From positions 434,001 to 498,000 of the forward strand of contig NZ_CANSMR010000001.1 in the NCBI RefSeq assembly GCF_947648125.1: DNA of 64,000 nt, in the 5' to 3' direction. Position numbers and translations under genes: made by a program. The DNA comes from an uncultured Bradyrhizobium sp. Its GTDB lineage: Bacteria > Pseudomonadota > Alphaproteobacteria > Rhizobiales > Xanthobacteraceae. The notes below the pieces were generated by a model. The model worked only from the letters and a program-made list of their open reading frames with translations, was not told the origin of the DNA and did not search any database. Positions 1-64,000 of this stretch are shown piece after piece (within the stretch, counting starts at the first letter, position 1; the number at the start of each line of letters is the position of its first letter).

Positions 1-794
1 AGTTTGTCGACGTCGCGGGGACCCGCACGCGTTACCACGATGTAGGACACGGAGAGCCGACGATCTTGATCCACGGCGGTGGCCCCGGCGCATCCGGCCT
101 CAGCAACTACCGCAAGAATGTGGAGCCGCTCGCGGCCGGGCGCCGTGTTATCGTCGTCGACTTGCCCGGCTTCGGCGAAACCGAAGGCAAGTTGCAGGAC
201 GGACCGATCTTCGAGGCGATGGGCGAGTTCGTTCGCGCCTTCATGGATGCGATTGGCGTTCAGACGGCAAGCTTCGTCGGCAACTCGCTGGGCGGCGCGA
301 CTTCGCTCGCAGTCGCGCTGCGCGCCCCTGAACGGGTCAATCGTCTGGTTCTGATGGGAACGGGCGGCAGCCAGGCGATCTTTACGCCGATGCCGACGGA
401 AGGCTTGCGTCGCATGGCGATGTTCCACGGCGGCGAGGGACCCTCGATGCAGAAGTTGAGGGGCGTCATCGAGCTCCTGGTATTCGATTCGAAATCGATC
501 ACGGACGCATTGCTCGAGGAACGATTGAAGGCCGCAATGCGCAAGGACGTCATCGACATCTTCAAGCGACCGCCGCTCGACATTTGGCGCGAGAATCTCG
601 CCGGACTGAAGCACCGGACACTGATCGTCTGGGGACGTGACGATCGCGTCGTGCCACTCGATTCTGCCTTCATTCTACTCAAGACCATGCCGAACGCGCA
701 GCTTCACGTCTATCCCAAATGCGGTCACTGGGCGCAGTGGGAAAAGGCCGACGAGTTCAACGCGCTGGTCGCCGACTTCCTGGACCGGCCATGA
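1..794 (+). CDS. Alpha/beta hydrolase, meta-cleavage product hydrolase type (5' partial)
   Basis: The frame is already open at the left edge (first full codon at base 3), so the start lies outside the window. Visible motifs are the oxyanion-hole HGGGPGAS, the nucleophile elbow GNSLGGA, an Asp in WGRDDRVVP and the catalytic His in CGHWAQWE, giving a complete Ser-Asp-His triad. The family (MhpC, TodF, HsaD) cleaves the C-C bond of 2-hydroxy-6-oxo-dienoates from aromatic ring fission, giving 2-hydroxypenta-2,4-dienoate and a carboxylic acid in the cytoplasm. The stop overlaps the next start (ATGA), and the next gene is the hydratase that uses this dienoate, which supports the pathway assignment. 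The aromatic substrate cannot be told from this fragment. Confidence 0.85.
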   Translation, partial: FVDVAGTRTRYHDVGHGEPTILIHGGGPGASGLSNYRKNVEPLAAGRRVIVVDLPGFGETEGKLQDGPIFEAMGEFVRAFMDAIGVQTASFVGNSLGGATSLAVALRAPERVNRLVLMGTGGSQAIFTPMPTEGLRRMAMFHGGEGPSMQKLRGVIELLVFDSKSITDALLEERLKAAMRKDVIDIFKRPPLDIWRENLAGLKHRTLIVWGRDDRVVPLDSAFILLKTMPNAQLHVYPKCGHWAQWEKADEFNALVADFLDRP

Positions 795-1570
795 ACGCGG
801 TCGTTGACAGGCTCGCAACACGCTTGCAGCAGGCGGAATCGGCCCGGCAACCGATCGATCCGATTGCAGGCGAGATCGGCGAGGGCAACGTTGAGGCTGC
901 CTACGCGGTCCAGTCCGAGGTGACCCGGCGGGGCATCGCAGGCGGGAGACGATTGGTTGGCCGCAAGATCGGCCTCACGTCGAAAGCCGTGCAGCAGCAG
1001 CTTGGCGTCGATCAGCCAGACTATGGCGCCCTGTTCGCGGACATGGAAGTCCCGACGGGAGAGGCGATCACGGCTGCGCGGCTGATCCAGCCCCGCGTTG
1101 AGGCCGAGATTGCGCTCGTCCTCGAGCGCGATCTCGCTGGCGAAGACCTCACGCTCGGCGAGCTGATGCGATCGACCGCTTATGCCGTGGCTGCGCTCGA
1201 AGTGGTCGATAGCCGGATACGGGATTGGAAGATCAGCATTCTCGATACCGTGGCAGACAATGGCTCGAGCGCGCGGTACGTGCTCGGCGCATCGCCGCGA
1301 CGATTGACCGACGTGGATCTCGGGGCCTGCGGCATGACGATGACCCGCAACGGCGCGATCGCATCCATCGGCTGCGGCTCGGCTTGTCTCGGTCACCCGC
1401 TGCGTGCCGCACTCTGGCTGGCGCGAGCCATGGCGCGCGCTGGCCAACCGTTGCGGAGCGGGGACGTCGTACTGACGGGCGCCCTTGGCCCGGTGTCCCC
1501 GGTCGCGGTCGGCGAAGTCTACGAGGCGAGGATCTCCGGTTTCGGCCCCGTCAGCGTGACGTTCACGTAG
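791..1570 (+). CDS. 2-keto-4-pentenoate hydratase (2-hydroxypenta-2,4-dienoate hydratase)
   Basis: A 259-residue protein, close to the usual length of MhpD-type hydratases. The ATG at 791 overlaps the preceding stop by four bases. An upstream extension of the frame to 719 lies inside the hydrolase gene and was not used. GRKIGLTSK near residue 57 and the metal-binding VEAEIALVLE near residue 105 are hallmarks of the fumarylacetoacetase-related hydratase fold, and EVVDSRI and DNGSSARYVLG follow in order. The enzyme adds water to 2-hydroxypenta-2,4-dienoate to give 4-hydroxy-2-oxopentanoate. The aldolase and acetaldehyde dehydrogenase that usually complete the pathway are not downstream and may lie to the left of the window. 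Confidence 0.88.
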   Translation: MNAVVDRLATRLQQAESARQPIDPIAGEIGEGNVEAAYAVQSEVTRRGIAGGRRLVGRKIGLTSKAVQQQLGVDQPDYGALFADMEVPTGEAITAARLIQPRVEAEIALVLERDLAGEDLTLGELMRSTAYAVAALEVVDSRIRDWKISILDTVADNGSSARYVLGASPRRLTDVDLGACGMTMTRNGAIASIGCGSACLGHPLRAALWLARAMARAGQPLRSGDVVLTGALGPVSPVAVGEVYEARISGFGPVSVTFT

Positions 1571-1647
1571 CCGAGCCCGCGCAACAGATCATTGGAGCCG
1601 TTCAAGAGCTTCAAGATTACCAGCAATCGAAAAGGGAGGAGCTGAAC

Positions 1648-2880
1648 ATGGGATTGATTTCGAGAAGATCTGCGGTCGCGGGCCTGGGAGCCAGCGCGCT
1701 CGTATTGGGGAGCGGCTCGCGGGCGCGCGCCGCAGGAAATTATGGACCCGGTGTCACCGACACGGAGATCAAGCTTGGGACCACTGCACCTTACAGCGGA
1801 CCGGCTTCCGGCTACGGCGTCTATGGACAGGCGCAAACCGCCTATTTCCAGATGATCAACGACAATGGTGGCATCAACGGTCGGAAGATCAACCTGATCT
1901 CGCTCGATAATGCATTCTCGCCGCCGAAAGCGGTCGAGCAAACCCGCAAGCTGGTCGAGTCGGAGGAAGTTTTTGCGATCGCGGGATTTCTCGGTACGGC
2001 AACCAATGCCGCCGTGCAGAAGTATCTCAATGCCAAGAAGGTGCCGAACCTGTTCCTGACGTCGGGCGCCGAGCGCTTCAATGACCCTAAGGAATTTCCC
2101 TGGATCGTACCGTTCTACCCGATCTACGTCGCGCAGGGAGCGGCGCTGGGCACATTCATCCTGAACCAGAAGCCGGATGCCAAGATCGCCCTCCAGTATG
2201 TGAACGACGATCTCGGTAAGGATTTCCTTCGCGGTCTCAAGAAAGGGCTCGGCGGCAACGTCAGCGCCGTCGTCAAGGAAGTCAGTCACGAGATCACTGA
2301 ACCGACGATCGACAACCAGGTCGCCGATTGCAAGGGGGCGGGCGCCAACGTCTTTGTGCAGCTCACTTATTCCAAGTTCGCGGCGCAGGGTATCCGAAAG
2401 GTGGCCGCACTCGGCTGGAAGCCTCTCCATATCGTCAACTCGAACTGCAGCTCGGTTGGAGGTACGTTGGCGCCGGCCGGTCTCGACAATGCCAAAGGGC
2501 TGGTCTCGGCCTGGTGGGAGGTCATAGCGACCGATCCGCACCAGCGGGACAAACCTCGTGTCAAGGCCTATGTCGAGTTCATGAAGAAATACATGCCGTC
2601 AGTCAGCATCGACGACAACACGGCAACTCCGGGCTACAACAACGCCCACATGATCGAGCAGGTCCTGAGGCGATGCGGTAACGAACTGACGCGGGAAAAT
2701 CTGCTGAAGCATGCGACCTCGCTCAGCAACGAGCAGCCGCCGCTCTTCCTGGACGGCATCAAGGTCAGTAATTCGGCGACAGACTATCGCGCCATACATA
2801 ATCTCCAAATCACCCAATTTGACGGCACCAACTGGATGCCGATCGGAGACATGGTCGATCTTGACGGCATTGCATCTTAA
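1648..2880 (+). CDS. Branched-chain amino acid-type ABC transporter substrate-binding protein (Tat-exported)
   Basis: A 410-residue LivK/LivJ-like periplasmic binding protein (type I fold). The ATG at 1648 follows a strong ribosome site (AAAGGGAGGAG), and the protein opens MGLISRRSAVAGLGASALVL, a twin-arginine signal ending near ARAAG. The start of the mature part, VTDTEIKLGTTAPYSGPAS, is typical of the family, as is the region ALGWKPLHIVNSNCSSVGGT. No permease or ATPase genes follow. In aromatic-catabolic clusters such proteins often serve uptake of the aromatic acid, and its place 77 bases after the hydratase suggests co-transcription. The ligand is not known. Confidence 0.85.
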   Translation: MGLISRRSAVAGLGASALVLGSGSRARAAGNYGPGVTDTEIKLGTTAPYSGPASGYGVYGQAQTAYFQMINDNGGINGRKINLISLDNAFSPPKAVEQTRKLVESEEVFAIAGFLGTATNAAVQKYLNAKKVPNLFLTSGAERFNDPKEFPWIVPFYPIYVAQGAALGTFILNQKPDAKIALQYVNDDLGKDFLRGLKKGLGGNVSAVVKEVSHEITEPTIDNQVADCKGAGANVFVQLTYSKFAAQGIRKVAALGWKPLHIVNSNCSSVGGTLAPAGLDNAKGLVSAWWEVIATDPHQRDKPRVKAYVEFMKKYMPSVSIDDNTATPGYNNAHMIEQVLRRCGNELTRENLLKHATSLSNEQPPLFLDGIKVSNSATDYRAIHNLQITQFDGTNWMPIGDMVDLDGIAS

Positions 2881-3451
2881 GCCCGGACGGCATTTCGGGG
2901 CGGCGAGAACCTCACCGGAGGATTTCGCTAACGCTTTTCAGTCGGCGGGCAGCTGGTCGCCAATCAGAGACTCGCTGACGCCGTCAAATGTGGCGATCCG
3001 CAGAGTTCTAACGGTGCGTAGTCACCGGGTCTCAAACGATCGAAATTCCTCGGCCACGGCCAAAGTGTACATGGTGCCTTCCGACGGTGCCGGTTCTATG
3101 GAACGGTCGCTTCGCCTGCCGAGCCGACAAAGAAAATTCATTCTCGGAGCGATCGCCGATCAGCGATCGCATTTCGAGATCTGAGTGGTGCTTGCGGAGC
3201 GAGAGCAGCGTGAGCGCGTGCCATACCGAACGACGAAAGCTGATGTGCAACTAAGAAACCGCTTACCCCATCGCTGCGTCTCGGCGCTTGCGGGTGGGTT
3301 CTCGTGTCGCGCATTTCGTTCGATCACCATCCAGCACCGGTCTGCAGTTCGTGACGACGGATCGGCAGCTGCTGCTCCGACAACCGGACCGAGCGGCTTG
3401 AGCGATGCGTGAGGTGCGACCCGGGCGCGGGGCGCCCTGCGGCGAGGACGG

Positions 3452-3480
3452 TTGACAGGGCGGGGCGCCCACTTTAATCA
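3452..3480 (+). promoter_or_regulatory. Sigma-70-like promoter candidate
   Basis: TTGACA at 3452-3457 and TAATCA at 3475-3480 are separated by 17 bases, a near-consensus housekeeping arrangement. It points towards the degenerate region and the IclR fragment. No clear gene starts just downstream, so it may be the surviving promoter of a decayed gene. Confidence 0.35.
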
Positions 3481-3486
3481 CCTGAC

Positions 3487-3504
3487 TAATTAATCAATTA
3501 ATTA
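3487..3504. promoter_or_regulatory. AT-rich 18-base palindrome, possible operator
   Basis: TAATTAAT, CA, ATTAATTA form perfect 8-base arms around a 2-base centre in otherwise GC-rich DNA. It lies 7 bases after the putative -10 element, where an autorepressor could bind. Nothing shows which protein would use it. Confidence 0.35.
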
Positions 3505-3893
3505 AGGCCTGAAACCCTAGGGAAAGAATCCGCCTGATGCCGGCCGGCCGTCGCTATCCGAAGCTGCTTACCCCGCGCGGTCGCGGCTTCGCCGGGCTGG
3601 ACGACCAGGCGGCCGTCGGCGTCATGCAGACCGGCCTCGAACAGGCCGGGAACGGCTTTGTCCAGCACGCCGCATTCGCTGCCGAGCGGGCATGGCACGG
3701 CGTCGGCTCGATCCTTACGGGCAGCGACACGGCGTGCGCCGATTGCTGCCGTCAGATCCCGCATGCAGGTCCGTTCACGCGCGCGCCGCTCGGCGTTGCG
3801 CGCTCGACAGCGATGTCGCGGATCGGCGCGGCCTGCCCGAAACAGGGCGGGCTTCATTCACCCGTACGACAAATGAGGAGTGAGGCGTAAACG

Positions 3894-4322
3894 ATGGGAC
3901 GTCGATCTGAGGTACTGATGGCGCAAGACACCGCCGGCACGGACAACCGGCGCGTGATACAAGTGGTATCGCGCGCATTCGACATCGTGCGTTGCTTCGA
4001 AGGTCGAAGCATACGCCTGGGCAATCGCGACATCGCCGATCGCTGCGGTCTTCCCCGATCGACGGTCTCCCGTCTCACCTTGACCCTCACCCAGATCGGC
4101 CAGTTGATCTACCTGCCGCAAGAGCAGAAATATGCTCTCGGTCCGCACGCCGCCGCGCCCGGCGTCCCGTTGTTCGCGGAGGGCTGCGACAAGCCGGTCT
4201 GCGCCGACGAGCGGGACCGCGCAACGGCGCAGCCGTCCATGCTGATCAACTCGCGCTTCGAGTATTTCGAAGATCAGCGCAAGCCGGTTGCCGCGCCGCT
4301 TTCGGTCACGCCGCACCGCTGA
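3894..4322 (+). pseudogene. Truncated IclR-family transcriptional regulator
   Basis: The first 85 or so residues are a good IclR winged helix-turn-helix: RVIQVVSRAFDIVRCFEG, then GNRDIADRCGLPRSTVSRL (recognition helix) and the wing ending KYALGPHAA. After that the protein loses similarity. The usual effector domain of about 170 residues is reduced to about 55 poorly matching residues, and the frame stops at 142 residues against about 250 for the family. An internal deletion plus frameshift is likely. The start may be 3894 or the ATG at 3918. It sits between the ring-cleavage genes and the thiolase operon, so an intact ancestor probably controlled one of them. A residual DNA-binding fragment could still be made, but I regard the gene as broken. 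Confidence 0.6.
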
Positions 4323-4421
4323 CGCCTCGGCTCGCTCCGGGGTGGAAGACGCAGCGAAAGCGGTCGAGACCAATCGGCACGAGCTCACAGTCAAAGAAAC
4401 ATCCAAAGCAAAGGGAAACGC

Positions 4422-5672
4422 ATGTCTGAAGCATACATCATTGACGCGGTCCGCACGCCGCGCGGCATCGGCAAGCCGGGCAAGGGTGCGCTGTCGCATC
4501 TGCATCCGCAGCAATTGGCAGCAACTGTGCTCGGCGCGCTCAAGGAGCGCAACAAGCTCGATACATCGACCGTCGATGACATCATCTGGTCGACCTCGAC
4601 CCAGGAAGGTAAGCAGGGCGGCGATCTCGGACGCATGTCGGCGCTCGCCGCCGGCTACGACATCAACGCCAGCGGCACGACGCTGGATCGTTTCTGCGGC
4701 GGCGGCATCACGACGGTGAACCTCGCGGCAGCTTCGGTGATGTCGGGAATGGAGGATTGCGTCATCGCCGGCGGCACCGAGATGATGAGCTATCAGCAGA
4801 CCCTCGCAGCCGAGCGCTCCAAGGCTGGGCAGCCGGCGCGGATGATGGGTTCGGGCAATCCGGCGCTTGACGAGATTCACCCGCAGTCGCACCAGGGCGT
4901 GTGCGGCGACGCCATCGCGACGCGTGAGGGGATCAGCCGGGAGGCCTGCGATGCCCTGGCGCTGGTCAGTCAGCAGCGCGCCAAGCGGGCGATCGATGAA
5001 GGCCGCTTCGCCAAGTCGGTGATCCCCGTGCTCAACGACGACGGCAGCGTCGCCCTCAATCGTGAGGAATTCCCGCGCCCCGAGACCACGGCCGAAGGCC
5101 TTGCCTCGCTGAAGCCGAGCTTCGAGCAACTTGCCGATTTCGACCTCGGCAACGGCACGACGTTCAAGAAGCAGATCCAGCGCCGTTACCCCGGCCTCGA
5201 GTGGAAGGGCGTGCATCATGCCGGTAACAGCTCGGGCGTGGTGGACGGCGCCGCCGCGGTGCTGATCACGTCGAAGCAATATGCCGAAAAGCACGGGCTC
5301 AAGCCGCGCGGCCGCATCGTGGCCTATGCCAATCAGGGTGATGATCCAACGCTGATGCTCAACGCGCCGGTTCCGGCGGCCAAGAAGGTTCTCGCCAAGG
5401 CCGGCCTGACCAAGAACGATATCGACGTCTGGGAGATCAACGAGGCCTTCGCGGTCGTCGCCGAGAAGTTCATCCGCGACCTCGAGCTCGATCGCGAGAA
5501 GGTCAACATCAACGGCGGCTCGATCGCGCTCGGCCACCCGATCGGCGCGACCGGATCGATCTTGATCGGCACGGCGCTCGACGAACTCGAGCGCAGCGGC
5601 GGACGTTATGGCTTGGTCACCATGTGTGCCGCCGGCGGCATGGCGCCGGCCATCATCATCGAACGCCTCTGA
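4422..5672 (+). CDS. Acetyl-CoA C-acyltransferase (thiolase)
   Basis: A 416-residue thiolase of normal length. The nucleophilic cysteine is C92 in LDRFCGGG, the second catalytic set is NEAFAV and GHPIGATG (H372), and the acid/base cysteine is C402 in MCAAGG, so all catalytic residues are present. It cleaves 3-ketoacyl-CoA with CoA, or runs in the biosynthetic direction. The start follows AAAGGGAAACGC. It leads a rightward set with a short-chain dehydrogenase 18 bases on, then an enoyl-CoA hydratase and an acyl-CoA dehydrogenase, which together supply all four steps of a beta-oxidation spiral. The C-terminal block is of the degradative type, but substrate length cannot be read from sequence. 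Confidence 0.9.
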   Translation: MSEAYIIDAVRTPRGIGKPGKGALSHLHPQQLAATVLGALKERNKLDTSTVDDIIWSTSTQEGKQGGDLGRMSALAAGYDINASGTTLDRFCGGGITTVNLAAASVMSGMEDCVIAGGTEMMSYQQTLAAERSKAGQPARMMGSGNPALDEIHPQSHQGVCGDAIATREGISREACDALALVSQQRAKRAIDEGRFAKSVIPVLNDDGSVALNREEFPRPETTAEGLASLKPSFEQLADFDLGNGTTFKKQIQRRYPGLEWKGVHHAGNSSGVVDGAAAVLITSKQYAEKHGLKPRGRIVAYANQGDDPTLMLNAPVPAAKKVLAKAGLTKNDIDVWEINEAFAVVAEKFIRDLELDREKVNINGGSIALGHPIGATGSILIGTALDELERSGGRYGLVTMCAAGGMAPAIIIERL

Positions 5673-5690
5673 TCGCGAAAGGATATCGCC

Positions 5691-6473
5691 ATGAAACTCG
5701 ATTCATCGGTCGCCGCCGTCGTCACCGGCGGTGCTTCCGGCCTCGGCGCAGCCACCTCGCGGGCGCTTGCTGCGCAAGGCGTCAAGGTCGCGATCTTCGA
5801 CTTCAACGAAGAGAAGGGCGAAGCCATCGCCAAGGAAATCGGCGGCGTGTTCTGCAAGGTCGACGTCACCTCCGACGAACTGGTCGATGCGGGCTTCGCC
5901 AAGGCCCGCGCGGCACACGGCCAGGAGCGCATCCTGGTGAACTGCGCAGGCACCGGCAACGCGGTGAAGACCGCCGGCCGGGACAAGAAGACCGGCGAAC
6001 CCACGCACTTCCCGATCGACGCCTTCAACCGCATTATCCAGATCAACCTCGTTGGCACCTTCCGCTGCATCGCCAAGTCGGCGCAGGGCATGCTGTCGCT
6101 GTCCCCGCTGGAGCACGGCGAGCGCGGCGCGGTGGTCAACACGGCGTCGGTCGCGGCCGAAGACGGCCAGATGGGGCAGGCGGCCTATTCGGCCTCGAAG
6201 GCCGGCGTCGTCGGCATGACCCTGCCGATCGCGCGCGACCTGATGGCCGAAGGCATCCGCGTCAACACCATCCTGCCGGGCATCTTCAACACGCCGCTGC
6301 TGCAGGGCGCCCCGGAGAACGTCAAGGCCGCGCTCAGCGCCTCGGTGCCGTTCCCGAAGCGTCTCGGCATGCCGGAGGAATATGCGCAGCTGGCGCTGAC
6401 CATGATCACCAACGGCTACTTCAACGGTGAAGACGTTCGCCTCGATGGCGCCATCCGCATGGCCCCGCGCTAA
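5691..6473 (+). CDS. Short-chain dehydrogenase/reductase, 3-hydroxyacyl-CoA dehydrogenase type 2-like
   Basis: A 260-residue classical SDR. The N-terminal TGGASGLGAAT binds NAD(H), NCAGTGNA is the NNAG equivalent, and the catalytic set is Ser in VVNTASVAA with Tyr and Lys in YSASKAG. The substrate-loop region and closing segment resemble the HSD17B10-like enzymes that oxidise 3-hydroxyacyl-CoA. It lies 18 bases after the thiolase with its own ribosome site (AAAGGATATCGCC), consistent with co-transcription and with supplying the 3-ketoacyl-CoA that the thiolase cleaves. Some paralogues act on steroids or other alcohols, so the exact substrate is inferred from context. Confidence 0.82.
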   Translation: MKLDSSVAAVVTGGASGLGAATSRALAAQGVKVAIFDFNEEKGEAIAKEIGGVFCKVDVTSDELVDAGFAKARAAHGQERILVNCAGTGNAVKTAGRDKKTGEPTHFPIDAFNRIIQINLVGTFRCIAKSAQGMLSLSPLEHGERGAVVNTASVAAEDGQMGQAAYSASKAGVVGMTLPIARDLMAEGIRVNTILPGIFNTPLLQGAPENVKAALSASVPFPKRLGMPEEYAQLALTMITNGYFNGEDVRLDGAIRMAPR

Positions 6474-6593
6474 GCATGATCCGGAAAAGTGCGAAGCGGT
6501 TTTCCCTCGCGACAAACGCGGAACGCGTTTGCGCGGAGATCATGCTCAAACAATGAACTAAAGCGCGATGATGATTCAATCTCATCGCGCTTT
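6474..6593. repeat. Dispersed palindromic repeat (Bradyrhizobium GCATGATCCGGA type)
   Basis: Starting right after the SDR stop is GCATGATCCGGAAAAGTGCG, then an imperfect palindrome that returns to GATCATGC. It ends in a perfect 12-base stem (6560-6571 with 6582-6593, loop 10). A related copy is at 19013-19105. The layout matches a repeat I know from many Bradyrhizobium intergenic regions. As RNA it would fold and could weaken read-through into the hydratase gene. Confidence 0.7.
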
Positions 6594-6627
6594 AAAAGAT
6601 CGCGCACGGCAACAGGAGACGAATGCG

Positions 6628-7395
6628 ATGTCCGAAGAAACGCCGGTCCTCACTGAAGTCCGCGGACCCATACTGATCATCACGCTGAACCGGCCGGAAG
6701 CCAAGAATGCGGCCAACCTCGCGCTCTCCAAGGGCGTGGCCGCGGCGATCGACCGGCTCGACGCCGACGATGCTCTCAGCGTCGGCATCATCACCGGCGC
6801 CGGCGGCACGTTCTGCTCGGGCATGGACCTCAAGGGGTTCCTGAAGGGCGAACGGCCCTCGATCACCGGCCGTGGCTTCGCCGGCCTCACCGAGGCGCCG
6901 CCGAAGAAGCCGCTGATCGCGGCGGTGGACGGCTACGCGCTCGCCGGCGGAATGGAAATCGCGCTGTCGTGCGACATGATCGTCGCCAACCGCAATGCCA
7001 AGTTCGGAATCCCCGAGGTGAAGCGCGGGCTGGCTGCTGCGGCCGGCGGGCTGATCCGCATGCCGCGCCAGATGCCGTTCCGCGTGGCGATGGAGTTCGC
7101 ATTGACCGGCGAGTTCTTCGGAGCACAGCGCGCCTACGAACTCGGCATCATCAATCGCGTGACCGATGGCCCGGCCCTCGACGCCGCGCTCGAGCTTGCC
7201 GCCGCGATCGGCGCCAACGGCCCGCTCGCCGTCAAGGCATCCAAGCAAGTGATCGTGGAATCCCGGCTCTGGCCGGAAGACCAGATGTGGAAGAAGCAGC
7301 AGGAGATCGTCGGTCCCGTCTTCGTGTCCGAAGATGCCCGCGAGGGTGCGGCTGCCTTTGCAGAAAAGCGCGCGCCGAACTGGAAGGGCAAGTAA
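6628..7395 (+). CDS. Enoyl-CoA hydratase/isomerase (crotonase family)
   Basis: A 255-residue crotonase. ITLNRPEAKNA opens the fold, GTFCSGMDLKGF contains the oxyanion-hole turn, and DGYALAGGMEIALSCDM is the second oxyanion-hole helix. The usual catalytic Glu pair is only partly obvious: GIPEVKRGLAAAAGGL has Glu at the first site. The start was set at 6628 behind AACAGGAGAC. The longer frame from 6568 would run through the dispersed repeat and is unlikely. It would hydrate the enoyl-CoA made by the acyl-CoA dehydrogenase downstream. A strong terminator follows directly. Confidence 0.85.
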   Translation: MSEETPVLTEVRGPILIITLNRPEAKNAANLALSKGVAAAIDRLDADDALSVGIITGAGGTFCSGMDLKGFLKGERPSITGRGFAGLTEAPPKKPLIAAVDGYALAGGMEIALSCDMIVANRNAKFGIPEVKRGLAAAAGGLIRMPRQMPFRVAMEFALTGEFFGAQRAYELGIINRVTDGPALDAALELAAAIGANGPLAVKASKQVIVESRLWPEDQMWKKQQEIVGPVFVSEDAREGAAAFAEKRAPNWKGK

Positions 7396-7415
7396 GGCGT
7401 CGCCTGTTTCGACAA

Positions 7416-7463
7416 CGGAGCGCCGGTTTTGATTGAAGCAGAACCGGCGCTCCGATTTTTTTT
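7416..7463 (+). terminator. Rho-independent terminator
   Basis: A perfect 13-base stem (7416-7428 with 7442-7454), a 13-base loop and a run of eight T (7456-7463) follow 20 bases after the enoyl-CoA hydratase stop. It separates the thiolase-SDR-hydratase unit from the acyl-CoA dehydrogenase, which must have its own promoter or depend on read-through. Confidence 0.93.
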
Positions 7464-7522
7464 GTGAGTGCCGCGCGGCACGCCGGCCGGTTTCCGCGCC
7501 GCTTGAGAGCGCTATTGGGTGA

Positions 7523-8686
7523 ATGATGCGCAGCTTTACCGAAGACCAGGTCATTTTCCGCGACTCGTACCGCAAGTTCCTCGCCAGCGAGATCGCGCCT
7601 CATATGGAGGCGTGGCGGGAGGCCGGCATCGTCGATCGCGGCGCGTTCAAGAAGGCCGGCGACCTTGGCTTCCTGATGATCTGGCCCGAGGAAAAATACG
7701 GCGGCATGGGCGATGAGGACTTCCGCTATGAGCAGATCATCATCGAGGAGACCGCGCGCTCCGGCTGCAAGGGCTGGTTCAACACGCTGCACAGCCGCCT
7801 GGTCGGTTCCTATTTCAAGCGCTTCGGCACCGAGGAGCAGCGCGACCGCTTCCTGCCCAAATGCGTCAGCGGCGAGACGATCCTGGCGATCGCGATGACC
7901 GAGCCTGGCGCCGGCTCGGACCTCGCGGGCATGCGGACGACGGCGGAAGACAAGGGCGATCATTTCCTGCTCAACGGCTCGAAGACCTACATCTCCAACG
8001 GCATCAATTCCGACGTGGTGATCGTGGCGGCCAGGCTCGCGGGTGCCGAGAAGAAGCACGCCATGGTGCTTTTGATCGTCGAGCGCGGCATGGAAGGCTT
8101 CGAGCGCGGCCGCAATCTCAAGAAGATGGGCATGCCGGCGCAGGACACCGCCGAACTGTTCTTCCAAAATGTGAAGGTGCCGAAGGCCAACGTGCTCGGA
8201 GAACCGGGCAGGGGCTTCTACTATCTGATGGAAGGCCTTGCCGAAGAGCGGCTGATCTCCGCGGTCGGGTCGATCGCCAACGGCCGCAAGGCGTTCGACA
8301 TCACACGCACTTACGTGATGGATCGCAAGCTGTTCGGAAAGCCGCTCGCCGAACAGCAGAATACCCAGTTCCGGATGGCGGAGATGGATGCCGAAATCGA
8401 CCTCGTGCAGGTCTATGTCGATCACTGCGTGGCCGAGCACAATGCCGGACGTCTGACCAGCAATATGGGCGCCAAGGCCAAGATGATGTCGTCGGAAGTC
8501 GAGTGGAAGATGCTCGACCTCGGCGTGCAGCTGCACGGCGGCGCCGGCTATATGGATGAATATCCGATCAGCCGCATGTTCACCGACGCGCGCGTCAATC
8601 GGATCCTGGCGGGAAGCTCCGAAGTGATGCGGCTGATCATCGGCCGCGATGTCTTCTCGGAGCACTACAAGAGCATCTTGGACTAG
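7523..8686 (+). CDS. Acyl-CoA dehydrogenase, long-chain (LCAD-like) active-site type
   Basis: A 387-residue FAD acyl-CoA dehydrogenase of standard length. AMTEPGAGSD and NGSKTYISNG are the FAD and substrate signatures, and QLHGGAGYMDEYPISRM marks the C-terminal helical domain. The catalytic Glu of short- and medium-chain enzymes (IYEGT motif) is replaced: here the segment reads ILAGSSEVMR, with Ala at 363. As in long-chain acyl-CoA dehydrogenase, a Glu directly before RL (E242 in AEERLISA) is the probable base. The enzyme passes electrons to ETF and forms the trans-2-enoyl-CoA. It is downstream of a terminator but points the same way as the thiolase, SDR and hydratase genes. The GntR repressor converges on it. 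Confidence 0.88.
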   Translation: MMRSFTEDQVIFRDSYRKFLASEIAPHMEAWREAGIVDRGAFKKAGDLGFLMIWPEEKYGGMGDEDFRYEQIIIEETARSGCKGWFNTLHSRLVGSYFKRFGTEEQRDRFLPKCVSGETILAIAMTEPGAGSDLAGMRTTAEDKGDHFLLNGSKTYISNGINSDVVIVAARLAGAEKKHAMVLLIVERGMEGFERGRNLKKMGMPAQDTAELFFQNVKVPKANVLGEPGRGFYYLMEGLAEERLISAVGSIANGRKAFDITRTYVMDRKLFGKPLAEQQNTQFRMAEMDAEIDLVQVYVDHCVAEHNAGRLTSNMGAKAKMMSSEVEWKMLDLGVQLHGGAGYMDEYPISRMFTDARVNRILAGSSEVMRLIIGRDVFSEHYKSILD

Positions 8687-8738
8687 CCGGTCACCGCGAC
8701 CCGGTCACCGCGGCCGACCGTCTATTTCGCTCCGCGCG

Positions 8739-9416
8739 TTATCCGCGCGCCTGCCGCAGCGGCTCGCGCGCATACTCCTTCGAGCGCATCAATGCGTCGA
8801 CGAAGATCGGCTCCCAGGAGCGGATGTGGCTGCGAAGCAGGGTCGGCAGCGCCTCGGTCTCGCCGGCGAGCGCGAGCTCGATCAGCCGGTAGTGCTCGGG
8901 CACCGAGGCCTGCTGCCGCTCGAGGCCGGCGCGTGAGCTGATGCCGTAGAGCCGCATCTTGTCGCGCAGGCCCATCACCATGTCGGTCAAGAGCTCGTTG
9001 CCGGCGGCCGCGATGAACTCGCGATGATAGTTGCGGTCGGCTTCGAGATAGAGCTGGACGTCGTCGGTCTCGACGGCCTTGGCGATCTCATCGGCCCAGC
9101 CGCGCACGACTGGTAGATCCTTTGGAGGATTGGCGGCGACCAGCACGGCGGCGTGCAGCTCCAGCACCTCGCGCATGTCGAACAAATTGCGCAGCTCGGT
9201 CAGCGACGGCTCCACCACCTTGAAGCCACGGTTGCGCATCGGCTCGACCAGGCCGCCGCGGCTGAGTTCGAGCAGCGCCTCGCGCACCGGCGTCGAGGAC
9301 ACGCCGAGGCTCGCCGCGAGTGACGGCACCGAATACATCGTGCCGGGAAGGCTCTGCCCGGAAATGATCTCGGCGCGCACCCGCTGCAGCACCTGTTCGC
9401 GCAAATTCTGGTCCAT
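8739..9416 (-). CDS. GntR-family transcriptional regulator (FadR/FCD subfamily)
   Basis: A 225-residue regulator. The N-terminal winged helix includes SVPSLAASLGVSSTPVREAL, the diagnostic GntR recognition helix, and an all-helical FCD ligand domain follows (LRNLFDMREVLELHAAVL, then His residues in NYHREFIAAAGNE that usually bind a metal near the effector). FCD regulators are mostly repressors released by organic acids or acyl-CoA. It is divergent from the molybdopterin fusion gene, with a 143-base gap that holds an inverted repeat, and convergent with the acyl-CoA dehydrogenase. It probably controls the divergent gene and itself, and perhaps the beta-oxidation genes. Confidence 0.88.
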   Translation of the reverse strand: MDQNLREQVLQRVRAEIISGQSLPGTMYSVPSLAASLGVSSTPVREALLELSRGGLVEPMRNRGFKVVEPSLTELRNLFDMREVLELHAAVLVAANPPKDLPVVRGWADEIAKAVETDDVQLYLEADRNYHREFIAAAGNELLTDMVMGLRDKMRLYGISSRAGLERQQASVPEHYRLIELALAGETEALPTLLRSHIRSWEPIFVDALMRSKEYAREPLRQARG

Positions 9417-9507
9417 GGGGTGGTCGCGCCGCCTCTCGCTCCGAACTCCGATTCGTCCCTGATTATTACTTAGCCTTGACGGGGCCGGTAGCGTATGACG
9501 TAAATGT

Positions 9508-9532
9508 GTAACGCATCACTAAAATGCGTCAC
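9508..9532. promoter_or_regulatory. Inverted repeat, candidate GntR operator
   Basis: GTAACGCAT (9508-9516) and ATGCGTCAC (9524-9532) pair in 8 of 9 positions across a 7-base AT-rich spacer. The site lies 28 bases upstream of the GTG start of the molybdopterin fusion gene and about 90 bases from the divergent gntR start, a good position for a repressor serving both. Confidence 0.45.
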
Positions 9533-9559
9533 GCGGGCTGACTTGATGATGAGACGGCG

Positions 9560-12500
9560 GTGAAACAGCGGATACCCGGCTATTGCACGCTTTGTCGCTC
9601 GCGCTGCGGTGCCATCACCGTGGTCGAGGACGGGCGCGTTGTCGGTGTAGAGGTATTAAATAACCATCCGACCGGCGGCGCGCTTTGCGCCAAGGGCCGG
9701 GCCGCACCCGAAATCGTCGCCAGCCCGCGCCGTCTGACCGTCCCGTTGAAGCGGACCCGGCCGCGCGATGCCGCCGATCCGGGCTGGGTCGAGGTTTCCT
9801 GGGACGAGGCCTTGACCGAGATTGCCGACCGGCTCGGCAGGATCCGCGCCGAGAGCGGCGCCGAGACGGTTGCGTTCGGCGTCACCACGCCGAGCGGCAC
9901 GCCGATGGTCGACAGTTTTGAGTGGGTCGAGCGCTTCATCCGCGGCTTCGGCAGCCCCAACCTGATCTATGCGGTCGAGATCTGCGGCTGGCACAAGGAC
10001 TATGCGCACGCCCTGACCTTCGGCCGCGGCATCGGCTTTCCCGATTACGACAATGCCGATGCGATCATCCTGTGGGGCCACAATCCCGCGCGCACGTGGC
10101 TCGCCCAGGCGACGCGGATCGCCGATGCGCGACGGCGCGGCGCCAAGGTTGTCGTCGTCGATCCCAAGCCGAACGGCTCGGGTCAGCAGGCCGATCTCTG
10201 GCTGCGCATTCGCCCGGGCGCCGATGGCGCACTTGCGATGGGCGCGATCCGTCATCTCATCGCGACCGGCAGCTTCGACGCGGATTTCGTCGACCAATGG
10301 ACCAATGGATCGCTGCTGGTCGATCGCGCGACGGGGCGCTTCCTGCGCGCCGACGCGTTGTGGCCGGATGGCGTGCCTAAGGCTTTCGTTCGTCTCGATA
10401 CGTCGGGGTCGCCGGTGGCTTGCGACACCCGCTACGCGCCGGAGCGCGGCGGCCGGCTTCGCGGCGCGCTGTCGATCCGTGCGCGCGACGGCCGGATGAT
10501 CTCGGCGGCAACCGCGTTCGAATTGCTGGCCGAGCGAGCCGCGCCCTACACGCCGGCGCGCGTGGCGGAACTGACCTGGCTGCGCGTCGAGGAGATCGAC
10601 GCATTCAATGCGCTGCTCGCGGCCCGGCCACGGCTCGCCTATCATTCCTGGACCGGCGTCGGTCAGCACACCAATGCCACCGCGATCGAGCGCGCGATCG
10701 CGTCGCTCTACGCACTGACCGGCGCTTGCGATCGGCCCGGCGGCAATCGCTGGCCGGTGCCGCCGCCGACGCGTCCCCTCAACGACTACAACATCCTGCC
10801 GCCGGAGCAGCAGGCCAAGGCGCTGGGCATTGCCGAATTGCCGCTCGGTCCGCCGGCGAAGGGCTGGATCACGGCGCGCGATTTCAGCAAGGCGGTGCTG
10901 GAGGGCGAGCCTTACCGGGTGCGCGCGCTGGTCGCCTTCGGCACCAACTTCGTCGTTTCGCAGGGCCATTCGGAGCGCAACCGCGCAGCGCTGAACGCGC
11001 TGGAATTCCAGGTTCATATCGACATGTTCATGAACCCGACCGCGGAGAGCGCCGATTTCGTTCTGCCGGCCAGCACGCCGTGGGAGCGCGATGCGCTGAA
11101 GATCGGGTTCGAGATCACGCAGGAAGCCGTCGAGACCGTGCAGTTTCGCCCGCGCATGGTCGAGCCGCTCGGTGAAGTGAAGGCCGATTACGAGATCGCC
11201 GCCGCGCTCGCGCTCAAGCTCGGCATGGGGAACCTGTTCTTCGGCGGCGACATCAAGGCCGGCTGGAATTATCAACTGGCGCCGCTCGGCATCGGTGTCG
11301 AGGATCTGCGCGAACATCCGGAAGGACGCCGCTTCCCGCAGGTCTTCCGCGATGAAAAATACGCCGTCATGCGGGAGGACGGAACGATGGCGGGCTTTGC
11401 GACACCGACTCGCCGTGTCGAGATCTATTCGGAGCTGATGCTGGGACACGGGCATGACCCGTTGCCAGATCATGTCGAACCGGTCGGCAGCCCGCTCACG
11501 ACAGCGGCGGACGAACGCTTTCCGCTCGTGCTCTCGACCGCCAAGAGCGGCTGGTTCGTTCACTCCTCCTGGCGACATGTCGCCTCGCTGCGGCGAAAGT
11601 CACCCGATCCGGCCGTCGAGATCAGCCCGCAACTCGCCGAGCGGCGCGGGCTTGTGGACGGCGACTGGGCCGTGGTGGAAACACAAGGCGGTGCCGTGCG
11701 TCTGAAAGTACGCCTCAATGCGGCGCTCGACGCGCGGGTCGTCGTCGCCGAATTCGGCTGGTGGGAAGACTGTCCGCCGCTCGGCCGCGATCGTTCCGCG
11801 ACATCAGGCAGCCTCACGCGCAACATCAACGCGGTGCTGCACGACGATGCGCGCGATCCGGTCAGCGGCTCCGTTCCGCTGCGCGCGATCGTCTGCGATA
11901 TCAGGCGGGACGGCGTGGCCAGCCGCGGTCTCTGGAGCGGCCAGCGGCGATTTGTGGTTGGCGAGCGCCGGGCCGAGGCCGGCAACGTCATCGCCCTCAG
12001 CCTGCTGCCGCTTGACGGTGGTCCGCTGCCCGACTTCCTGCCGGGGCAGCACGTGATGACCGCGTTGTCTGGCGCTGCGGAGGCGCGTGCCTATTCGCTG
12101 ACCGGATCCGGCAATCTGCCGCAAACGCTATCGATCGCGGTGAAAGGACGTTTCCTCAATGAGGCGCGTAGCGGCGATGCGCCGTTCTTCATGCCGGATC
12201 GTCTGCATGGTCTTGCCGTTGGAGACCAGGTTCTGCTGGAGCTGCCAGGCGGCATTTTCACGCCGCCATTGAAGGGGTCGCGGCCGCTGGTCTTCCTCGC
12301 TGCCGGCATCGGCATCACGCCGTTCATCAGCCATCTCGAGACGCTGCAACAGGTTGCGCAACAGGATCGTGTAGCCGAAATCCTGCTGCTGCACGGCTGC
12401 CGCAGCAGCCGCGAGCATCCGTTCGCGCGGCGGCTCGCCGAGCTGGAAGCCTGCACGCCGGAGCTGACGCGAATGACGTTCTATTCAGCCCCGCTCGCGC

Positions 12501-12961
12501 AGGACCCGGTCGCTTCGCATTCGTTGCGCAAGGGGCGGCTCGATCTCGAACAGGTCAAGCCGCTGTTGGCACGCCGTCCTCTCGTCTACATCTGCGGCTC
12601 GCCGGATTTCGTCGCGGCGCAGATCGAGGCCGTGACCGCGCTCGGCGTGCCACGCTTCGACATCTTCGCTGAAAGCTTCGTGTCACCGCCATCGGTGCCG
12701 AGCGACCTTGCACCGCGAACCATCCGGCTTGCGAGCAGCAAGCAAAGTTTCTCGTGGGGACCGGAGCAGGGGACGCTGCTCGACGCCGCAAGTGCGGCGG
12801 GCGTTGCCTTGCCGAGCGGCTGCCGTGTCGGACAATGCGAAAGCTGCATGGTCGAGGTGGTCGATGGGGAATTCACCCATCTCGGCCCAGCCGATGCGAG
12901 CGGGGGCCAGTGCCTTGCCTGCCAGGCCGTGCCGCTTACCGACCTCACGCTCGCGCTTTGA
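9560..12961 (+). CDS. Molybdopterin oxidoreductase fused to flavin/NAD reductase and [2Fe-2S] ferredoxin domains
   Basis: An 1133-residue multidomain enzyme starting with GTG at 9560; no in-frame ATG lies nearby. Residues 1-60 hold a [4Fe-4S] site (C9, C12, C16, C43). A bis-MGD molybdopterin domain runs to about 660, with C142 in EICGWHKD as the likely molybdenum ligand followed by a His two residues on, and a dinucleotide-binding domain follows to about 770. The remainder is a complete phthalate/vanillate-type reductase: FAD-binding GQHVMTA and RAYSLTGS, NAD-binding FLAAGIGITPF, and a plant-type [2Fe-2S] cluster CRVGQCESC with CLAC near the end. NAD(P)H could thus feed electrons straight to the Mo site, or the reverse. 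No signal peptide is seen, so it is cytoplasmic. The substrate is unknown; the following AtoE permease hints at a small organic acid. Confidence 0.85.
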   Translation: MKQRIPGYCTLCRSRCGAITVVEDGRVVGVEVLNNHPTGGALCAKGRAAPEIVASPRRLTVPLKRTRPRDAADPGWVEVSWDEALTEIADRLGRIRAESGAETVAFGVTTPSGTPMVDSFEWVERFIRGFGSPNLIYAVEICGWHKDYAHALTFGRGIGFPDYDNADAIILWGHNPARTWLAQATRIADARRRGAKVVVVDPKPNGSGQQADLWLRIRPGADGALAMGAIRHLIATGSFDADFVDQWTNGSLLVDRATGRFLRADALWPDGVPKAFVRLDTSGSPVACDTRYAPERGGRLRGALSIRARDGRMISAATAFELLAERAAPYTPARVAELTWLRVEEIDAFNALLAARPRLAYHSWTGVGQHTNATAIERAIASLYALTGACDRPGGNRWPVPPPTRPLNDYNILPPEQQAKALGIAELPLGPPAKGWITARDFSKAVLEGEPYRVRALVAFGTNFVVSQGHSERNRAALNALEFQVHIDMFMNPTAESADFVLPASTPWERDALKIGFEITQEAVETVQFRPRMVEPLGEVKADYEIAAALALKLGMGNLFFGGDIKAGWNYQLAPLGIGVEDLREHPEGRRFPQVFRDEKYAVMREDGTMAGFATPTRRVEIYSELMLGHGHDPLPDHVEPVGSPLTTAADERFPLVLSTAKSGWFVHSSWRHVASLRRKSPDPAVEISPQLAERRGLVDGDWAVVETQGGAVRLKVRLNAALDARVVVAEFGWWEDCPPLGRDRSATSGSLTRNINAVLHDDARDPVSGSVPLRAIVCDIRRDGVASRGLWSGQRRFVVGERRAEAGNVIALSLLPLDGGPLPDFLPGQHVMTALSGAAEARAYSLTGSGNLPQTLSIAVKGRFLNEARSGDAPFFMPDRLHGLAVGDQVLLELPGGIFTPPLKGSRPLVFLAAGIGITPFISHLETLQQVAQQDRVAEILLLHGCRSSREHPFARRLAELEACTPELTRMTFYSAPLAQDPVASHSLRKGRLDLEQVKPLLARRPLVYICGSPDFVAAQIEAVTALGVPRFDIFAESFVSPPSVPSDLAPRTIRLASSKQSFSWGPEQGTLLDAASAAGVALPSGCRVGQCESCMVEVVDGEFTHLGPADASGGQCLACQAVPLTDLTLAL

Positions 12962-13012
12962 TGACCAAACACGATTGAAGGCCAACCGCATCACCGGAAG
13001 GGGATCAGATTG

Positions 13013-14467
13013 ATGACGAATGCAACGCACGACCAAACCGTGAGCCTGCGAAAACCTGTCGCTGACAACATCATGGCGCGATTTTCGCAGGCCCTGGTGG
13101 CGTTCGCCGAGCGCTGGTTCCCGGATGCGTATGTCTTCGTCCTGATCGCCGTGATTGCGGTTGCCGCAGGCGCGATCTTGCATGGCGGTTCGCCGCTCGC
13201 GGTCAGCCGCGCGTTTGGCGACGGGTTCTGGAATCTGATTCCCTTCACGATGCAGATGGCGCTGGTTGCGATCGGCGGTTACGTCGTGGCGATGTCGCCG
13301 CCGGTCGCGGCCGTGCTGGCGCGGCTCGCGAGCGTGCCGAAGACCGGGCGCGGCGCAGTGGTGTTCGTCGGGATGCTGAGCATCTTCCTCTCGCTGCTGA
13401 ACTGGGGTCTGAGTCTGATCTTCTCCGGTCTGCTGGTGCGGGAGATCGCGCGGCGCACGGATATCCGGCTCGATTATCGCGCTGCCGGCGCAGCCGGTTA
13501 TCTCGGGCTCGGTTGCGGTTTCACCCTCGGCATCACGTCGTCGGCCGCGCAGCTCCAGGCCAATGCCGGCAGCATTCCGGCATCGCTTCTGCCGATCACC
13601 GGCGTGATCGGCTTCTCGGAAACCATCCTGACCTGGCAGAACATGGTCACCGTCGCGATGGTGAGCGTCGTGTCGGCGGCGATCTGCTATTTCACGACGC
13701 CCGCGCCCGAGCAGGCGAAGACGGCGGAAGACCTCGGCGTTGCGCTCGGCGATGATCGCATCGAGGCGAGGAAGCCGGCCCGTCCGGGCGACTGGCTGGA
13801 GTTCAGTCCGCTGCTGACGATCCTGATCGCCCTGCTTGCCGCCGGCTGGCTGTGGCAGACTTTCCAGTCGGGCAATCCGCTGATCACGCTGTCGGGGCTC
13901 AACACCTACAATTTCGTCTTCGTCATTCTCGGCATCGTGCTGCACTGGCGGCCGCGCAGCCTGATCGAATCCTTTTCCAAGGCGATGCCGAGCGTCTCCG
14001 GCGTGCTGCTGCAGTTTCCGTTCTACGCCGGCATCGCGCAGATCCTGACCAAGGTGCCGAACAGCAGCGGCACCACGCTGTCGGACACGATCGCGCACTG
14101 GTTCGTCGGCGCCTCCAGCAATTCCACCGTGTTCTCATTCCTGGTCGGAATCTATTCGGCGCTGCTCGGCTTCTTCGTGCCGTCGGCCGGCGGCAAGTGG
14201 ATCATCGAGGCGCCCTACATCATGAAGGCGGCCAACGACATCGGCGCGCATCTGGGCTGGACGGTGATGGTCTACAACATCGCCGAGACGCTGCCGAACT
14301 TCATCAATCCGTTCTGGATGCTGCCGCTGCTCGGTATCCTCGGTCTGAAGTCGAAGGACCTGATCGGTTATACCTCGGTGCAGTTCTTCATCCACTTCCC
14401 GATTGTGATGCTGCTGGCCGCGATCCTGATGGCGACCTTCACCTATCACCCGCCGATCCTGCCCTGA
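13013..14467 (+). CDS. Short-chain fatty acid transporter, AtoE family
   Basis: A 484-residue membrane protein with about twelve hydrophobic segments. The opening (ARFSQALVAFAERWFPDAYV) and the conserved stretches SLLNWGLSLIFSGLL, GLGCGFTLGITSSAAQLQ and VPSAGGKWIIEAPYI match the AtoE/TIGR00366 family, which imports short-chain fatty acids such as acetoacetate or butyrate across the inner membrane. The ATG at 13013 follows GGAAGGGGATCAG; a TTG three bases earlier was rejected. It is 51 bases after the molybdopterin fusion gene, so both probably belong to the GntR-controlled unit. A hairpin follows the stop. Confidence 0.85.
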   Translation: MTNATHDQTVSLRKPVADNIMARFSQALVAFAERWFPDAYVFVLIAVIAVAAGAILHGGSPLAVSRAFGDGFWNLIPFTMQMALVAIGGYVVAMSPPVAAVLARLASVPKTGRGAVVFVGMLSIFLSLLNWGLSLIFSGLLVREIARRTDIRLDYRAAGAAGYLGLGCGFTLGITSSAAQLQANAGSIPASLLPITGVIGFSETILTWQNMVTVAMVSVVSAAICYFTTPAPEQAKTAEDLGVALGDDRIEARKPARPGDWLEFSPLLTILIALLAAGWLWQTFQSGNPLITLSGLNTYNFVFVILGIVLHWRPRSLIESFSKAMPSVSGVLLQFPFYAGIAQILTKVPNSSGTTLSDTIAHWFVGASSNSTVFSFLVGIYSALLGFFVPSAGGKWIIEAPYIMKAANDIGAHLGWTVMVYNIAETLPNFINPFWMLPLLGILGLKSKDLIGYTSVQFFIHFPIVMLLAAILMATFTYHPPILP

Positions 14468-14474
14468 GCGATCA

Positions 14475-14508
14475 TGGCCGGGCACCAGGACACGCGGTGC
14501 CCCGGCCA
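14475..14508 (+). terminator. Hairpin after the transporter gene
   Basis: TGGCCGGGCACC pairs with GGTGCCCCGGCCA around a 9-base loop, with one bulged base. There is no long T run, so termination is probable rather than certain. It would close the molybdopterin-transporter unit. Confidence 0.55.
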
Positions 14509-14842
14509 GCGTCTATCAATTTCCGCTGACTGCAACCGTCATCACCAAAACTGTGCTGTTTTACCGGCTGGCGCGAATGAGGCATCGCGCCGGGCGGTCA
14601 TCTTTGGTCGGTCATTTCATTGACCGCCGCGCGATTCGGCCGGATATTGATCCGCGCTAACCCGCGCTGTTCAAGGCCACCACCATGAGACATTACCGCC
14701 GCAGCTTGATGTCCGACATGCGAAGGCGCATGCAGCATCGCTGCGTCTCGGCGGCGACCGGCGTCTGTTGTTGATCGCTTAAGAAAAATCCCAAGCACCC
14801 GACAATCAGACAGGAGCGCCGTCATTCGGCGATTGAGCACGC
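14509..14842. other. Intergenic region without a recognised element
   Basis: About 330 bases with only short open frames on both strands and no strong promoter, repeat or structured RNA that I can recognise. It presumably holds the promoter of the small gene at 14843. Confidence 0.4.
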
Positions 14843-15061
14843 ATGTCCCAGGCCCAAACGTCCCAAGTCCAAAACTCCCAAGCTTACGTCATCGAAGTAT
14901 CGGATCGAACCGCGGGTATCGTGGTCAGCGACGCCAGAGGCTTCTGCTTCTTCTCCTCGGATCGCACCTTTGATGGCCTTGACGGCGGCTATTTCGGCTC
15001 CGCTCGCGCCGCGGAGCGTGCGGTGAGGGCGCTGTTGCTGCAGCGCCGCCCGGCGTCGTAG
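14843..15061 (+). CDS. Small conserved hypothetical protein
   Basis: A 72-residue soluble protein with a Gln/Ser-rich start (MSQAQTSQVQNSQ) and a compact body, YVIEVSDRTAGIVVSDARG followed by FCFFSSDRTFDGLDGGYF and a basic end. I recall closely similar short proteins in several Bradyrhizobium genomes, always without an assigned function. No signal peptide, membrane segment or known motif is present. The ribosome site is weak, and the reading frame is short enough that I hold the call with moderate confidence. Confidence 0.6.
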   Translation: MSQAQTSQVQNSQAYVIEVSDRTAGIVVSDARGFCFFSSDRTFDGLDGGYFGSARAAERAVRALLLQRRPAS

Positions 15062-15166
15062 ATCACCCCATAGCATCGTCGGCGCGCCAAGGTTGCTGCG
15101 GCTGCCACCAGGCAGCCGCGTGATGTGCAATACCGTCATGCGGAAAGTACCGCCTGCGATCGAGGA

Positions 15167-15655
15167 TCAGGCCGGGCAGACCATCGTCAGCAGCAGCAGC
15201 GTTGGCGGCTGATTGTCGCCATTGGCGTGCTCCCAGGTCAGCAGAATGTCGTGCCGATCGGCGTTCGGCGCATTCTTGTCTTTCTCCTTCACATCGATCT
15301 TCATCGGGATCGGAGGTTGGGAGTTGAAGCACTTGCGGACGGCGGCATCCAGCAGCGCGCATTTCGTCAGCGGCACGACGCTAGCCTCGTCCTTGGAGAG
15401 GGCTGCGGTGCTTGCTTGAGTGGCGAGGTCCAGGCGCGCCTTGCCCATCTCCTTCTGCCACAACTTGCCGCTTCCGCCCGGCCATTGGTGCCTGGGTGAC
15501 AGGATCGGCTGGTATTGGCCATATTCCAGCGTCTCGATGTCGATGAGATCCGACGCCTTAAGTATAGCGACGCTCTTGATCATGTTGTCCAAAGGATAGT
15601 AGTGCGCGTTGATATGATCTTTGAATTGCTGGTTATTGAATACTCTTCCGCCCAT
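15167..15655 (-). CDS. Hypothetical protein
   Basis: A 162-residue protein that I do not recognise. It begins MGGRVFNNQQFKDHINAHYY behind a good ribosome site (AAAGGGAAATCCT on the minus strand). It has no signal peptide or membrane helix. Two cysteines, in TKCALLDAAVRKCF, lie eleven residues apart in the middle, and the last third is Pro/Asp-rich with LLTWEHANGDNQPP. Codon use and lower GC in its first third differ somewhat from neighbours, which may point to transfer. It is divergent from the cyclase-domain gene and separated from the small gene at 14843 by about 105 bases. Confidence 0.6.
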   Translation of the reverse strand: MGGRVFNNQQFKDHINAHYYPLDNMIKSVAILKASDLIDIETLEYGQYQPILSPRHQWPGGSGKLWQKEMGKARLDLATQASTAALSKDEASVVPLTKCALLDAAVRKCFNSQPPIPMKIDVKEKDKNAPNADRHDILLTWEHANGDNQPPTLLLLTMVCPA

Positions 15656-15946
15656 AGGATTTCCCTTTCATTACAACTTGGCTTGCTCTGGCTATACGTA
15701 AGTTATGCAACGCGGGGATGTCGAACGAAATAGATCGCACGGCTCGAGTTGCGCCGTCTGATTTCTCGCGCCTCGGCCTACCACTCAAGACTGTATTTCG
15801 TCCAGTTTAGCAACCTCTCGGGTTGGCGCGGATGCAGACGGATTGCACGTCCGGATTGATAAGCATGTCCCGATGGGTAATCTCTACTCTGAGCTGCTCA
15901 CCGGGATGCTGAGCTGGCGAGACCGCAGCAGCCTTTGAGAGCAGGA

Positions 15947-18900
15947 ATGCTTTGCTTTGCATGCCAATCGACGATCGGAGCGGACGACAATTGGTGCGCC
16001 CAATGCGGTGCCGCCGTAGCTAAGCGCGTCGATCCCGACAGCGAACAGCGATTTGTGACGATCCTTCGCGCCGACGTGGTCGATTCCACGGGGCTCGTAG
16101 CGGACCTGGATCCGGAAGAGGCGGTCGCCCGCCTGGAGCCGGCCCTGGCTGCCATGCGCGGAGCGGTGCGCCAGTTTGGCGGCATCGTCAGCAAGGAATT
16201 GGGTGATGGGCTCGCTGCGGTCTTTGGCGCCCCGATCGCTGACGACAACCACGCGCCGCTTGCTTGCCACGCTGCGATCGAGCTCGTTCGACGTATCGGA
16301 GGCTTGGGTGATCCGGCGCTCCAGGTTCGGGTGGGGCTCCATTCGGGGCGCGTGGTGACCTACATGGTCGCCAGCGAATATTCCAAGGTCTATGAGATCG
16401 GAGGGGCAGCGCAGCATCTCGCGGCGCGCCTCGAAGCGGTCGCCGGACCGAATCAGATCTACGCGTCCGAGGCTTGTCAGAATCTCGCCGATGGCAATGT
16501 CCAGTTCGAGTATTTGGGTCGCAAACGGCTCAAAGGGTTCAGCGAGCCTGTGCCGATCTACCGTGTGACCGGCGCAACCAATGTCTCGAGTTGGCGGGTA
16601 CGCAGGGCGCGAAGCGTTGCAAGGTTTGTCAACCGCGTGGACGAGACCGGATTGCTCAGGCAGCTGGCTCAAAATGCAGGGGCGAGCCGGCAAACGGCTC
16701 TCTTGATCGGTGATCCCGGCATCGGAAAGTCGCGGCTCGTGCACGAGTTTGTCGACGAGCTCAAGCGCGAGGGCTGGCGCCCGGTCCACGCAGAGTGCAG
16801 TCCGAATCTTCAAGGTGCACCGTTCAGCGCGCTGAAGGCGCTGATGCTGTCGATGCTCGAAGGGACTGCGGCGGACGCCGATATCCTGACCGAGTCCCCA
16901 ACGGCTCTGGCCGGGATTGCACGTTCCGCCATCAGTGCGGTGCTGGACCGCCCGATATCGGATCCAGAGTGGGGCGAGTTGGAGCCACACGCGCGCGGCC
17001 GCGCAATCAGCGACGCGAGCTGCGCGATTCTCGAGAGCCTGGTCGCTCGCCAGCGCACGGTGATCCTCGTCGAGGATCTGCACTGGATCGATCGAGCCAG
17101 CGAAGCCGTTATCGCTGCGCTCGCGTCGCTGCAGATCTCTGGCCTTCTGGTGTTGTTGACCAGCAGGCCCAACGGAATTCCGGACTGGATCGCGCGGTGC
17201 AACGCCGAGATCGCCGCGTTGCGGTCGCTCGCCGAGAATGACGGACGGGAAATGCTGGACGATATCTTGGGGCGGTCCGCAAACATGGCCGATCTGAAGA
17301 GCCGCGTCATCCTTCATACGGCAAGCGTGCCGCTCTTCATTGAGGAAGTCTGCCGGGGCCTCAAGGACAGCGGGATTCTGCGGGGGCATTGGGGCGATCT
17401 GGCGCTGGTGCGTCCGGTGGGCGAGCTTGGTATCCCGAGTAGCATCCAGGGTGTGATCGCAGCGCGTCTGGATCGGGTGTCGAGGGAGGAACGCTCCCTG
17501 TTGCAGATCGCGGCAGCGCTGGGCCCACGCTCGACGGAAGTTATCTTGCGCGAGGCGTCCGGCCTCCCCGAGCCCGTGCTGCAGCACTGCCTTGCGGTAC
17601 TCGACCGCTCCGAGTTTCTAGTGAAAATCGATATCGAGCCGGATCGATTGCTCGAGTTTCCGCACGAAATGGTCCGCCAGGTCATCTACGACTCGATGGT
17701 CGAAAAAGTGCGTGAAGGCGTCCACGCACGCATTCTTTCGACGTTGGAGGGCAATGGAAGCTCGCACGATGAGCCCAGCAGGCTCTGCTATCATGCACAG
17801 CGAGCGAAGGATTGGCAGAAAGCCTTCAGCTACGGCAGAACTGCCGCGCGGAAGAGCCTGGCACGATCGGCATTCGCCGACGCAGCCAACTACTTCGAGA
17901 TCGCGATGACCGCACTCGACAAGACGCCGTTCACTCGCTCGCGCGAAGCGGATGCGGTCGACCTTCGCATCGAGGCGCGCACCGCGTTCATGAGCGCGGG
18001 CAAGGTCGCCGAATGGTTCGACCTTGGAAGGGACGCGGAGGGTCGCGCCAACGCAATCGATGATATCGGGCGGAAGGTCGCGGCGATGGCGGTCAGGTCG
18101 GGGGCGCAAAACTTCTACGGCACGCCGGTCGAGGCCATCGAAACCGGCGAGGAGGTTGCTCGCCTGGCAGGAGAGTGGGGCAATCCCGGTTGGCTCAACC
18201 TGGCTCAATACAGCCTTGGCCAAGCCTATTTCATTGCCGGGCGCTATCGCGACGCAGAGCAGATGCTGGGACAGGCTTGCCTCCGCCTGTCGGGGCCGGA
18301 TGCCAGCGCGCCGCCCGGCACGACCCCGAAAACCCTCGAGCTGCTATGCTGCATGATGAAGAGCGTGACCCACACGACCTTGGGAGAGATCGACACGGGG
18401 GCTGAGTTTCATTGGCGCGCGATAGCCATTGCCAATGAGAGCAACAGGCCATTTGATCGCGTTGGTGCCGGCTATAGCGGCGGTTGTCTGGCGCTCGGTC
18501 GAGGCAACCCCGGCGAAGCAGCGGCGATCCTGGAGGACGCTTTTGCCATCACACAAAAGTATGGAATTCGCCTCTTTGTACCCGTCATCACCTGCCATCT
18601 CGGTATTGCCTATCTGGAACAGGGACGTCTCGCTGAGGCGCGGGTGACACTCGTCGAAGCCCGAGAGGAAGCCAGGTCGGTGGGCTATACCTCGATCGTG
18701 CTGCGTACCTCGATTTATCTGGCTCTGGCTCTCAGCCGGCTCGGCGATGCGAAGGCTGCGCTGAACATGCTGCGAGAGGCGCGAAATACCGCGCGGCAGC
18801 AGGGATTTTCTGGCCTGGAAGCCGAGGCGTTGTTCGGAGAGGCGACGGTATCGCCGGCGTCAAATGCCGACGACAGGACTTCCATTCTGCACCAGTTGCG

Positions 18901-19012
18901 CGCAGCGATCGCGATTGCGTCGAGTAGTGGCACGAAGCCGTTGCTGCATCGGGCCGAAGCGCTCCTGAACGGAATGCTTGCCGATCCCCAGGGAGAGCCT
19001 TGGCGGCATTAG
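15947..19012 (+). CDS. Zinc-ribbon, class III cyclase, AAA ATPase and TPR signalling protein
   Basis: A protein of about 1021 residues. A zinc ribbon opens it (CFAC and WCAQCG). The class III nucleotide cyclase domain follows to about residue 210, with metal-binding Asp in RADVVDSTG and LGDGLAAVFG. A STAND/AAA-type ATPase spans about 230-560, with Walker A LIGDPGIGKSRL and Walker B VILVEDLHWID. The C-terminal 400 residues are helical, TPR-like. In the cyclase domain the canonical NxAAR segment reads AQHLAARLE, so the transition-state Arg is kept but Asn is His. Related alphaproteobacterial cyclases share this substitution, so activity is possible but not certain. The ATG at 15947 was preferred to a TTG at 15935. 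The signal sensed is unknown. A convergent repeat closes the gene. Confidence 0.82.
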   Translation: MLCFACQSTIGADDNWCAQCGAAVAKRVDPDSEQRFVTILRADVVDSTGLVADLDPEEAVARLEPALAAMRGAVRQFGGIVSKELGDGLAAVFGAPIADDNHAPLACHAAIELVRRIGGLGDPALQVRVGLHSGRVVTYMVASEYSKVYEIGGAAQHLAARLEAVAGPNQIYASEACQNLADGNVQFEYLGRKRLKGFSEPVPIYRVTGATNVSSWRVRRARSVARFVNRVDETGLLRQLAQNAGASRQTALLIGDPGIGKSRLVHEFVDELKREGWRPVHAECSPNLQGAPFSALKALMLSMLEGTAADADILTESPTALAGIARSAISAVLDRPISDPEWGELEPHARGRAISDASCAILESLVARQRTVILVEDLHWIDRASEAVIAALASLQISGLLVLLTSRPNGIPDWIARCNAEIAALRSLAENDGREMLDDILGRSANMADLKSRVILHTASVPLFIEEVCRGLKDSGILRGHWGDLALVRPVGELGIPSSIQGVIAARLDRVSREERSLLQIAAALGPRSTEVILREASGLPEPVLQHCLAVLDRSEFLVKIDIEPDRLLEFPHEMVRQVIYDSMVEKVREGVHARILSTLEGNGSSHDEPSRLCYHAQRAKDWQKAFSYGRTAARKSLARSAFADAANYFEIAMTALDKTPFTRSREADAVDLRIEARTAFMSAGKVAEWFDLGRDAEGRANAIDDIGRKVAAMAVRSGAQNFYGTPVEAIETGEEVARLAGEWGNPGWLNLAQYSLGQAYFIAGRYRDAEQMLGQACLRLSGPDASAPPGTTPKTLELLCCMMKSVTHTTLGEIDTGAEFHWRAIAIANESNRPFDRVGAGYSGGCLALGRGNPGEAAAILEDAFAITQKYGIRLFVPVITCHLGIAYLEQGRLAEARVTLVEAREEARSVGYTSIVLRTSIYLALALSRLGDAKAALNMLREARNTARQQGFSGLEAEALFGEATVSPASNADDRTSILHQLRAAIAIASSSGTKPLLHRAEALLNGMLADPQGEPWRH

Positions 19013-19105
19013 AGCATGATCCGGAGACGTGCGAAGCGTCTTTGCGAAAGGGCCGTGCTTGAACAGCGCGAGCGTGATGACTCTTCAACCTGATCTCGTC
19101 GCCCT
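19013..19105. repeat. Dispersed palindromic repeat, second copy
   Basis: GCATGATCCGGAGACGTGCG and the sequence after it match the start of the element at 6474, with degenerate arms afterwards. It fills the whole gap between two convergent genes, the cyclase-domain protein and the formyltransferase, a usual place for such elements. Confidence 0.6.
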
Positions 19106-19828
19106 TCAGGACGCGGCTGCGAGCGGCGGCGATGCCACCTGCGGTGCCTCGGGGGCCTGCGTGGCGGTCGTCGCCAGCTGGAAGCGGATGCCGTGCACGG
19201 AGATGGTCAGCGGGATGGCGCGGAAGTCGTCGTGGAAGGCGCGGATCCGGCGGGCCAGCTCGCCGGCGCTGATGCTGGCGGGAAGCTCGCACATGTCGCG
19301 ATACGTCTGCCGGGTGCTCTTGATGCCGCACCAGGCGATTTCCAATTCCTGCAGCGGCGAGGGATCGCGGGCGAGATCGCGCGACATCCGCCAGAACAGA
19401 TGGGCAAGCCGCACATAGGCGATCTGCTCGAGCCCACGCACGCTGATCTTGTCGGGAATGATGAAGGACTCGACCCCGACGATCGGACCGGAATCGACGC
19501 GCGCGGCCATCACATGGGCGGTCGCGCCGAACGTGCGTGCACCGTCATAGAGCGCGAAATGCGCCGGCGCCCAGCCGGGATATTGCGGCGGGCCGGGGTG
19601 GAAATTGTAAGCGCCATGGCCGAGCGCCGCGAGGATGCTTTCGGGCACGATGACGCTGGTGGTGAATGCCAGCAGCCGCGCCTCGCGCAACACCTCGGGC
19701 TCGATCGCCGCGAGGTCCTCGGCCGTCACCGCGCAGCGGAACGACAGCGCCGGATTGTGCGCCTTCAACAGCTCGGTGAGCGCGAATTGCTGGTTGGCGA
19801 CGCCGGTGAGAAGGATGATGGTCTTCAT
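19106..19828 (-). CDS. Formyltransferase family protein (probable sugar N-formyltransferase)
   Basis: A 240-residue protein of the methionyl-tRNA formyltransferase/GART fold. The catalytic triad of the family is visible: N75 and H77 in YNFHPGPPQYPG and D112 in ARVDSGPIV. It is shorter than methionyl-tRNA formyltransferase (about 310) and lacks its C-terminal tRNA-binding domain, which fits enzymes that use 10-formyltetrahydrofolate to formylate amino sugars or other small amines. It is the last gene of a leftward set with a glycosyltransferase-like and a HAD-type protein next to the flagellin cluster. I infer a role in modifying a surface glycan or flagellin. Confidence 0.72.
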   Translation of the reverse strand: MKTIILLTGVANQQFALTELLKAHNPALSFRCAVTAEDLAAIEPEVLREARLLAFTTSVIVPESILAALGHGAYNFHPGPPQYPGWAPAHFALYDGARTFGATAHVMAARVDSGPIVGVESFIIPDKISVRGLEQIAYVRLAHLFWRMSRDLARDPSPLQELEIAWCGIKSTRQTYRDMCELPASISAGELARRIRAFHDDFRAIPLTISVHGIRFQLATTATQAPEAPQVASPPLAAAS

Positions 19829-19869
19829 GATGTCGATGTCCTTCTCTTGCCTGGTTATTGTACCGTTGA

Positions 19870-21228
19870 TCAGCCGCGCTGCCCGGCCATGACGAGGACG
19901 CTGCCGGCATCACGGGATTGACCCACGGTGCGGAACAGATCGGCCGGCAATGCTTGCCAGGGTGCAATCTCGATGATCCGGTTGTTCGCGCTGGCGGCGG
20001 CCGATTTCGCCGCGCGGATATCGTCCTGCCAGGGGCAGAGCGCGAGCTCGAGCCGGCCGAACCCGCCGCAATCGGCGGCGAACGCGCCGGTGACGGCCTC
20101 GATGCTGGCGGCCATTTCGCGTGCGTCGCTGGTCGCGATGTCGCGCATGATCACGGTGATAGCGTTGTTCGAGGCTGCCTGCGACTTGATCACGATCATG
20201 GCGTCGCGGCCGCCGCTGCGGCTGGCGCGCCGCGCGGCCCGCATCGTGACGCCGAATTCGGCATCGGGCCCAAGATCGCGGTTGTCGGTCGGCAGATTGT
20301 GGACGACCGTGGTGTGGCGGGGCGTGCCGGCATCTTCGGCAGGCGCATGGTACGACCGCGGCAGCCAGGCGGTGTCGAGCGCCATTTGCGACGACGTCAG
20401 GCTCCAGGCCTGGTCGAGCAGGTAGCCCTCCCAGACCGCAAGGTATGCGGTTGCGATGTGATGCCAGTTGCGCAGCAGCGCTTCGGCGGCTGGGGTGCGG
20501 CCGAGATACAAGGTGCGGGCCGACATCTCCCACCGGTTCCACTTGTGGAGCGCGATGTCGCAATCGAGGGACGACGGCAGCAATGGCGGCTCGCTGAGCG
20601 TTGCATCGGCCTCGATGAAGAGCAGCGGCTCGCGGTGCTCCTGCCACATCCGCAGCATGAAGGCAGACTTATCGGACGCGCGCATGTGCTGGCCGTCAAC
20701 AGTGTCGATCGTCACGATGTCGCAGGCGATCTCGAATTCGGCCAGCTTCTCGCGGAGCGCGCGGGCGTGATCGTCGCCGCAGGTGCGGGGATAGCAGGAG
20801 ACCACGCGCAGCGCCGCGACGGGGCGGGAGCCTCCTTCCGGAGCGATCGGCCGCCAGTTGAGGCCGCCCCACCACATCTCGTGCGGGCCGTCGAAGCTCG
20901 GCCCGATGGTCCCGAAGTCGGTCAGCTTGGACTTCAGGAAATCGAAGGCGGGGTTCTCGCCGAAGGGGATAACGACCGCACAATCGGCGCGAAGCGACCG
21001 GTAGAGCAATTCGGCGGCGGGGCCGCTCGGCGGCTCGACGAGGATGATGACGCCATGGTCCCGCCCCGGCACCGAACCGGCGTCGTGGACAGTCGCGCGT
21101 CCGAGCCGCTCGGACAGCCATACGACCCGCCGGCGCTGTGCCGCGCTCAGCCGGATGTTGTTGGTCGCCAGTAATTGGTCGAAATTCGTCTGCAAGCCGT
21201 CCGCTTGCACCGTGTCAGCCGAAATCAT
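19870..21228 (-). CDS. Putative glycosyltransferase-like protein, function unknown
   Basis: A 452-residue soluble protein. The middle region carries a nucleotide-diphospho-sugar-transferase flavour: YPRTCGDDHARALREKL, then a DxD-like EADATL in PLLFIEADATLSEPP, then NWHHIATAYLAVWEGYLLDQ with an acceptor-type Trp-rich stretch. The first 140 and last 150 residues match nothing I know. It lies between a formyltransferase (41 bases downstream) and the HAD-type gene (58 bases upstream) on the same strand, so one transcript is likely. A role in glycan assembly is inferred from this context and the weak GT-A features. Confidence 0.5.
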   Translation of the reverse strand: MISADTVQADGLQTNFDQLLATNNIRLSAAQRRRVVWLSERLGRATVHDAGSVPGRDHGVIILVEPPSGPAAELLYRSLRADCAVVIPFGENPAFDFLKSKLTDFGTIGPSFDGPHEMWWGGLNWRPIAPEGGSRPVAALRVVSCYPRTCGDDHARALREKLAEFEIACDIVTIDTVDGQHMRASDKSAFMLRMWQEHREPLLFIEADATLSEPPLLPSSLDCDIALHKWNRWEMSARTLYLGRTPAAEALLRNWHHIATAYLAVWEGYLLDQAWSLTSSQMALDTAWLPRSYHAPAEDAGTPRHTTVVHNLPTDNRDLGPDAEFGVTMRAARRASRSGGRDAMIVIKSQAASNNAITVIMRDIATSDAREMAASIEAVTGAFAADCGGFGRLELALCPWQDDIRAAKSAAASANNRIIEIAPWQALPADLFRTVGQSRDAGSVLVMAGQRG

Positions 21229-21286
21229 GCCCGCACTACCCCTCGTTAACCTTCTACGAGCGGGGCGGCCAGATCAGGCGGACAAA

Positions 21287-23791
21287 TCAATTGCCGTTGG
21301 TTGCCTGGGCATCGTTGGCGCTGCGCCAGGTCAGCGTGGCCGAGGGGGCCCGATTACCGTCGCGGTCCTCGACCGCAAGGATACGGTCATGGTCGAGGGC
21401 CGTCAGCGCGACGGTATAGATCGCAACATCGTCCTCGAAGCCGTCGACCGGGATCAGCAGCATGCCGTCCTCAGTAGTGGCTCGGAACTGACGGCCGCTC
21501 CTCTCGAGGCTGGCATCGATCAGCCGTCCCTCCGGGATCGCCTTCACGTTCGAATTCTCTGCAGCCTTCGCGGCGCTCTCGCCGTACTGGACCGTGATGC
21601 CGTGGAGCATCCCGCCGCGAGTGAGCTTTGCCAGCGGCAGCGCGATGGTCGCAACCGCCATGCGGCGCGACAGTGGAATCCGCAGGCGGAGGTCGCCGAG
21701 CCCGGTATGATAGACGCTGACGGCCTCCAGCGACGCCTGGCTGTCCGGTCCGAACAGGCCGACCTGCAGCGTCCCGCATTGCGCCTCGCCGAACACGTTC
21801 GCTGGCAGGCGATTGGCGCCAAATAATGTGTAGAGATAGGCGTGCGACGGCGACAGCGCGGCAAAGCTGCCGGCCAGCCACATCGGCGGCGCCGGCGCCG
21901 TGCAGGCGGTCAAGAGGCCGCGGGCGACGATGCAATCATTGATGAAGCCGGCGTCGAGCAGCGGCGCGAGCGCCTGCGTGCCGAGGTTGACGTCATGCTT
22001 GATGCCGCCGAGCAGCGCGAGTTCATCATCGTCGGGCAGCAGCAGAAGGCGTCCGAGCACGGCGGCGGCCCAGCGTGCCGCAACGATGGGATCCGCGTCG
22101 GGCTGCAATGCATAGTGCGGTGCCAGTGCGCGAGCGCGCGACGCATAGGCCAGCGTTCCGGATTGCACCTCGTTCGCGAGCGCCAGCTGAGCGGCCGGGC
22201 GCTGATCGCCCTCGCGCAATACTTCACCGCCGTGATAATCGCGCGCCGATCCTTCATCGGAACAGCAGAGCTGTTCCAGCAAGGCGACGTTGCGGATCAA
22301 CATGCGCTTGACGTGCGGCGTGACGATGCGATCCGAGATCAGGCCTTCTGCGGTGTCGTCGTCGGCGATGTCGTCGAAGGCATCGTCGAGCGTCAGCAGA
22401 TAGGCGCCATGCAGGCGGATGCGAATGCCCTCGCGATCGAAGATGCGCCGCAGCGACTTCTGCACGCTTGCGGAATAGCCGAGGTCGACGAGGATGAGGT
22501 CGGTGCAGCCGTCGAATTCCGCGATCTTCGCCCGAAGATAAGCGAGCAGGCGTGCGCGGACACCGGCAGCGATGTCGGTGATTTCGAGCGGGTCCATCAG
22601 ATCGGGCAGGGCGTCCGCGAGTTCGCGGCCGCTCGCAATGCCGTCAGGATATTGCGCGAAGAACTTCATCACGGCGGGAGGCTGCACCTTGACGATATCG
22701 ACAAAGGTCGCGGCGTCGATCTTGACGACGGGGCTCAGCAGCTCACTGAGAGGTTCGAGCGTGTCGGCGGACCCGACCAGGCTGACGCGACGATTGATCT
22801 CGACATAGGCGCCGGTCTCGCCACGGTTTGCTTGCCAAACGCGATATGGCAGCAGACCGTCGCGGCCGAGGAATCCGATCGCAACGCGCGCGCCCTCGCG
22901 CGCCAGCGCAGCGCGCCGCGCTTCGATGAAGGCGTCGAACGCCGCCATCACCGGGCCGAGCACGGTCACGCCGACGTTGAAAGCGGGAGAATGCTCCGCA
23001 CTGCGTGCCGTCACCGCGCGCCGTAGCGTGCGGGCGCCGCAATCGAGCCGCGACGGCTGATCGGGACACTGCAGTTCGAAGATCGATGTTTCGCGCTGAA
23101 ACTTCGACGCCAGCGGCGCGCTGGCCTGCGGATAGTAGCGCGGGCGGATGCCGTGACGGCGGGCGCCCTTGATATCGGCGTTGTGATTGTCGCCGACATG
23201 GAACGAGCTTGCCGCATCGATGCCTTGTTCGGCCAAATAGGTCTCGAACAGCGCTTCGCTCTTGCCAGAGCCGTGATCGCAGGATGCGTAGAGGAAATCC
23301 CAGGTCAGTCCCGGGCTGCAGGAGCGCAGCAGCCGCGCGAGCTGGTCGGTGCTCCAATAGGTGTCTGAAATGAAGCCGACGCGAAGGCCGCCGCGCTTCA
23401 TGTCCAGATATTGCTCGAGCATTTCCGGGTTGGCGCGACACAGCTCAAGCTCGGCTTCGAATTCGATCTGCGCGAGATCGCCCAACGCATCGCGGCTCAG
23501 GCCGAACAGTCTGAACGGAAAGTACTTATAGATGTCGGCGATACGCACTTCAGTGGAGCCGCTGCGCTCCAGCGCCAGCTTGCGCGCGCGCGCTTCCGCC
23601 TGGATTCGATGCTGAACGAAACTGACGGACATATTCGGAAATTTTTCAGCAATGCGAGAAAGCTGAAAAACCCTTTCAAATACGCCATCCGGTGTCGTGC
23701 AGGCGCGCAACAGAAATGTATCGAAAACATCGAATGAACATGCAGAAACATTCTGCGCTCGACGCGTTGCGTCGACCGTCATGATCGTCAT
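21287..23791 (-). CDS. Large HAD-superfamily protein (predicted hydrolase, COG5610-like)
   Basis: An 834-residue protein. Residues 20-230 are a HAD domain: motif I SFDVFDTFLLR, motif II FISDTYWS, motif III Lys in GSGKSEALF and motif IV FHVGDNHNADIKGA. The rest (about 600 residues) is unassigned; it contains a second block with IGFLGRDGLLPYRVW and LILVDLGYSASVQKSL, which resembles the extended proteins found in capsule and glycan loci. The ATG at 23791 was chosen over a TTG at 23797. It is the first gene of the leftward set and is divergent from the sigma factor and flagellin genes across about 510 bases. The substrate could be a phosphorylated sugar, but that is inference. Confidence 0.65.
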   Translation of the reverse strand: MTIMTVDATRRAQNVSACSFDVFDTFLLRACTTPDGVFERVFQLSRIAEKFPNMSVSFVQHRIQAEARARKLALERSGSTEVRIADIYKYFPFRLFGLSRDALGDLAQIEFEAELELCRANPEMLEQYLDMKRGGLRVGFISDTYWSTDQLARLLRSCSPGLTWDFLYASCDHGSGKSEALFETYLAEQGIDAASSFHVGDNHNADIKGARRHGIRPRYYPQASAPLASKFQRETSIFELQCPDQPSRLDCGARTLRRAVTARSAEHSPAFNVGVTVLGPVMAAFDAFIEARRAALAREGARVAIGFLGRDGLLPYRVWQANRGETGAYVEINRRVSLVGSADTLEPLSELLSPVVKIDAATFVDIVKVQPPAVMKFFAQYPDGIASGRELADALPDLMDPLEITDIAAGVRARLLAYLRAKIAEFDGCTDLILVDLGYSASVQKSLRRIFDREGIRIRLHGAYLLTLDDAFDDIADDDTAEGLISDRIVTPHVKRMLIRNVALLEQLCCSDEGSARDYHGGEVLREGDQRPAAQLALANEVQSGTLAYASRARALAPHYALQPDADPIVAARWAAAVLGRLLLLPDDDELALLGGIKHDVNLGTQALAPLLDAGFINDCIVARGLLTACTAPAPPMWLAGSFAALSPSHAYLYTLFGANRLPANVFGEAQCGTLQVGLFGPDSQASLEAVSVYHTGLGDLRLRIPLSRRMAVATIALPLAKLTRGGMLHGITVQYGESAAKAAENSNVKAIPEGRLIDASLERSGRQFRATTEDGMLLIPVDGFEDDVAIYTVALTALDHDRILAVEDRDGNRAPSATLTWRSANDAQATNGN

Positions 23792-23852
23792 GCGCAAAAT
23801 TCCCGCCAGTCCTCATGCGTTGAACGCCTGCGTGAGACAAATCAGGCGCGAT

Positions 23853-23946
23853 GATTCAAAAAAGTTGATGCGGGATTCGAAAACGCGCGCTTCGCGACTG
23901 ACAGATTCAAAAAATCCGATAACGTCGAAATGGTGATTCGGAAAAA
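23853..23946. promoter_or_regulatory. Four phased GATTC plus A-tract repeats
   Basis: GATTC occurs at 23853, 23874, 23904 and 23935, each followed within two bases by an A-tract of four to six. The spacings of 21, 30 and 31 bases are close to two, three and three helical turns. GATTC is also a GANTC site, the target of the alphaproteobacterial methylase CcrM. The block lies just upstream of the leftward glycan genes and about 360 bases before the sigma factor gene. The rest of the 509-base gap (23792-24300) is AT-rich, with no gene that I can support. Confidence 0.5.
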
Positions 23947-24158
23947 ATTGCCTAGTCGCAATCGTCGAATGCAAGATGGCGACCAACGGCAATGGATCAC
24001 TCGCATGCTCCGCGCATGCATGTGTTCGCGTGGCGTTAGTTGATGTGACAACAGCGTTTTCCGGCGCGACGAAATTTTTCCGCGGGCATGCAAGGCGATG
24101 CTGAACGACTGCTCCAGACTCCGTAGAATTGCTGCCTGCGCTTCCGCGCAGCGGCAGC

Positions 24159-24180
24159 TTTTGCCGGGCGGTCGGCAAAA
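24159..24180. promoter_or_regulatory. Palindrome upstream of the sigma factor gene
   Basis: TTTTGCCG (24159-24166) and CGGCAAAA (24173-24180) form perfect arms around a 6-base centre, about 120 bases before the ECF sigma start. The A/T tracts are outside the stem on the wrong sides for an intrinsic terminator, so a protein-binding site is more likely. Confidence 0.35.
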
Positions 24181-24300
24181 AAATCCAGCTAAGCATTTGA
24201 AAAATAACGAAAAAAGTTCGCCTGGTTTGTCTGGCCCCTCCGTTCAACGCTCAGAAGCCGCATGCGATGTGTGCTTGCGGCGTTGGTTGGAGAGCGGCGG

Positions 24301-25002
24301 ATGAGTTACGCGCTTGATGTGATGGCAGCGGTCGAGGTGGAAGCCACGGCGGCCACGGCTGCGCCGGTCGAAGCGACTTCTGCCTGGAGCGACGTCCCCA
24401 CGGTTGCCGATGCAGGCCCGCTCGACACCGTCGAGATCCAGGACGAGGACAAGGAGTTGCTCGACCGCCTCGCCGCCGGCGACGAGGCGGCGTTTCGTGC
24501 TCTTGTCGAACGCCACGTCGATCGCGCCTACGCAATCGCGCTGCGCATCGTCGGAAACGCTGCAGATGCCGAAGACGTGGTGCAGGACACCATGCTGAAG
24601 GTCTGGACGCATCGCGGCCGCTGGCAGCATGGCCGCGCCAAGTTCTCGACCTGGCTCTATCGCGTCGTCAGCAACCGTTGCATCGATCTGCGCCGCAAGC
24701 CGCGCACCGAGAATGTCGATGTCGTGCCCGAGGTCGCCGACACGCAGCTCGACGCTTCTACCGTCATCGAGCGCAACGAGATCGGCAATCTTCTGGAGCT
24801 TGCGATGCAGCGGCTGCCCGAGCAGCAGCGCGTCGCGGTGATCCTCTCCTACCACGAGAACATGAGCAACGGCGAGATCGCCGAGGTGATGGATACGACC
24901 GTGGCTGCGGTCGAGTCGCTGTTGAAGCGCGGGCGGCAACAGCTGCGCGAGCTGCTCAAGCGGCACGAGCGCGACCTGCGCGGCGCGTTTACCGACTGCT
25001 AA
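24301..25002 (+). CDS. ECF-type RNA polymerase sigma factor
   Basis: A 233-residue sigma-70-like factor with an Ala/Glu-rich N-terminal extension of about 50 residues. Region 2 holds LLDRLAAGDEAAFRALVERH and NAADAEDVVQDTMLKVW (core and -10 binding). Region 4 holds LPEQQRVAVILSYHENMSN and EIAEVMDTTVAAVESLLKRG (-35 recognition helix-turn-helix). The start at 24301 was chosen for its GGAGAGCGG site; an in-frame ATG at 24262 is weaker. No anti-sigma gene is adjacent. It ends 140 bases before fliC and points the same way, so it may drive, or be co-regulated with, the filament genes. This is unusual, because flagellar late genes are mostly served by other sigma factors. Confidence 0.88.
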   Translation: MSYALDVMAAVEVEATAATAAPVEATSAWSDVPTVADAGPLDTVEIQDEDKELLDRLAAGDEAAFRALVERHVDRAYAIALRIVGNAADAEDVVQDTMLKVWTHRGRWQHGRAKFSTWLYRVVSNRCIDLRRKPRTENVDVVPEVADTQLDASTVIERNEIGNLLELAMQRLPEQQRVAVILSYHENMSNGEIAEVMDTTVAAVESLLKRGRQQLRELLKRHERDLRGAFTDC

Positions 25003-25142
25003 CCATAAATTCCAGCTTCTGAAGATTTCGCGCCTGACCACCGGCGGCCGACCCGTTTGACCGGTCGGACGGGGGCTGGATCCGCGTCACCTCTCTTTCT
25101 CACGATGCGGCATGCCATGCCCCATCAGCACAGGAGCTACTC

Positions 25143-25967
25143 ATGCCCGCAATTTCCACCAACACAGCCGCCAACTCCGCGGTCCGTTACCTCAACATCA
25201 ACTCGCAACAGGAAACCAGCGCGCTGTCGAAGCTGTCGAGCGGCTCGCGCATCACCTCCGCCTCCGACGACGCTGCCGGCCTCGCGATCTCGACCCGCAT
25301 CTCCTCGGACATCACGACGCTGCAGCAGGCTGCAACCAACGCAGCGCAGGCGACCTCGATCCTGCAGACCGCCGACGGCGGCGCCTCCAACATCTCCGAC
25401 ATCCTGGCTCGCATGAAGTCGCTGGCTTCCGAGTCCGCCTCCGGCACCGTGGCTGACTCCAGCCGCGCCTACATCAACTCGGAATTCACGCAGCTCAAGG
25501 GCGAAATCGACTCCATCGCCTCCGGCACCCGCTACAGCAGCCAGAGCCTGCTCAATGGTTCGAGCGTGTTCTCCTCGGGCGTCTCGGTGCTGGTCGGCTC
25601 GACCTCGGCCGACACCATCACGATTACGCTAACCAGCCTGACGGCGTCCTCGCTCGGCGTGACCTCGCTCGACGTCTCCAGCCTGTCGAGCGCCACCAGC
25701 GCAATGTCGGCCCTCGACAGCGCGATAGACACGGTGTCGTCCGCCCGCGCCGAGATCGGTGCCCAGGAATCGCGCTTCAACTTCAGCGCCGACTCGATCT
25801 CGACCCAGACCCAGAATCTGCAGTCCGCGAATTCGGCGATCAAGGACGTCGATATCGCTTCCGAGCAGGCGACGCTGTCGTCGGCCGAAGTGAAGACCCA
25901 GGCCGCGGTGTCGGCGGAAACCGCTGCCAACCAGATGCCGCAGTACCTGCTGAAGCTGCTCGGCTAA
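25143..25967 (+). CDS. fliC: Flagellin
   Basis: A 274-residue flagellin, short because it has little of the variable D2/D3 region. The D0/D1 N-terminus (AISTNTAANSAVRYLNINSQ, then LSSGSRITSASDDAAGLAIS) and C-terminus (QNLQSANSAIKDVDIASEQA, ending QMPQYLLKLLG) are both intact. It polymerises outside the cell as the filament after export by the flagellar type III apparatus. The start follows ACAGGAGCTACTC. A perfect 10-base hairpin follows the stop. The molecule is rich in Ser and Thr, which in other bacteria are glycosylation sites, and the glycan-type genes lie just to the left. Confidence 0.95.
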   Translation: MPAISTNTAANSAVRYLNINSQQETSALSKLSSGSRITSASDDAAGLAISTRISSDITTLQQAATNAAQATSILQTADGGASNISDILARMKSLASESASGTVADSSRAYINSEFTQLKGEIDSIASGTRYSSQSLLNGSSVFSSGVSVLVGSTSADTITITLTSLTASSLGVTSLDVSSLSSATSAMSALDSAIDTVSSARAEIGAQESRFNFSADSISTQTQNLQSANSAIKDVDIASEQATLSSAEVKTQAAVSAETAANQMPQYLLKLLG

Positions 25968-25980
25968 TTCGAACGATAGA

Positions 25981-26005
25981 TCGGGCCGGCATCTTGCCGG
26001 CCCGA
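25981..26005 (+). terminator. Hairpin after flagellin gene
   Basis: TCGGGCCGGC (25981-25990) pairs perfectly with GCCGGCCCGA (25996-26005) around a 5-base loop, 13 bases after the fliC stop. The T run is poor (TTCTC). It may act as a partial terminator or a 3' stabiliser, giving more flagellin than cap protein. Confidence 0.7.
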
Positions 26006-26030
26006 TTCTCACGACGGCGGAGGCGTCGAC

Positions 26031-27737
26031 ATGACGGTTAGCAGCGCCACCTCGAGCACATCAGGCACGACATCGTCGAGTGCCGCCAGCTCTGCCAGCA
26101 CGGTGACGACGACAGGCACGACCAATTCGGCCAGTATCGACTGGACTGCCCTGATCGATGCCGAAGTCAACGCCAAGCTCACGGCGGCGACCACGATCAC
26201 CACCAAGATTACGGCGAACCAGGCCAAGGTCACGGCCTACCAATCCTTGCAGACCGAGCTGTCGACACTGGCAACCGGCTTGTCGTCGCTCAGCACGTCG
26301 ATCATCAACTCGATCGCCACCAATGCGTTCGCCACACGTTCGGCGACGATTTCGTCGACCGGCGACGTCAGTGCCTCCTCGGCACTGTCGATGAGCGTCA
26401 ACAGCGGCTCGGCGACCGGCAATCACACGCTCCAGATCACCCAGCTCGCAACCGCGCAGAAGGTGATCGGCACTTCGCAGTCGAGCAGCTCGACCGCACT
26501 CGGCTATTCCGGGACGTTTTCGCTGGGCCTCGCCGGCGGCAGTAGCACGGCGATCTCGATCACCAGCGGCATGTCGATGCAGGATATCGTCGACACCATC
26601 AACGCCCAGACCTCGAGCACCAACGTCCAGGCCTCCATCGTCCAGGTATCGAGCGGGTCCTATGAGATGGTGCTGACGGGAACCCAGGACGCCGCAAACA
26701 TCACCTATTCATCGACATCCGGTGACGACATCCTGAACAAGCTCGGCGTCACCGACACAACGGGGGCGTTCACCGACGTGCTGCAGAAGGCGCAATCCGC
26801 CGAATTCACCCTCGACGGCATCGCGCTCACCCGCAACACCAACGATGTTTCCGACGTTCTCTCGGGCGTCACGTTCGATTTGCTGCAGCCGACGCCGAGC
26901 GGTACCAGCCTGAACATCAGCATCTCGACCGACACCAGCCAGATCACCTCGGCGCTGCAGACCTTCGTCACCAACTACAACGCTTTTCGCGACCAGGTGA
27001 TCGCGCAGTCCGCGCAGAATTCCGACGGCACGGCGTCATCGAGCGCGGTGCTGTTCGGCGACAGTACGATGCGCGATATCATGACCCAGCTTCAGCAGGT
27101 GCTCAGCGGCTCCGTCGGCGGCATGACGATGGCCGACCTCGGCCTGTCGTTCAACCAGAACAACGAGCTGCAGCTCGACACCGGTACGCTGTCGACCGTG
27201 CTGACGCAAAACCTGGCCGGCGTCACCAAGCTGCTGTCCGCGCAGACGACGACCTCGTCCAGCCAGCTCAACGTCGTCAACACCGGCACGTCGCCGCAAT
27301 CGTTCACGCTCGACGTCGCGGTGGATTCGACCGGCACGCTGACCGGCGCCTCGGTCGGCGGCGACAGTTCCGGCTTTTCGGTGGTCGGCGACTCCATCAT
27401 CGGCAATTCGGGCACGATCTACGCCGGCATGGCATTCACCTACACCGGCTCGACCTCGCAATCGATCACCGTGACGTCATCGTCCGGGCTTGCGGCACAA
27501 CTTTATCAGCTCGCACAAACCAACTCCGGGACGAGCGGACAGCTACAGACCATGATCACCAACCTGCAATCGCGTGATACCGATCTGCAGTCCCAGGTCA
27601 GTGACATCCAGAGCAATGCGGCGACGTTCAAGGCGCAGCTGCAGCTTCAATACGCCAATTATCAGGCCGCCATCGAAAGCGCGAACAACACGCTGGGCTA
27701 CCTGAGTGCCCTCCTGAACGCATCATCGAGCAAATAA
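26031..27737 (+). CDS. fliD: Flagellar filament capping protein FliD
   Basis: A 568-residue FliD (HAP2). After a Ser/Thr-rich leader comes the FliD N-terminal domain (KITANQAKVTAYQSLQTELS, then HTLQITQLATAQKVIG). The C-terminal domain follows, with VTNYNAFRDQVIAQ and a heptad-rich end that includes SDIQSNAATFKAQLQLQYAN. It forms the pentameric cap that inserts flagellin subunits at the growing tip. Its stop (TAATG) overlaps the fliS start by one base, so they are translationally coupled. The first eight residues are the same as those of FlgD at 29037, perhaps a shared export signal. Confidence 0.92.
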   Translation: MTVSSATSSTSGTTSSSAASSASTVTTTGTTNSASIDWTALIDAEVNAKLTAATTITTKITANQAKVTAYQSLQTELSTLATGLSSLSTSIINSIATNAFATRSATISSTGDVSASSALSMSVNSGSATGNHTLQITQLATAQKVIGTSQSSSSTALGYSGTFSLGLAGGSSTAISITSGMSMQDIVDTINAQTSSTNVQASIVQVSSGSYEMVLTGTQDAANITYSSTSGDDILNKLGVTDTTGAFTDVLQKAQSAEFTLDGIALTRNTNDVSDVLSGVTFDLLQPTPSGTSLNISISTDTSQITSALQTFVTNYNAFRDQVIAQSAQNSDGTASSSAVLFGDSTMRDIMTQLQQVLSGSVGGMTMADLGLSFNQNNELQLDTGTLSTVLTQNLAGVTKLLSAQTTTSSSQLNVVNTGTSPQSFTLDVAVDSTGTLTGASVGGDSSGFSVVGDSIIGNSGTIYAGMAFTYTGSTSQSITVTSSSGLAAQLYQLAQTNSGTSGQLQTMITNLQSRDTDLQSQVSDIQSNAATFKAQLQLQYANYQAAIESANNTLGYLSALLNASSSK

Positions 27738-28180
27738 TGACACAGAATGCTACGGCCTACCTTGCGAATAATGCCTATCGATCCGCCGCGGTGGCGGTTC
27801 CGCCGTTGAAGGCGGTGGTGATGCTGTGCGACGGCGCCATCACGTTGCTGCAGAAGGCGCTGGATGCGCACGAGGCGAAGCGCTTCGAGGAAGGGCACGC
27901 TTATCTGACGCGGGCGACTGCGATCCTGCGCGGACTGAGCCACCATCTCGACGTCACCCGCGGCGGCGCGATGGCCGATCGCCTGTTCCGGACCTACAAC
28001 GCCCTGATCATGGCATGCCTGCGCTCCTACGGCCGGCCGCACGCCAGGGAGAATTTCCGGCGCATCATCGCCAGCCTGACGGAACTCCGCGACGCCTGGA
28101 AGTTCGTCGAGACGACCGCCGGCAAGGCCGCCAAGGCCAGGACGCTCGGCAAGACGCTCGAACCAGCCACCGGCCGCTGA
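27737..28180 (+). CDS. fliS: Flagellin export chaperone FliS
   Basis: A 147-residue helical protein of FliS length and order. AYLANNAYRSAAVAVPP at the start is the FliS N-terminal cap, and LCDGAITLLQKALDAHEAKR and ADRLFRTYNALIMACLRSYG are the conserved helices that hold the C-terminal D0 helix of flagellin in the cytoplasm. The ATG overlaps the fliD stop. It is a little longer than the enteric protein at its basic C-terminus. Confidence 0.88.
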   Translation: MTQNATAYLANNAYRSAAVAVPPLKAVVMLCDGAITLLQKALDAHEAKRFEEGHAYLTRATAILRGLSHHLDVTRGGAMADRLFRTYNALIMACLRSYGRPHARENFRRIIASLTELRDAWKFVETTAGKAAKARTLGKTLEPATGR

Positions 28181-28266
28181 GCGGGCGAATCGGACGGCGA
28201 ACCCCGTTTCGCCGGGAGGGGGCAGGGCGCTCGGGCGGGCGTCCTGTTGGGGAAAAAGGCCGCTCG

Positions 28267-28797
28267 GTGAGCACCATGCTGGACCTGACGCTACGGCGGC
28301 GGAAATTGATTTCCGCCGTCCCGCGAATGCTTTATGACAGCCTTGGCGACGAGGCTGGATCTGCGCGCGGGATGGACGTTGCGACATTCGAAGACCTGAT
28401 CGACCGGCTGGGGGAGGATCTGTCCCGCTGGCCTGATGATCAACGTCTTGCTGCCGTCCAGCTGCTCGCATCCTCGGCCGAGGCGCGGACGCTCTATGAG
28501 CAGGCAAGCGCGGTCCGCCGGGCGCTCACGGTGCCGCCGGTTCGCGCGCCAAAGGGCCTTCTCGACCGCATCGTGACCGCGGCGGCGAAACTGCCCCAAC
28601 AGGAACTGCCCCAAGAGCCGGCCTCGGGGCCGGCCTCCCCCGAGGAGCAGCCGAACGATGCGCAGGCTCAAGGCGATTCCGCTCAGCAAGGCAAGGTGCT
28701 GGGTGCGCTGTTGCTGGCCCTCTGCGTGCTGCCCGCGCTGGCGCCGCCGGCATTGATGCTCGGCGAGCCGGATCTGCCAATCAGCCTCTCGCTCTAA
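28267..28797 (+). CDS. Hypothetical protein in flagellar operon, one C-terminal membrane segment
   Basis: A 176-residue protein that I cannot assign. It has a basic start (LRRRKLISAVPRML), an acidic helical part with FEDLIDRLGEDLSRWPDDQR, a Pro/Glu/Gln-rich linker near 125-150 and one hydrophobic segment, VLGALLLALCVLPALAPPAL, close to the end. This looks like a tail-anchored or membrane-linked regulator, and FEDLIDRLGEDLSRWP resembles the start of small anti-sigma-like proteins. The GTG at 28267 was chosen for an AAAAAGG site 7 bases upstream; ATG 28276 is the alternative. It follows fliS by 86 bases. Confidence 0.6.
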   Translation: MSTMLDLTLRRRKLISAVPRMLYDSLGDEAGSARGMDVATFEDLIDRLGEDLSRWPDDQRLAAVQLLASSAEARTLYEQASAVRRALTVPPVRAPKGLLDRIVTAAAKLPQQELPQEPASGPASPEEQPNDAQAQGDSAQQGKVLGALLLALCVLPALAPPALMLGEPDLPISLSL

Positions 28798-28884
28798 GCT
28801 CTCCGCATTCCCTTTGCAGTTCTCCGCGCCCTTCCGCGGCGGGTTGGGCTGCATGCGCATTTGCGCGCCGCGGGGCCGTGGCCG

Positions 28885-28936
28885 ATCGGCAAATTCTGCC
28901 GATTAATCAAATGATTCCGCGCGGATGAATCCGCGC
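28885..28936. promoter_or_regulatory. Two inverted repeats upstream of flgD
   Basis: ATCGGCA (28885-28891) with TGCCGAT (28897-28903), and GCGCGGAT (28919-28926) with ATCCGCGC (28929-28936), are perfect palindromes 15 bases apart. They lie 100-150 bases upstream of flgD in the 239-base gap after the hypothetical gene, so a separate promoter for the hook genes is likely here. Confidence 0.4.
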
Positions 28937-29036
28937 CTGAAATCGCCGCGTCATCCGTTTTATCTGCGAACGACTTCACGATCCCAATGTTCCACCGCGT
29001 TCCGTCGCCTTAGCCCGCGACGAAGAGAGCCTTGTC

Positions 29037-29708
29037 ATGACCGTTTCCTCGGCAACCTCTGCTGCTGCCTCCGCCGCCTCGAGCTCGTCGTCGAGTTCGT
29101 CAACCAGCGCGTCGATGGGGATGAGCTCGACCGATTTCCTCAACCTGCTCGTCAGCGAACTGCAAAACCAGGATCCGCTGAACGCCACCAGCACGACCGA
29201 CTTCATCAATCAGCTCACCTCTTACGCCAACTTCACCGAGCAGCAGTCGACCAACGCCAGCATGACGTCGCTCGCGAGCTCGTTCTCGAGCCTCGTGACG
29301 CTCAACTCGGTCAACTATATCGGCCACACCGTCGAGGCGAAGACGAACACGGCAGAGCTGACCAACGGCTCGGCGACCTTCGGCTACTCGCTCACTTCGG
29401 CCACTTCCAACGTTGCGATCGCGATCCAGGACTCCGCGGGCAACACGGTTTGGAGCGGCAAGGGGACCGGAACGGCGGGCTCCAACACCTTCACCTGGAA
29501 TGGCCAGACCACGAACGGCACTCAGCTCAGCAATGGCGGCAAGTACACCATCCAGGTGACCGCGACCGACTCCGCCGGAAACTCGCTTCTCAGCTACACC
29601 ACGATGACGGGAACGGTGACCGGGATCGATGCGTCCGGCTCGACACCTTCGCTGCTCGTGAACGGTGTCCCCGTCAGCGCAGCCAACATCATCGGCGTCA
29701 CGTCCTGA
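29037..29708 (+). CDS. flgD: Flagellar hook assembly scaffold FlgD
   Basis: A 223-residue FlgD. The Ser-rich leader is followed by the diagnostic MSSTDFLNLLVSELQNQDPL and FINQLTSYANFTEQQ. The C-terminal half has the FLG/FN3-like fold (FTWNGQTTNGTQLSNGGKYT). It caps the growing hook during FlgE assembly and is left out of the finished structure. It is followed after 19 bases by flgE, as is usual. The start at 29037 lies behind AGAGAGCCTTGTC. Confidence 0.92.
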   Translation: MTVSSATSAAASAASSSSSSSSTSASMGMSSTDFLNLLVSELQNQDPLNATSTTDFINQLTSYANFTEQQSTNASMTSLASSFSSLVTLNSVNYIGHTVEAKTNTAELTNGSATFGYSLTSATSNVAIAIQDSAGNTVWSGKGTGTAGSNTFTWNGQTTNGTQLSNGGKYTIQVTATDSAGNSLLSYTTMTGTVTGIDASGSTPSLLVNGVPVSAANIIGVTS

Positions 29709-29727
29709 TTGCTTCCGGAGTATCATC

Positions 29728-31017
29728 ATGAGTCTTACTGGTGCACTTTCCTCGGCGATCTCGGCGCTCAATTCGCAGAGCCAGTCGCTGGCAATGATTT
29801 CCGACAACATCTCGAACGCCGATACCACCGGTTACAAGACCACGTCGGCGATGTTCGAAGATCTGGTGACGGCGTCGAACAGCGCCACCTCGTACACGTC
29901 CGGCGGCGTCAACGTGTCCGGCCGCGCCAACATCAGCCAGCAGGGATTGCTGGCCGCGACCACCAACGCCACCGACGTTGCGATCCAGGGTAGCGGCTTT
30001 TTTGTCACCACCAATGCGACGACCGGCGGCACCACCTCCTATACGCGCAACGGTGCGTTCACCACCGACAACTCGGGCTATCTCGTCAACAACGGCAACT
30101 ACCTCGAGGGCTGGCGCACCGACGCGCAAGGCAACATCCTCGGCAATGCGTCGGCCGCGAGTCTTGGGCCGATCAACACGCAGGTGGCCTCGACCAGCGG
30201 CAGTGCCACCACCAAGACCACCGTCGCGGCGAACCTGCCGGCCGATGCCGCCATCGGCGCGACGTTCAACAGCTCGATGACGGTCTACGATTCGCTTGGA
30301 ACGGCGAGCACGATCCAGATCGATTGGAAAAAGACCGCCGACAATGCCTGGCAGGCCAGCTTTGAGCAGCCAAAGCTTGCGTCGAACTCCAGCGCAGTCA
30401 GCGCCAACGCGATCACCGATACGGTAGCGATCACCTTCAACGCCGATGGTTCACTTAACTCGACGGTGCCGAGTCCGCCGACCATCTCGGTGACCGGCTG
30501 GAAGGACGGCGCGGCCGATAGCTCCACCGCCAACGGTACGGCCATCACGCTCAATCTCGGTACGGCCGGCAAGACCGACGGCCTGACGCAATATTCGTCG
30601 GGGCAGACCACGCCCTCCGTCGATCTCACCAGCATCACGTCGGACGGTCTTCCCTACGGCAAGCTGAGTAGCATCGCGATCGGCAAGGGTGGTGTGGTCG
30701 ATGCGACCTACTCCAACGGGCAGACGATCGCGATCTACAAGATTGCGGTCGCAACCTTCAGCGACCCCAACGGATTGAGCGCGGCCAGCGACGGCCTGTA
30801 CTCCGCGACGGCAGCCTCCGGAAACGCCACGCTGCAGACATCGGGGGCCAACGGCGCCGGCACGATCTACGGCAGCGAGCTGGAATCGAGCACCACCGAC
30901 ACCAGCGGGCAGTTCTCCAACATGATCTCGGCGCAGCAGGCCTATTCGGCGGCGTCGCAGGTCATCACCACCGTCAACAAGATGTTCGACACGCTGATTT
31001 CGGCGGTGTCGCGATGA
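29728..31017 (+). CDS. flgE: Flagellar hook protein FlgE
   Basis: A 429-residue hook protein. The N-terminus holds AISALNSQSQSLAMISDNIS and NADTTGYKTT, the rod/hook/HAP signature, and the D1 entry GSGFFVTTNA follows. The C-terminus ends with FSNMISAQQAYSAASQVITT and NKMFDTLISAVSR, as in all hook proteins. The start at 29728 (CCGGAGTATCATC) is preferred to the longer frame from 29665 that overlaps flgD. Its stop overlaps the next small gene by four bases. Confidence 0.93.
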   Translation: MSLTGALSSAISALNSQSQSLAMISDNISNADTTGYKTTSAMFEDLVTASNSATSYTSGGVNVSGRANISQQGLLAATTNATDVAIQGSGFFVTTNATTGGTTSYTRNGAFTTDNSGYLVNNGNYLEGWRTDAQGNILGNASAASLGPINTQVASTSGSATTKTTVAANLPADAAIGATFNSSMTVYDSLGTASTIQIDWKKTADNAWQASFEQPKLASNSSAVSANAITDTVAITFNADGSLNSTVPSPPTISVTGWKDGAADSSTANGTAITLNLGTAGKTDGLTQYSSGQTTPSVDLTSITSDGLPYGKLSSIAIGKGGVVDATYSNGQTIAIYKIAVATFSDPNGLSAASDGLYSATAASGNATLQTSGANGAGTIYGSELESSTTDTSGQFSNMISAQQAYSAASQVITTVNKMFDTLISAVSR

Positions 31018-31268
31018 TGACCGCAGCGAAGAATGACCGCTTGCTGGTCAGGCTTCAGCGGCTGAAGGCGAGGGCTGCCTCGGTTCAGCCGAACGATCGG
31101 GCGCAACTCACTGCGTTGCTCGACGACGTCGGAGCATTGCGCGACCTGCTGATGCGCGAATGCGCGCGGCTCGACCAGGAACTCAACCGGGCCTCGGTCC
31201 GGGTAACGGCAATCACCGCGTATGGGCGCAGCGCACAATCGGTTCGCGCCCTGCGTCGCGGACACTAG
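31014..31268 (+). CDS. Small hypothetical protein between flgE and flgN
   Basis: An 84-residue, highly charged helical protein (RLLVRLQRLKARAASVQ, then LLDDVGALRDLLMRECARLD), predicted to form one long coiled coil. The ATG overlaps the flgE stop (ATGATGA), so translation is coupled. No known motif is seen. The shape and position suggest a small export chaperone or assembly helper for hook or junction proteins, but this is inference. Confidence 0.65.
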   Translation: MMTAAKNDRLLVRLQRLKARAASVQPNDRAQLTALLDDVGALRDLLMRECARLDQELNRASVRVTAITAYGRSAQSVRALRRGH

Positions 31269-31287
31269 CTTGAACGGGAGCGATGAC

Positions 31288-31743
31288 ATGACACCGGAAC
31301 GCAACATCAAGATCAATCCCGCGGGCAATGACGAGCGCGCCAGGTCGTTGATCGCGCTGATCGACAATCTGATCGAGATCGTGAACGAGGAGAACGTCGA
31401 ACTCGCCAAGGGCCTGCCGGCCTCTCGGCTGAAACAGGTCGACGAGAAGAACCGCCTCGCGACGCTGTTCGAGCAGTGTGTGGCGGAGGCCGTCGGCAAG
31501 GCCGCCAACCTCAACGTCCAGGATCGCGTGCTGCGCGAGCAGCTGATGGATCGGATCCTGAAGCTCCGGGTCGCGATGGACGAGAACGTGATGCGGCTGC
31601 GCGCGGCGATCGATGCCAGCAACCGCAGGATCGAGGCGATCATGCAGACGATCCGCGAGCAGATCGCCAACGTATCGCCTTACGGGGCCGGCGGCCGTCG
31701 CGTCACATCCGCGATGTCCTATGGCACCAACGTGCGGGCCTGA
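31288..31743 (+). CDS. flgN: FlgN-like flagellar export chaperone
   Basis: A 151-residue all-helical protein. The stretch LIALIDNLIEIVNEENVELA, then KGLPASRLKQVDEKNRLATL, has the FlgN pattern: a helix with paired acidic residues, then the conserved Lys-rich turn. FlgN holds FlgK and FlgL in the cytoplasm before export, and the next two genes are flgK and flgL, which supports the call. The start at 31288 is behind GGGAGCGATGAC; a longer frame from 31222 overlaps the previous gene. The family is weakly conserved, so confidence is moderate. Confidence 0.65.
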   Translation: MTPERNIKINPAGNDERARSLIALIDNLIEIVNEENVELAKGLPASRLKQVDEKNRLATLFEQCVAEAVGKAANLNVQDRVLREQLMDRILKLRVAMDENVMRLRAAIDASNRRIEAIMQTIREQIANVSPYGAGGRRVTSAMSYGTNVRA

Positions 31744-31770
31744 TCGGGCCGTCGCCGGAGGGAGTTGGCC

Positions 31771-33543
31771 ATGTCGTCGCTCGATATTGCACGAAGCATC
31801 GCATTCAGCGGCCTGTCAGCCACGCAGGTGCAGATCAGCGTAGCCTCGGCCAATATCTCCAATGCTGACACCAAGGGCTATACCGAGAAGACCGCCAACC
31901 AGAGCAGCAGCGTCACCAGCGGTGTCGGCACTGGCGTCACGATCTCGGGGATCACCAGCGCGGTCGACAAGCTGCTCCTGAAGTCGCTGGTCGGGGCCAA
32001 TTCCGATCTCGGCGCCGCCGACACCAACAACAACTATCTGACCGAGCTCCAGCAGCTCTATGGCAGCACGTCGAGCAGCGGCAGTTCCACGACGGGCACC
32101 TCGCTGGCCAACACGATCGCGGCATTCGAATCGGCGCTGTCCTCGCTCGCCAGCACCCCGAGCAGCGCCTCGCTGCAATCGAACGCCGTCAGCGCGCTCG
32201 CGGCGGTCACCAATCAGCTGCAGCAGACCTCGAGCGGCATCCAGAAGCTGCGCTCCAACGCCGACCAGGATATCGCTTCGTCGGTCACCGACATCAATTC
32301 TGATCTGCAGCAGATCTCCGACCTCAACAAGCAGATCAAGCAGGAGGCGGCCGCAGGCCAGCCGACCGCCGATCTCGAGGACCAGCGCAACAGCGCGCTG
32401 CAGGACCTCGCGTCGCAAATGAATGTGAGTTATTTCACCACGTCGAGCGGAGATCTCCAGGTCTATACCGGTTCCGGGCAGGCGCTGGTCGACAGCACGG
32501 CACACCCGCTGAGCTATACAGCGGCGCCCAGCGTCACGGCGTCGACAACGTATACCGCGGGATCGGCGACGAGCGGCTTCAGCGGCATCACCGTCAACGG
32601 GGTCGACATCACCTCGCAGGTCTCCTCCGGCAAGGTCAGCGCCTTGATTGCCCTGCGCGACCAGACCTTGCCGGCCGCGCAGTCGCAGCTCGACCAGCTT
32701 GCCCAACAGCTGGCCTCGAGCGTGAATGCGGTATCGAACCAGGGCACATCGGTGCCGCCGCCGACGAGCTTGACCGGTACGGCGACTGTCAGCAATTCGA
32801 CATCGTTCGCAGGCACCGGCACGGTGCGTATCGCAGTCGCCGACAAGAGCGGCAATCTCGTATCGTATCAGGATATTGATCTATCGGCGTATTCCACGGT
32901 CGGGGCCCTTGCCGCCAAGATCAACACCATCTCCGGCGTATCGGCATCGGTCGACGCCAACGGACATTTATCGATCTCGGCGACCGGGTCGGGCAATGGC
33001 ATCGCCATCAACCAGATGACGAGTTCAGTCGGCGGTGAGGGATTTTCCCAGTATTTCGGGCTCAACGACCTGATCACGGGGACCAGCGCCTCCAACATCG
33101 CGGTGCGCGCCGACATCCCGAGCGGCACGGCGACGCTGCCGACGGCGACGCTCGATGCGTCGTCCACCCTGACGGTCGGAAACTCGGTGCTGTCGTCGGG
33201 CTCGGCGACGGTGGTGAACGCGCTCTCGAGCGCGCTCACGGGGTCGACCAACTTCGCGATGGCGGGTGGGCTGGGCGCCACCACCGGCTCTTTCACAGAC
33301 TATGCGGCAGCGATCGTTGCCAGCGTCGCCGGCAAGGCGAGCCAGGCGTCGGCAACCTACACATCCAAGCAGACCGCGCAGTCGACCTATGCGAGTTCGC
33401 TGTCGTCGCAGTCCGGCGTCAACATTGACCAGGAAAGCGCGAATCTGAGTGCGTTGCAGAATAAATACGCTGCCGCATCCCAGATCATTACGACGATCAA
33501 TTCCATGTTCTCGGCGCTGATGACCGCGATGAGCGCAGCCTGA
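31771..33543 (+). CDS. flgK: Flagellar hook-filament junction protein FlgK
   Basis: A 590-residue FlgK (HAP1). The N-terminus has IAFSGLSATQVQISVASANI and NADTKGYTEK, and FSQYFGLNDLI is the conserved FlgK segment in the middle. The C-terminus reads NIDQESANLSALQNKYAAAS, then QIITTINSMFSALMTA, the classic HAP ending. The ATG at 31771 behind CGGAGGGAG was preferred to a TTG at 31765. It joins hook and filament outside the cell. Confidence 0.93.
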   Translation: MSSLDIARSIAFSGLSATQVQISVASANISNADTKGYTEKTANQSSSVTSGVGTGVTISGITSAVDKLLLKSLVGANSDLGAADTNNNYLTELQQLYGSTSSSGSSTTGTSLANTIAAFESALSSLASTPSSASLQSNAVSALAAVTNQLQQTSSGIQKLRSNADQDIASSVTDINSDLQQISDLNKQIKQEAAAGQPTADLEDQRNSALQDLASQMNVSYFTTSSGDLQVYTGSGQALVDSTAHPLSYTAAPSVTASTTYTAGSATSGFSGITVNGVDITSQVSSGKVSALIALRDQTLPAAQSQLDQLAQQLASSVNAVSNQGTSVPPPTSLTGTATVSNSTSFAGTGTVRIAVADKSGNLVSYQDIDLSAYSTVGALAAKINTISGVSASVDANGHLSISATGSGNGIAINQMTSSVGGEGFSQYFGLNDLITGTSASNIAVRADIPSGTATLPTATLDASSTLTVGNSVLSSGSATVVNALSSALTGSTNFAMAGGLGATTGSFTDYAAAIVASVAGKASQASATYTSKQTAQSTYASSLSSQSGVNIDQESANLSALQNKYAAASQIITTINSMFSALMTAMSAA

Positions 33544-33559
33544 GTGTGAGGGCGTTGTC

Positions 33560-34468
33560 ATGATGATGCGTGTTGCTACCTTCGCGCAATCGGAGCAGAT
33601 GATATCGAGCGCGCTGCGCGTGCAGTCGGTGATGGCCAATGAGCAGGTGCAGGAGTCCTCTGGGCTGCAATCCGACGATTTCGGCGGCTACGGCTCCGGC
33701 GCCGGGCGCGTGATCAATTTGCAGGTCTCGGTGACGCGCGCCCAGTCCTATATCGATGCCAGCAATCTTGCCGACAACAAGGTGCAGGCGATGTATTCGG
33801 CGGTCGGTTCGGTGACCGATATCATCACGCAGCTTCGGACCCAGCTCAGCGCCGCCACGACCGGCAGCAGCACAGCGACGGCATCGGTGATCAACTATGC
33901 CCAGCAGGCGATCTCGCAGATGCAGGGGCTGCTCAACACCCAGTATGACGGCGAATACGTCTTCAGCGGCGCCCGCACCGACGCTGCGCCTGTGGATCTG
34001 TCGAGCTATGACACCGGCACCGGATCGCTGACGACATCAGACACCGGCTACTACAAGGGTGACAGCGAGATCGCGTCGGTGCGTGTTTCGGACAGCCAGT
34101 CGGTTTCCTACGGCGTCACCGCCGACAATCCTGCGTTCGAGCAGGTCATGCGGCTGTTGAAATACGTCGGCAACAGCACGACGTTGTCGTCGAGCGATAT
34201 CTCGCAGGCGCTCGACCTCGCCAGCACTGCGCTGGATGCAACATCCACGGTGCAGGCAAAGCTTTCGACCGCGGCGTCGCAGATCGAGACCGCCAGCACG
34301 AACCAGAGCGACTACCAGAATTTTGCGAAGACCCTGTCGACCAACCTCACCAGCGTCGACGTCGCGGCGGTGACAGCGCAGCTGTCGACATACCAGGCGC
34401 AGCTGACGGCGTCCTATTCGGCGATCGCCAAGATCCAGAGCATGAACCTGGCCAATTATCTGAAATAG
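33560..34468 (+). CDS. flgL: Flagellar hook-filament junction protein FlgL
   Basis: A 302-residue HAP3. It has the flagellin-like D0 start and QSVMANEQVQESSGLQSDDF, then INYAQQAISQMQGLLNTQYD and GEYVFSGARTDAAPVD, the diagnostic FlgL stretch. The C-terminus (LSTYQAQLTASYSAIAKIQS, then MNLANYLK) matches flagellin D0. It lies 16 bases after flgK. Three ATG codons in a row at 33560, 33563 and 33566 make the exact start uncertain. It is convergent, with a 19-base gap, with the PQQ-associated genes. Confidence 0.9.
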   Translation: MMMRVATFAQSEQMISSALRVQSVMANEQVQESSGLQSDDFGGYGSGAGRVINLQVSVTRAQSYIDASNLADNKVQAMYSAVGSVTDIITQLRTQLSAATTGSSTATASVINYAQQAISQMQGLLNTQYDGEYVFSGARTDAAPVDLSSYDTGTGSLTTSDTGYYKGDSEIASVRVSDSQSVSYGVTADNPAFEQVMRLLKYVGNSTTLSSSDISQALDLASTALDATSTVQAKLSTAASQIETASTNQSDYQNFAKTLSTNLTSVDVAAVTAQLSTYQAQLTASYSAIAKIQSMNLANYLK

Positions 34469-34487
34469 CGTGGCCGCGGCGAGCGGC

Positions 34488-35438
34488 TCAGCGGTTCAGG
34501 ATCTTCAGCCAGACATCGCCGAGGATGATCGGCTCGCGCGGGGGAAGCCAGGTGAGGCTAGCTGCCTTGCCAAGCTCGGCGATGGTGCCTTTGGCTTGCA
34601 GATCGGCGAGCACCTTGTTGACGGCCTCCAGCAGCGCCTTGTCGGTTTCGAGCGCGACGTAGCCGCGGTTGGCGCCGATCGGATAGTAGTAGCCGGAGGC
34701 GGTGATTTTGGTGTCGGGATGATCAGCGCGGTAGGCGTCGAACCGGCGCAGGTCGAGCAGCGTGGCGTCGAATTCACCGCGTTCGAGCTCTCCCAGGAGA
34801 TCGCTACGCCCTGGAACGAGGTGGGTGATGTCCTCGATCAGCTTTCCCTTGTCGAAGGTCATCAGGATGGCATCGCCCAGCGTGCCGCTTTCGATCGTCA
34901 GGCGAAGGCCGGCGAGATCGCCGATATCGGTGACCTTGCGGTCCTTGAGCCGGTCCCGGGCCTTGGGGCCGAGCACGACGGTCATCGGTGAATAGATGTA
35001 GGGCTGGCTTGGCGCCAGCACCCCGATCGGAATCCGCCGGCGGCGATCGTCGCGCGTGGCGCCATCGAAGTCCGGCAGCTTGGCTGTCGCGACACCCGGC
35101 GCCTTCAGCGAGTCCGTGGTGAGGGCGTAGCCGCCGACCAGCGAGCATCGCCCGTCCGACAGCAACGCATTGGCCTCCAGCGCGGGGCTCGAATCCTCGT
35201 CGAGCTTGCTCTCGAACCACTGGATCTTGAGCGGCCGTCCGAGCCGCTCGGCGATGGTTTGCGCGAGCGCGACATCGAAGCCGGCATCCGGCTTGCCGCG
35301 GTGATGCGCCGACAACGGCGGCAGATCCTCATCGAGGCATACTTTGAGCGGCGCGTCGGCGGCATGCGCTGCCGCCGTCATGGCGACAAGCAAAGCTGTC
35401 GCTGCGCCCGCCAGGACGGCTCTCACGGGCGCTCTCAT
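34488..35438 (-). CDS. XoxJ-like periplasmic binding protein associated with a PQQ dehydrogenase
   Basis: A 316-residue family 3 solute-binding protein. The start at 35438 lies behind GGAGGACTCC; the longer frame to 35627 overlaps the cytochrome and was rejected. The signal peptide is MRAPVRAVLAGAATALLVAM, cleaved after AAHA, followed by LKVCLDEDLPPLSAH and FDVALAQTIAERLG. No permease accompanies it. Such lone proteins next to PQQ alcohol dehydrogenases (XoxJ/MxaJ) are thought to help maturation or activation of the enzyme rather than transport. It is the last gene of the dehydrogenase-cytochrome operon, with a four-base overlap. Confidence 0.78.
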   Translation of the reverse strand: MRAPVRAVLAGAATALLVAMTAAAHAADAPLKVCLDEDLPPLSAHHRGKPDAGFDVALAQTIAERLGRPLKIQWFESKLDEDSSPALEANALLSDGRCSLVGGYALTTDSLKAPGVATAKLPDFDGATRDDRRRRIPIGVLAPSQPYIYSPMTVVLGPKARDRLKDRKVTDIGDLAGLRLTIESGTLGDAILMTFDKGKLIEDITHLVPGRSDLLGELERGEFDATLLDLRRFDAYRADHPDTKITASGYYYPIGANRGYVALETDKALLEAVNKVLADLQAKGTIAELGKAASLTWLPPREPIILGDVWLKILNR

Positions 35439-35785
35439 GGAGTCCTCCGGCTCGACAGGAAGGCCCAGACGTCGGCGATCTCCTGCTCGCTCAGGATATC
35501 TGCCCAGGGCGGCATCTTGCCGTTCTTGCCTTGCTTCACGGTGGTCACAAAGCGCGTCTTGTCGTCGGGAAACGCGCGCAGGTCCGGCGTGATGGTGCCG
35601 GAGTTGACCATGTTGGGCCCATGGCAATGCGAGCAGTTCTTGGCGTAAGTGACCTTGCCCTGGTCGGCCTGACCCTGAAGGTCGATTGCACTGGCTTGCT
35701 GTGCGGCCGCCGGGATCAACGTGATCAAGGGCGCCGCGACGGCGGCGAAGATCGCCGCCGTCAACAGAGTTACTCTTTCAGTCAC
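35435..35785 (-). CDS. Cytochrome c, likely electron acceptor of the adjacent PQQ dehydrogenase
   Basis: A 116-residue monohaem class I cytochrome. It starts with GTG at 35785 five bases after GGAG. The signal peptide runs to about AAAQQ, the haem site is CSHCH in KNCSHCHGPN, and the axial Met is in GKMPPWADIL. Placed 13 bases after the dehydrogenase gene and overlapping the XoxJ-like gene by four bases, it should take electrons from PQQ in the periplasm. It is much smaller than XoxG/MxaG (about 170) and more like the short cytochromes that pair with ethanol-type PQQ enzymes. Confidence 0.85.
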   Translation of the reverse strand: MTERVTLLTAAIFAAVAAPLITLIPAAAQQASAIDLQGQADQGKVTYAKNCSHCHGPNMVNSGTITPDLRAFPDDKTRFVTTVKQGKNGKMPPWADILSEQEIADVWAFLSSRRTP

Positions 35786-35798
35786 GTGTGCTCCGCGC

Positions 35799-37463
35799 TC
35801 AGTTCTTGACCGCGAAAACCCACAGCGAGCCGCCGGGTGGGACCTTGGCAAGCCGCTCGTCGCCCGAGAACAGCGAATAGACGCCGCCATAGCCCGAGGT
35901 GACGGCTACATACTGCACGCCGTCCTGCTGCCAGGTCACGGGTTGTCCTTCGATGCCCGAGCCGGTCTGGAACTGCCAGAGCTTCTTGCCGGTATCGGCG
36001 TCGAATGCCTCGAATTCGCCGGTCAGCTGACCGGAGAACACCACGCCACCGGCGGTGGAGAGCACGCCGGAGAAGCGCGGAATGTCGCTTGGCACTTCCC
36101 ACTTCGCCTTGCCGGTCATCGGATCGATCGCCTTGAGATGGCCGCGCGGTCCGGTGCCCCATTCCCAGGGATCGGTGAGGTCCATGCCGACATACCATTC
36201 GCCCTGCTTGAACGTCACCGGTTCGGACTTGTACTTGCCGCCGAAGGCGAGCGTGTTGGCGTAAGCGAGGCCGGTCTGCGGATTGAACGACATCGGCTCC
36301 CAGTTCTTGCCGCCGAGGATCGACGGATAGACCGTGACCTTCTTGCCGTCACGTGCATCCTTGACGACGTCGGTCTCGATCGGCCGTCCGGTCTTCAGGT
36401 CTACACCGGTGGCCCAGTTGACGTTCACATAAGGATTGGCCGCGAGCAGCTTCCCGTTGGTGCGGTCGAGCACGTAGAAGAAGCCGTTGCGGTTGGCATC
36501 CATCAGTACCTTGGTCGGCTTGCCCTCGACATTCATGTCGGCGAGCACCATCTCGGCCACCGAGTCATAGTCGAACGGGTTGTTCGGCGAGAACTGGTAG
36601 TGCCACTTGATCTTGCCGGTCTTCGGATCGAGCGCCAGCACCGAGCAGGTGTAGAGGTTGTCGCCCGGACGCACCGCCGAGTTGAACGGTCCGGGATTGC
36701 CGATGCCCCAATACACGGTGTTCAGTTCGGCGTCATAGGAGCCGGTGATCCAGGTCGATCCGCCGCCCAGCTTCCAGGTGTCGCCCTTCCAGGTATCGCC
36801 GCCGGGCTCGTCCGGAGTCGGGATCGTGTAGGTCCGCCAGAGCTTCTTGCCGGTCGCCGGATCCCAGCCGTCGATGAAGCCGCGGGTGCCGAATTCGGCG
36901 CCGGAGATGCCGGTGATCACGACGCCATCGGCGACCAGCGGCGCCACCGTCATCGAGTAGCCTTCCTTGATGTCCGCGGCCTTCTCGCGCCACAGCTCCT
37001 TGCCCGTCTTGGCATCGAGCGCGATCACATTGGCGTCGAGGGTGGTGCGGAACAGCTTGCCGTCATACAGAGCCGCGCCGCGATTGATGATGCCGCAGCA
37101 GACGATACGCGGCGTCTCGGCGGGATATTCGACCTTGGTCTTCCAGATCTGCTTGCCGGTCTTGGCGTCGATCGCGATCGTCGCGTTGTGCGTGGTGACG
37201 TAAAGGACGCCCTGGTAGACGAGCGGCTGCGATTCCTCGCTGCGGTCGTCGTTCAAGCTGTAATTCCAGACCGGGACCAGATTCTTGACGGTGTCCTTGT
37301 TGATCTGGTTCAGCGTCGAGAAGCGCTGAAGATTGTAGCCCATTCCATAATTGAGAACGTTCGATGTATCAGTCGCACCCTTGACCAACTGCTCGTTGGT
37401 CTGAGCGCTTGCACCATAAGATGCAAGAATCACGAGGCTTGCGGCCAGCGCAATGCGTCTCAT
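35799..37463 (-). CDS. PQQ-dependent alcohol dehydrogenase, lanthanide-type (ExaF/PedH-like)
   Basis: A 554-residue periplasmic quinoprotein. The ATG at 37463 is 5 bases after GGAGG (a second ATG at 37466 is too close). The signal MRRIALAASLVILASYGASA is followed by eight propeller blades with repeated GWDPATGKKLW-like W motifs. The vicinal disulfide is C122-C123 in RIVCCGII. The catalytic base is D298 in FDYDS, and D300 two residues on is the extra Asp that marks lanthanide-binding enzymes (Ca enzymes have Ala, Ser or Thr there). It lacks the longer insertions of XoxF and more resembles ethanol or 2-phenylethanol dehydrogenases. It would oxidise primary alcohols to aldehydes with the cytochrome downstream. 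Confidence 0.88.
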   Translation of the reverse strand: MRRIALAASLVILASYGASAQTNEQLVKGATDTSNVLNYGMGYNLQRFSTLNQINKDTVKNLVPVWNYSLNDDRSEESQPLVYQGVLYVTTHNATIAIDAKTGKQIWKTKVEYPAETPRIVCCGIINRGAALYDGKLFRTTLDANVIALDAKTGKELWREKAADIKEGYSMTVAPLVADGVVITGISGAEFGTRGFIDGWDPATGKKLWRTYTIPTPDEPGGDTWKGDTWKLGGGSTWITGSYDAELNTVYWGIGNPGPFNSAVRPGDNLYTCSVLALDPKTGKIKWHYQFSPNNPFDYDSVAEMVLADMNVEGKPTKVLMDANRNGFFYVLDRTNGKLLAANPYVNVNWATGVDLKTGRPIETDVVKDARDGKKVTVYPSILGGKNWEPMSFNPQTGLAYANTLAFGGKYKSEPVTFKQGEWYVGMDLTDPWEWGTGPRGHLKAIDPMTGKAKWEVPSDIPRFSGVLSTAGGVVFSGQLTGEFEAFDADTGKKLWQFQTGSGIEGQPVTWQQDGVQYVAVTSGYGGVYSLFSGDERLAKVPPGGSLWVFAVKN

Positions 37464-37691
37464 CATATCCTCCCAATGAACCTTTTCCCGCACGCCTATT
37501 CCTGACGTTGCGGACGGAACCATCCCCCCGAAACCAAAACGGGTCAATACGAAAACGTGAACGAACCCCAGCAGCCTCGAGAGGCCGGTCGAAAGCCTCA
37601 GGTTTTCGCTGATGCGCCCGTAGCTTACCGCCACGTGGAATACACAACGCCATGTGTGACCCGCCGCTATGCCGCGGCGCGAACGGTTCGA

Positions 37692-37937
37692 TCAGCTAGA
37701 CGGCGTATGCGGACAGGCACTCGGGCGCGGCTTGGTGCCCCGCTTGTCCGGCGGCACATTGCAATTGTCGATGCGCTGCTCGTCGGTCCATTTGCGTCCA
37801 AGCCGCTCCTTGCCGGTGAGCGTGCGCTGCTGGACAACCTCTGCCGATGGGGCAGGGGCCTTGTTCTGCGCGGACGCGGGCGCGGTCAGACCGAGCGCAA
37901 CGAGGCAGCCCAACGTGGTCCTGCAAATGCCGCTCAT
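37692..37937 (-). CDS. Small secreted hypothetical protein
   Basis: An 81-residue protein with a clear signal peptide (MSGICRTTLGCLVALGLTAP, cleaved after ASA) and a short basic mature part, LTGKERLGRKWTDEQRIDNC, with two Cys and a Pro-rich end. GAGGTGACCC precedes the ATG. I recall similar small exported proteins in rhizobia, with no function given. It is divergent from the lanmodulin gene, and the shared 176-base gap contains a perfect palindrome, so they may be co-regulated. Confidence 0.68.
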   Translation of the reverse strand: MSGICRTTLGCLVALGLTAPASAQNKAPAPSAEVVQQRTLTGKERLGRKWTDEQRIDNCNVPPDKRGTKPRPSACPHTPSS

Positions 37938-38050
37938 GGGTCACCTCGCTCGTTCCGGTGCAATGCCATCCGAGCACCACAGATGATCCGTGAGGAAGTT
38001 TCTTTCCACCCGAAACCCGACTGGTCTCGCGGGTTGCACTAGCTGTGGGA

Positions 38051-38065
38051 AGCTTCGCCGAAGCT
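38051..38065. promoter_or_regulatory. Palindrome in the lanmodulin promoter region
   Basis: AGCTTCG, C, CGAAGCT is a perfect 7-1-7 inverted repeat, 49 bases upstream of the lanmodulin start and 114 bases from the divergent small gene. GCTTCG also occurs in the direct repeats before xoxF (60985-61023), so a shared regulator is conceivable. Confidence 0.4.
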
Positions 38066-38113
38066 GCTATGGTGGGCCGGTATCTTTGCCGGAGCGGCAC
38101 TCAAGGGAGACGA

Positions 38114-38515
38114 ATGATGATTTCGCGCCGATCGCTTGCTTTGACTTTGGCCATGGCCGTGCTGTCAGGTCCTGCTCTGGCCGCATCGGGCGGTCGCAGC
38201 GCGCTCAAGATGCTCGATCCCGACAATGACGGCACGGTCGACCTTGCCGAAGCCAAGAAGGCTGCCGCCGATCTGTTCGCGAAGCTCGATTCCGATCACG
38301 ACGGCACGCTCGATGTGCGTGAATTGCGCGGACGGCTGACTGCGAAAGAGCTCAAGATGGCGGATCCGGATCACGACGGCACCCTGACGCTCGACGAGTA
38401 TCTCGCGGTCGTCGAGCAGCGCTTCAAGGCCGCCGATCCCGACAATGACGGAACGCTGGATGCGAAGGAGTTGAAGTCGCGCGCCGGCCGGGCGCTGCTG
38501 CGCCTGCTCAAATAG
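38114..38515 (+). CDS. lanM: Lanmodulin (lanthanide-binding EF-hand protein)
   Basis: A 133-residue secreted protein. The signal peptide (MMISRRSLALTLAMAVLSGP) ends at ALA-A. Four 12-residue EF loops follow at 35-46 (DPDNDGTVDLAE), 59-70 (DSDHDGTLDVRE), 84-95 (DPDHDGTLTLDE) and 108-119 (DPDNDGTLDAKE). Two traits separate lanmodulin from calmodulin. Pro is at loop position 2 (three of the four loops; the second has Ser), and neighbouring loops are only 12-13 residues apart instead of about 25. Asp at position 9 is kept in loops 1, 2 and 4. The whole layout and the C-terminal SRAGRALLRLLK match Methylorubrum LanM from memory. It would bind rare earths in the periplasm for, or away from, the PQQ dehydrogenases encoded nearby. 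AAGGGAGA is the ribosome site. Confidence 0.9.
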   Translation: MMISRRSLALTLAMAVLSGPALAASGGRSALKMLDPDNDGTVDLAEAKKAAADLFAKLDSDHDGTLDVRELRGRLTAKELKMADPDHDGTLTLDEYLAVVEQRFKAADPDNDGTLDAKELKSRAGRALLRLLK

Positions 38516-38856
38516 GTCGGTGCCTGCGCATCTCGCCGGGCGGATTCTGGTTATTGGTGCTGGATTCCGCGCATAACAAAAAAAGTTGCGATTTCGCTCT
38601 TGGGCAAGACTCGGCCGGCGCAATCGGGTCTGCTTATCCGTGCGTCGCCGTCCGGAAGCCGGAAAATGCCTGACAGATCAGCGTCGGGGTTTCCCAGCCG
38701 TTTCAAGGCCGGACGGACGTCAGCGAGCCGTCGTCCGTTTCGGCATGTCCAGCAGCGAAGTCGGGTCCTTACCCGGCCGGCTTGCGCCCTGGAATGGCCA
38801 GCCCTAGCTTGCCGCGCGGCGCGACGCTTGCGCCAACATATACTTGGGAGAAGGAA
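38516..38856. other. Intergenic region upstream of pqqA
   Basis: About 340 bases with no gene that I can support. ACGGACG (38713-38719) and CGTCCGT (38732-38738) form a 7-base stem with a 12-base loop followed by TTTCGG, possibly a weak terminator for lanM. The pqqA promoter should lie in the last 100 bases, but no clear consensus is visible. Confidence 0.4.
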
Positions 38857-38937
38857 ATGGCCTGGAAAACACCGAAGATCGTTGAAGTGCCGGTCGGCAT
38901 GGAAATCAACATGTACGCCTGCGCAGCGCGCAAGTAA
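38857..38937 (+). CDS. pqqA: PQQ precursor peptide PqqA
   Basis: A 26-residue peptide, MAWKTPKIVEVPVGMEINMY and then ACAARK, behind GGGAGAAGG. E16 and Y20 in the strict E-X3-Y arrangement are the two residues that are cross-linked and cut out to form pyrroloquinoline quinone; the upstream VPVGME context is also typical. Neither pqqB, C, D nor E follows: the next gene is an efflux pump on the other strand. This is therefore a solitary extra copy, and the maturation enzymes must be elsewhere. Its place beside lanM and between two PQQ dehydrogenases suggests that it supplies extra precursor when these enzymes are made. Confidence 0.92.
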   Translation: MAWKTPKIVEVPVGMEINMYACAARK

Positions 38938-39196
38938 GACCACCTGACGACCTGCCGCGGCTTCCATGGCGGACGCCGTCGAAGCCGTGGCAGCGTCGAC
39001 CGGTCTTTCGATCTCTGGGCGCCTGTCGAATTGATCGCTCCGGTCTCGTCACGCAGAGCCGCATCTCAGCCGGCTTCGACAATCCGCCCAAAAGCTCAAC
39101 CGTCCATTGCCGGACTGTGCTGCGCCAATGACTGGTCGGGGCTGCTGCCGCTTGTGAAGCGAACCCGGTTCAGATCGTCACGCGCCTTGCGAGTGC

Positions 39197-42100
39197 CTAG
39201 GAGCGGTTCTTGAAACGCGCATATCGAAGCGCGAGGGTAGGCAGCACCAGCAGACTGAGTGCCATCGAAGTCATCAGGCCCCCAAGGATGACGATCGCCA
39301 TCGGGCCCTCGATTTCACGTCCCGGTTCTCCTGCGCCGATCGCGAGCGGCAGCAATCCCAGGCCGGTTACGAGAGACGTCATCAGGATCGGGACGAGACG
39401 GTCGGCTGCGCCCTCGATCACGGTATCCAGTCCCCACACGCGACCGTCGACGAGGACGAGGTGCTCGTAGTGCGAGATCATGAGGATGGAGTTGCGCAGC
39501 GTGATTCCGAACAGCGTCACGAAGCCGACCATCGATCCGAGCGAAAGCAGGCCACCGGTCAATGCCAAAGCGAACACGCCACCGACAAAGGCAAATGGCA
39601 AGTTGATCATGACCAGCAGCAGATTTCGCCAATGGCCAGTAACCATCGCAAGCAGAATGACGATTCCTGTCCCGGCCAGCAAAGTGTTGACGATGAGATC
39701 GTGCCGCGAGCGGGCTTGGGCCTCGGCCGCTCCGGCAAATTCGACACGAGCACCGGGCGGCAGCGTGACCTCGCGGGCCAGCTTGCGTTTGGCGGCGGCC
39801 ACGAACGAATCGAGATCGCGTCCGCTGACGTTCGCCGTTACGGTCTGAACGCGCTGCGCATTCAGGTGCTGGATCTGATAACGGCCCGAGGTCTCGTAGA
39901 CGTCGGCGATTTGCTTCAACAGAATATAAGCGCCGCTCGGCGTGCGCACCGGTAGGTCACCGATCTGAGTCAGTCGGGCGCGGGCATGCGCGTCGAGGAT
40001 CACGATGACATTGAAGACGGCATTGCCTTCATACCCCTGGCCGACGACATCGCCCTGATAGGCGGTGCGAATCAGTTCGAGCACTTCGACCGCATCGAGC
40101 CCCCAGCGCTGCAGATCGGTCGGGCGAAGCGTCACATTGACCTGCGGCATCCCCGGCGGGGACCGTTGCTGCACGTCGACGGCGCCCGCGACTTCATCCA
40201 GTTCTCGCGCGACGTCGCGCGCCGCGCGTTCGAGTGAATCGAGATCGGGCCCGTAGATGTTGATGACCACCGCCGCGCTGAAGCCGGAGACGGTCTCCTC
40301 GACGCGTTCCGTCAGGTAGGTCTTGCTCGAGAAGGAAACCCCGGGGAAGTCGGCAAGAGCGGTCCTGATGCGGGCCTCTGCTGCGGATTGCGCCCGACCC
40401 GAGAGCCCCGGCTCCAGGTCGACCTCGAACTCGCTGGAATGCGGGCCAACCGTGTCGATGCCGGCCTCGGCACGGCCCGCATGCTGCGCCACTCTCCGCA
40501 CACCCGGGATTTGTCGGAGCGTATCGGTCATCAGTTTGCCGATACGAAGCGATTCGTCGAGCGAGGTGCCGGGGATCGCGGAGACGTGCAGAATCAGATG
40601 GCCTTCCCGCAGGTCGGGCAGGAAGGTCCCGCCGAAGAATGGCAGGATCGCCGCGCCGGCGATCGTCAAAGCCGCGGCCGCCGTCATCACCAGCTTCGGA
40701 TAACGGCCGATACGACGCAGCAACGCCTGGTAATACCGACGAGACCACCGCACCGCCGGCGGTTCATGCAGGCGCTGTCCGCCGGTCCTTCCGACGAGGA
40801 GCAGCATGGAGAGCGCCGGCGTCACCGTAAGGGCGACCGCGAGCGAGGCGAGCACGGCGAAGATGTAGGCGATGCCCAGGGGGCCGAAGAGACGGCCGGC
40901 AATGCCGGAGAGTGCCAGGATCGGAAAGAAGACCAGCAGCACCGCAAACGTCGCATAGGCAACGGCGGTACGCACCTCGAGGAATGCCTCGAGCACGACG
41001 CGAGCCTCCGATCTCGGCGCCGCTGCCCGGCGGTTCTCGCGCAATCGACGTACGACATTCTCGACGCCGATCACGGCGTCATCGACGACTTCGCCGATCG
41101 CGATTGCGAGGCCGCCCAGCGTCATCGTGTTGAGCGTTTCACCCATCCATTGCAGTGCGAGCACGGCCGCTATCAACGATAGGGGGATGGCAGTGCAACT
41201 GATGATCGAGGTGCGCCAGTCGAACAGAAATAGAAACAGAACAACGACCACGAGCACCCCGCCGATCAACAAGGCGTTGAGCACGTTCTCGGTCGCCGCG
41301 TCGATGAAATTGGCAGGGCGGAATATATCCGCATGGAGCCGAACTCCGTCGGCTTCAAGGCCAGGTCGCAGTTCTTGCAGGGCGGCTTCCGCCCGCGTGG
41401 TGACCTCTCGCGTATTCGCGCCGTATTGCTGGCTCACCATCAGCATGACGCCAGGCACGCCGTCGATGAGGGCGGCCCCGATTGGTGGCTCGGGAGCGGT
41501 CACGACGGTGGCGACGTCGCCGAGAACCACGCTTGCGCCGCCCTCGTGCAGAAGAACGGTGCGGGCAAGCTGGTCGGGCGTCAAAGACTGGCCCTGGGTT
41601 TGCAGCGTGATGCGCTGATTGGCGGTATCGATGAAGCCGGCGCCTCGTACACCGGTGGCCTTGCGCGCGGCGGCCAGTACATCATTCAGGCCGACCCGGA
41701 ACCGGATCAGGTCGTCCGGGCGGACCTGCACTTGCAGAGACCTGACATCTTTGCCGTAGGTGGATACTTGTGCCACGCCCGGTACGGCCAGAAGCCGTCT
41801 TGCCACCGTCCAGTCCGCAACGGTGCGCAAATCCATCAGCGAGCGCTGGTCGGACGTCAGGCCAATGACCAGCACCGTACCGGCCAGCGGGGTCAATGGT
41901 GTCATCGACGGCGGCTGCACGCCTTGTGGCAGCCGCGCGGCCACGACCGCGAGACGCTCCGTCACCAATTGGCGCGCCCGGTAGATGTCGCTGCCCGGGT
42001 GGAAGACCACCGTCACCACGGAGAGGCCCTGGATCGACGACGAGCGCAGACTTTCGACGCCAGCCAAGCCGTTGATCGACGTTTCGATCGGTTGTGTGAC

Positions 42101-42331
42101 CAGAATTTCGACATGCTCCGGGCTGAGGCCCGGCGCTTCGGTCTGGATCGCGACCTGTGGCGGTGCAAATTCGGGGAAGACTCCGTATTTGGCTTCGCCG
42201 AGCGTGAACAGGCCATAGCCGAGCAGCGCGAACGAAAGCGCGAGCACGATGCCACGGAAGCGGACGGCGAACGCGACGAGCGCGGCTTGCGGCCCGGACC
42301 TGTTGGAGCCGATGCCGTCAGTCATTGTCAT
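39197..42331 (-). CDS. RND efflux permease, heavy-metal (CusA/CzcA-like) type
   Basis: A 1044-residue inner-membrane RND transporter. It has TM1 near residue 30, a first periplasmic loop (KYGVFPEFAPPQVAIQTEAP), TM2-6 from about 340, a second loop and TM8-12 near the end. The opening stretch and GLAGVESLRSSS are typical of the HME family. The TM4 segment (about residues 405-425) reads GGLAIAIGEVVDDAVIGVEN, with the acidic residues that carry protons or metal in HME pumps. Which metal is moved is not clear. The start at 42331 overlaps the end of the membrane-fusion gene by 14 bases. No outer-membrane channel gene is present. Its position next to pqqA and lanM makes a role in metal balance plausible. 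Confidence 0.85.
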   Translation of the reverse strand: MTMTDGIGSNRSGPQAALVAFAVRFRGIVLALSFALLGYGLFTLGEAKYGVFPEFAPPQVAIQTEAPGLSPEHVEILVTQPIETSINGLAGVESLRSSSIQGLSVVTVVFHPGSDIYRARQLVTERLAVVAARLPQGVQPPSMTPLTPLAGTVLVIGLTSDQRSLMDLRTVADWTVARRLLAVPGVAQVSTYGKDVRSLQVQVRPDDLIRFRVGLNDVLAAARKATGVRGAGFIDTANQRITLQTQGQSLTPDQLARTVLLHEGGASVVLGDVATVVTAPEPPIGAALIDGVPGVMLMVSQQYGANTREVTTRAEAALQELRPGLEADGVRLHADIFRPANFIDAATENVLNALLIGGVLVVVVLFLFLFDWRTSIISCTAIPLSLIAAVLALQWMGETLNTMTLGGLAIAIGEVVDDAVIGVENVVRRLRENRRAAAPRSEARVVLEAFLEVRTAVAYATFAVLLVFFPILALSGIAGRLFGPLGIAYIFAVLASLAVALTVTPALSMLLLVGRTGGQRLHEPPAVRWSRRYYQALLRRIGRYPKLVMTAAAALTIAGAAILPFFGGTFLPDLREGHLILHVSAIPGTSLDESLRIGKLMTDTLRQIPGVRRVAQHAGRAEAGIDTVGPHSSEFEVDLEPGLSGRAQSAAEARIRTALADFPGVSFSSKTYLTERVEETVSGFSAAVVINIYGPDLDSLERAARDVARELDEVAGAVDVQQRSPPGMPQVNVTLRPTDLQRWGLDAVEVLELIRTAYQGDVVGQGYEGNAVFNVIVILDAHARARLTQIGDLPVRTPSGAYILLKQIADVYETSGRYQIQHLNAQRVQTVTANVSGRDLDSFVAAAKRKLAREVTLPPGARVEFAGAAEAQARSRHDLIVNTLLAGTGIVILLAMVTGHWRNLLLVMINLPFAFVGGVFALALTGGLLSLGSMVGFVTLFGITLRNSILMISHYEHLVLVDGRVWGLDTVIEGAADRLVPILMTSLVTGLGLLPLAIGAGEPGREIEGPMAIVILGGLMTSMALSLLVLPTLALRYARFKNRS

Positions 42332-43385
42332 CGCCGCCCCGAAGCTGGCTCTTGGCCTCCTCGGACAGCAAGACCTGTGCGCCCCGGACTACGATTTCGG
42401 ATCCCGATGGGATGTCTCGGACGACGTAGTCGTCATCCGAGACCGGCTGATCCGTGCTGATCGGATGCCGTCGGAAGCTGTCGGGGCTCACGCGCAGGTA
42501 AATCCACGATCGGCCCTGCCATCGCACAATCGCCGTATCTTCAATGAACACGCCCTCGTAAGTGTTGCCGGACGGCACATAGACAGTGGTGTTCATGCCG
42601 GGCAGCAGGCCGCTGTCGCCGGGAGCTGAGAAGAAGTAGCTCAATCCCTGAATACGGGGGTCGGTGCGTGTTGCCGGGGAGACGTACTGGAGATCGATAT
42701 TCGCATTTCGCGTCGGCGCTTGCGCCAGAGCCGCTCCTGGAGTTCCGGTGACACTCACGCCGGGCGGCAGCGTCACCTGAACCAGAAACTGATCGCGCTC
42801 GATCAGCCTGACAACGGCGGGCGAGCGCTCGACGATTCCGCGGCCGATCACCGGCCCCCATTCCTGCTGTGCTGTTGCGGCGAGAGTCCTGAGCTGCGAT
42901 TCCGCTGCGGCAAGCGCGGCCTTGTCGGTCCGCAACGTTCCCTCTGCGGTCTCGGCTTCCTTTTTCGGGAGCGCGGCGGAGTCGACGAGATTCTTGGTCC
43001 GGTCGAATGCGCTCTTTGCGACTTCGAGCTTGGCTAGCGCTGTCTGGACTTGAGCCTGCGCATTGGCGTAGCTGTTGGCGAGCTCGGTAATGCGGGATAT
43101 GTCCAGCACTGCACCGTATGCGCGGAATTGCTCAGGATGCGGGGCGGCTTCCACAACCGCGGTTTCGAGTCCGATCTGTCCCTGCTGGCTGGGCGTCAGC
43201 TTGACCGCTGCCTGGTCGCTGTTTGCGGTGCGGGAAGGCTCCGTGCGGCCCGAATCCGATTTGTCCGGCTGCGGCTCCGCAGCTGCGCGCCTGACTTGAC
43301 CCGTGAGAGGCCAAGCGCCGGCGGCGAGCGCCAGCAAGCACACCGCGACCGCGACGCCGCGCCAGGAGGTTTCCGTAAGAGCCAT
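42318..43385 (-). CDS. RND membrane fusion protein (HlyD/CusB-like)
   Basis: A 355-residue periplasmic adaptor. The ATG at 43385 (MALTETSWRGVAVAVCLLAL) gives a signal anchor; a longer frame to 43454 has no better start. Next come an Asp/Ser-rich linker, LTPSQQGQIGLETAVVEAAP (the metal-pump adaptor opening), a coiled-coil hairpin (about 120-175, AQVQTALAKLEVAKSAFDRT), a shortened lipoyl domain and a beta-barrel with PGMNTTVYVPSG. It links the permease to an outer-membrane channel encoded elsewhere. The mature part has no His- or Met-rich metal site. Confidence 0.82.
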   Translation of the reverse strand: MALTETSWRGVAVAVCLLALAAGAWPLTGQVRRAAAEPQPDKSDSGRTEPSRTANSDQAAVKLTPSQQGQIGLETAVVEAAPHPEQFRAYGAVLDISRITELANSYANAQAQVQTALAKLEVAKSAFDRTKNLVDSAALPKKEAETAEGTLRTDKAALAAAESQLRTLAATAQQEWGPVIGRGIVERSPAVVRLIERDQFLVQVTLPPGVSVTGTPGAALAQAPTRNANIDLQYVSPATRTDPRIQGLSYFFSAPGDSGLLPGMNTTVYVPSGNTYEGVFIEDTAIVRWQGRSWIYLRVSPDSFRRHPISTDQPVSDDDYVVRDIPSGSEIVVRGAQVLLSEEAKSQLRGGDDND

Positions 43386-43596
43386 CAGCCTGTTAGCAGT
43401 TGTTGGGAACCAGCTTATTGACGAAATGAACTGACGGCAAGGCGCCGGTTTCACAGGTGCCGGCTCGGGTCAGGTCGGCGTGCATGCGGGGCCGTGACCG
43501 CCAAGTTCCGCTTGATCTCGCACGGAATTGAAACTTCCGGCTGCTGCGGGCGTAGCGCTTATGTTATCTTTTGAGGACGCCCGCGAGGTTTCATGC

Positions 43597-43833
43597 ATGA
43601 ACCCGATTGATCTGATCGTCACCGTATGTGCCGTGCTGTCGCCCGCCACCTGCGAGGAGCAGCATCTGGTGTTCAACTGGAACGGCTCGCTGCAGCAATG
43701 CGCCATGGCCGCGCCGCCTTACATCGCGCAATGGGTCGGCGAGCATCCGAAATGGACCGCGGTGCGATGGCGTTGCGAATATCCGCACAGCAACGATCGC
43801 GCCGGCGCGGACGGCAAGCCGCCGGCGGGCTAG
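43597..43833 (+). CDS. Small hypothetical protein, Cys-containing
   Basis: A 78-residue protein with a hydrophobic start (MNPIDLIVTVCAVLSPATCE), then LVFNWNGSLQQCAMAAPPYI and EHPKWTAVRWRCEYP. Four Cys residues are evenly spread, which suggests disulfides in an exported or membrane-attached protein. I recall near-identical proteins in Bradyrhizobium of unknown role. The start at 43597 is behind CGCGAGGTT. It converges on the next gene with a 3-base gap. Confidence 0.65.
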   Translation: MNPIDLIVTVCAVLSPATCEEQHLVFNWNGSLQQCAMAAPPYIAQWVGEHPKWTAVRWRCEYPHSNDRAGADGKPPAG

Positions 43834-43836
43834 CTG

Positions 43837-44190
43837 CTATTTGCTGCAGTCCTTCAGGTCCTTGTCGGACACTGAAAACACCGCATCGGCCTTGATCTCG
43901 ATGTCGCGAACGAAGCACTGCCTGGCGCCGCTGTAGCCGACCTTGGCATCGTAGCGGCCGGGCTCGACGCCGGTGATCCGCAAGCGTTCGTCGTGGTCGA
44001 CTTCCTTGTCCTTGTCGTTGAGCGTCTGGTTCGGACCCCACTCGTTCTTGCCCGCCGGCGACAGCTCGAAGCTCGAGATCGTGGTGCTGGTCAGATTCCA
44101 CAGCCGGATGCCCTTGCCCTTGCTTTGGGCGAGCACTGTGGCCGGCAGCACAAGCAACGCAACACCGACAGCGATCAACGCACGCGACAT
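43837..44190 (-). CDS. Secreted hypothetical protein
   Basis: A 117-residue protein with a good signal peptide (MSRALIAVGVALLVLPATVL, cleaved after AQ) and a mature beta-rich part with IRLWNLTSTTISSFELSPAG and LRITGVEPGRYDAKVGYSG. This has the look of a small immunoglobulin-like or Tat-independent exported domain. Two Cys residues lie in RQCFVRDI and at the end (DLKDCSK). It may share a promoter direction with the ABC transporter genes to its right, whose last gene ends 40 bases upstream. Function unknown. Confidence 0.65.
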   Translation of the reverse strand: MSRALIAVGVALLVLPATVLAQSKGKGIRLWNLTSTTISSFELSPAGKNEWGPNQTLNDKDKEVDHDERLRITGVEPGRYDAKVGYSGARQCFVRDIEIKADAVFSVSDKDLKDCSK

Positions 44191-44230
44191 TCAATCTCTC
44201 CTCACGTTTTCGTCCGAGGATGACGGCGTC

Positions 44231-44941
44231 TCACATATTTGCAAGGTCCAACTGTGAGAGCTGCCGCTTGATTTCGTCGATCTCTGGTTCGCTGCGCGCC
44301 GAGCGCGGCGCGGCGATGGTTTCGACGTGAAGGATTCGGGCCGGTCGCGGCGACAGGAAGAACAGGCGGTCGCCGAGTCGGACTGCGTCGTCGAGATCGT
44401 GGGTGACCAGCAGCGTCATCATCTTCCGGCTGGCGACCAGCGTGGCGACCTGGTCGCGCAACCGTCCCGCAAGTGCATTGTCGAGCGAGGCCAGCGGCTC
44501 GTCGAGGATGAGGAAATCCGGTTCAATGGCGAAGGCGCGGGCGAGCGCGACGCGGCGGGCGAGGCCGAGCGACAGCTCACCGGGAAAGTGGTTGCGGTGC
44601 ACGCTCAATTCGAGCACCTCGAACAGCGCTGACAGCGTGGCGTCGTCGACATGCGGAGCGGCGATCCGCACATTCTCCTCTACGGTGCGCCAGGGCAACA
44701 GCCGCGGCTCCTGAAACACCATGCCGAGGCGCATGCCGGGGGAGCGCGCGACATGGCCCTCGTAGTTGGTGTCGAGCCCGGCGAGAATCCGGAGCAGGGT
44801 GCTCTTGCCGCAGCCCGACGGTCCGAACAGCACCCCAACCTCGCCGGCGTTCAACGTGAAGGTGACGTTGTCGAGCACGTCGTGCCGCTTTCCGGCCGCG
44901 CTGGCAAAGCTCTTGCCTGTAATCTTGACCTCAAGCTGCAC
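44231..44941 (-). CDS. ABC transporter ATP-binding protein (nitrate/sulfonate/taurine type)
   Basis: A 236-residue ATPase. Walker A is GPSGCGKST, the Q-loop is in GMVFQEPRLLPWRTV, the signature is LSLGLARRVALARA (Leu instead of the usual second Gly), Walker B is FLILDEPLASLD and the switch His is in LLVTHDLDDAVRLGD. It resembles SsuB/TauB. The start overlaps the permease stop by 11 bases, and with the binding protein it makes a full three-gene importer. The substrate is unknown; the place among PQQ and lanthanide genes raises the chance of a metal or metal-chelate role. Confidence 0.85.
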   Translation of the reverse strand: MQLEVKITGKSFASAAGKRHDVLDNVTFTLNAGEVGVLFGPSGCGKSTLLRILAGLDTNYEGHVARSPGMRLGMVFQEPRLLPWRTVEENVRIAAPHVDDATLSALFEVLELSVHRNHFPGELSLGLARRVALARAFAIEPDFLILDEPLASLDNALAGRLRDQVATLVASRKMMTLLVTHDLDDAVRLGDRLFFLSPRPARILHVETIAAPRSARSEPEIDEIKRQLSQLDLANM

Positions 44942-45668
44942 GGAGCCGCCACCGCGTTAGCCTCGCTTCAAACGGCTGCACCATCAGGGTCTCGATGACC
45001 AGCACGACCCCTGCAAAGCTCAGCGAGTAGGCGAGCAGCAGGGGGATGTCGAACAGCTGGAAGGCGACGCCGATCTCGAAGCCGACCCCGTTGGGGCGGC
45101 CCAGATATTCGGCGACCAGCACGATCTTCCAGACCAGCGACAGCCCGGAGCGCGCAGCGGCCGCAATGTAAGGCGCAAGTTGAGGCAGAACCACGTGCCG
45201 GAAGGCACGGCCGCGCGGCAAAGCAAACGCCGTTGCCATCTCGTCGAGCGCGGGGTCGAGCGCGCGGGCGCCCTCGCGCAAGGTGACGACGGCGGTCGGC
45301 AGCTTGTTGATGGCAATGGCCGTGATCGCGGCGACCTCGGTCAGCCCGGCCCAGATATAGGCCAGCACGATGACAACCAGCGCAGGCAGGTTGAGCAGCA
45401 GGATCAGCCAAGGGTCGCCAAGGCGATTGGCGAGCGACACGCGGCCCATCAGATAGCCGATCGCCGAGCCGAGCGCCATGGCGAGGGTGAAGGCCAGCGC
45501 GACGCGCGCCAGCGTTGCGCCGAGGTTGACGAACAGCGCGCCCGATCGCGCCTCGGCGGCGAGAACAGACAGCACTGCCGGCGGCGCCGGCAGCTTTGCG
45601 TCGCCGATCAAGAGCGAGGCAATCCACCAGGTCGCAATGAACAGCGCGAATGACAGGAGGCGCAGCAC
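44931..45668 (-). CDS. ABC transporter permease (nitrate/sulfonate/taurine type)
   Basis: A 245-residue protein with six or so membrane segments. It has the EAA-like loop DPALDEMATAFALPRGRAFR then HVVLPQLAPYIAAAARSGLS, which docks the ATPase. The C-terminus FDIPLLLAYSLSFAGVVLVI is typical of SsuC/TauC. It lies 2 bases from the binding-protein stop. Confidence 0.85.
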   Translation of the reverse strand: MLRLLSFALFIATWWIASLLIGDAKLPAPPAVLSVLAAEARSGALFVNLGATLARVALAFTLAMALGSAIGYLMGRVSLANRLGDPWLILLLNLPALVVIVLAYIWAGLTEVAAITAIAINKLPTAVVTLREGARALDPALDEMATAFALPRGRAFRHVVLPQLAPYIAAAARSGLSLVWKIVLVAEYLGRPNGVGFEIGVAFQLFDIPLLLAYSLSFAGVVLVIETLMVQPFEARLTRWRLRAA

Positions 45669-45670
45669 CG

Positions 45671-46651
45671 CTAGTCTCCCGGGATCGCTTGATAGAACGT
45701 GCCGGGATCGAGCTCGGTTGCCGGGCCGACGAGCTCGCGGCCGCCAAGTTGTGCCAGCACCCGGTAAAGCACTCGTGCATCCGCTTCTTCGTCAGCGATC
45801 GGACGGCGCGGGATGCCTTCCCGGTATCGGTCGCGATAGGCATGCAGGGTTGCGGCATCGCCCGCGCCGGTCAGCGGCGCAATCGTATCCCATTCGGCAT
45901 CCGAGGTCGCCAGAATCTCCTTCGCGGCGCGCGTCACGGCGATGAAGCGGGCCACCAGATCCTTGTTGGCGCTGGCCCAGGCTTCGTCGAACACGTAGCC
46001 GATCATCGCGATGCGGCCCTTGCTGCCGAGCTTTTGCAGGATCTCCTCCATGCCGGCGAGCCGGCGGAAGCCCTTGGCTTCAAGCGCAGCGCAGAAATTC
46101 CAGTAGTTGAGCGTCGCGTCCATCTCGCCGCCGAGGGTCTTGGCGGCCAGCAGTGGTGGCGCGCCATAGACGATGGTCGCCCGCGACTTCAGGTCGACGC
46201 CGTCCTGCTTCAATGCGGCCTGCAGCAGCAGCCAGTTCTTGTCGATCGCGCCGCCGGCAACGGCGAGCTTGCGCCCCCTGAGGTCCGCCAGCGTCTTGAG
46301 CGGCGAGGCGGCCGGGACCATCACGGCGCCCAGTGCACTCGAATAGGGATAGAACTGCAGCTTGGCGCCGAGCGAGCGCTCGCGCGACACCCAGGGCCAG
46401 TCCGACACCATCACGTCGGCCGAGCCGGAGCGCAGCGCGATCTTGCCGGCCTCGGGGCTAGCGAGCTCGACGACATCGATCGACAGATTGGCCTTCCTGT
46501 CGAGACCATGGGAGCGAATGACGGCCAGTTCCCAGGCCAGCGTTCCGGTCTTCTGCGCTGCAACGCGGATGGTCTCCGCATCGCACGAGGTGCCGAACTG
46601 CATCACCGCCAGAACTGCCGCAGCCAACACCGTGCGTACAGAGATGATCAT
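45671..46651 (-). CDS. ABC transporter substrate-binding protein (SsuA/TauA-like)
   Basis: A protein of about 326 residues of the NMT1/SsuA type. The signal peptide is MIISVRTVLAAAVLAVMQFG, followed by IRVAAQKTGTLAWELAVIRS, VELASPEAGKIALRSGSADV and GRKLAVAGGAIDKNWLLLQA. The start may also be a GTG 15 bases upstream (46666). The central pocket residues do not identify a ligand. It is divergent from the Cys-rich gene at 46738 over a gap of about 85 bases. Homologues beside PQQ dehydrogenase genes are known to me, but their ligand is not. Confidence 0.82.
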   Translation of the reverse strand: MIISVRTVLAAAVLAVMQFGTSCDAETIRVAAQKTGTLAWELAVIRSHGLDRKANLSIDVVELASPEAGKIALRSGSADVMVSDWPWVSRERSLGAKLQFYPYSSALGAVMVPAASPLKTLADLRGRKLAVAGGAIDKNWLLLQAALKQDGVDLKSRATIVYGAPPLLAAKTLGGEMDATLNYWNFCAALEAKGFRRLAGMEEILQKLGSKGRIAMIGYVFDEAWASANKDLVARFIAVTRAAKEILATSDAEWDTIAPLTGAGDAATLHAYRDRYREGIPRRPIADEEADARVLYRVLAQLGGRELVGPATELDPGTFYQAIPGD

Positions 46652-46737
46652 CGTTTGTTGAGCCACTTCCCCGAATGTTTTCTTTTCTGATCAACATCCA
46701 TAGCATAGCTTGCCGGAAGAGAAGAGGAAGCAGGACC

Positions 46738-47097
46738 ATGGCAGGAGCTGGCATGCTACGACCGATTGTCGCCGTCTTGGCCGTGGTCGCCGGGACGAGC
46801 ATCAGCGTACGGGCCCAGGAGATCAACGACTATCCGACCTCGGCGCGGGCCGAATATGTGTTCGGCTGCATGAAGTCCAATGGCGAATCCCGGCAGTCGA
46901 TCGAACAATGTTCCTGCTCGATCGACGTGGTCGCCTCGATCATCCCCTATGATCGCTACGTCACCGCCGAGACCGTGCTGAGCATGGCGCAGGTGCGCGG
47001 CAATCTGGGCGGCCAGTTCCGCTCGTCCGAGCAGGCCGCCAACGCGCTCAGCGACCTCAGGCGGGCGCAGGCGGAAGCCGAAGTGAGGTGCTTCTAA
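46738..47097 (+). CDS. Cys-rich periplasmic hypothetical protein
   Basis: A 119-residue exported protein. The signal peptide runs MAGAGMLRPIVAVLAVVAGT to VRAQ. The mature part reads YPTSARAEYVFGCMKSNGES, QSIEQCSCSIDVVASIIPYD and ends AEVRCF, with four Cys residues. The GC..QCSC spacing is like that of small periplasmic proteins found with methanol or PQQ dehydrogenases. It sits between the ABC transporter and the SoxYZ-like carrier. GAAGAGGAAGCAGG precedes the ATG. I do not know its function. Confidence 0.7.
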   Translation: MAGAGMLRPIVAVLAVVAGTSISVRAQEINDYPTSARAEYVFGCMKSNGESRQSIEQCSCSIDVVASIIPYDRYVTAETVLSMAQVRGNLGGQFRSSEQAANALSDLRRAQAEAEVRCF

Positions 47098-47121
47098 CGC
47101 CTATCGCGCGACGCGAACGCG

Positions 47122-47946
47122 TCAGGTCCCGGGATTCTCGACCTTCCATTCGTGGTCGAAGACGTGCCCGTCGGTGTCCTTGGCCTCGGCACGGAAGTGC
47201 TTGGCGCCATTCGAGACGTAGGTGAAGCGAATGTTGGGGTCCTCTGAAATCGAGATCCCGCCCTCCATCGCGAGCACCGGACTGTCATCCTGCCAGATGT
47301 GCAGCTCATTGACGAAGAAGGCCGGGATATAGAGCTGCGTGACCTGGTCCATCTGCAGGCCTGAATTGTTCGGATGCCCGATCATGATCTGGGCTTCCCG
47401 TGTGCTTGTCGCCGGCCCCTGTTCGGACTTTGTGAATTGCCGATAGCGCATCTGGCCGAGCCGATTCTTCGCTTCCTCGACGTTCTTGCCGGCCGGTGCC
47501 GAGCAGCCGCCGGATGCTTTGACATAGACCTTGCTCACGTAGAGCTTGCCGTCGCTAAGCTCGGCGACGGCGTGCACATTGGTGTAGTTGTTGACCCGGA
47601 CCCGGGTCGAGATCTCGGTGACATTGGCGTCGGGACCGAGCGTGAATTTTGCGGCCATCGGCGCCGGGTTCTCGTCGATGACAAGCGTGATCGCGACGAC
47701 GCGGCGGCTGTCGCCGGGCTGCAGCTTGGTGCGCAGCGTCACCGGCACGATTGCCGCGTCTTCCGCGCGCGCCGGCATCTCGATGCCGATGATATCGTTG
47801 CCGTCATTCATCGGACGATTGCTGAAGATGTCCTGGACGAGACCCGGCCAGGGATCATAGGTCTCGGCCGCGGACGCAGCGGGTGTCCCCAGCGCGATCG
47901 TCAGAAGGCTGGCGATGCAAAGCAGGCGGGCGCGGTGTCCAGTCAT
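47122..47946 (-). CDS. Quinoprotein dehydrogenase-associated SoxYZ-like carrier
   Basis: A 274-residue fusion of a SoxY-like and a SoxZ-like domain with a signal peptide (MTGHRARLLCIASLLTIALG to ASA). The first domain ends in KASGGCSAPAGKN, which corresponds to the swinging GGCGG arm of SoxY. The second starts near AQIMIGHPNNSGLQMD, a SoxZ hallmark. Proteins of this family (TIGR04557) occur only with PQQ dehydrogenase systems and carry an unknown cargo on the Cys. The metallohydrolase gene beside it, on the same strand 43 bases upstream, is its usual partner in the so-called quinoprotein relay. Confidence 0.82.
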   Translation of the reverse strand: MTGHRARLLCIASLLTIALGTPAASAAETYDPWPGLVQDIFSNRPMNDGNDIIGIEMPARAEDAAIVPVTLRTKLQPGDSRRVVAITLVIDENPAPMAAKFTLGPDANVTEISTRVRVNNYTNVHAVAELSDGKLYVSKVYVKASGGCSAPAGKNVEEAKNRLGQMRYRQFTKSEQGPATSTREAQIMIGHPNNSGLQMDQVTQLYIPAFFVNELHIWQDDSPVLAMEGGISISEDPNIRFTYVSNGAKHFRAEAKDTDGHVFDHEWKVENPGT

Positions 47947-47989
47947 GTTCGCGAGATCCTATGCAGCCGCGTCATTATAGGACGAACAG

Positions 47990-48916
47990 CTACTCCCATT
48001 CAATTTCCGAGAATGCTGCAGTTGCGTTGCGAGCGTTGTAGTCGTCGAACAGTTGCCAGCGTGGCCGCTCGGCCGCCGCGGCGTGCTCCGCCGCAGCCGT
48101 GATCGGCTTGCCGCTTGCGACCAGCGCGCGGACGTCCGCGGCCAGCATCTCAAGATAACGCCGCTCGTCGGCAAGCGCCGCGGGCCACGCACTCACGGGG
48201 CCGTGACCGGGAACCACGCGCTCGGCGGGAATAGCCTGGAGGTCGTCGAGCGCATGCAGCCAGCCCTTGAGGCTGCCGTCGACCACGGGAATATGCTCGA
48301 GGAACACCAGATCGCCGGCGAACAGGGTCTGGGTGCGTTCATCGAACACCGTGAGGTCGTTGTCGCTGTGGGCCGGTGGCCATGCCTTCAGGGTGAGGGT
48401 CCTTCCGCCGAGGTCGAGTTTCAGCGTGTCCGCGACCAGCATGGTCGGCGGAATGATCCGGACCTCGTCGATCAACGCATCGCCCATGGTCCGGCGAAAG
48501 CCGTCGAGATAGAATTGCCCGCGCGCCGCCAGCGCGCGGGGCAGGGCCTTGTGGCCGACGAAGCTGGTCCCGTCAGCGACGAACGCCGCGTTGCCGAAGC
48601 TATGATCCGGATGCGCGTGGGTGTTGATCACGTAGCGGATCGGCTTGTCGCTATGGCTGCGCACCGCGGCGAGCAATTGCTGCCCTTCGCGGACGCTGCC
48701 GCCGGTGTCGATGACGGCAATGGCGCTGTCGCCGACTACGAAGCCGACATTGGCGATGGCGCCTTCGTTGTCGCGCGTCATCAATGCAGTGACCCCGGTG
48801 TGAACGAATATTCCGGGGGCGACTTCGCTCACAGGCAATTCCGCCTCTTGAGCCCGCGCTATGGTCGGCGCCCAAAGCATCAGGAGCAGCGCAAGCACCG
48901 AACCGCCATGAGCCAT
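47990..48916 (-). CDS. Quinoprotein relay system zinc metallohydrolase (MBL fold)
   Basis: A 308-residue periplasmic metallo-beta-lactamase-fold protein. The signal peptide ends at IARAQ. The zinc motif THAHPDH is intact, as are the further ligands in PPAHSDND and [11 protein letters not shown]. Family TIGR04558 members accompany PQQ dehydrogenases and the SoxYZ-like carrier, and are thought to release the carrier cargo. It is upstream of the carrier gene on the minus strand, and divergent from the binding-protein gene at 49084 with a 167-base gap. Confidence 0.85.
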
Positions 48917-49083
48917 GTTTCCGCCTCAGTTTTTCCCGGACGCGCGAGCGATGTCGCCGCGCTCCCGTTTGCGCTGCAACAAGCAACGCGGCGCCGTCGC
49001 GATCATTATCCCTGTTGCACGTCATGGTGCGCCGGGCAATTGGTGGACGGCGGCAATCTGTCCGATCAAGAGGAGACCGCGCA

Positions 49084-49965
49084 ATGAGAGTTATCGGATG
49101 CCGTCCTGTTCTGCTCGCGCTTGCCGGCTTCATCGTCTGTCTCGCCGGCCGCGACGTCGCGCGTGCGCAGGTCAATGAGCAGGGCGAACTCTCCATCGAG
49201 CTGGTCGATCCCAAGGTGCTGCGCATCTGCGCCGATCCGCGCAACCTGCCGTTCTCGAATGACAAGGGCGAGGGCTTTGAGAACAAGATCGGCGAGCTGT
49301 TCGCCGAGAAGCTGCAAAAGAAGCTGGATTATATGTATTTCCCGCAGGCGACCGGCTTCGTGCGGGTCACGCTCGGCTCGCATCGCTGCGACGTGATCAT
49401 GGGCTTTCCGCAAGGCGACGACCTCGCGCAGGGGACCAATCCGTATTACCGCACGGCCTATGCGATCGTTGCCAAGCCGGGCAGTGGACTGGATGAGGTC
49501 ACGACGCTCGAGGATGCGCGGCTGAAGGGCAAGCATATCGGCATCGTCGCCGGAACGCCGCCCGCAACCAACATGGCCATCAACGGCCTGATGAGCAATG
49601 CGAAGCCTTATCCGCTGATGATCGACACGCGCTATGATTCCTCGGCCGAGGCGATGATGAACGACCTCGAAAAGGGCGAGATCGACGCTGGCATCCTGTG
49701 GGGGCCGATGGCCGGCTTTTATGCCAAGAAGGCGACCCCGCCGCTGCATGTCACGCCGCTGCTGAAGGAGACCACAGGACCCAAGCTGGTCTATCGCATC
49801 GGCATGGGCGTGCGGGCGTCCGATCAGAACTGGAAGCGGCAGCTCAATCGCCTGATCCAGGAGAACCAGCCGGCGATCAACAAGATCCTGCTCGACTTCG
49901 GCGTTCCGCTGCTCGACGAGAACGACCGTCCGATCGGGCCGGAGACTGCGACCAAATCGCCATGA
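49084..49965 (+). CDS. Quinoprotein dehydrogenase-associated ABC-type binding protein (XoxJ-like)
   Basis: A 293-residue family 3 binding protein. The signal is MRVIGCRPVLLALAGFIVCL, cleaved near ARAQ. VLRICADPRNLPFSNDKGEG is the diagnostic opening of TIGR03871 proteins, then CDVIMGFPQGDDLAQGTNPY. AAGAGGAGACC precedes the ATG at 49084. No cognate permease is next to it. By analogy with XoxJ/MxaJ it may assist PQQ-enzyme assembly. It overlaps the next gene by four bases. It is a different subgroup from the XoxJ-like gene at 34488. Confidence 0.85.
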   Translation: MRVIGCRPVLLALAGFIVCLAGRDVARAQVNEQGELSIELVDPKVLRICADPRNLPFSNDKGEGFENKIGELFAEKLQKKLDYMYFPQATGFVRVTLGSHRCDVIMGFPQGDDLAQGTNPYYRTAYAIVAKPGSGLDEVTTLEDARLKGKHIGIVAGTPPATNMAINGLMSNAKPYPLMIDTRYDSSAEAMMNDLEKGEIDAGILWGPMAGFYAKKATPPLHVTPLLKETTGPKLVYRIGMGVRASDQNWKRQLNRLIQENQPAINKILLDFGVPLLDENDRPIGPETATKSP

Positions 49966-50516
49966 TCAAGCTCGCGGCCATGCTTGCGGTGATATTGCTC
50001 GCCGTTTCGCATGTCCGCGCGCAGGACCCGCCTACAGAGCCCGAGGGCTACCGGACCGAGGATTATCGCGCGCCGGTGCCGATCACGCTTGCAGGCGCAC
50101 GCGTGCTCACGACCACGGAGGCGGAAGCGATCTGGCGCGACAAGTCCGGCGCGTTCGTCGACGTGCTGCCGCGCGCGCCGAAGCCCAATCTGCCGGCCGG
50201 CACGGTGTGGCGCGAGCGGCCGCATCGCGATATTCCCGGCAGCATCTGGTTGCCCGACACCGGCTACGGCAAGCTCGCCGCATCGACCGAGGACTATCTG
50301 CGGCGCGGCCTCGCCCGTGCTTCCGGCGACGACAAGGTCAGATTGCTCGTGATCTATTGCCAGGAAAATTGCTGGATGTCATGGAACGCCGCCAAGCGCG
50401 TGCTTTCCTACGGCTACCGCAACGTGGCGTGGTATCCGGAGGGAACCGACGGCTGGGAGCGTGCCAACCTGCCGCTGGCGGATGCGGAGCCCGAGCCGCG
50501 CGAGAGCGAGCAGTGA
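49962..50516 (+). CDS. PQQ-dependent catabolism-associated CxxxCW-motif protein (rhodanese-like)
   Basis: A 184-residue exported protein of the rhodanese fold. The signal peptide is MIKLAAMLAVILLAVSHVRA. The family mark is YCQENCWMSWNAAKR (TIGR03865), followed by GYRNVAWYPEGTDGWE. The ATG at 49962 overlaps the preceding stop. It is known only from PQQ alcohol-oxidation loci and its activity is untested as far as I know; a thiol or sulfur-carrier reaction linked to the SoxYZ-like protein is likely. Confidence 0.85.
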   Translation: MIKLAAMLAVILLAVSHVRAQDPPTEPEGYRTEDYRAPVPITLAGARVLTTTEAEAIWRDKSGAFVDVLPRAPKPNLPAGTVWRERPHRDIPGSIWLPDTGYGKLAASTEDYLRRGLARASGDDKVRLLVIYCQENCWMSWNAAKRVLSYGYRNVAWYPEGTDGWERANLPLADAEPEPRESEQ

Positions 50517-50554
50517 GCCCGTCCTTGCACGGCTGGGGAAAATGCTCCAGCGAG

Positions 50555-50851
50555 CTACTTCTGCTTGTCGAGCTTGCTGATGGCCTTGCCGCCGTCGCCG
50601 TCAGTGGTGGTGAACGTTACCTTGTCACCGGCGTGAAGCTCTTCGAGCGACTGTCCCTTGGGCACCTTGTATTCCTGAATGGCGCCCCCGGCCGCGCCCA
50701 CCGTGCCGGTTTGCGTCTGTTGGATCGAGATGGTTCCACTTAGTCGGTCAATCTTGGTGACCATTCCCGACATGGATTGCTGGGCCAAAGCCGCTGTGGT
50801 GATCAGGCTCGCGGCGGCGAGGCTGGTCATGACGATCTTGGCTGCTCTCAT
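50555..50851 (-). CDS. DUF1344-like small exported protein
   Basis: A 98-residue protein with a signal peptide (MRAAKIVMTSLAAASLITTA to ALAQ) and an OB-like small beta-barrel, MSGMVTKIDRLSGTISIQQT, then EELHAGDKVTFTTTD. The pattern of a permanent GTVTKID and HAGDKV is that of the DUF1344/CusF-like group, in which some members bind copper. The Met/His ligands of CusF are not all present. It follows the ABC-associated operon on the minus strand. Confidence 0.75.
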   Translation of the reverse strand: MRAAKIVMTSLAAASLITTAALAQQSMSGMVTKIDRLSGTISIQQTQTGTVGAAGGAIQEYKVPKGQSLEELHAGDKVTFTTTDGDGGKAISKLDKQK

Positions 50852-50950
50852 CGAGGTCTCCCAACTTCAGATATAGTTGGAGACAACGAGCGGGCGGGGC
50901 AGTTTGTTCCGGCGGCCTGTTGATGATCGCTGGGGCGATCGGCCGCAGGC

Positions 50951-51568
50951 CTAATCCAGCTCCTGCTGGATGGTGCGGCCCAGCGCGAACAGCCGCTGGT
51001 CGATGATGGTCGGCACCTCGCAGACGAATTTCACCACGCGTCCGCGGTCCTCGAATATCCGCGTCTCCCAGACCAGCTGGTTGCCGAGTTCGTCGACCTT
51101 GGCCTGGTCCGGCGGCGTGGCGTCCTGCAACGCCTGAAGCGCGATCGTGTCGGCGCGGATCTTTTCCGCGGCCTCGCGCTGCTTGCGCATCACGCGCTCC
51201 AGCCCGTTCATGACCGAGGCCCGCTGGCCGTTGAGCGTATCGAACAGGCCCGCGAACAGCAGTTTTCCCGCATTGGCCTTGTCAGCCGCGGCGGCCGACA
51301 GGAAATCGGTGATCTCCTTCTGCGCATCCTCGAGCGGAACGCGGCGCGCCGCGAGCTTGGTCGCAAGTTGGCTGATCTTCGGATCGTCCCGCCACTTGGT
51401 CTCGGCATCGCCGAGCGGCGGCCCGGCCCAGACCGCGGCGAGCGAGATCTCGGGCACCTTGGCCTGCGCGCAAGGCCAGTCCGGATAACGCGGGTCGGCA
51501 GCGAACGCGACCTGGTTCGACAGAACCATCGCGAGCGCCGCGCCCAGTGCTGGCCGCCAGCCTGTCAT
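50951..51568 (-). CDS. Exported protein encoded with PQQ/lanthanide ABC exporter-type operon
   Basis: A 205-residue secreted protein. The ATG at 51568 overlaps the permease stop by four bases (the longer frame to 51979 lies inside the permease gene). The signal peptide (MTGWRPALGAALAMVLSNQV to AFA) is followed by DPRYPDWPCAQAKVPEISLA, then a helical body with LLFAGLFDTLNGQRASVMNG, and a late FVCEVPT. The last gene of such ABC operons in methylotrophs is often an exported protein like this; it may correspond to lutG, but I could not confirm that. One disulfide between the two Cys is likely. Confidence 0.7.
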   Translation of the reverse strand: MTGWRPALGAALAMVLSNQVAFAADPRYPDWPCAQAKVPEISLAAVWAGPPLGDAETKWRDDPKISQLATKLAARRVPLEDAQKEITDFLSAAAADKANAGKLLFAGLFDTLNGQRASVMNGLERVMRKQREAAEKIRADTIALQALQDATPPDQAKVDELGNQLVWETRIFEDRGRVVKFVCEVPTIIDQRLFALGRTIQQELD

Positions 51569-52413
51569 GCCTCGCCTCCGCCGGGTCCGCGGCGCGCCAG
51601 GCCGCGCGATGGATCGTAGGCCAGGATCGCGCCGATCATGAACACCACCGTGCAGCCGCCGACCACCGCGAGCGAAACCCAGTTCATCTTGCCGTACAGC
51701 GCAAACCGGATCAGCTCCACCGCATGCGTGAACGGATTGCACTGGCAGACATAGTACAGCATCGGACTGCCTTCCTGCACACGCCAGAGCGGGTAGAGGG
51801 CCGACGACGCGAAGAACATCGGGAAGATCACAAAGTTCATCACGCCGGCGAAATTTTCCAGCTGCTTGATGCTGGCCGAGATCAGCATGCCCAATGCGCC
51901 GAGCATCAGGCCCGAGAGCATCAGCGCCGGAAGCACGGTGAGGTAGCCGATGGTCGGCGGTGTCATGTCCCAGAACCACGCGATCAGCAGGAAGGCGTAG
52001 ACCTGGAGCAGCGACACCGCGGTGCCGGCGAGCAGCTTGCAGAACAGGAGATAGCCGCGCGGAAGCGGGCTGACCAGCAGCGTGCGCATGTTGCCCATTT
52101 CGCGGTCATAGACCATCGACAGCGACGATTGCATGCCGTTGAAGAGCTGGATCATCGCCATCAGGCCGGGCGCAATATAGACCTCATAGAGGATGTAGGT
52201 CTCATAGGGCGGGATGATCGAGATGCCGAGCACCTGCCGGAAGCCGGCGGCGAAGATGAACAGCCAGACCAGCGGCCGGACCAGCGCCGAGACGAAGCGC
52301 TCGCGCTGATGCAGGAAGCGCAGCGCCTCGCGCCATACGATGCCGTTCAGGCAGACGATGTATTCCGACACCGAGAAGCCGCTTCGCTCAGGCGTGACCG
52401 TCGTGCTGCTCAT
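51565..52413 (-). CDS. ABC-2 type transporter permease (PQQ alcohol system)
   Basis: A 282-residue ABC-2 membrane protein with six membrane segments: LVWLFIFAAGFRQVLGI, then YIAPGLMAMIQLFNGMQSSL and MGNMRTLLVSPLPRGYLLF, the ABC-2 signature loop. Family TIGR03861 (PedC-like) is found with PQQ alcohol dehydrogenases; the equivalent in the Methylorubrum lanthanide cluster is LutF by memory. It overlaps the ATPase gene and the exported-protein gene by four bases each. Confidence 0.85.
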   Translation of the reverse strand: MSSTTVTPERSGFSVSEYIVCLNGIVWREALRFLHQRERFVSALVRPLVWLFIFAAGFRQVLGISIIPPYETYILYEVYIAPGLMAMIQLFNGMQSSLSMVYDREMGNMRTLLVSPLPRGYLLFCKLLAGTAVSLLQVYAFLLIAWFWDMTPPTIGYLTVLPALMLSGLMLGALGMLISASIKQLENFAGVMNFVIFPMFFASSALYPLWRVQEGSPMLYYVCQCNPFTHAVELIRFALYGKMNWVSLAVVGGCTVVFMIGAILAYDPSRGLARRGPGGGEA

Positions 52414-53225
52414 GTTGGCGGTTTTCCGGTGAGGGTTGCCGTTCCGGTCAGGCGCATGAATGCGGTGTTGACGTCCTGGGCGCCCGCGTCCGCGATCACG
52501 CGCGACATCGGGCCATGCGCCAGCATCCGGCCCTGGTGCAGCACCACGAGGTCGTCGCCCGGCATGATCTCGTCGAACAGATGCGTCGCCCAGAGCACGC
52601 CGATGCCCTGTTCGGTGACGAGCTGGCGGACATGGTCGAGAATGTCGGCGCGCGCCTTGACGTCGAGCCCGACGGTGGCCTCGTCGAGCAGCAGCAGCCG
52701 CGGTCGGTGCAGCAGCGCGCGGGCAATCTCGAGCCGCCGCATCTGGCCGCCGGAGAGATCGCGCACCTTGCTGGCGGCGCGGTCGGCAAGACCGATGCGG
52801 GCGAGCACCTCGGCGCTGCGCAGCCGCGCCTCGCGCCGCGAGATGCCGTGCAGCGCGGCGTGATACAGCAGGTTCTGCGTCAGCGAGAGATCGAGATCGA
52901 GTGTGCGCGGCTGGAACACGACGCCCATCAGCCGTAGCGCCTCGCCCGGCGTCCGGCTGATGTCGTGGCCGAAGATCTTGATCTGGCCGTTCTGGATGCC
53001 GAACAGCCGCGTCACCAGCGAAAACAATGTGCTCTTGCCGGCGCCGTTGAGGCCCAGCAATGCAGTGAAGCTCGCAGGCTGAACCGTGAAATTGACATCG
53101 ATCAAGGCGCGCCGCGGGCCGTAGCTGTGGCTGACATTGCCGATAGACAGCGCCGGCTGCACGGCTGCTACAGGGCCTGCATCCGGCGAGGGCTGGCTCG
53201 CGATATGGGAGTCGGTTGCGGTCAT
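52410..53225 (-). CDS. ABC transporter ATP-binding protein (PQQ alcohol system)
   Basis: A 271-residue ATPase. Walker A is GLNGAGKST, the Q-loop is in GVVFQPRTLDLDLSL, the signature is LSGGQMRRLEIARAL, Walker B is LLLLDEATVGLD and the switch His is in LWATHLFDEIM. It has an N-terminal extension of about 25 residues (TDSHIASQPSPDAGPVAAVQ). The ATG at 53225 overlaps the beta-propeller stop; a longer frame to 53615 is a shadow. It matches TIGR03864 and the Methylorubrum lutE position. Confidence 0.88.
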   Translation of the reverse strand: MTATDSHIASQPSPDAGPVAAVQPALSIGNVSHSYGPRRALIDVNFTVQPASFTALLGLNGAGKSTLFSLVTRLFGIQNGQIKIFGHDISRTPGEALRLMGVVFQPRTLDLDLSLTQNLLYHAALHGISRREARLRSAEVLARIGLADRAASKVRDLSGGQMRRLEIARALLHRPRLLLLDEATVGLDVKARADILDHVRQLVTEQGIGVLWATHLFDEIMPGDDLVVLHQGRMLAHGPMSRVIADAGAQDVNTAFMRLTGTATLTGKPPT

Positions 53226-54190
53226 GGCTGTGCGATCGTGATCCCCCAGGGCAATTCGCCGACCTGAATGGTCTTGATCACCTTCTGGGCCGCGACGTCG
53301 ATCACCGAGACATCGTTCGACACGCCGTTGGTGACCATGAGGTACTTCTCGTCCGGGGTGAAATCCATGTGCCAAACCCGCTGGCCGACCAGGAGATATT
53401 TGAGGACCTTGTGGGTCGCGCCGTCGACCACCGCGATGCGGTTGGCGGGGCCGAGCGCGACGAACGCGGTCTTGCCGTCCTTGGTCATGCCGATGCCGAC
53501 GGGCTGGATCGCCTCGTTGCGCAGGCCCGGGATTTCGAAGGTGATCTTGCCGGTCACCTCGCGCTTGGCCGGGTCGATGATCGACACCGTGCCCCCGATC
53601 TCGGAGGAGACCCACAATTCGGAGCCGTCACGCTTGAACTGGGCGAAGCGCGGCCGCGAATCGACCAGCACATTGGCGACGATCTGGCGCGTCGTCGTGT
53701 CGATAAAATGCGCCATGTTGGTGGTCTCAGAGGTGTTGATCAGGATCTTGCCGTCCGGGCTGATCGTCATACCCTCGGGCTCGACGCCGACCTGGATGTC
53801 GCCGAGCCGGGCGCGCTTCTCGAGATCGATCACGGTGACCGTGTTGTCGTTCTCGTTGGCGACATACATGGTCTTGCCGGCGGCATCCTGGGTGAACAAT
53901 TCCGGGTCGGGGCCGGAGGGCAGGGCGTCGACGATCTCCTGGGTCTTGGTATCGATCACCTGGATCGTGTCGTCGTCGCCGACCGCGACCATCACGAACT
54001 TGCCGTCGCGCGAGAATTCGATGCCGCGCGGCCGCTGGCCGACCTTGATGGTCTTGGTCACCGTCCAGCTGTTGGTGTCGATCACCGTGACGGTGTTGCC
54101 CTTCTCGTTGGAGACGTAGGCAACGAAGGCGGACGCCGGTGTCGCGGCAAGCCAAACGAGCATCCCGGTCAACAGACAGCGGCGCCACAT
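53222..54190 (-). CDS. PQQ-dependent catabolism-associated beta-propeller protein
   Basis: A protein of about 322 residues with a signal peptide (MWRRCLLTGMLVWLAATPAS) and seven YVTN-type repeats: FVAYVSNEKGNTVTVIDTNS, MYVANENDNTVTVIDLEK, LMVTNGVSNDVSVIDVAA. The family is TIGR03866. The start at 54190 gives a 9-base spacing to AGGGAG; 54199 (three codons earlier) is the alternative. It stands between the binding-protein gene and the ATPase, and in the lut cluster the second gene is of this kind. It probably acts in the periplasm, binding a partner of the transporter or the metal complex. Confidence 0.83.
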   Translation of the reverse strand: MWRRCLLTGMLVWLAATPASAFVAYVSNEKGNTVTVIDTNSWTVTKTIKVGQRPRGIEFSRDGKFVMVAVGDDDTIQVIDTKTQEIVDALPSGPDPELFTQDAAGKTMYVANENDNTVTVIDLEKRARLGDIQVGVEPEGMTISPDGKILINTSETTNMAHFIDTTTRQIVANVLVDSRPRFAQFKRDGSELWVSSEIGGTVSIIDPAKREVTGKITFEIPGLRNEAIQPVGIGMTKDGKTAFVALGPANRIAVVDGATHKVLKYLLVGQRVWHMDFTPDEKYLMVTNGVSNDVSVIDVAAQKVIKTIQVGELPWGITIAQP

Positions 54191-54204
54191 ACGTTTCATC
54201 TCCC

Positions 54205-55386
54205 TCACTGCAGCTTGCACTTCGTTTCAGGCCGGTCAACACCGAGCGTGTCGAGTTCGGAGACCTGATGCAGGAAACCTTCCTGCGGCGAGACCGAAAC
54301 GACCATACGACCATCGGCCAGCAGGATCGGCTGGCGGAGCTGCAGATTCCAGTCTCGCAGGGTCAATCGCGTGCCCTTGAAGGCGGCGATCGAGAAATCC
54401 TTGCCCTTGAGGAAGGCGATGACCTTCTTGGAATCCCCCGAATTGGTGCGGGAGGTGGCTTCCCCGATCATGCGCGCAGCGGTCCAGGCCTGCATGTCGA
54501 GTGCCGTCATGCGGCGCATGTTCAGCTTGACGAAGCGGTTCTGGATCTGGACCGCGCCCCATTGGTCATGCGCTGCGTCCCAGCTGGTCGGCACCAGGCC
54601 CGCCGAACCTGCCACGGGGCGCGGGTCCCAGGTCCGGTAGGGCAGATAGTTCGCGAACACCTCGCTCTCGTCGGCGGCGACCAGCACGTCGTAAGCCGGT
54701 GCCTGCTGCGTGAACACCGGCATCTGGCGCTGGATCAGCGTCACGCCGGAGTCGGTGCGGCGCGCGCCGCCGGTGTCCTCGAATGTCCGTTCCTGAACGA
54801 TCTTGGCACCGAAGCGCGTGGCGGCGCGGCGCAGCGCGTCGGCGTACAGCTTGTCCTGATCGTGCGAGCCAGTCACCAGCAGCCAGCGTTTCCACTGCTT
54901 CCACACCAGGTATTGGCCCAGCGCGTCCGCCAGCATCGAGCGGGTCGGTGCGACATGGATCACGTTGGCGCGGCAGTCCTGCTCGCGCAGCCGATCGTCG
55001 ATCGCGCCGGCATTCAACAGCACGGTGCCGCGGTCGCGCAGCGCGTCGGCGACCTTGAGCAGGGCGTCGGCGGGCAGGTCGGTGATGATATAGTCGTTGC
55101 GGCTGGCGAGATCGGTCGCGACCTTGGCGACATCGGCGCTATCCTTGACCTTGACCTCATCGAGCACGAAGCGCTGGTTGAGGAATTTTCCGGTCGTATT
55201 GTTGTCTTCGATCGCAAGGCGTGCGCCGGCGATGCCGTCATTGTCTGCCGGTTGCTCGACCAGCGAGAGCGTCGATTTGATGCCGGCATGGCCGAGATAG
55301 CCGATATGGACCTCGACGGGATCAGCCGCCAGCGCTCTAGTCGCCACCATGCTGAGCGCGATCGTGCCGATCAGCCATCGGAACAT
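54205..55386 (-). CDS. Periplasmic binding protein of the PQQ alcohol/lanthanide ABC system
   Basis: A 393-residue type I binding protein with a signal peptide (MFRWLIGTIALSMVATRALA) followed by VEVHIGYLGHAGIKSTLSLV, FVLDEVKVKDSADVAKVATD and LLVTGSHDQDKLYADALRRA. It fits TIGR03863, found only beside PQQ alcohol dehydrogenases, and is the likely counterpart of LutA. The ATG at 55386 follows GGGAGGAATT. It heads a five-gene operon running left: binding protein, beta-propeller, ATPase, permease, exported protein. No TonB receptor (LutH-like) is in the window. Confidence 0.83.
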   Translation of the reverse strand: MFRWLIGTIALSMVATRALAADPVEVHIGYLGHAGIKSTLSLVEQPADNDGIAGARLAIEDNNTTGKFLNQRFVLDEVKVKDSADVAKVATDLASRNDYIITDLPADALLKVADALRDRGTVLLNAGAIDDRLREQDCRANVIHVAPTRSMLADALGQYLVWKQWKRWLLVTGSHDQDKLYADALRRAATRFGAKIVQERTFEDTGGARRTDSGVTLIQRQMPVFTQQAPAYDVLVAADESEVFANYLPYRTWDPRPVAGSAGLVPTSWDAAHDQWGAVQIQNRFVKLNMRRMTALDMQAWTAARMIGEATSRTNSGDSKKVIAFLKGKDFSIAAFKGTRLTLRDWNLQLRQPILLADGRMVVSVSPQEGFLHQVSELDTLGVDRPETKCKLQ

Positions 55387-55544
55387 AATTCCTCCCGCAG
55401 TCATTCTTCACCGGGCATGGCGTTGTCGAAAAGCGACTTCGCTATTCCGGCCCAAGCGTTGACTTGCAAGATGCCGGAATTGGCCTAGCTTGCAACCCCG
55501 CTTTTTGTCGTTGCGCGGTACCAAATTTCGATTGGTTCACAATC

Positions 55545-56060
55545 ATGAGATCAGCGTTCGTCTTCGTCATATCTTTGCTGCTGATGTCTGCGGCGGCGCG
55601 CGCCGAACCGCTCAAGCTCGCGGTGTTCGACCTCGAGATGATCGACACCAGCCTTCAAGGGGAGGTGGATGGACCGCGGACCGACGAACAGGCGCGGCTG
55701 CTCCGGACCGGCGATCAGGTACGCAAGGAGCTTGCAGATTCCGGTAAGTTCCACGTGCTCGACATCGCGCCCGTCAATGCTGCGGCGCACGGCGCCAATC
55801 TTCAGGCCTGCGGTGGATGCGACGTGAAGCTGGCCGGCGAGCTAGGCGCCGATCTTGCGATGACCGGCGTGGTGCAGAAGGTCTCCAACCTCATCCTCAA
55901 CATCAATCTCTATCTGCGCGACGTGCATACCGGGCAATTGGTGGCAGCGGCGAGCGCCGACATGCGCGGCAATACCGATGAATCATGGTCGCGTGCCACT
56001 GCCTACGTCGTCCGCAACCGATTGCTCGCGCCGAACTACGGCGCGCCGCAAGCGCGGTAA
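55545..56060 (+). CDS. DUF3280/DUF2380-type exported protein
   Basis: A 171-residue protein with a signal peptide (MRSAFVFVISLLLMSAAARA) and LKLAVFDLEMIDTSLQGEVD near the start. ACGGCDVKLAGELGADLAMT, then GVVQKVSNLILNINLYLRDV, follow in a TolB-N-like fold. The start at 55545 was preferred to 55464. It is divergent from the LutA-like gene (158-base gap) and is often found with PQQ operons. Two Cys residues in QACGGCDV could bind metal or form a redox pair. Confidence 0.75.
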   Translation: MRSAFVFVISLLLMSAAARAEPLKLAVFDLEMIDTSLQGEVDGPRTDEQARLLRTGDQVRKELADSGKFHVLDIAPVNAAAHGANLQACGGCDVKLAGELGADLAMTGVVQKVSNLILNINLYLRDVHTGQLVAAASADMRGNTDESWSRATAYVVRNRLLAPNYGAPQAR

Positions 56061-56109
56061 AGCAGTCCTTCGCTCGCAATAACGTTGATGGGGCGACGGC
56101 AGTCCATCT

Positions 56110-56221
56110 CCGTCACCCTGAGGAGCGCGCTCTTTGCGCGCGTCTCGAAGGGTCGACGGCCACCAGCCGGGCCGTGCATCCTTCGAGACGGCCGCGTTGC
56201 GGCCTCCGCAGGATGACGGGA
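56110..56221. repeat. Dispersed palindromic repeat (CCGTCACCCTGAGGAG type)
   Basis: CCGTCACCCTGAGGAGCGCG at the left is mirrored by CCTCCGCAGGATGACGGG at the right, with further paired arms inside (CGTCTCGAAGGGTCGACGGC and CATCCTTCGAGACG). The same long hairpin element is common between genes in Bradyrhizobium. It lies between convergent genes and may help end both transcripts. Confidence 0.7.
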
Positions 56222-56250
56222 TACGCACCCTTCCCGCGGTGAAGTGACGC

Positions 56251-57096
56251 TCAAGCCTTCAACCGCGCGGCGTGCCAGCGCAGATGATCGGCCATGAAGG
56301 TCGAGATGAAGTAATAGCTGTGATCGTAGCCGGGCTGTCGCCGCAGGGTGAGCGGAATGTTGGCCTTCTCGCAGGCGCCCTTCAGGAGCTCGGGCCGCAG
56401 CTGTTCGGTGAGAAAGCCATCGGCATCGCCATAGTCGACCAGCAGATCGGAGAAACGGGCGCCGTCCTCGATCAGCGCGACCGCGTCGTGCTTGCGCCAC
56501 GCCTGCTTGTTGCTGCCGAGATAGCCGCCCAGCGCCTTGTTGCCCCACGGCACCTGCGACGGAGCCACGATCGGCGCGAACGCGCTCGCCGCGCGATACC
56601 GATCGGGATAGCGCAGCGCGGCCGTCAGCGCGCCATGGCCGCCCATGGAGTGACCGAGGATCGATTGCCGCGCCGTATCGACCGGAAATTGCTCGGCGAT
56701 CAGCTTCGGCAATTCCTCGGTGACATAGCTCCACATCCGGTAATTGGTCGCGAACGGTGGCTCGGTCGCATCGACATAGAAGCCTGCGCCGAGGCCAAAA
56801 TCGTAGGCGTTGGCGGGATCGCCGGGGATGCCTTCGCCGCGCGGGCTGGTGTCGGGCGCGACGAAGATCAGGCCGAGCTCTGCGCAGGCCTGCCGGAATT
56901 CACCCTTCTCGGTGACGTTGGCGTGCGTGCAGGTCAGTCCCGAGAGATAGGTGACGACAGGCAGCTTGGCCCCAGCTGCATGCTCCGGGACAAACACCGA
57001 GAAGGTCATGTCGGTCTTGGTCTCGCGGCTTGGATGCCGGTAAACGCCTTGCGTACCGCCATGCGACTTGTTCTGGGACACCGTCTGCATTGCCAT
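56251..57096 (-). CDS. fghA: S-formylglutathione hydrolase
   Basis: A 281-residue esterase-D family enzyme. The nucleophile elbow is ILGHSMGGHGAL, PVVTYLSGLTCTHANVTEKG is the family stretch near the oxyanion hole, and the acid and His are in YGDADGFL and GYDHSYYFIS. It releases formate and glutathione from S-formylglutathione in the cytoplasm, the step after the glutathione-dependent formaldehyde dehydrogenase encoded at 63583. It is downstream of the response-regulator gene with a 24-base gap and runs left. Confidence 0.93.
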   Translation of the reverse strand: MAMQTVSQNKSHGGTQGVYRHPSRETKTDMTFSVFVPEHAAGAKLPVVTYLSGLTCTHANVTEKGEFRQACAELGLIFVAPDTSPRGEGIPGDPANAYDFGLGAGFYVDATEPPFATNYRMWSYVTEELPKLIAEQFPVDTARQSILGHSMGGHGALTAALRYPDRYRAASAFAPIVAPSQVPWGNKALGGYLGSNKQAWRKHDAVALIEDGARFSDLLVDYGDADGFLTEQLRPELLKGACEKANIPLTLRRQPGYDHSYYFISTFMADHLRWHAARLKA

Positions 57097-57120
57097 ATTC
57101 CTCTGTGTTGGAGCGCGACG

Positions 57121-57741
57121 TCAGCCGACGCCACTCTCGATCGCCAACCGCACCAGCTCTGCCGAGGTGCGCACGCCAAGCTTCTGGCGCATGATCGATG
57201 ACGTGTTCGCGACCGTCTTGTATGACGAATGCACCAGCCAGGCGATCTCCGACAGGCTCTTGCCGGAACTGAGCAGGCGCAGGATCTCCATCTCGCGCGA
57301 GGTGAGCTTGGAGAGTGGATTTTGCGCAAAGCCCGGCCGCGCAAAGGCGACGTTGCGTGCGATGGCGGGCGGCAGATAAACGCCGCCATTGCCGACCTCG
57401 CGCACCGCCTCCACCAGATCGTTGGGGTCGCCGGTCTTCGAGACGTAGCCCTTGGCGCCGATGTCGATGGCACGGGCGGCGAACACCGGGTCGTCGTTCA
57501 TGCTGAACATGATGAGGCGCGCGGATGCATCGCGGGTCAGGATACGGCGGGCCAGCTCGAAGCCGGAGACGGTCGGCAGGTTGATGTCGATCACGCAGAG
57601 ATCGGGCTTCTCCGCGACGAACGCGCGTTCGCCGCTTTCGGCATCCGCAGCTTCCAGCAGGATGATATCGGGATCGTCGGCGAACACGGTGCGACAACCG
57701 GAGGCAACGATGGGATGATCATCAACGATCAGAATGCGCAT
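57121..57741 (-). CDS. LuxR/NarL-type response regulator
   Basis: A 206-residue regulator. The receiver domain has the acidic pair in ILIVDDHPIV, the phosphorylation Asp in PDLCVIDINLPTV and Lys in GAKGYVSKTGDP. The C-terminal HTH has LTSREMEILRLLSSGKSLSE and SSYKTVANTSSIMRQKL. It is divergent from its probable sensor kinase at 57906. Similar pairs (FlhSR in Paracoccus, MoxYX-like) control xoxF, fghA and formaldehyde dehydrogenase genes, which matches the neighbours here. Confidence 0.9.
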   Translation of the reverse strand: MRILIVDDHPIVASGCRTVFADDPDIILLEAADAESGERAFVAEKPDLCVIDINLPTVSGFELARRILTRDASARLIMFSMNDDPVFAARAIDIGAKGYVSKTGDPNDLVEAVREVGNGGVYLPPAIARNVAFARPGFAQNPLSKLTSREMEILRLLSSGKSLSEIAWLVHSSYKTVANTSSIMRQKLGVRTSAELVRLAIESGVG

Positions 57742-57905
57742 GGCGTTGTTCCGGCGACCTGCTTCGATTCACTCTTCGTCCACATCGATTTGCACGAAGA
57801 ACACCTCGGTTCCGACCGGTTGTGCACCTCGCACGAGATTGCGATAGGGTGCGATTAGATAGCCGGGCAAATTTGGCTGTCAACGATCCTCTCGGAGGAG
57901 GAGTC

Positions 57906-59288
57906 GTGGTCGGGGGCAACGTCATGTGGCAAAAGCTATCCTTGCGCGCACGGATCAACCTGCTGCTGGCGCTGATATTGGCGCTCGGGTTGGGCATCAA
58001 TATTGCGCGCCTCGTGCTTGAAGCGGGACCGCGCGTCCAGGCCGAGGACCAGAGCGTGATCCGGCTGGCGCGCGAGTTTGTCGCGACGATGGTGGCCGGC
58101 CTCGACGAGGTGCCGGATCCGGATGCGCGGCTCGACCAGATCGTTCAGGATCTGAGCCGGCTGCGTCACGTCAGCATCACGCGGCAGGATGACGCAACCG
58201 CAAAGTCTCCCGAGCACCCGGAGGAGGCAGGCGATCCGCGCGCTCCGCCGGAGTGGTTCGTCGCGCTCGTTCATCCCGAGCAGACCTCGGTGCGGGTGCC
58301 GATCTCGGTTCACGGCAAGCCGCAATCGCTTGTCATCACCTCGCATCCCGATGACGAAATGGCCGAGATCTGGGACGGCATCGTCACCCAGATCGAGATC
58401 GGCTCCGCGATCGCGGCGGCGCTGCTGCTGGTGACCATGCTGGTGGTTGGCCGCGCACTTGCGCCGCTGGAAGCGCTGTCGCAGGCCATGACCGGTATCG
58501 AGGCCGGGGATTACGACGCACGCGTCGAGCCCGGCGGATCGCCTGAATTGGCTGCAATCTGTGCCAAACTGAACCATTTGGCCGCGACCCTTGGCGAAGC
58601 CGTCGACAGCAAGCGGCAGCTGGCCGAACGTGCGGTCTCGCTGCAGGATTCCGAACGGAAGGAGATCGCGCGCGAATTGCACGATGAGTTCGGGCCCTAT
58701 CTGTTCGCGCTGCGCGCGCATGCCGGCGCGCTGACGCGGCTGTCGGAGGTCGAAAAGCCCGATCCTGCTGCGCTCCGCAAGCACGGCAGCGCGATCCTCG
58801 AGCAGGTCAATGCGCTTCAGCAGTTCACTCGCCGCATCCTGGAGCGATTGCGGCCGGTGGGTTTGGCGGAGCTTGGGCTTGCGGAAGCACTTGGCGCGCT
58901 GGTGCGGCTGTGGGGCGACACCCACCCGGAGGTGGAGATCGAGAGCAGCATATCGCCCGATCTCGGCGAGACCGGCGAGACGGCAGATCTGACGATCTAT
59001 CGCATCGTCCAGGAAGCGCTCACCAATGTATTCCGCCACGCCGGCGCAACGGCAGTCGACATCACGATCGAGCCTGCGGAGCGGCAGACCGGCCTGCGCG
59101 GCAGCCGCGGCTGCGCGCTGGTGCGCGTCCGCGACAACGGCCGCGGCCTGCTCAGGGATCACCGCCTTGGCCGCGGTTTGACCGGCATGCAGGAACGAAT
59201 CCTCGCGCTCGGAGGCACGCTCAAGATCAATTCCAGCGATGACGGCGTGACGGTCGAGGCACTGGTGCCAAAGGCCGCGCAGGCTTAG
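57906..59288 (+). CDS. Sensor histidine kinase (HisKA_3 type)
   Basis: A 460-residue membrane kinase. The GTG at 57906 is preceded by a very strong GGAGGAGGAG; ATG 57924 would be too far from it. It has a TM helix at about 12-35, a periplasmic domain with VRVPISVHGKPQSLVITSHP, a TM helix at about 185-205, a HAMP domain (VGRALAPLEALSQAMTGIEA), a dimerisation box ERKEIARELHDEFGPYLFAL with the phospho-His, and an HATPase domain (QEALTNVFRHAG, then VRDNGRGL). The signal may be formaldehyde, an alcohol or a metal. It pairs with the divergent response regulator. Confidence 0.88.
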   Translation: MVGGNVMWQKLSLRARINLLLALILALGLGINIARLVLEAGPRVQAEDQSVIRLAREFVATMVAGLDEVPDPDARLDQIVQDLSRLRHVSITRQDDATAKSPEHPEEAGDPRAPPEWFVALVHPEQTSVRVPISVHGKPQSLVITSHPDDEMAEIWDGIVTQIEIGSAIAAALLLVTMLVVGRALAPLEALSQAMTGIEAGDYDARVEPGGSPELAAICAKLNHLAATLGEAVDSKRQLAERAVSLQDSERKEIARELHDEFGPYLFALRAHAGALTRLSEVEKPDPAALRKHGSAILEQVNALQQFTRRILERLRPVGLAELGLAEALGALVRLWGDTHPEVEIESSISPDLGETGETADLTIYRIVQEALTNVFRHAGATAVDITIEPAERQTGLRGSRGCALVRVRDNGRGLLRDHRLGRGLTGMQERILALGGTLKINSSDDGVTVEALVPKAAQA

Positions 59289-59701
59289 GGCGCGATTCGC
59301 GGCCAGTATGCGAAGACGGCCCATGCCAGCGCGAGTGCGCCGGCGATCCAGAGCACGATGATCGCGATCATTCCCGCTCGACTGGTCGGGCGTTGCAAGA
59401 CGGCGCTGGCATTGGCGCGACATTCGCCCATCACATCATCCGGAACGAGCGAGATCGCAAGCCAGATGCCGAGCGGCAGCAGGATCAGATCGTCGAGATA
59501 TCCGATGACCGGAATGAAATCCGGAAGCAGGTCGATGGGTGAGAGCGCATAGGCCGCGATGGCGACGGCGAGGGCCTTTGCGTACCACGGTACGCGCGGA
59601 TCACGCGACGCGAGATACAGCGCAACGCTGTCTCGTTTGAGGTTGCGCGCCCAAGCTTTGATCGAGGAAAGTTTGATTGAGGACAGCTTGATGGACGGCA
59701 T
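59285..59701 (-). CDS. YkvA-family (DUF1232) membrane protein
   Basis: A 138-residue protein with a DUF1232 core: RDPRVPWYAKALAVAIAAYA, LSPIDLLPDFIPVIGYLDDL, then two hydrophobic segments, the last near the C-terminus. The N-terminus has three near-repeats of SIKLS encoded by 15-base units. It overlaps the kinase stop by four bases tail to tail. It has no clear link to methanol oxidation. Confidence 0.82.
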   Translation of the reverse strand: MPSIKLSSIKLSSIKAWARNLKRDSVALYLASRDPRVPWYAKALAVAIAAYALSPIDLLPDFIPVIGYLDDLILLPLGIWLAISLVPDDVMGECRANASAVLQRPTSRAGMIAIIVLWIAGALALAWAVFAYWPRIAP

Positions 59702-59730
59702 GGCGTGGCGCCTGCACGCCAGGCGAAACG

Positions 59731-60705
59731 CTATTCCAGTACCACATCGACCGGCATGCCGCCGTGCAGACCCTTGTGCACGGAGGAGGGGGCGATGCCA
59801 AAATACTTCCGGAATACGCGGCTGAAATGCGATGAGCTCGAGAAGCCCCAGGAAAACGCGACGTCCGTGATGGTCTTACCGTTCTGGGATTCCAACTCCT
59901 GCCGGCAATTCTGCAGCCGTGCCTTCCAGATGTAGTCGCTGACCGTCATGCCGCGATCGCTGAACAGCATGTGCAGATAGCGCTTCGAGCAGCCGAGCGC
60001 CGCGGAAATGCGGTCGATGCAGAGATCCGGATCGCGCAGATGCTCGCGGATGAAGCCCTGGGCCCGCACATAGGTCGCCTCGGCGCTGCCGCGGTCGAAC
60101 ATCGCGCCGGTCTCGCGCAGCGGCAGCAAGAGCAGGTCGATCAGCGCATCGGCCACGCCGACGGCGTTGACCGGGGTCAGTGTCGGCGCCTCGCCGAACG
60201 CGGCATGGACGAAATCATAGGCGATGCGGCCGGTGCCGTTACGCGCCGAGAGCTTGCATGGCGCCATCTTGGAGAGTTGGAAACCGCGCTCCTTGAGCAG
60301 GTCCTTCGGAACGATGACAACCTCGTGACGCGTCAGGGATGGGCTGATGATCGTATGCGGACACGACACGTCGTAGGCGAAGCAGTCGCCTGGCATGATG
60401 TCGAAGTGCAGACCGTCCTGCTCGAAATGCGAGACGCCGTGGGTCTGGAACACGATCTTGATGTAGGGGTGCTCGCTCAGCTTGATGCGCGAGATGGTAT
60501 GCGCGATGCGGTGCTGGCTTGCCTCGATCTGGCACAGCTTCAATCGCGATACGGTTGTGAAATTGATCCGGCCCTCGAGCGAGGATCCTTCCAGCGCATC
60601 GACGTCGAACTGACCGCAGAGGTCAGTGAGCGCATCCGACCAGCGCTGGATCTGCCGCTTGGGCGTCAATCCGTTCGTGCTGAGTGAATGGACTGTGTCG
60701 GTCAT
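59731..60705 (-). CDS. AraC-family transcriptional regulator
   Basis: A 324-residue regulator. An N-terminal ligand domain of the AraC-binding-like type (FDIMPGDCFAYDVSCPHTII) is followed by a C-terminal double HTH: CIDRISAALGCSKRYLHMLF and ITDVAFSWGFSSSSHFSRVF, with RKYFGIAPSS. The ATG at 60705 has GGAAAG upstream; a TTG at 60732 is the longer option. It is divergent from xoxF with a gap of 421 bases and so probably acts on xoxF or itself. Homologues control alcohol-oxidation genes in other bacteria. Confidence 0.87.
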   Translation of the reverse strand: MTDTVHSLSTNGLTPKRQIQRWSDALTDLCGQFDVDALEGSSLEGRINFTTVSRLKLCQIEASQHRIAHTISRIKLSEHPYIKIVFQTHGVSHFEQDGLHFDIMPGDCFAYDVSCPHTIISPSLTRHEVVIVPKDLLKERGFQLSKMAPCKLSARNGTGRIAYDFVHAAFGEAPTLTPVNAVGVADALIDLLLLPLRETGAMFDRGSAEATYVRAQGFIREHLRDPDLCIDRISAALGCSKRYLHMLFSDRGMTVSDYIWKARLQNCRQELESQNGKTITDVAFSWGFSSSSHFSRVFRKYFGIAPSSVHKGLHGGMPVDVVLE

Positions 60706-60984
60706 CTTTCCAGCCACCGATTCGATCCCCAACGTGACTGCCCATCGCGCCTAATTCCGGTTCGGGATGATGCGCCTTCTCCCTGATTCTGAATAGTTTA
60801 GGGAGGCAGCGGGATTTCTTCCCGATCAAAGCCGGGCGATCCTCCGACTTAGTTCTGGGCGCGTCAAGCGCAACCTTGGGCCGATTCTATCCGACGCTGG
60901 AACAGCACTGAAGGCGTTTGATGCCCTGCAACATGAAGCAGCCTTTACCGCCAATTCGCGGTCCAACCGCAAAAATCTGACAAT

Positions 60985-61023
60985 GCTTCGCTTCTGAGCA
61001 AACGGCGCTTCGCTGCTGGGCAA
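60985..61023 (+). promoter_or_regulatory. Direct repeats upstream of xoxF
   Basis: GCTTCGCTTCTGAGCAA (60985-61001) and GCTTCGCTGCTGGGCAA (61007-61023) agree in 15 of 17 bases and begin 22 bases apart, close to two helical turns. They are about 105-140 bases upstream of xoxF, where an AraC-type or LuxR-type activator would bind. The rest of the 421-base gap (60706-61126) shows no other strong element. Confidence 0.55.
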
Positions 61024-61126
61024 GTCAGCGGGATTCGATCGGACTACCACTGGGGTACCAAAATGGAAGAAGTGGGGCCGTTTCGGCGGAAACCCTTGAG
61101 CTCTTGAACCTGGGAGGAAATCCACG

Positions 61127-62932
61127 ATGCGCAAGTTGCTTTACGCGACCAGCCTTGGGGCAATGGCGGTGTTCGCCGCCGGAGCTGCCAACGCCAATGA
61201 CGAACTCCACAAGATGGCGCAGAACCCGAAAGACTGGGTGATGCCGACCGGCGACTACACCAATCAGCGGTATTCGAAGCTGAATCAGATCAACGCCTCG
61301 AACGTCGGAAAGTTGCAGGTAGCGTGGACGTTTTCGACCGGCGTGCTGCGCGGTCACGAAGGTGGCCCGCTGATCATCGGCAACATGATGTACGTGCATA
61401 CGCCGTTCCCGAACAAGGTCTACGCTATTGACCTTTCCAAGGACAACCAGATCGTCTGGAAGTACGAGCCGAAGCAGGATCCGAACGTCATTCCGGTAAT
61501 GTGCTGCGACACGGTCAATCGCGGCGTCGCCTATGGTGACGGCAAGATCATCCTGCATCAGGCCGACACCACGCTGGTTGCGCTCGATGCGAAGACCGGC
61601 AAGGTCGAGTGGAGCGTCAAGAACGGCGATCCGAGCAAGGGATCGACCGGTACGTCGGCGCCGATGGTCGTCAAGGACAAGGTCCTGGTCGGCATCTCTG
61701 GCGGCGAGTTCGGCGTTCAGGCCCACATGACGGCCTACGACCTCAAGACCGGCAAGCTGGTCTGGCGCGGATTCTCGGAAGGCCCGGATGACCAGCTCCT
61801 GGTCGACGACAAGACTACCGAGCTTGGCAAGCCGATCGGCAAGGACTCGAGCTTGAAGACGTGGCAAGGCGATCAGTGGAAGATCGGCGGCGGCGCGACC
61901 TGGGGCTGGATCTCCTATGATCCCGAACTCAACCTCGTCTATTACGGATCGGGCAACCCCTCGACCTGGAATCCGAAGCAGCGTCCCGGCGACAACAAGT
62001 GGTCGATGACGATCTGGGCGCGCAACCCGGATACCGGCGTTGCCAAGTGGGTCTATCAGATGACGCCCCATGACGAATGGGACTATGACGGCGTCAACGA
62101 GATGATCCTCTCGGATCAGAGCATCGACGGCAAGGCGCGCAAGCTGCTGACGCACTTCGATCGTAACGGCCTCGGCTACACGCTCGATCGCGCCACCGGC
62201 GAACTGCTGGTCGCCGAGAAGTATGATCCGAAGGTGAATTGGACCTCCGGCGTCGACATGAACAAGAGCTCGCCGACCTATGGTCGTCCGAAGGTTCTTG
62301 ACGCAGCGTCGACCGACAAGGCCGGCGAAGACCACAACGTCAAGGGCATCTGCCCGGCGGCGTTGGGTTCGAAGGACGAGCAGCCGGCGGCCTATTCGCC
62401 GGACACGCAGCTGTTCTACGTGCCGACCAACCACGTCTGCATGGACTACGAGCCGTTCAAGGTCAGCTACACCGCAGGTCAGCCCTATGTCGGCGCGACG
62501 CTGTCGATGTATCCGCCCCCCGGTGAGACCAACATGGGCAACTTCATCGCCTGGGACGGCAAGACCGGCAAGATCGTGTGGTCGAACAAGGAGCAGTTCT
62601 CGGTCTGGTCGGGCGCACTCGCGACCGCCGGCGGCGTGGTGTTCTACGGCACGCTGGAAGGCTACCTGAAGGCAGTCGACGCCAAGACGGGCAAGGAGCT
62701 CTACAAGTTCAAGACCCCGTCCGGCATCATCGGCAACGTCACCACCTATGAGAACGGCGGCAAGCAGTACATCGCCGTGCTGTCGGGTGTTGGCGGTTGG
62801 GCAGGCATCGGCCTCGCGGCTGGTCTGACTGATCCGACGGCCGGTCTGGGTGCAGTCGGTGGCTATGCCGCGCTGAGCAACTATACCGCGCTCGGCGGAA
62901 CGCTCACCGTGTTCTCGCTGCCGCAGCAGTGA
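61127..62932 (+). CDS. xoxF: Lanthanide-dependent PQQ methanol dehydrogenase XoxF (XoxF5-like)
   Basis: A 601-residue quinoprotein. The signal peptide ([20 protein letters not shown]) ends at ANAND. The mature part opens [20 protein letters not shown], the XoxF signature. The redox disulfide is C126-C127 in [11 protein letters not shown]. The catalytic Asp is D319 in [11 protein letters not shown], and D321 is the fourth acidic ligand that distinguishes XoxF from the calcium enzyme MxaF (Ala there). The C-terminus contains [20 protein letters not shown], also typical of clade 5. It oxidises methanol, possibly through to formate, in the periplasm with XoxG. GGGAGGAAATCC precedes the ATG. No MxaI small subunit is present, as expected. 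Confidence 0.96.
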
Positions 62933-62948
62933 GCTGAGCAAGCTCGTT

Positions 62949-62978
62949 CCGGCGCATGGGGTGATCTCCATGCGCCGG
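62949..62978 (+). terminator. Hairpin between xoxF and the cytochrome gene
   Basis: CCGGCGCATGG (62949-62959) pairs perfectly with CCATGCGCCGG (62968-62978) around an 8-base loop. No long T run follows (TCCGTCTT). It may reduce transcription into the cytochrome gene or protect the xoxF message. Confidence 0.6.
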
Positions 62979-63010
62979 TCCGTCTTCAATCTGCACGCGA
63001 GGATAGGCTT

Positions 63011-63532
63011 TTGCGTAAGATCTGGTTTGTGAGTGCTGCGATCTTCGTCGTGGCAATGGGTGGAGTTGCCTCCGCCGAGGACGTGGGTGATCCAGCCGCC
63101 GTCAAGTCCGAGGACGGCAAGTATCTCGACAAGGATGGCAACCCAACGTTCAAGGTGACGTCCGACGGTACGGTGGACTGGTACACCTACTCCGGCTACC
63201 GCCGTTATCATTCGGAGTGCCACGTCTGCCACGGACCCGACGGCATGGGCTCGACATACGCGCCGGCGTTGAAGGACTCGCTCAAGACCATGAGCTATGC
63301 CGACTTCATGGGTGTGGTCGCGAGCGGGCGCAAGAATGTATCGACGTCGCAGGAAAACGTCATGCCGGCATTCGGCGATAATCCGAACGTTGCCTGCTAC
63401 ATGGACGACCTCTATGTGTACCTGCGCGCCCGCGCCAATGATGCGGTTGGGCGTGTCCGGCCGGCCAAGCACGAAGACAAGTCGGATGCCTATGGAAAGG
63501 CGGAAGACGCCTGCATGGGCAACAAGAACTGA
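63011..63532 (+). CDS. xoxG: Cytochrome c, electron acceptor of XoxF (XoxG)
   Basis: A 173-residue monohaem cytochrome of cytochrome cL size. The start is TTG at 63011, with AGGATAGG just upstream. The signal peptide is MRKIWFVSAAIFVVAMGGVA, then AEDVGDPAAVKSEDGKYLDK. Haem binds at C70 and C73 with H74 (CHVCH), and M118 in ENVMPAFG is the axial Met. A late Cys pair, in NVACYMDDL and EDACMGNKN, may form a disulfide. Its place 78 bases after xoxF and its length match XoxG. Confidence 0.92.
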   Translation: MRKIWFVSAAIFVVAMGGVASAEDVGDPAAVKSEDGKYLDKDGNPTFKVTSDGTVDWYTYSGYRRYHSECHVCHGPDGMGSTYAPALKDSLKTMSYADFMGVVASGRKNVSTSQENVMPAFGDNPNVACYMDDLYVYLRARANDAVGRVRPAKHEDKSDAYGKAEDACMGNKN

Positions 63533-63582
63533 GCCTGACCGGCGCGAATGACAAACCTGTTTGATGTTTTGTGGAGACCAAG

Positions 63583-64000
63583 ATGAAGACCCGCGCCGCA
63601 GTCGCATTCGAAGCCAAGAAGCCGCTTGAGATCGTCGAGCTCGACCTGGAAGGCCCCAAGGCCGGCGAGGTCCTTGTCGAGATCAAGGCGACGGGCATCT
63701 GTCACACCGATGCCTATACGCTCGACGGCTTCGACAGCGAAGGCATCTTCCCCTCGGTCCTCGGGCACGAAGGTGCCGGCATCGTTCGCGAGGTCGGCGC
63801 CGGCGTGACGTCGGTGAAGCCTGGCGATCACGTGATCCCGCTCTACACGCCCGAATGCCGCCAGTGCAAAAGCTGCCTGAGCCAGAAGACCAATCTCTGC
63901 ACCGCGATCCGCGCGACGCAGGGCAAGGGCGTGATGCCCGACGGCACCTCGCGCTTCAGCTACAAGGGCAAGACGGTCTTCCACTATATGGGCTGCTCGA
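63583..64000 (+). CDS. frmA: S-(hydroxymethyl)glutathione dehydrogenase/class III alcohol dehydrogenase (3' partial)
   Basis: The open frame starts at ATG 63583 behind GTGGAGACC and runs off the right edge (139 full codons). [40 protein letters not shown] and [20 protein letters not shown] follow in the order of class III alcohol dehydrogenases. The catalytic zinc ligands are Cys and His (GICHTD, LGHEGAG), and the structural zinc set is [18 protein letters not shown]. The enzyme oxidises the spontaneous adduct of formaldehyde and glutathione to S-formylglutathione, which FghA (56251-57096) hydrolyses. It follows xoxF and xoxG in the same direction. Confidence 0.95.

Follow-up and report, generated by a model that had tools for sequence, protein, structure and literature searches.

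The window analysed here is a stretch of 64,000 nucleotides from an uncultured Bradyrhizobium sp. It carries a lanmodulin gene (lanM) whose divergent neighbour, 647 bp off, encodes a PQQ-dependent alcohol dehydrogenase (ADH), together with a XoxF5-type methanol dehydrogenase 23 kb from lanM. A first-pass annotation made from the sequence had placed the gene beside PQQ dehydrogenase genes, and this description of the surroundings was borne out. The features are as follows.

34488..35627, minus strand: ORF for a periplasmic family-3 solute-binding protein, third co-directional gene; true start probably inside the ORF (Pfam PF00497, E 6.9e-10)
35435..35890, minus strand: c-type cytochrome ORF (CSHCH) downstream of the ADH; true start probably inside the ORF (Pfam PF13442, E 1.8e-15)
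35799..37466, minus strand: PQQ-dependent ADH, D-x-D (PFDYDSVAE), non-XoxF, start MMRRIAL chosen by eye (TIGR03075, motif, tree)
37543..37554, plus strand: conserved element GTCAATACGAAA on the ADH side of the lanM-ADH intergenic region (conservation)
38114..38515, plus strand: lanM, lanmodulin, 133 aa (NCBIfam NF053806, PDB LanM matches, AlphaFold2 model and Foldseek)
38114..38182, plus strand: probable signal peptide MMISRRSLALTLAMAVLSGPALA, cleavage before Ala24 (by eye; homologue alignment)
38216-38251, plus strand: LanM EF1 (from residue offsets)
38288-38323, plus strand: LanM EF2 (from residue offsets)
38363-38398, plus strand: LanM EF3 (from residue offsets)
38435-38470, plus strand: LanM EF4 (from residue offsets)
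61127..62932, plus strand: XoxF5-type lanthanide methanol dehydrogenase, a possible client of LanM (best PDB match 6oc5, an M. extorquens-type XoxF, 1080 bits; D-Y-D)
63011..63532, plus strand: c-type cytochrome (CHVCH) beside xoxF5, probable XoxG (position and motif in the ORF)

The product of the ORF at 38114-38515 is a lanmodulin, as the first-pass annotation had claimed; the curated family model, the sequence itself, the spacing of the loops, the number of Pro residues and the predicted fold agree on this. Against the NCBIfam lanmodulin equivalog NF053806 it scores 188.7 bits (E 4e-56), passing the cut-off of 135 by 54 bits. The top matches of a PDB sequence search were the Mex-LanM chains of Methylorubrum extorquens AM1 (6mi5 and 8fns, both ~1e-32, the best at 1.3e-32), followed by Hans-LanM of Hansschlegelia quercus (8dq2, 4e-21) and an Ancylobacter chain (9pi2, 2e-19), with the best non-LanM chain at E 8.6e-06. 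Lanmodulins are described as having four EF hands 12–13 residues apart in fewer than 200 residues, with Pro at position 2 (Pro2) of at least one loop (PMC10232371); the protein has 133 aa, gaps of 12, 13 and 12 residues, and Pro2 in EF1, EF3 and EF4. An AlphaFold2 model built on 36 homologues, LanM homologues among them, reached a mean pLDDT of 81.9, scoring at least 90 at 79 of 133 residues and low in the signal region, and matches the LanM three-helix-bundle fold with its peripheral sites. When this predicted model was submitted to Foldseek, E <= 0.001 was reached by LanM structures only (4 of 835 matches). Nd-bound Mex-LanM (8fns) came top at an rmsd of 0.6 A and a TM-score of 0.96 by target length, Hans-LanM (8dq2) superposed at an rmsd of 1.5, and the first other fold followed at E 0.01. 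It would be highly improbable for the ORF to encode a calmodulin-type calcium protein that merely resembles LanM. Generic Pfam EF-hand models do match it, but the best calmodulin in the PDB search reached 6.1e-05, far worse than Mex-LanM, and the margin over the equivalog cut-off, the absence of non-LanM folds below a Foldseek E of 0.01, the short spacing and the three Pro2 residues all argue against this reading. We therefore reject it on the family model, the PDB search and Foldseek; both the alignment and the structure prediction by which the first-pass annotation proposed to check its claim came out in favour of LanM, and the better fit to calmodulin-type proteins that it had named as refuting its claim was not seen.

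lanM begins at ATG 38114 or 38117, behind AAGGGAGACGA, and stops at TAG 38513-38515; the N-terminal sequence of its product is MMISRRSLALTLAMAVLSGPALAASGG. It is the single LanM match at E <= 0.001 in the 8.57 Mb assembly, and seven pairwise comparisons with Bradyrhizobium homologues gave a dN/dS of 0.05–0.15. The loops, of 12 residues each, are DPDNDGTVDLAE (EF1), DSDHDGTLDVRE (EF2), DPDHDGTLTLDE (EF3) and DPDNDGTLDAKE (EF4). Re-reading the sequence returned the same gaps as the first-pass annotation, along with its Pro2 in three loops (Ser in EF2) and its Asp at position 9 in three (EF1, EF2 and EF4; Thr in EF3). Moreover, the ligand set D1, D3, D5, T7 and E12 is complete in all four loops.

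The protein shares with Mex-LanM the four EF loops, the 12–13 spacing, Pro2 in three of four loops and the same predicted fold, with 58% identity over 103 columns. It differs from Mex-LanM in EF2 (S2 for P2), EF3 (T9 for D9) and EF4 (D1 for N1), the last a change that the first-pass annotation had passed over, and the gene lies beside a PQQ-ADH operon, whereas lanM of AM1 is reported within the lut cluster. Fold (predicted here) and spacing are likewise those of Hans-LanM, at 42% identity; however, the loops of the latter are reported to start with Asn and to carry E9 in EF1-3, in contrast to D1 in all four loops and D or T at position 9 here. LanM of Methylobacterium aquaticum 22A resembles the window protein in that Pro2 is reportedly missing from some loops and in that its gene lies away from the lut genes, and differs in that T and K replace Pro2 in its EF1 and EF2; its published description names no PQQ-ADH neighbour.

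LanM matches were found in 217 of 265 Bradyrhizobium genomes, 200 of them over the cut-off. An order-wide sample of 397 genomes gave some LanM match in 284, with 29 over the cut-off, several of these from Bradyrhizobium; the weak order-wide matches are probably for the most part other EF-hand proteins. Loop variation was examined in one LanM per genome from 120 Bradyrhizobium genomes, the window's included, a sample of 20 loci and 100 stretches drawn from the head of a list ranked by score and thus representing its better-scoring part. EF3 carried Thr at position 9 in 120/120. Position 2 of EF2 was Pro in 112, Arg in 3, Ser in 2, Ala in 2 and Gly in 1; position 2 of EF1 was Thr in 88, Pro in 29 and Ser in 3; and EF4 began with Asn in 90 and Asp in 30. 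Within this sample Thr9 of EF3 is a genus trait and Ser2 of EF2 is nearly private to the window's protein. Of these two changes, from which the first-pass annotation had suggested that metal preference may differ, Thr9 is therefore the likelier functional difference, and Ser2, present in 2/120 genomes, is unlikely to be an adaptation. In Mex-LanM, D9 is reported to hydrogen-bond to metal-bound solvent (PMC10232371), and thus the EF3 metal site may be retuned by Thr9. By its sequence, Asp1 of EF4 is the natural counterpart of the Mex-LanM variant N108D, which gained a tighter fourth site: its Gd stoichiometry reportedly rose from ~2.2 to 3.8 and its apparent affinity went from 6e-12 to 1.4e-12 M (PMC11561317). 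The LanM gene tree is little resolved (4 of 69 inner branches starred) and none of our claims rests on it.

The N-terminus, MMISRRSLALTLAMAVLSGPALA followed by A, looks signal-like by eye, in keeping with the signal peptide of the first-pass annotation. A twin-arginine motif, [ST]RR followed by hydrophobic residues, is present in 95 of 106 ADH-linked LanMs and in 99 of the 120 Bradyrhizobium LanMs overall. S-R-R is lost in some close relatives and present in Tardiphaga and Xanthobacteraceae loci; it is absent from ~40 Methylobacterium, Methylocystis and Hyphomicrobium loci among those listed. Twin-arginine export, which would mean that LanM folds before export, was considered and is kept as unlikely: the two arginines are 93% and 97% conserved, no better than neighbouring positions of the signal peptide, and 11 of the 106 ADH-linked proteins are without the strict motif. 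PedH is reported to carry an arginine pair as well; single deletion of tatC1 or tatC2 left La-dependent growth unaffected, and the double mutant was not obtained (PMC6839425).

The divergent ADH scores 710 bits against TIGR03075 (cut-off 480) and is one of seven TIGR03075 dehydrogenases over the cut-off in this genome. Within its catalytic stretch, PNNPFDYDSVAEM, FDYD aligns to WDFD of PedH and WDYD of XoxF, and the position of the second Asp is occupied by Ser, Thr and Ala in the calcium enzymes 1flg, 1kv9 and 1g72, respectively. With D-x-D at the metal site, the enzyme looks to be of the lanthanide type. It is not a XoxF, a possibility that we reject on a 38-row tree in which the ADH and its B. 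mercantei orthologue form a long branch outside the XoxF/MxaF group. Its sister group comprises ExaA, PedH and a Methylobacterium homologue (support 88/92, not starred), and the branch itself does not fall inside the PedH/ExaF clade. PedH, the lanthanide-dependent ethanol dehydrogenase of Pseudomonas putida (6zcv, 6zcw), is the nearest solved structure by sequence and shares D-x-D and the adjacent Cys pair; however, identity is 41% (38% to the window's XoxF5), the branches are deeply separate, and PFDYDSVAE and CCG stand here against WDFDGVNE and CCD in PedH. A cytochrome match adjoins the ADH in 92/92 ADH-linked loci with 2.6 kb flanks. The solute-binding-protein ORF matches a MoxJ-like model at E 0.0013, far below the cut-off. 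The order ADH, cytochrome and solute-binding protein is presumably that of a xoxF-xoxG-xoxJ unit. The same genome encodes a second, related PQQ-ADH (G000:C27:45444-47048; locus L108), with PYDYDSVAEN and CCG and a tree branch of its own.

Between lanM and the ADH lies a short conserved element. It was counted in intergenic regions cut from a fixed ADH start, at those 106 loci of the 120 sampled genomes where lanM is linked to the ADH. GTCAAYACGAAA was found upstream of the ADH start in 106/106, and GTCAATACGAAA was exact in 99, with C for one T in the remaining 7. Its core, CAATACGAAA, begins 64–80 nt from the ADH start. On the ADH strand the element reads TTTCGTATTGAC, of which TTGAC could belong to a -35 hexamer; a scan of the intergenic region with the sigma-70 consensus returned no promoter-like site. 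Its conservation suggests that the element is functional. A role as the operator of a regulon is unsupported, since the exact GTCAATACGAAA occurs once in the whole genome and matches with up to 2 mismatches in the window are near chance (4 matches, where shuffled sequences average 1.87 and 14 of 100 shuffles reach 4).

The linkage of lanM to this ADH extends across the genus. Upstream of lanM the 120 genomes have the divergent ADH in 106, XoxF5 in 3 and a different PQQ-ADH in 2, and in 9 no PQQ-ADH match fell within the examined lanM stretch. Some of the exceptions can be explained: in genome G147 the ADH lies at a distance of 2.6 kb, and G079 and G126 each carry a second copy of lanM that is linked to the ADH. 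Among named loci, with flanks of up to 8 kb and some much shorter, lanM is ADH-linked in 26/32 from Bradyrhizobium, and any PQQ-ADH match near lanM was seen in 0/48 from other genera. Co-occurrence was scored over 265 genus genomes with a strong lanM (n = 201, leaving out 16 weaker matches) and with the ADH at E <= 1e-200: 184 genomes have both, 17 lanM alone, 12 ADH alone and 52 neither. These counts, like those for XoxF5 below, ignore kinship among genomes, and the adjacency of lanM and ADH may be inherited synteny.

A different type of arrangement occurs at L027 and L029, and also at L083 and L088 (B. tropiciagri SZCCT0338, B. mercantei), where a PQQ-ADH is followed downstream by a lanM of a second type. 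The quinohaemoprotein ADHs of L027 and L029, the two in which the motif was read, have DYT at the metal site, which is calcium-like. Adjacency to a PQQ-ADH thus does not always mean a lanthanide enzyme. At the Methylobacterium locus L049 no LutH was found near lanM, and the neighbours look by eye like ABC genes for branched-chain amino acids together with a two-component system.

XoxF5 is also near lanM, so that the ADH need not be the client of LanM and XoxF5 may be the real one. Possible, if somewhat unlikely in our estimation, is that LanM serves methanol oxidation by XoxF5, the ADH being adjacent only because both belong to one inherited lanthanide/PQQ island. XoxF is reported as the methanol enzyme of Bradyrhizobium (PMC12628762), and XoxF5 is present in 245/265 genomes of the genus and in 199 of the 201 with a strong lanM (lanM alone in 2, XoxF5 alone in 46, neither in 18). 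It shares a contig with lanM in 100 of the 106 genomes compared, the distance being at most 10 kb in 73 and at most 30 kb in 99 of these 100 (measured in G079 and G126 from the lanM copy that is linked to the ADH). Furthermore, in genomes lacking the ADH, lanM can adjoin XoxF5 (3/120 loci; close in G107 and G133). However, lanM tracks the ADH (phi 0.71) more closely than XoxF5 (phi 0.44) across the 265 genomes, kinship ignored; the nearest PQQ gene is the ADH and not XoxF5 in most sampled genomes; and at the threshold XoxF5 had no match in two genomes, G135 and G170, that have a strong lanM and an ADH match (weaker in G170, E 6e-210). We see the locus above all as a lanthanide/PQQ island to which both ADH and XoxF5 belong.

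On the far side of lanM, at 39200-43454 on the minus strand, are an RND transporter (CusA/CzcA-type, 651 bits, below the cut-off of 701) and an adaptor ORF. Of the 120 Bradyrhizobium loci, 23 have an RND match close to lanM (17 among the 100 whose flanks measure 2.6 kb), and this minority feature has the look of an insertion into a syntenic block. Beyond it, at 47122-63532, is a methanol-oxidation island, with several genes assigned by eye, comprising a SoxYZ fusion, a quinoprotein-relay metallohydrolase, a MoxJ-like binding protein, ABC genes, response regulator and histidine-kinase-like ORFs, xoxF5 and a cytochrome.

From its place in the LanM family, its predicted fold and full set of ligands, and from the conserved linkage and the element before the ADH observed here, we think it likely that this is a periplasmic lanmodulin acting as buffer or carrier of lanthanide for PQQ dehydrogenases, namely the ADH and XoxF5. 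By analogy with characterised LanMs, the protein would be exported and its signal peptide cleaved, and the mature apo-protein would be largely disordered. Its EF loops would bind three to four trivalent lanthanide ions, upon which it would fold into the LanM three-helix bundle, and it would then buffer lanthanide or carry it to the divergent D-x-D ADH and to XoxF5. Characterised LanMs are also our guide to the affinity, selectivity, disorder-to-order switch, lanthanide induction and client enzymes to be expected of it. lanM is reported to rise 4.25-fold in Methylobacterium aquaticum 22A on methanol with La, LanM protein to be up 39- and 26-fold with lanthanide in Methylocella silvestris, and lanM to be the most upregulated gene with lanthanide in RH AL1.

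It is unlikely, in our view, that LanM acts chiefly as a sink or sensor of lanthanide, protecting the periplasm or reporting on the metal, and donates to no enzyme. Deletions of lanM in Methylobacterium aquaticum 22A and M. extorquens PA1 reportedly caused no methanol growth defect, and in 22A LanM was dispensable for XoxF metalation (PMC9260416), findings that speak for a sink or sensor and that weaken any claim of an essential chaperone. lanM of RH AL1, moreover, is reported to respond to La without methanol, its authors leaving storage, shuttling and homeostasis open (PMC10848612). Against this, lanM is linked to PQQ dehydrogenase genes across the genus, which speaks for a role connected with these enzymes, although linkage alone does not show donation. 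Within the reading of LanM as a buffer or carrier, a more specific version can be put forward tentatively, as a dedicated LanM-ADH pair: the protein would have four strong sites where EF4 carries Asp1 and an EF3 retuned by Thr9, would be co-controlled with the divergent ADH, and would be the metal donor of a non-XoxF lanthanide-dependent enzyme of an uncharacterised clade.

The window's LanM is an ordinary member of its family, and LanMs of Bradyrhizobium have already been published. One genome is reported to encode a LanM with Pro in three EF hands that is not co-localised with XoxF (PMC10875860), and 15 plasmid sequences were listed in 2025 (PMC12482762); as far as these accounts go, neither describes the divergent ADH, Thr9, Asp1 or the upstream element. 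A study of lanthanide-dependent growth in Bradyrhizobium and Sinorhizobium describes homologues of lut genes along with several PQQ dehydrogenases predicted to use lanthanide, and a term search of its main text found neither 'lanmodulin' nor 'lanM' (PMC12628762). The first-pass annotation had called rhizobial lanmodulins little studied, which fits these sources: they are genome-survey reports, and no biochemistry was found in them. A literature search covering titles and the beginnings of abstracts, mostly outside subscription papers, returned no report of lanM beside a non-XoxF PQQ-ADH in Bradyrhizobium. As far as this literature extends, what is new here is the link of lanM to a non-XoxF ADH across the genus, together with the element upstream of that ADH, Thr9 as a trait of the genus and the natural occurrence of Asp1 in EF4.

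The hosts are nitrogen-fixing soil symbionts that are reported to grow on methanol with lanthanides. In a genus where lanM usually has a single lanthanide-type dehydrogenase as its neighbour, the role of LanM in cells, and whether it loads a particular enzyme, can be addressed directly by genetics. Moreover, the natural differences in EF2, EF3 and EF4 form a ready set for the study of lanthanide affinity and selectivity, of relevance to rare-earth recovery.
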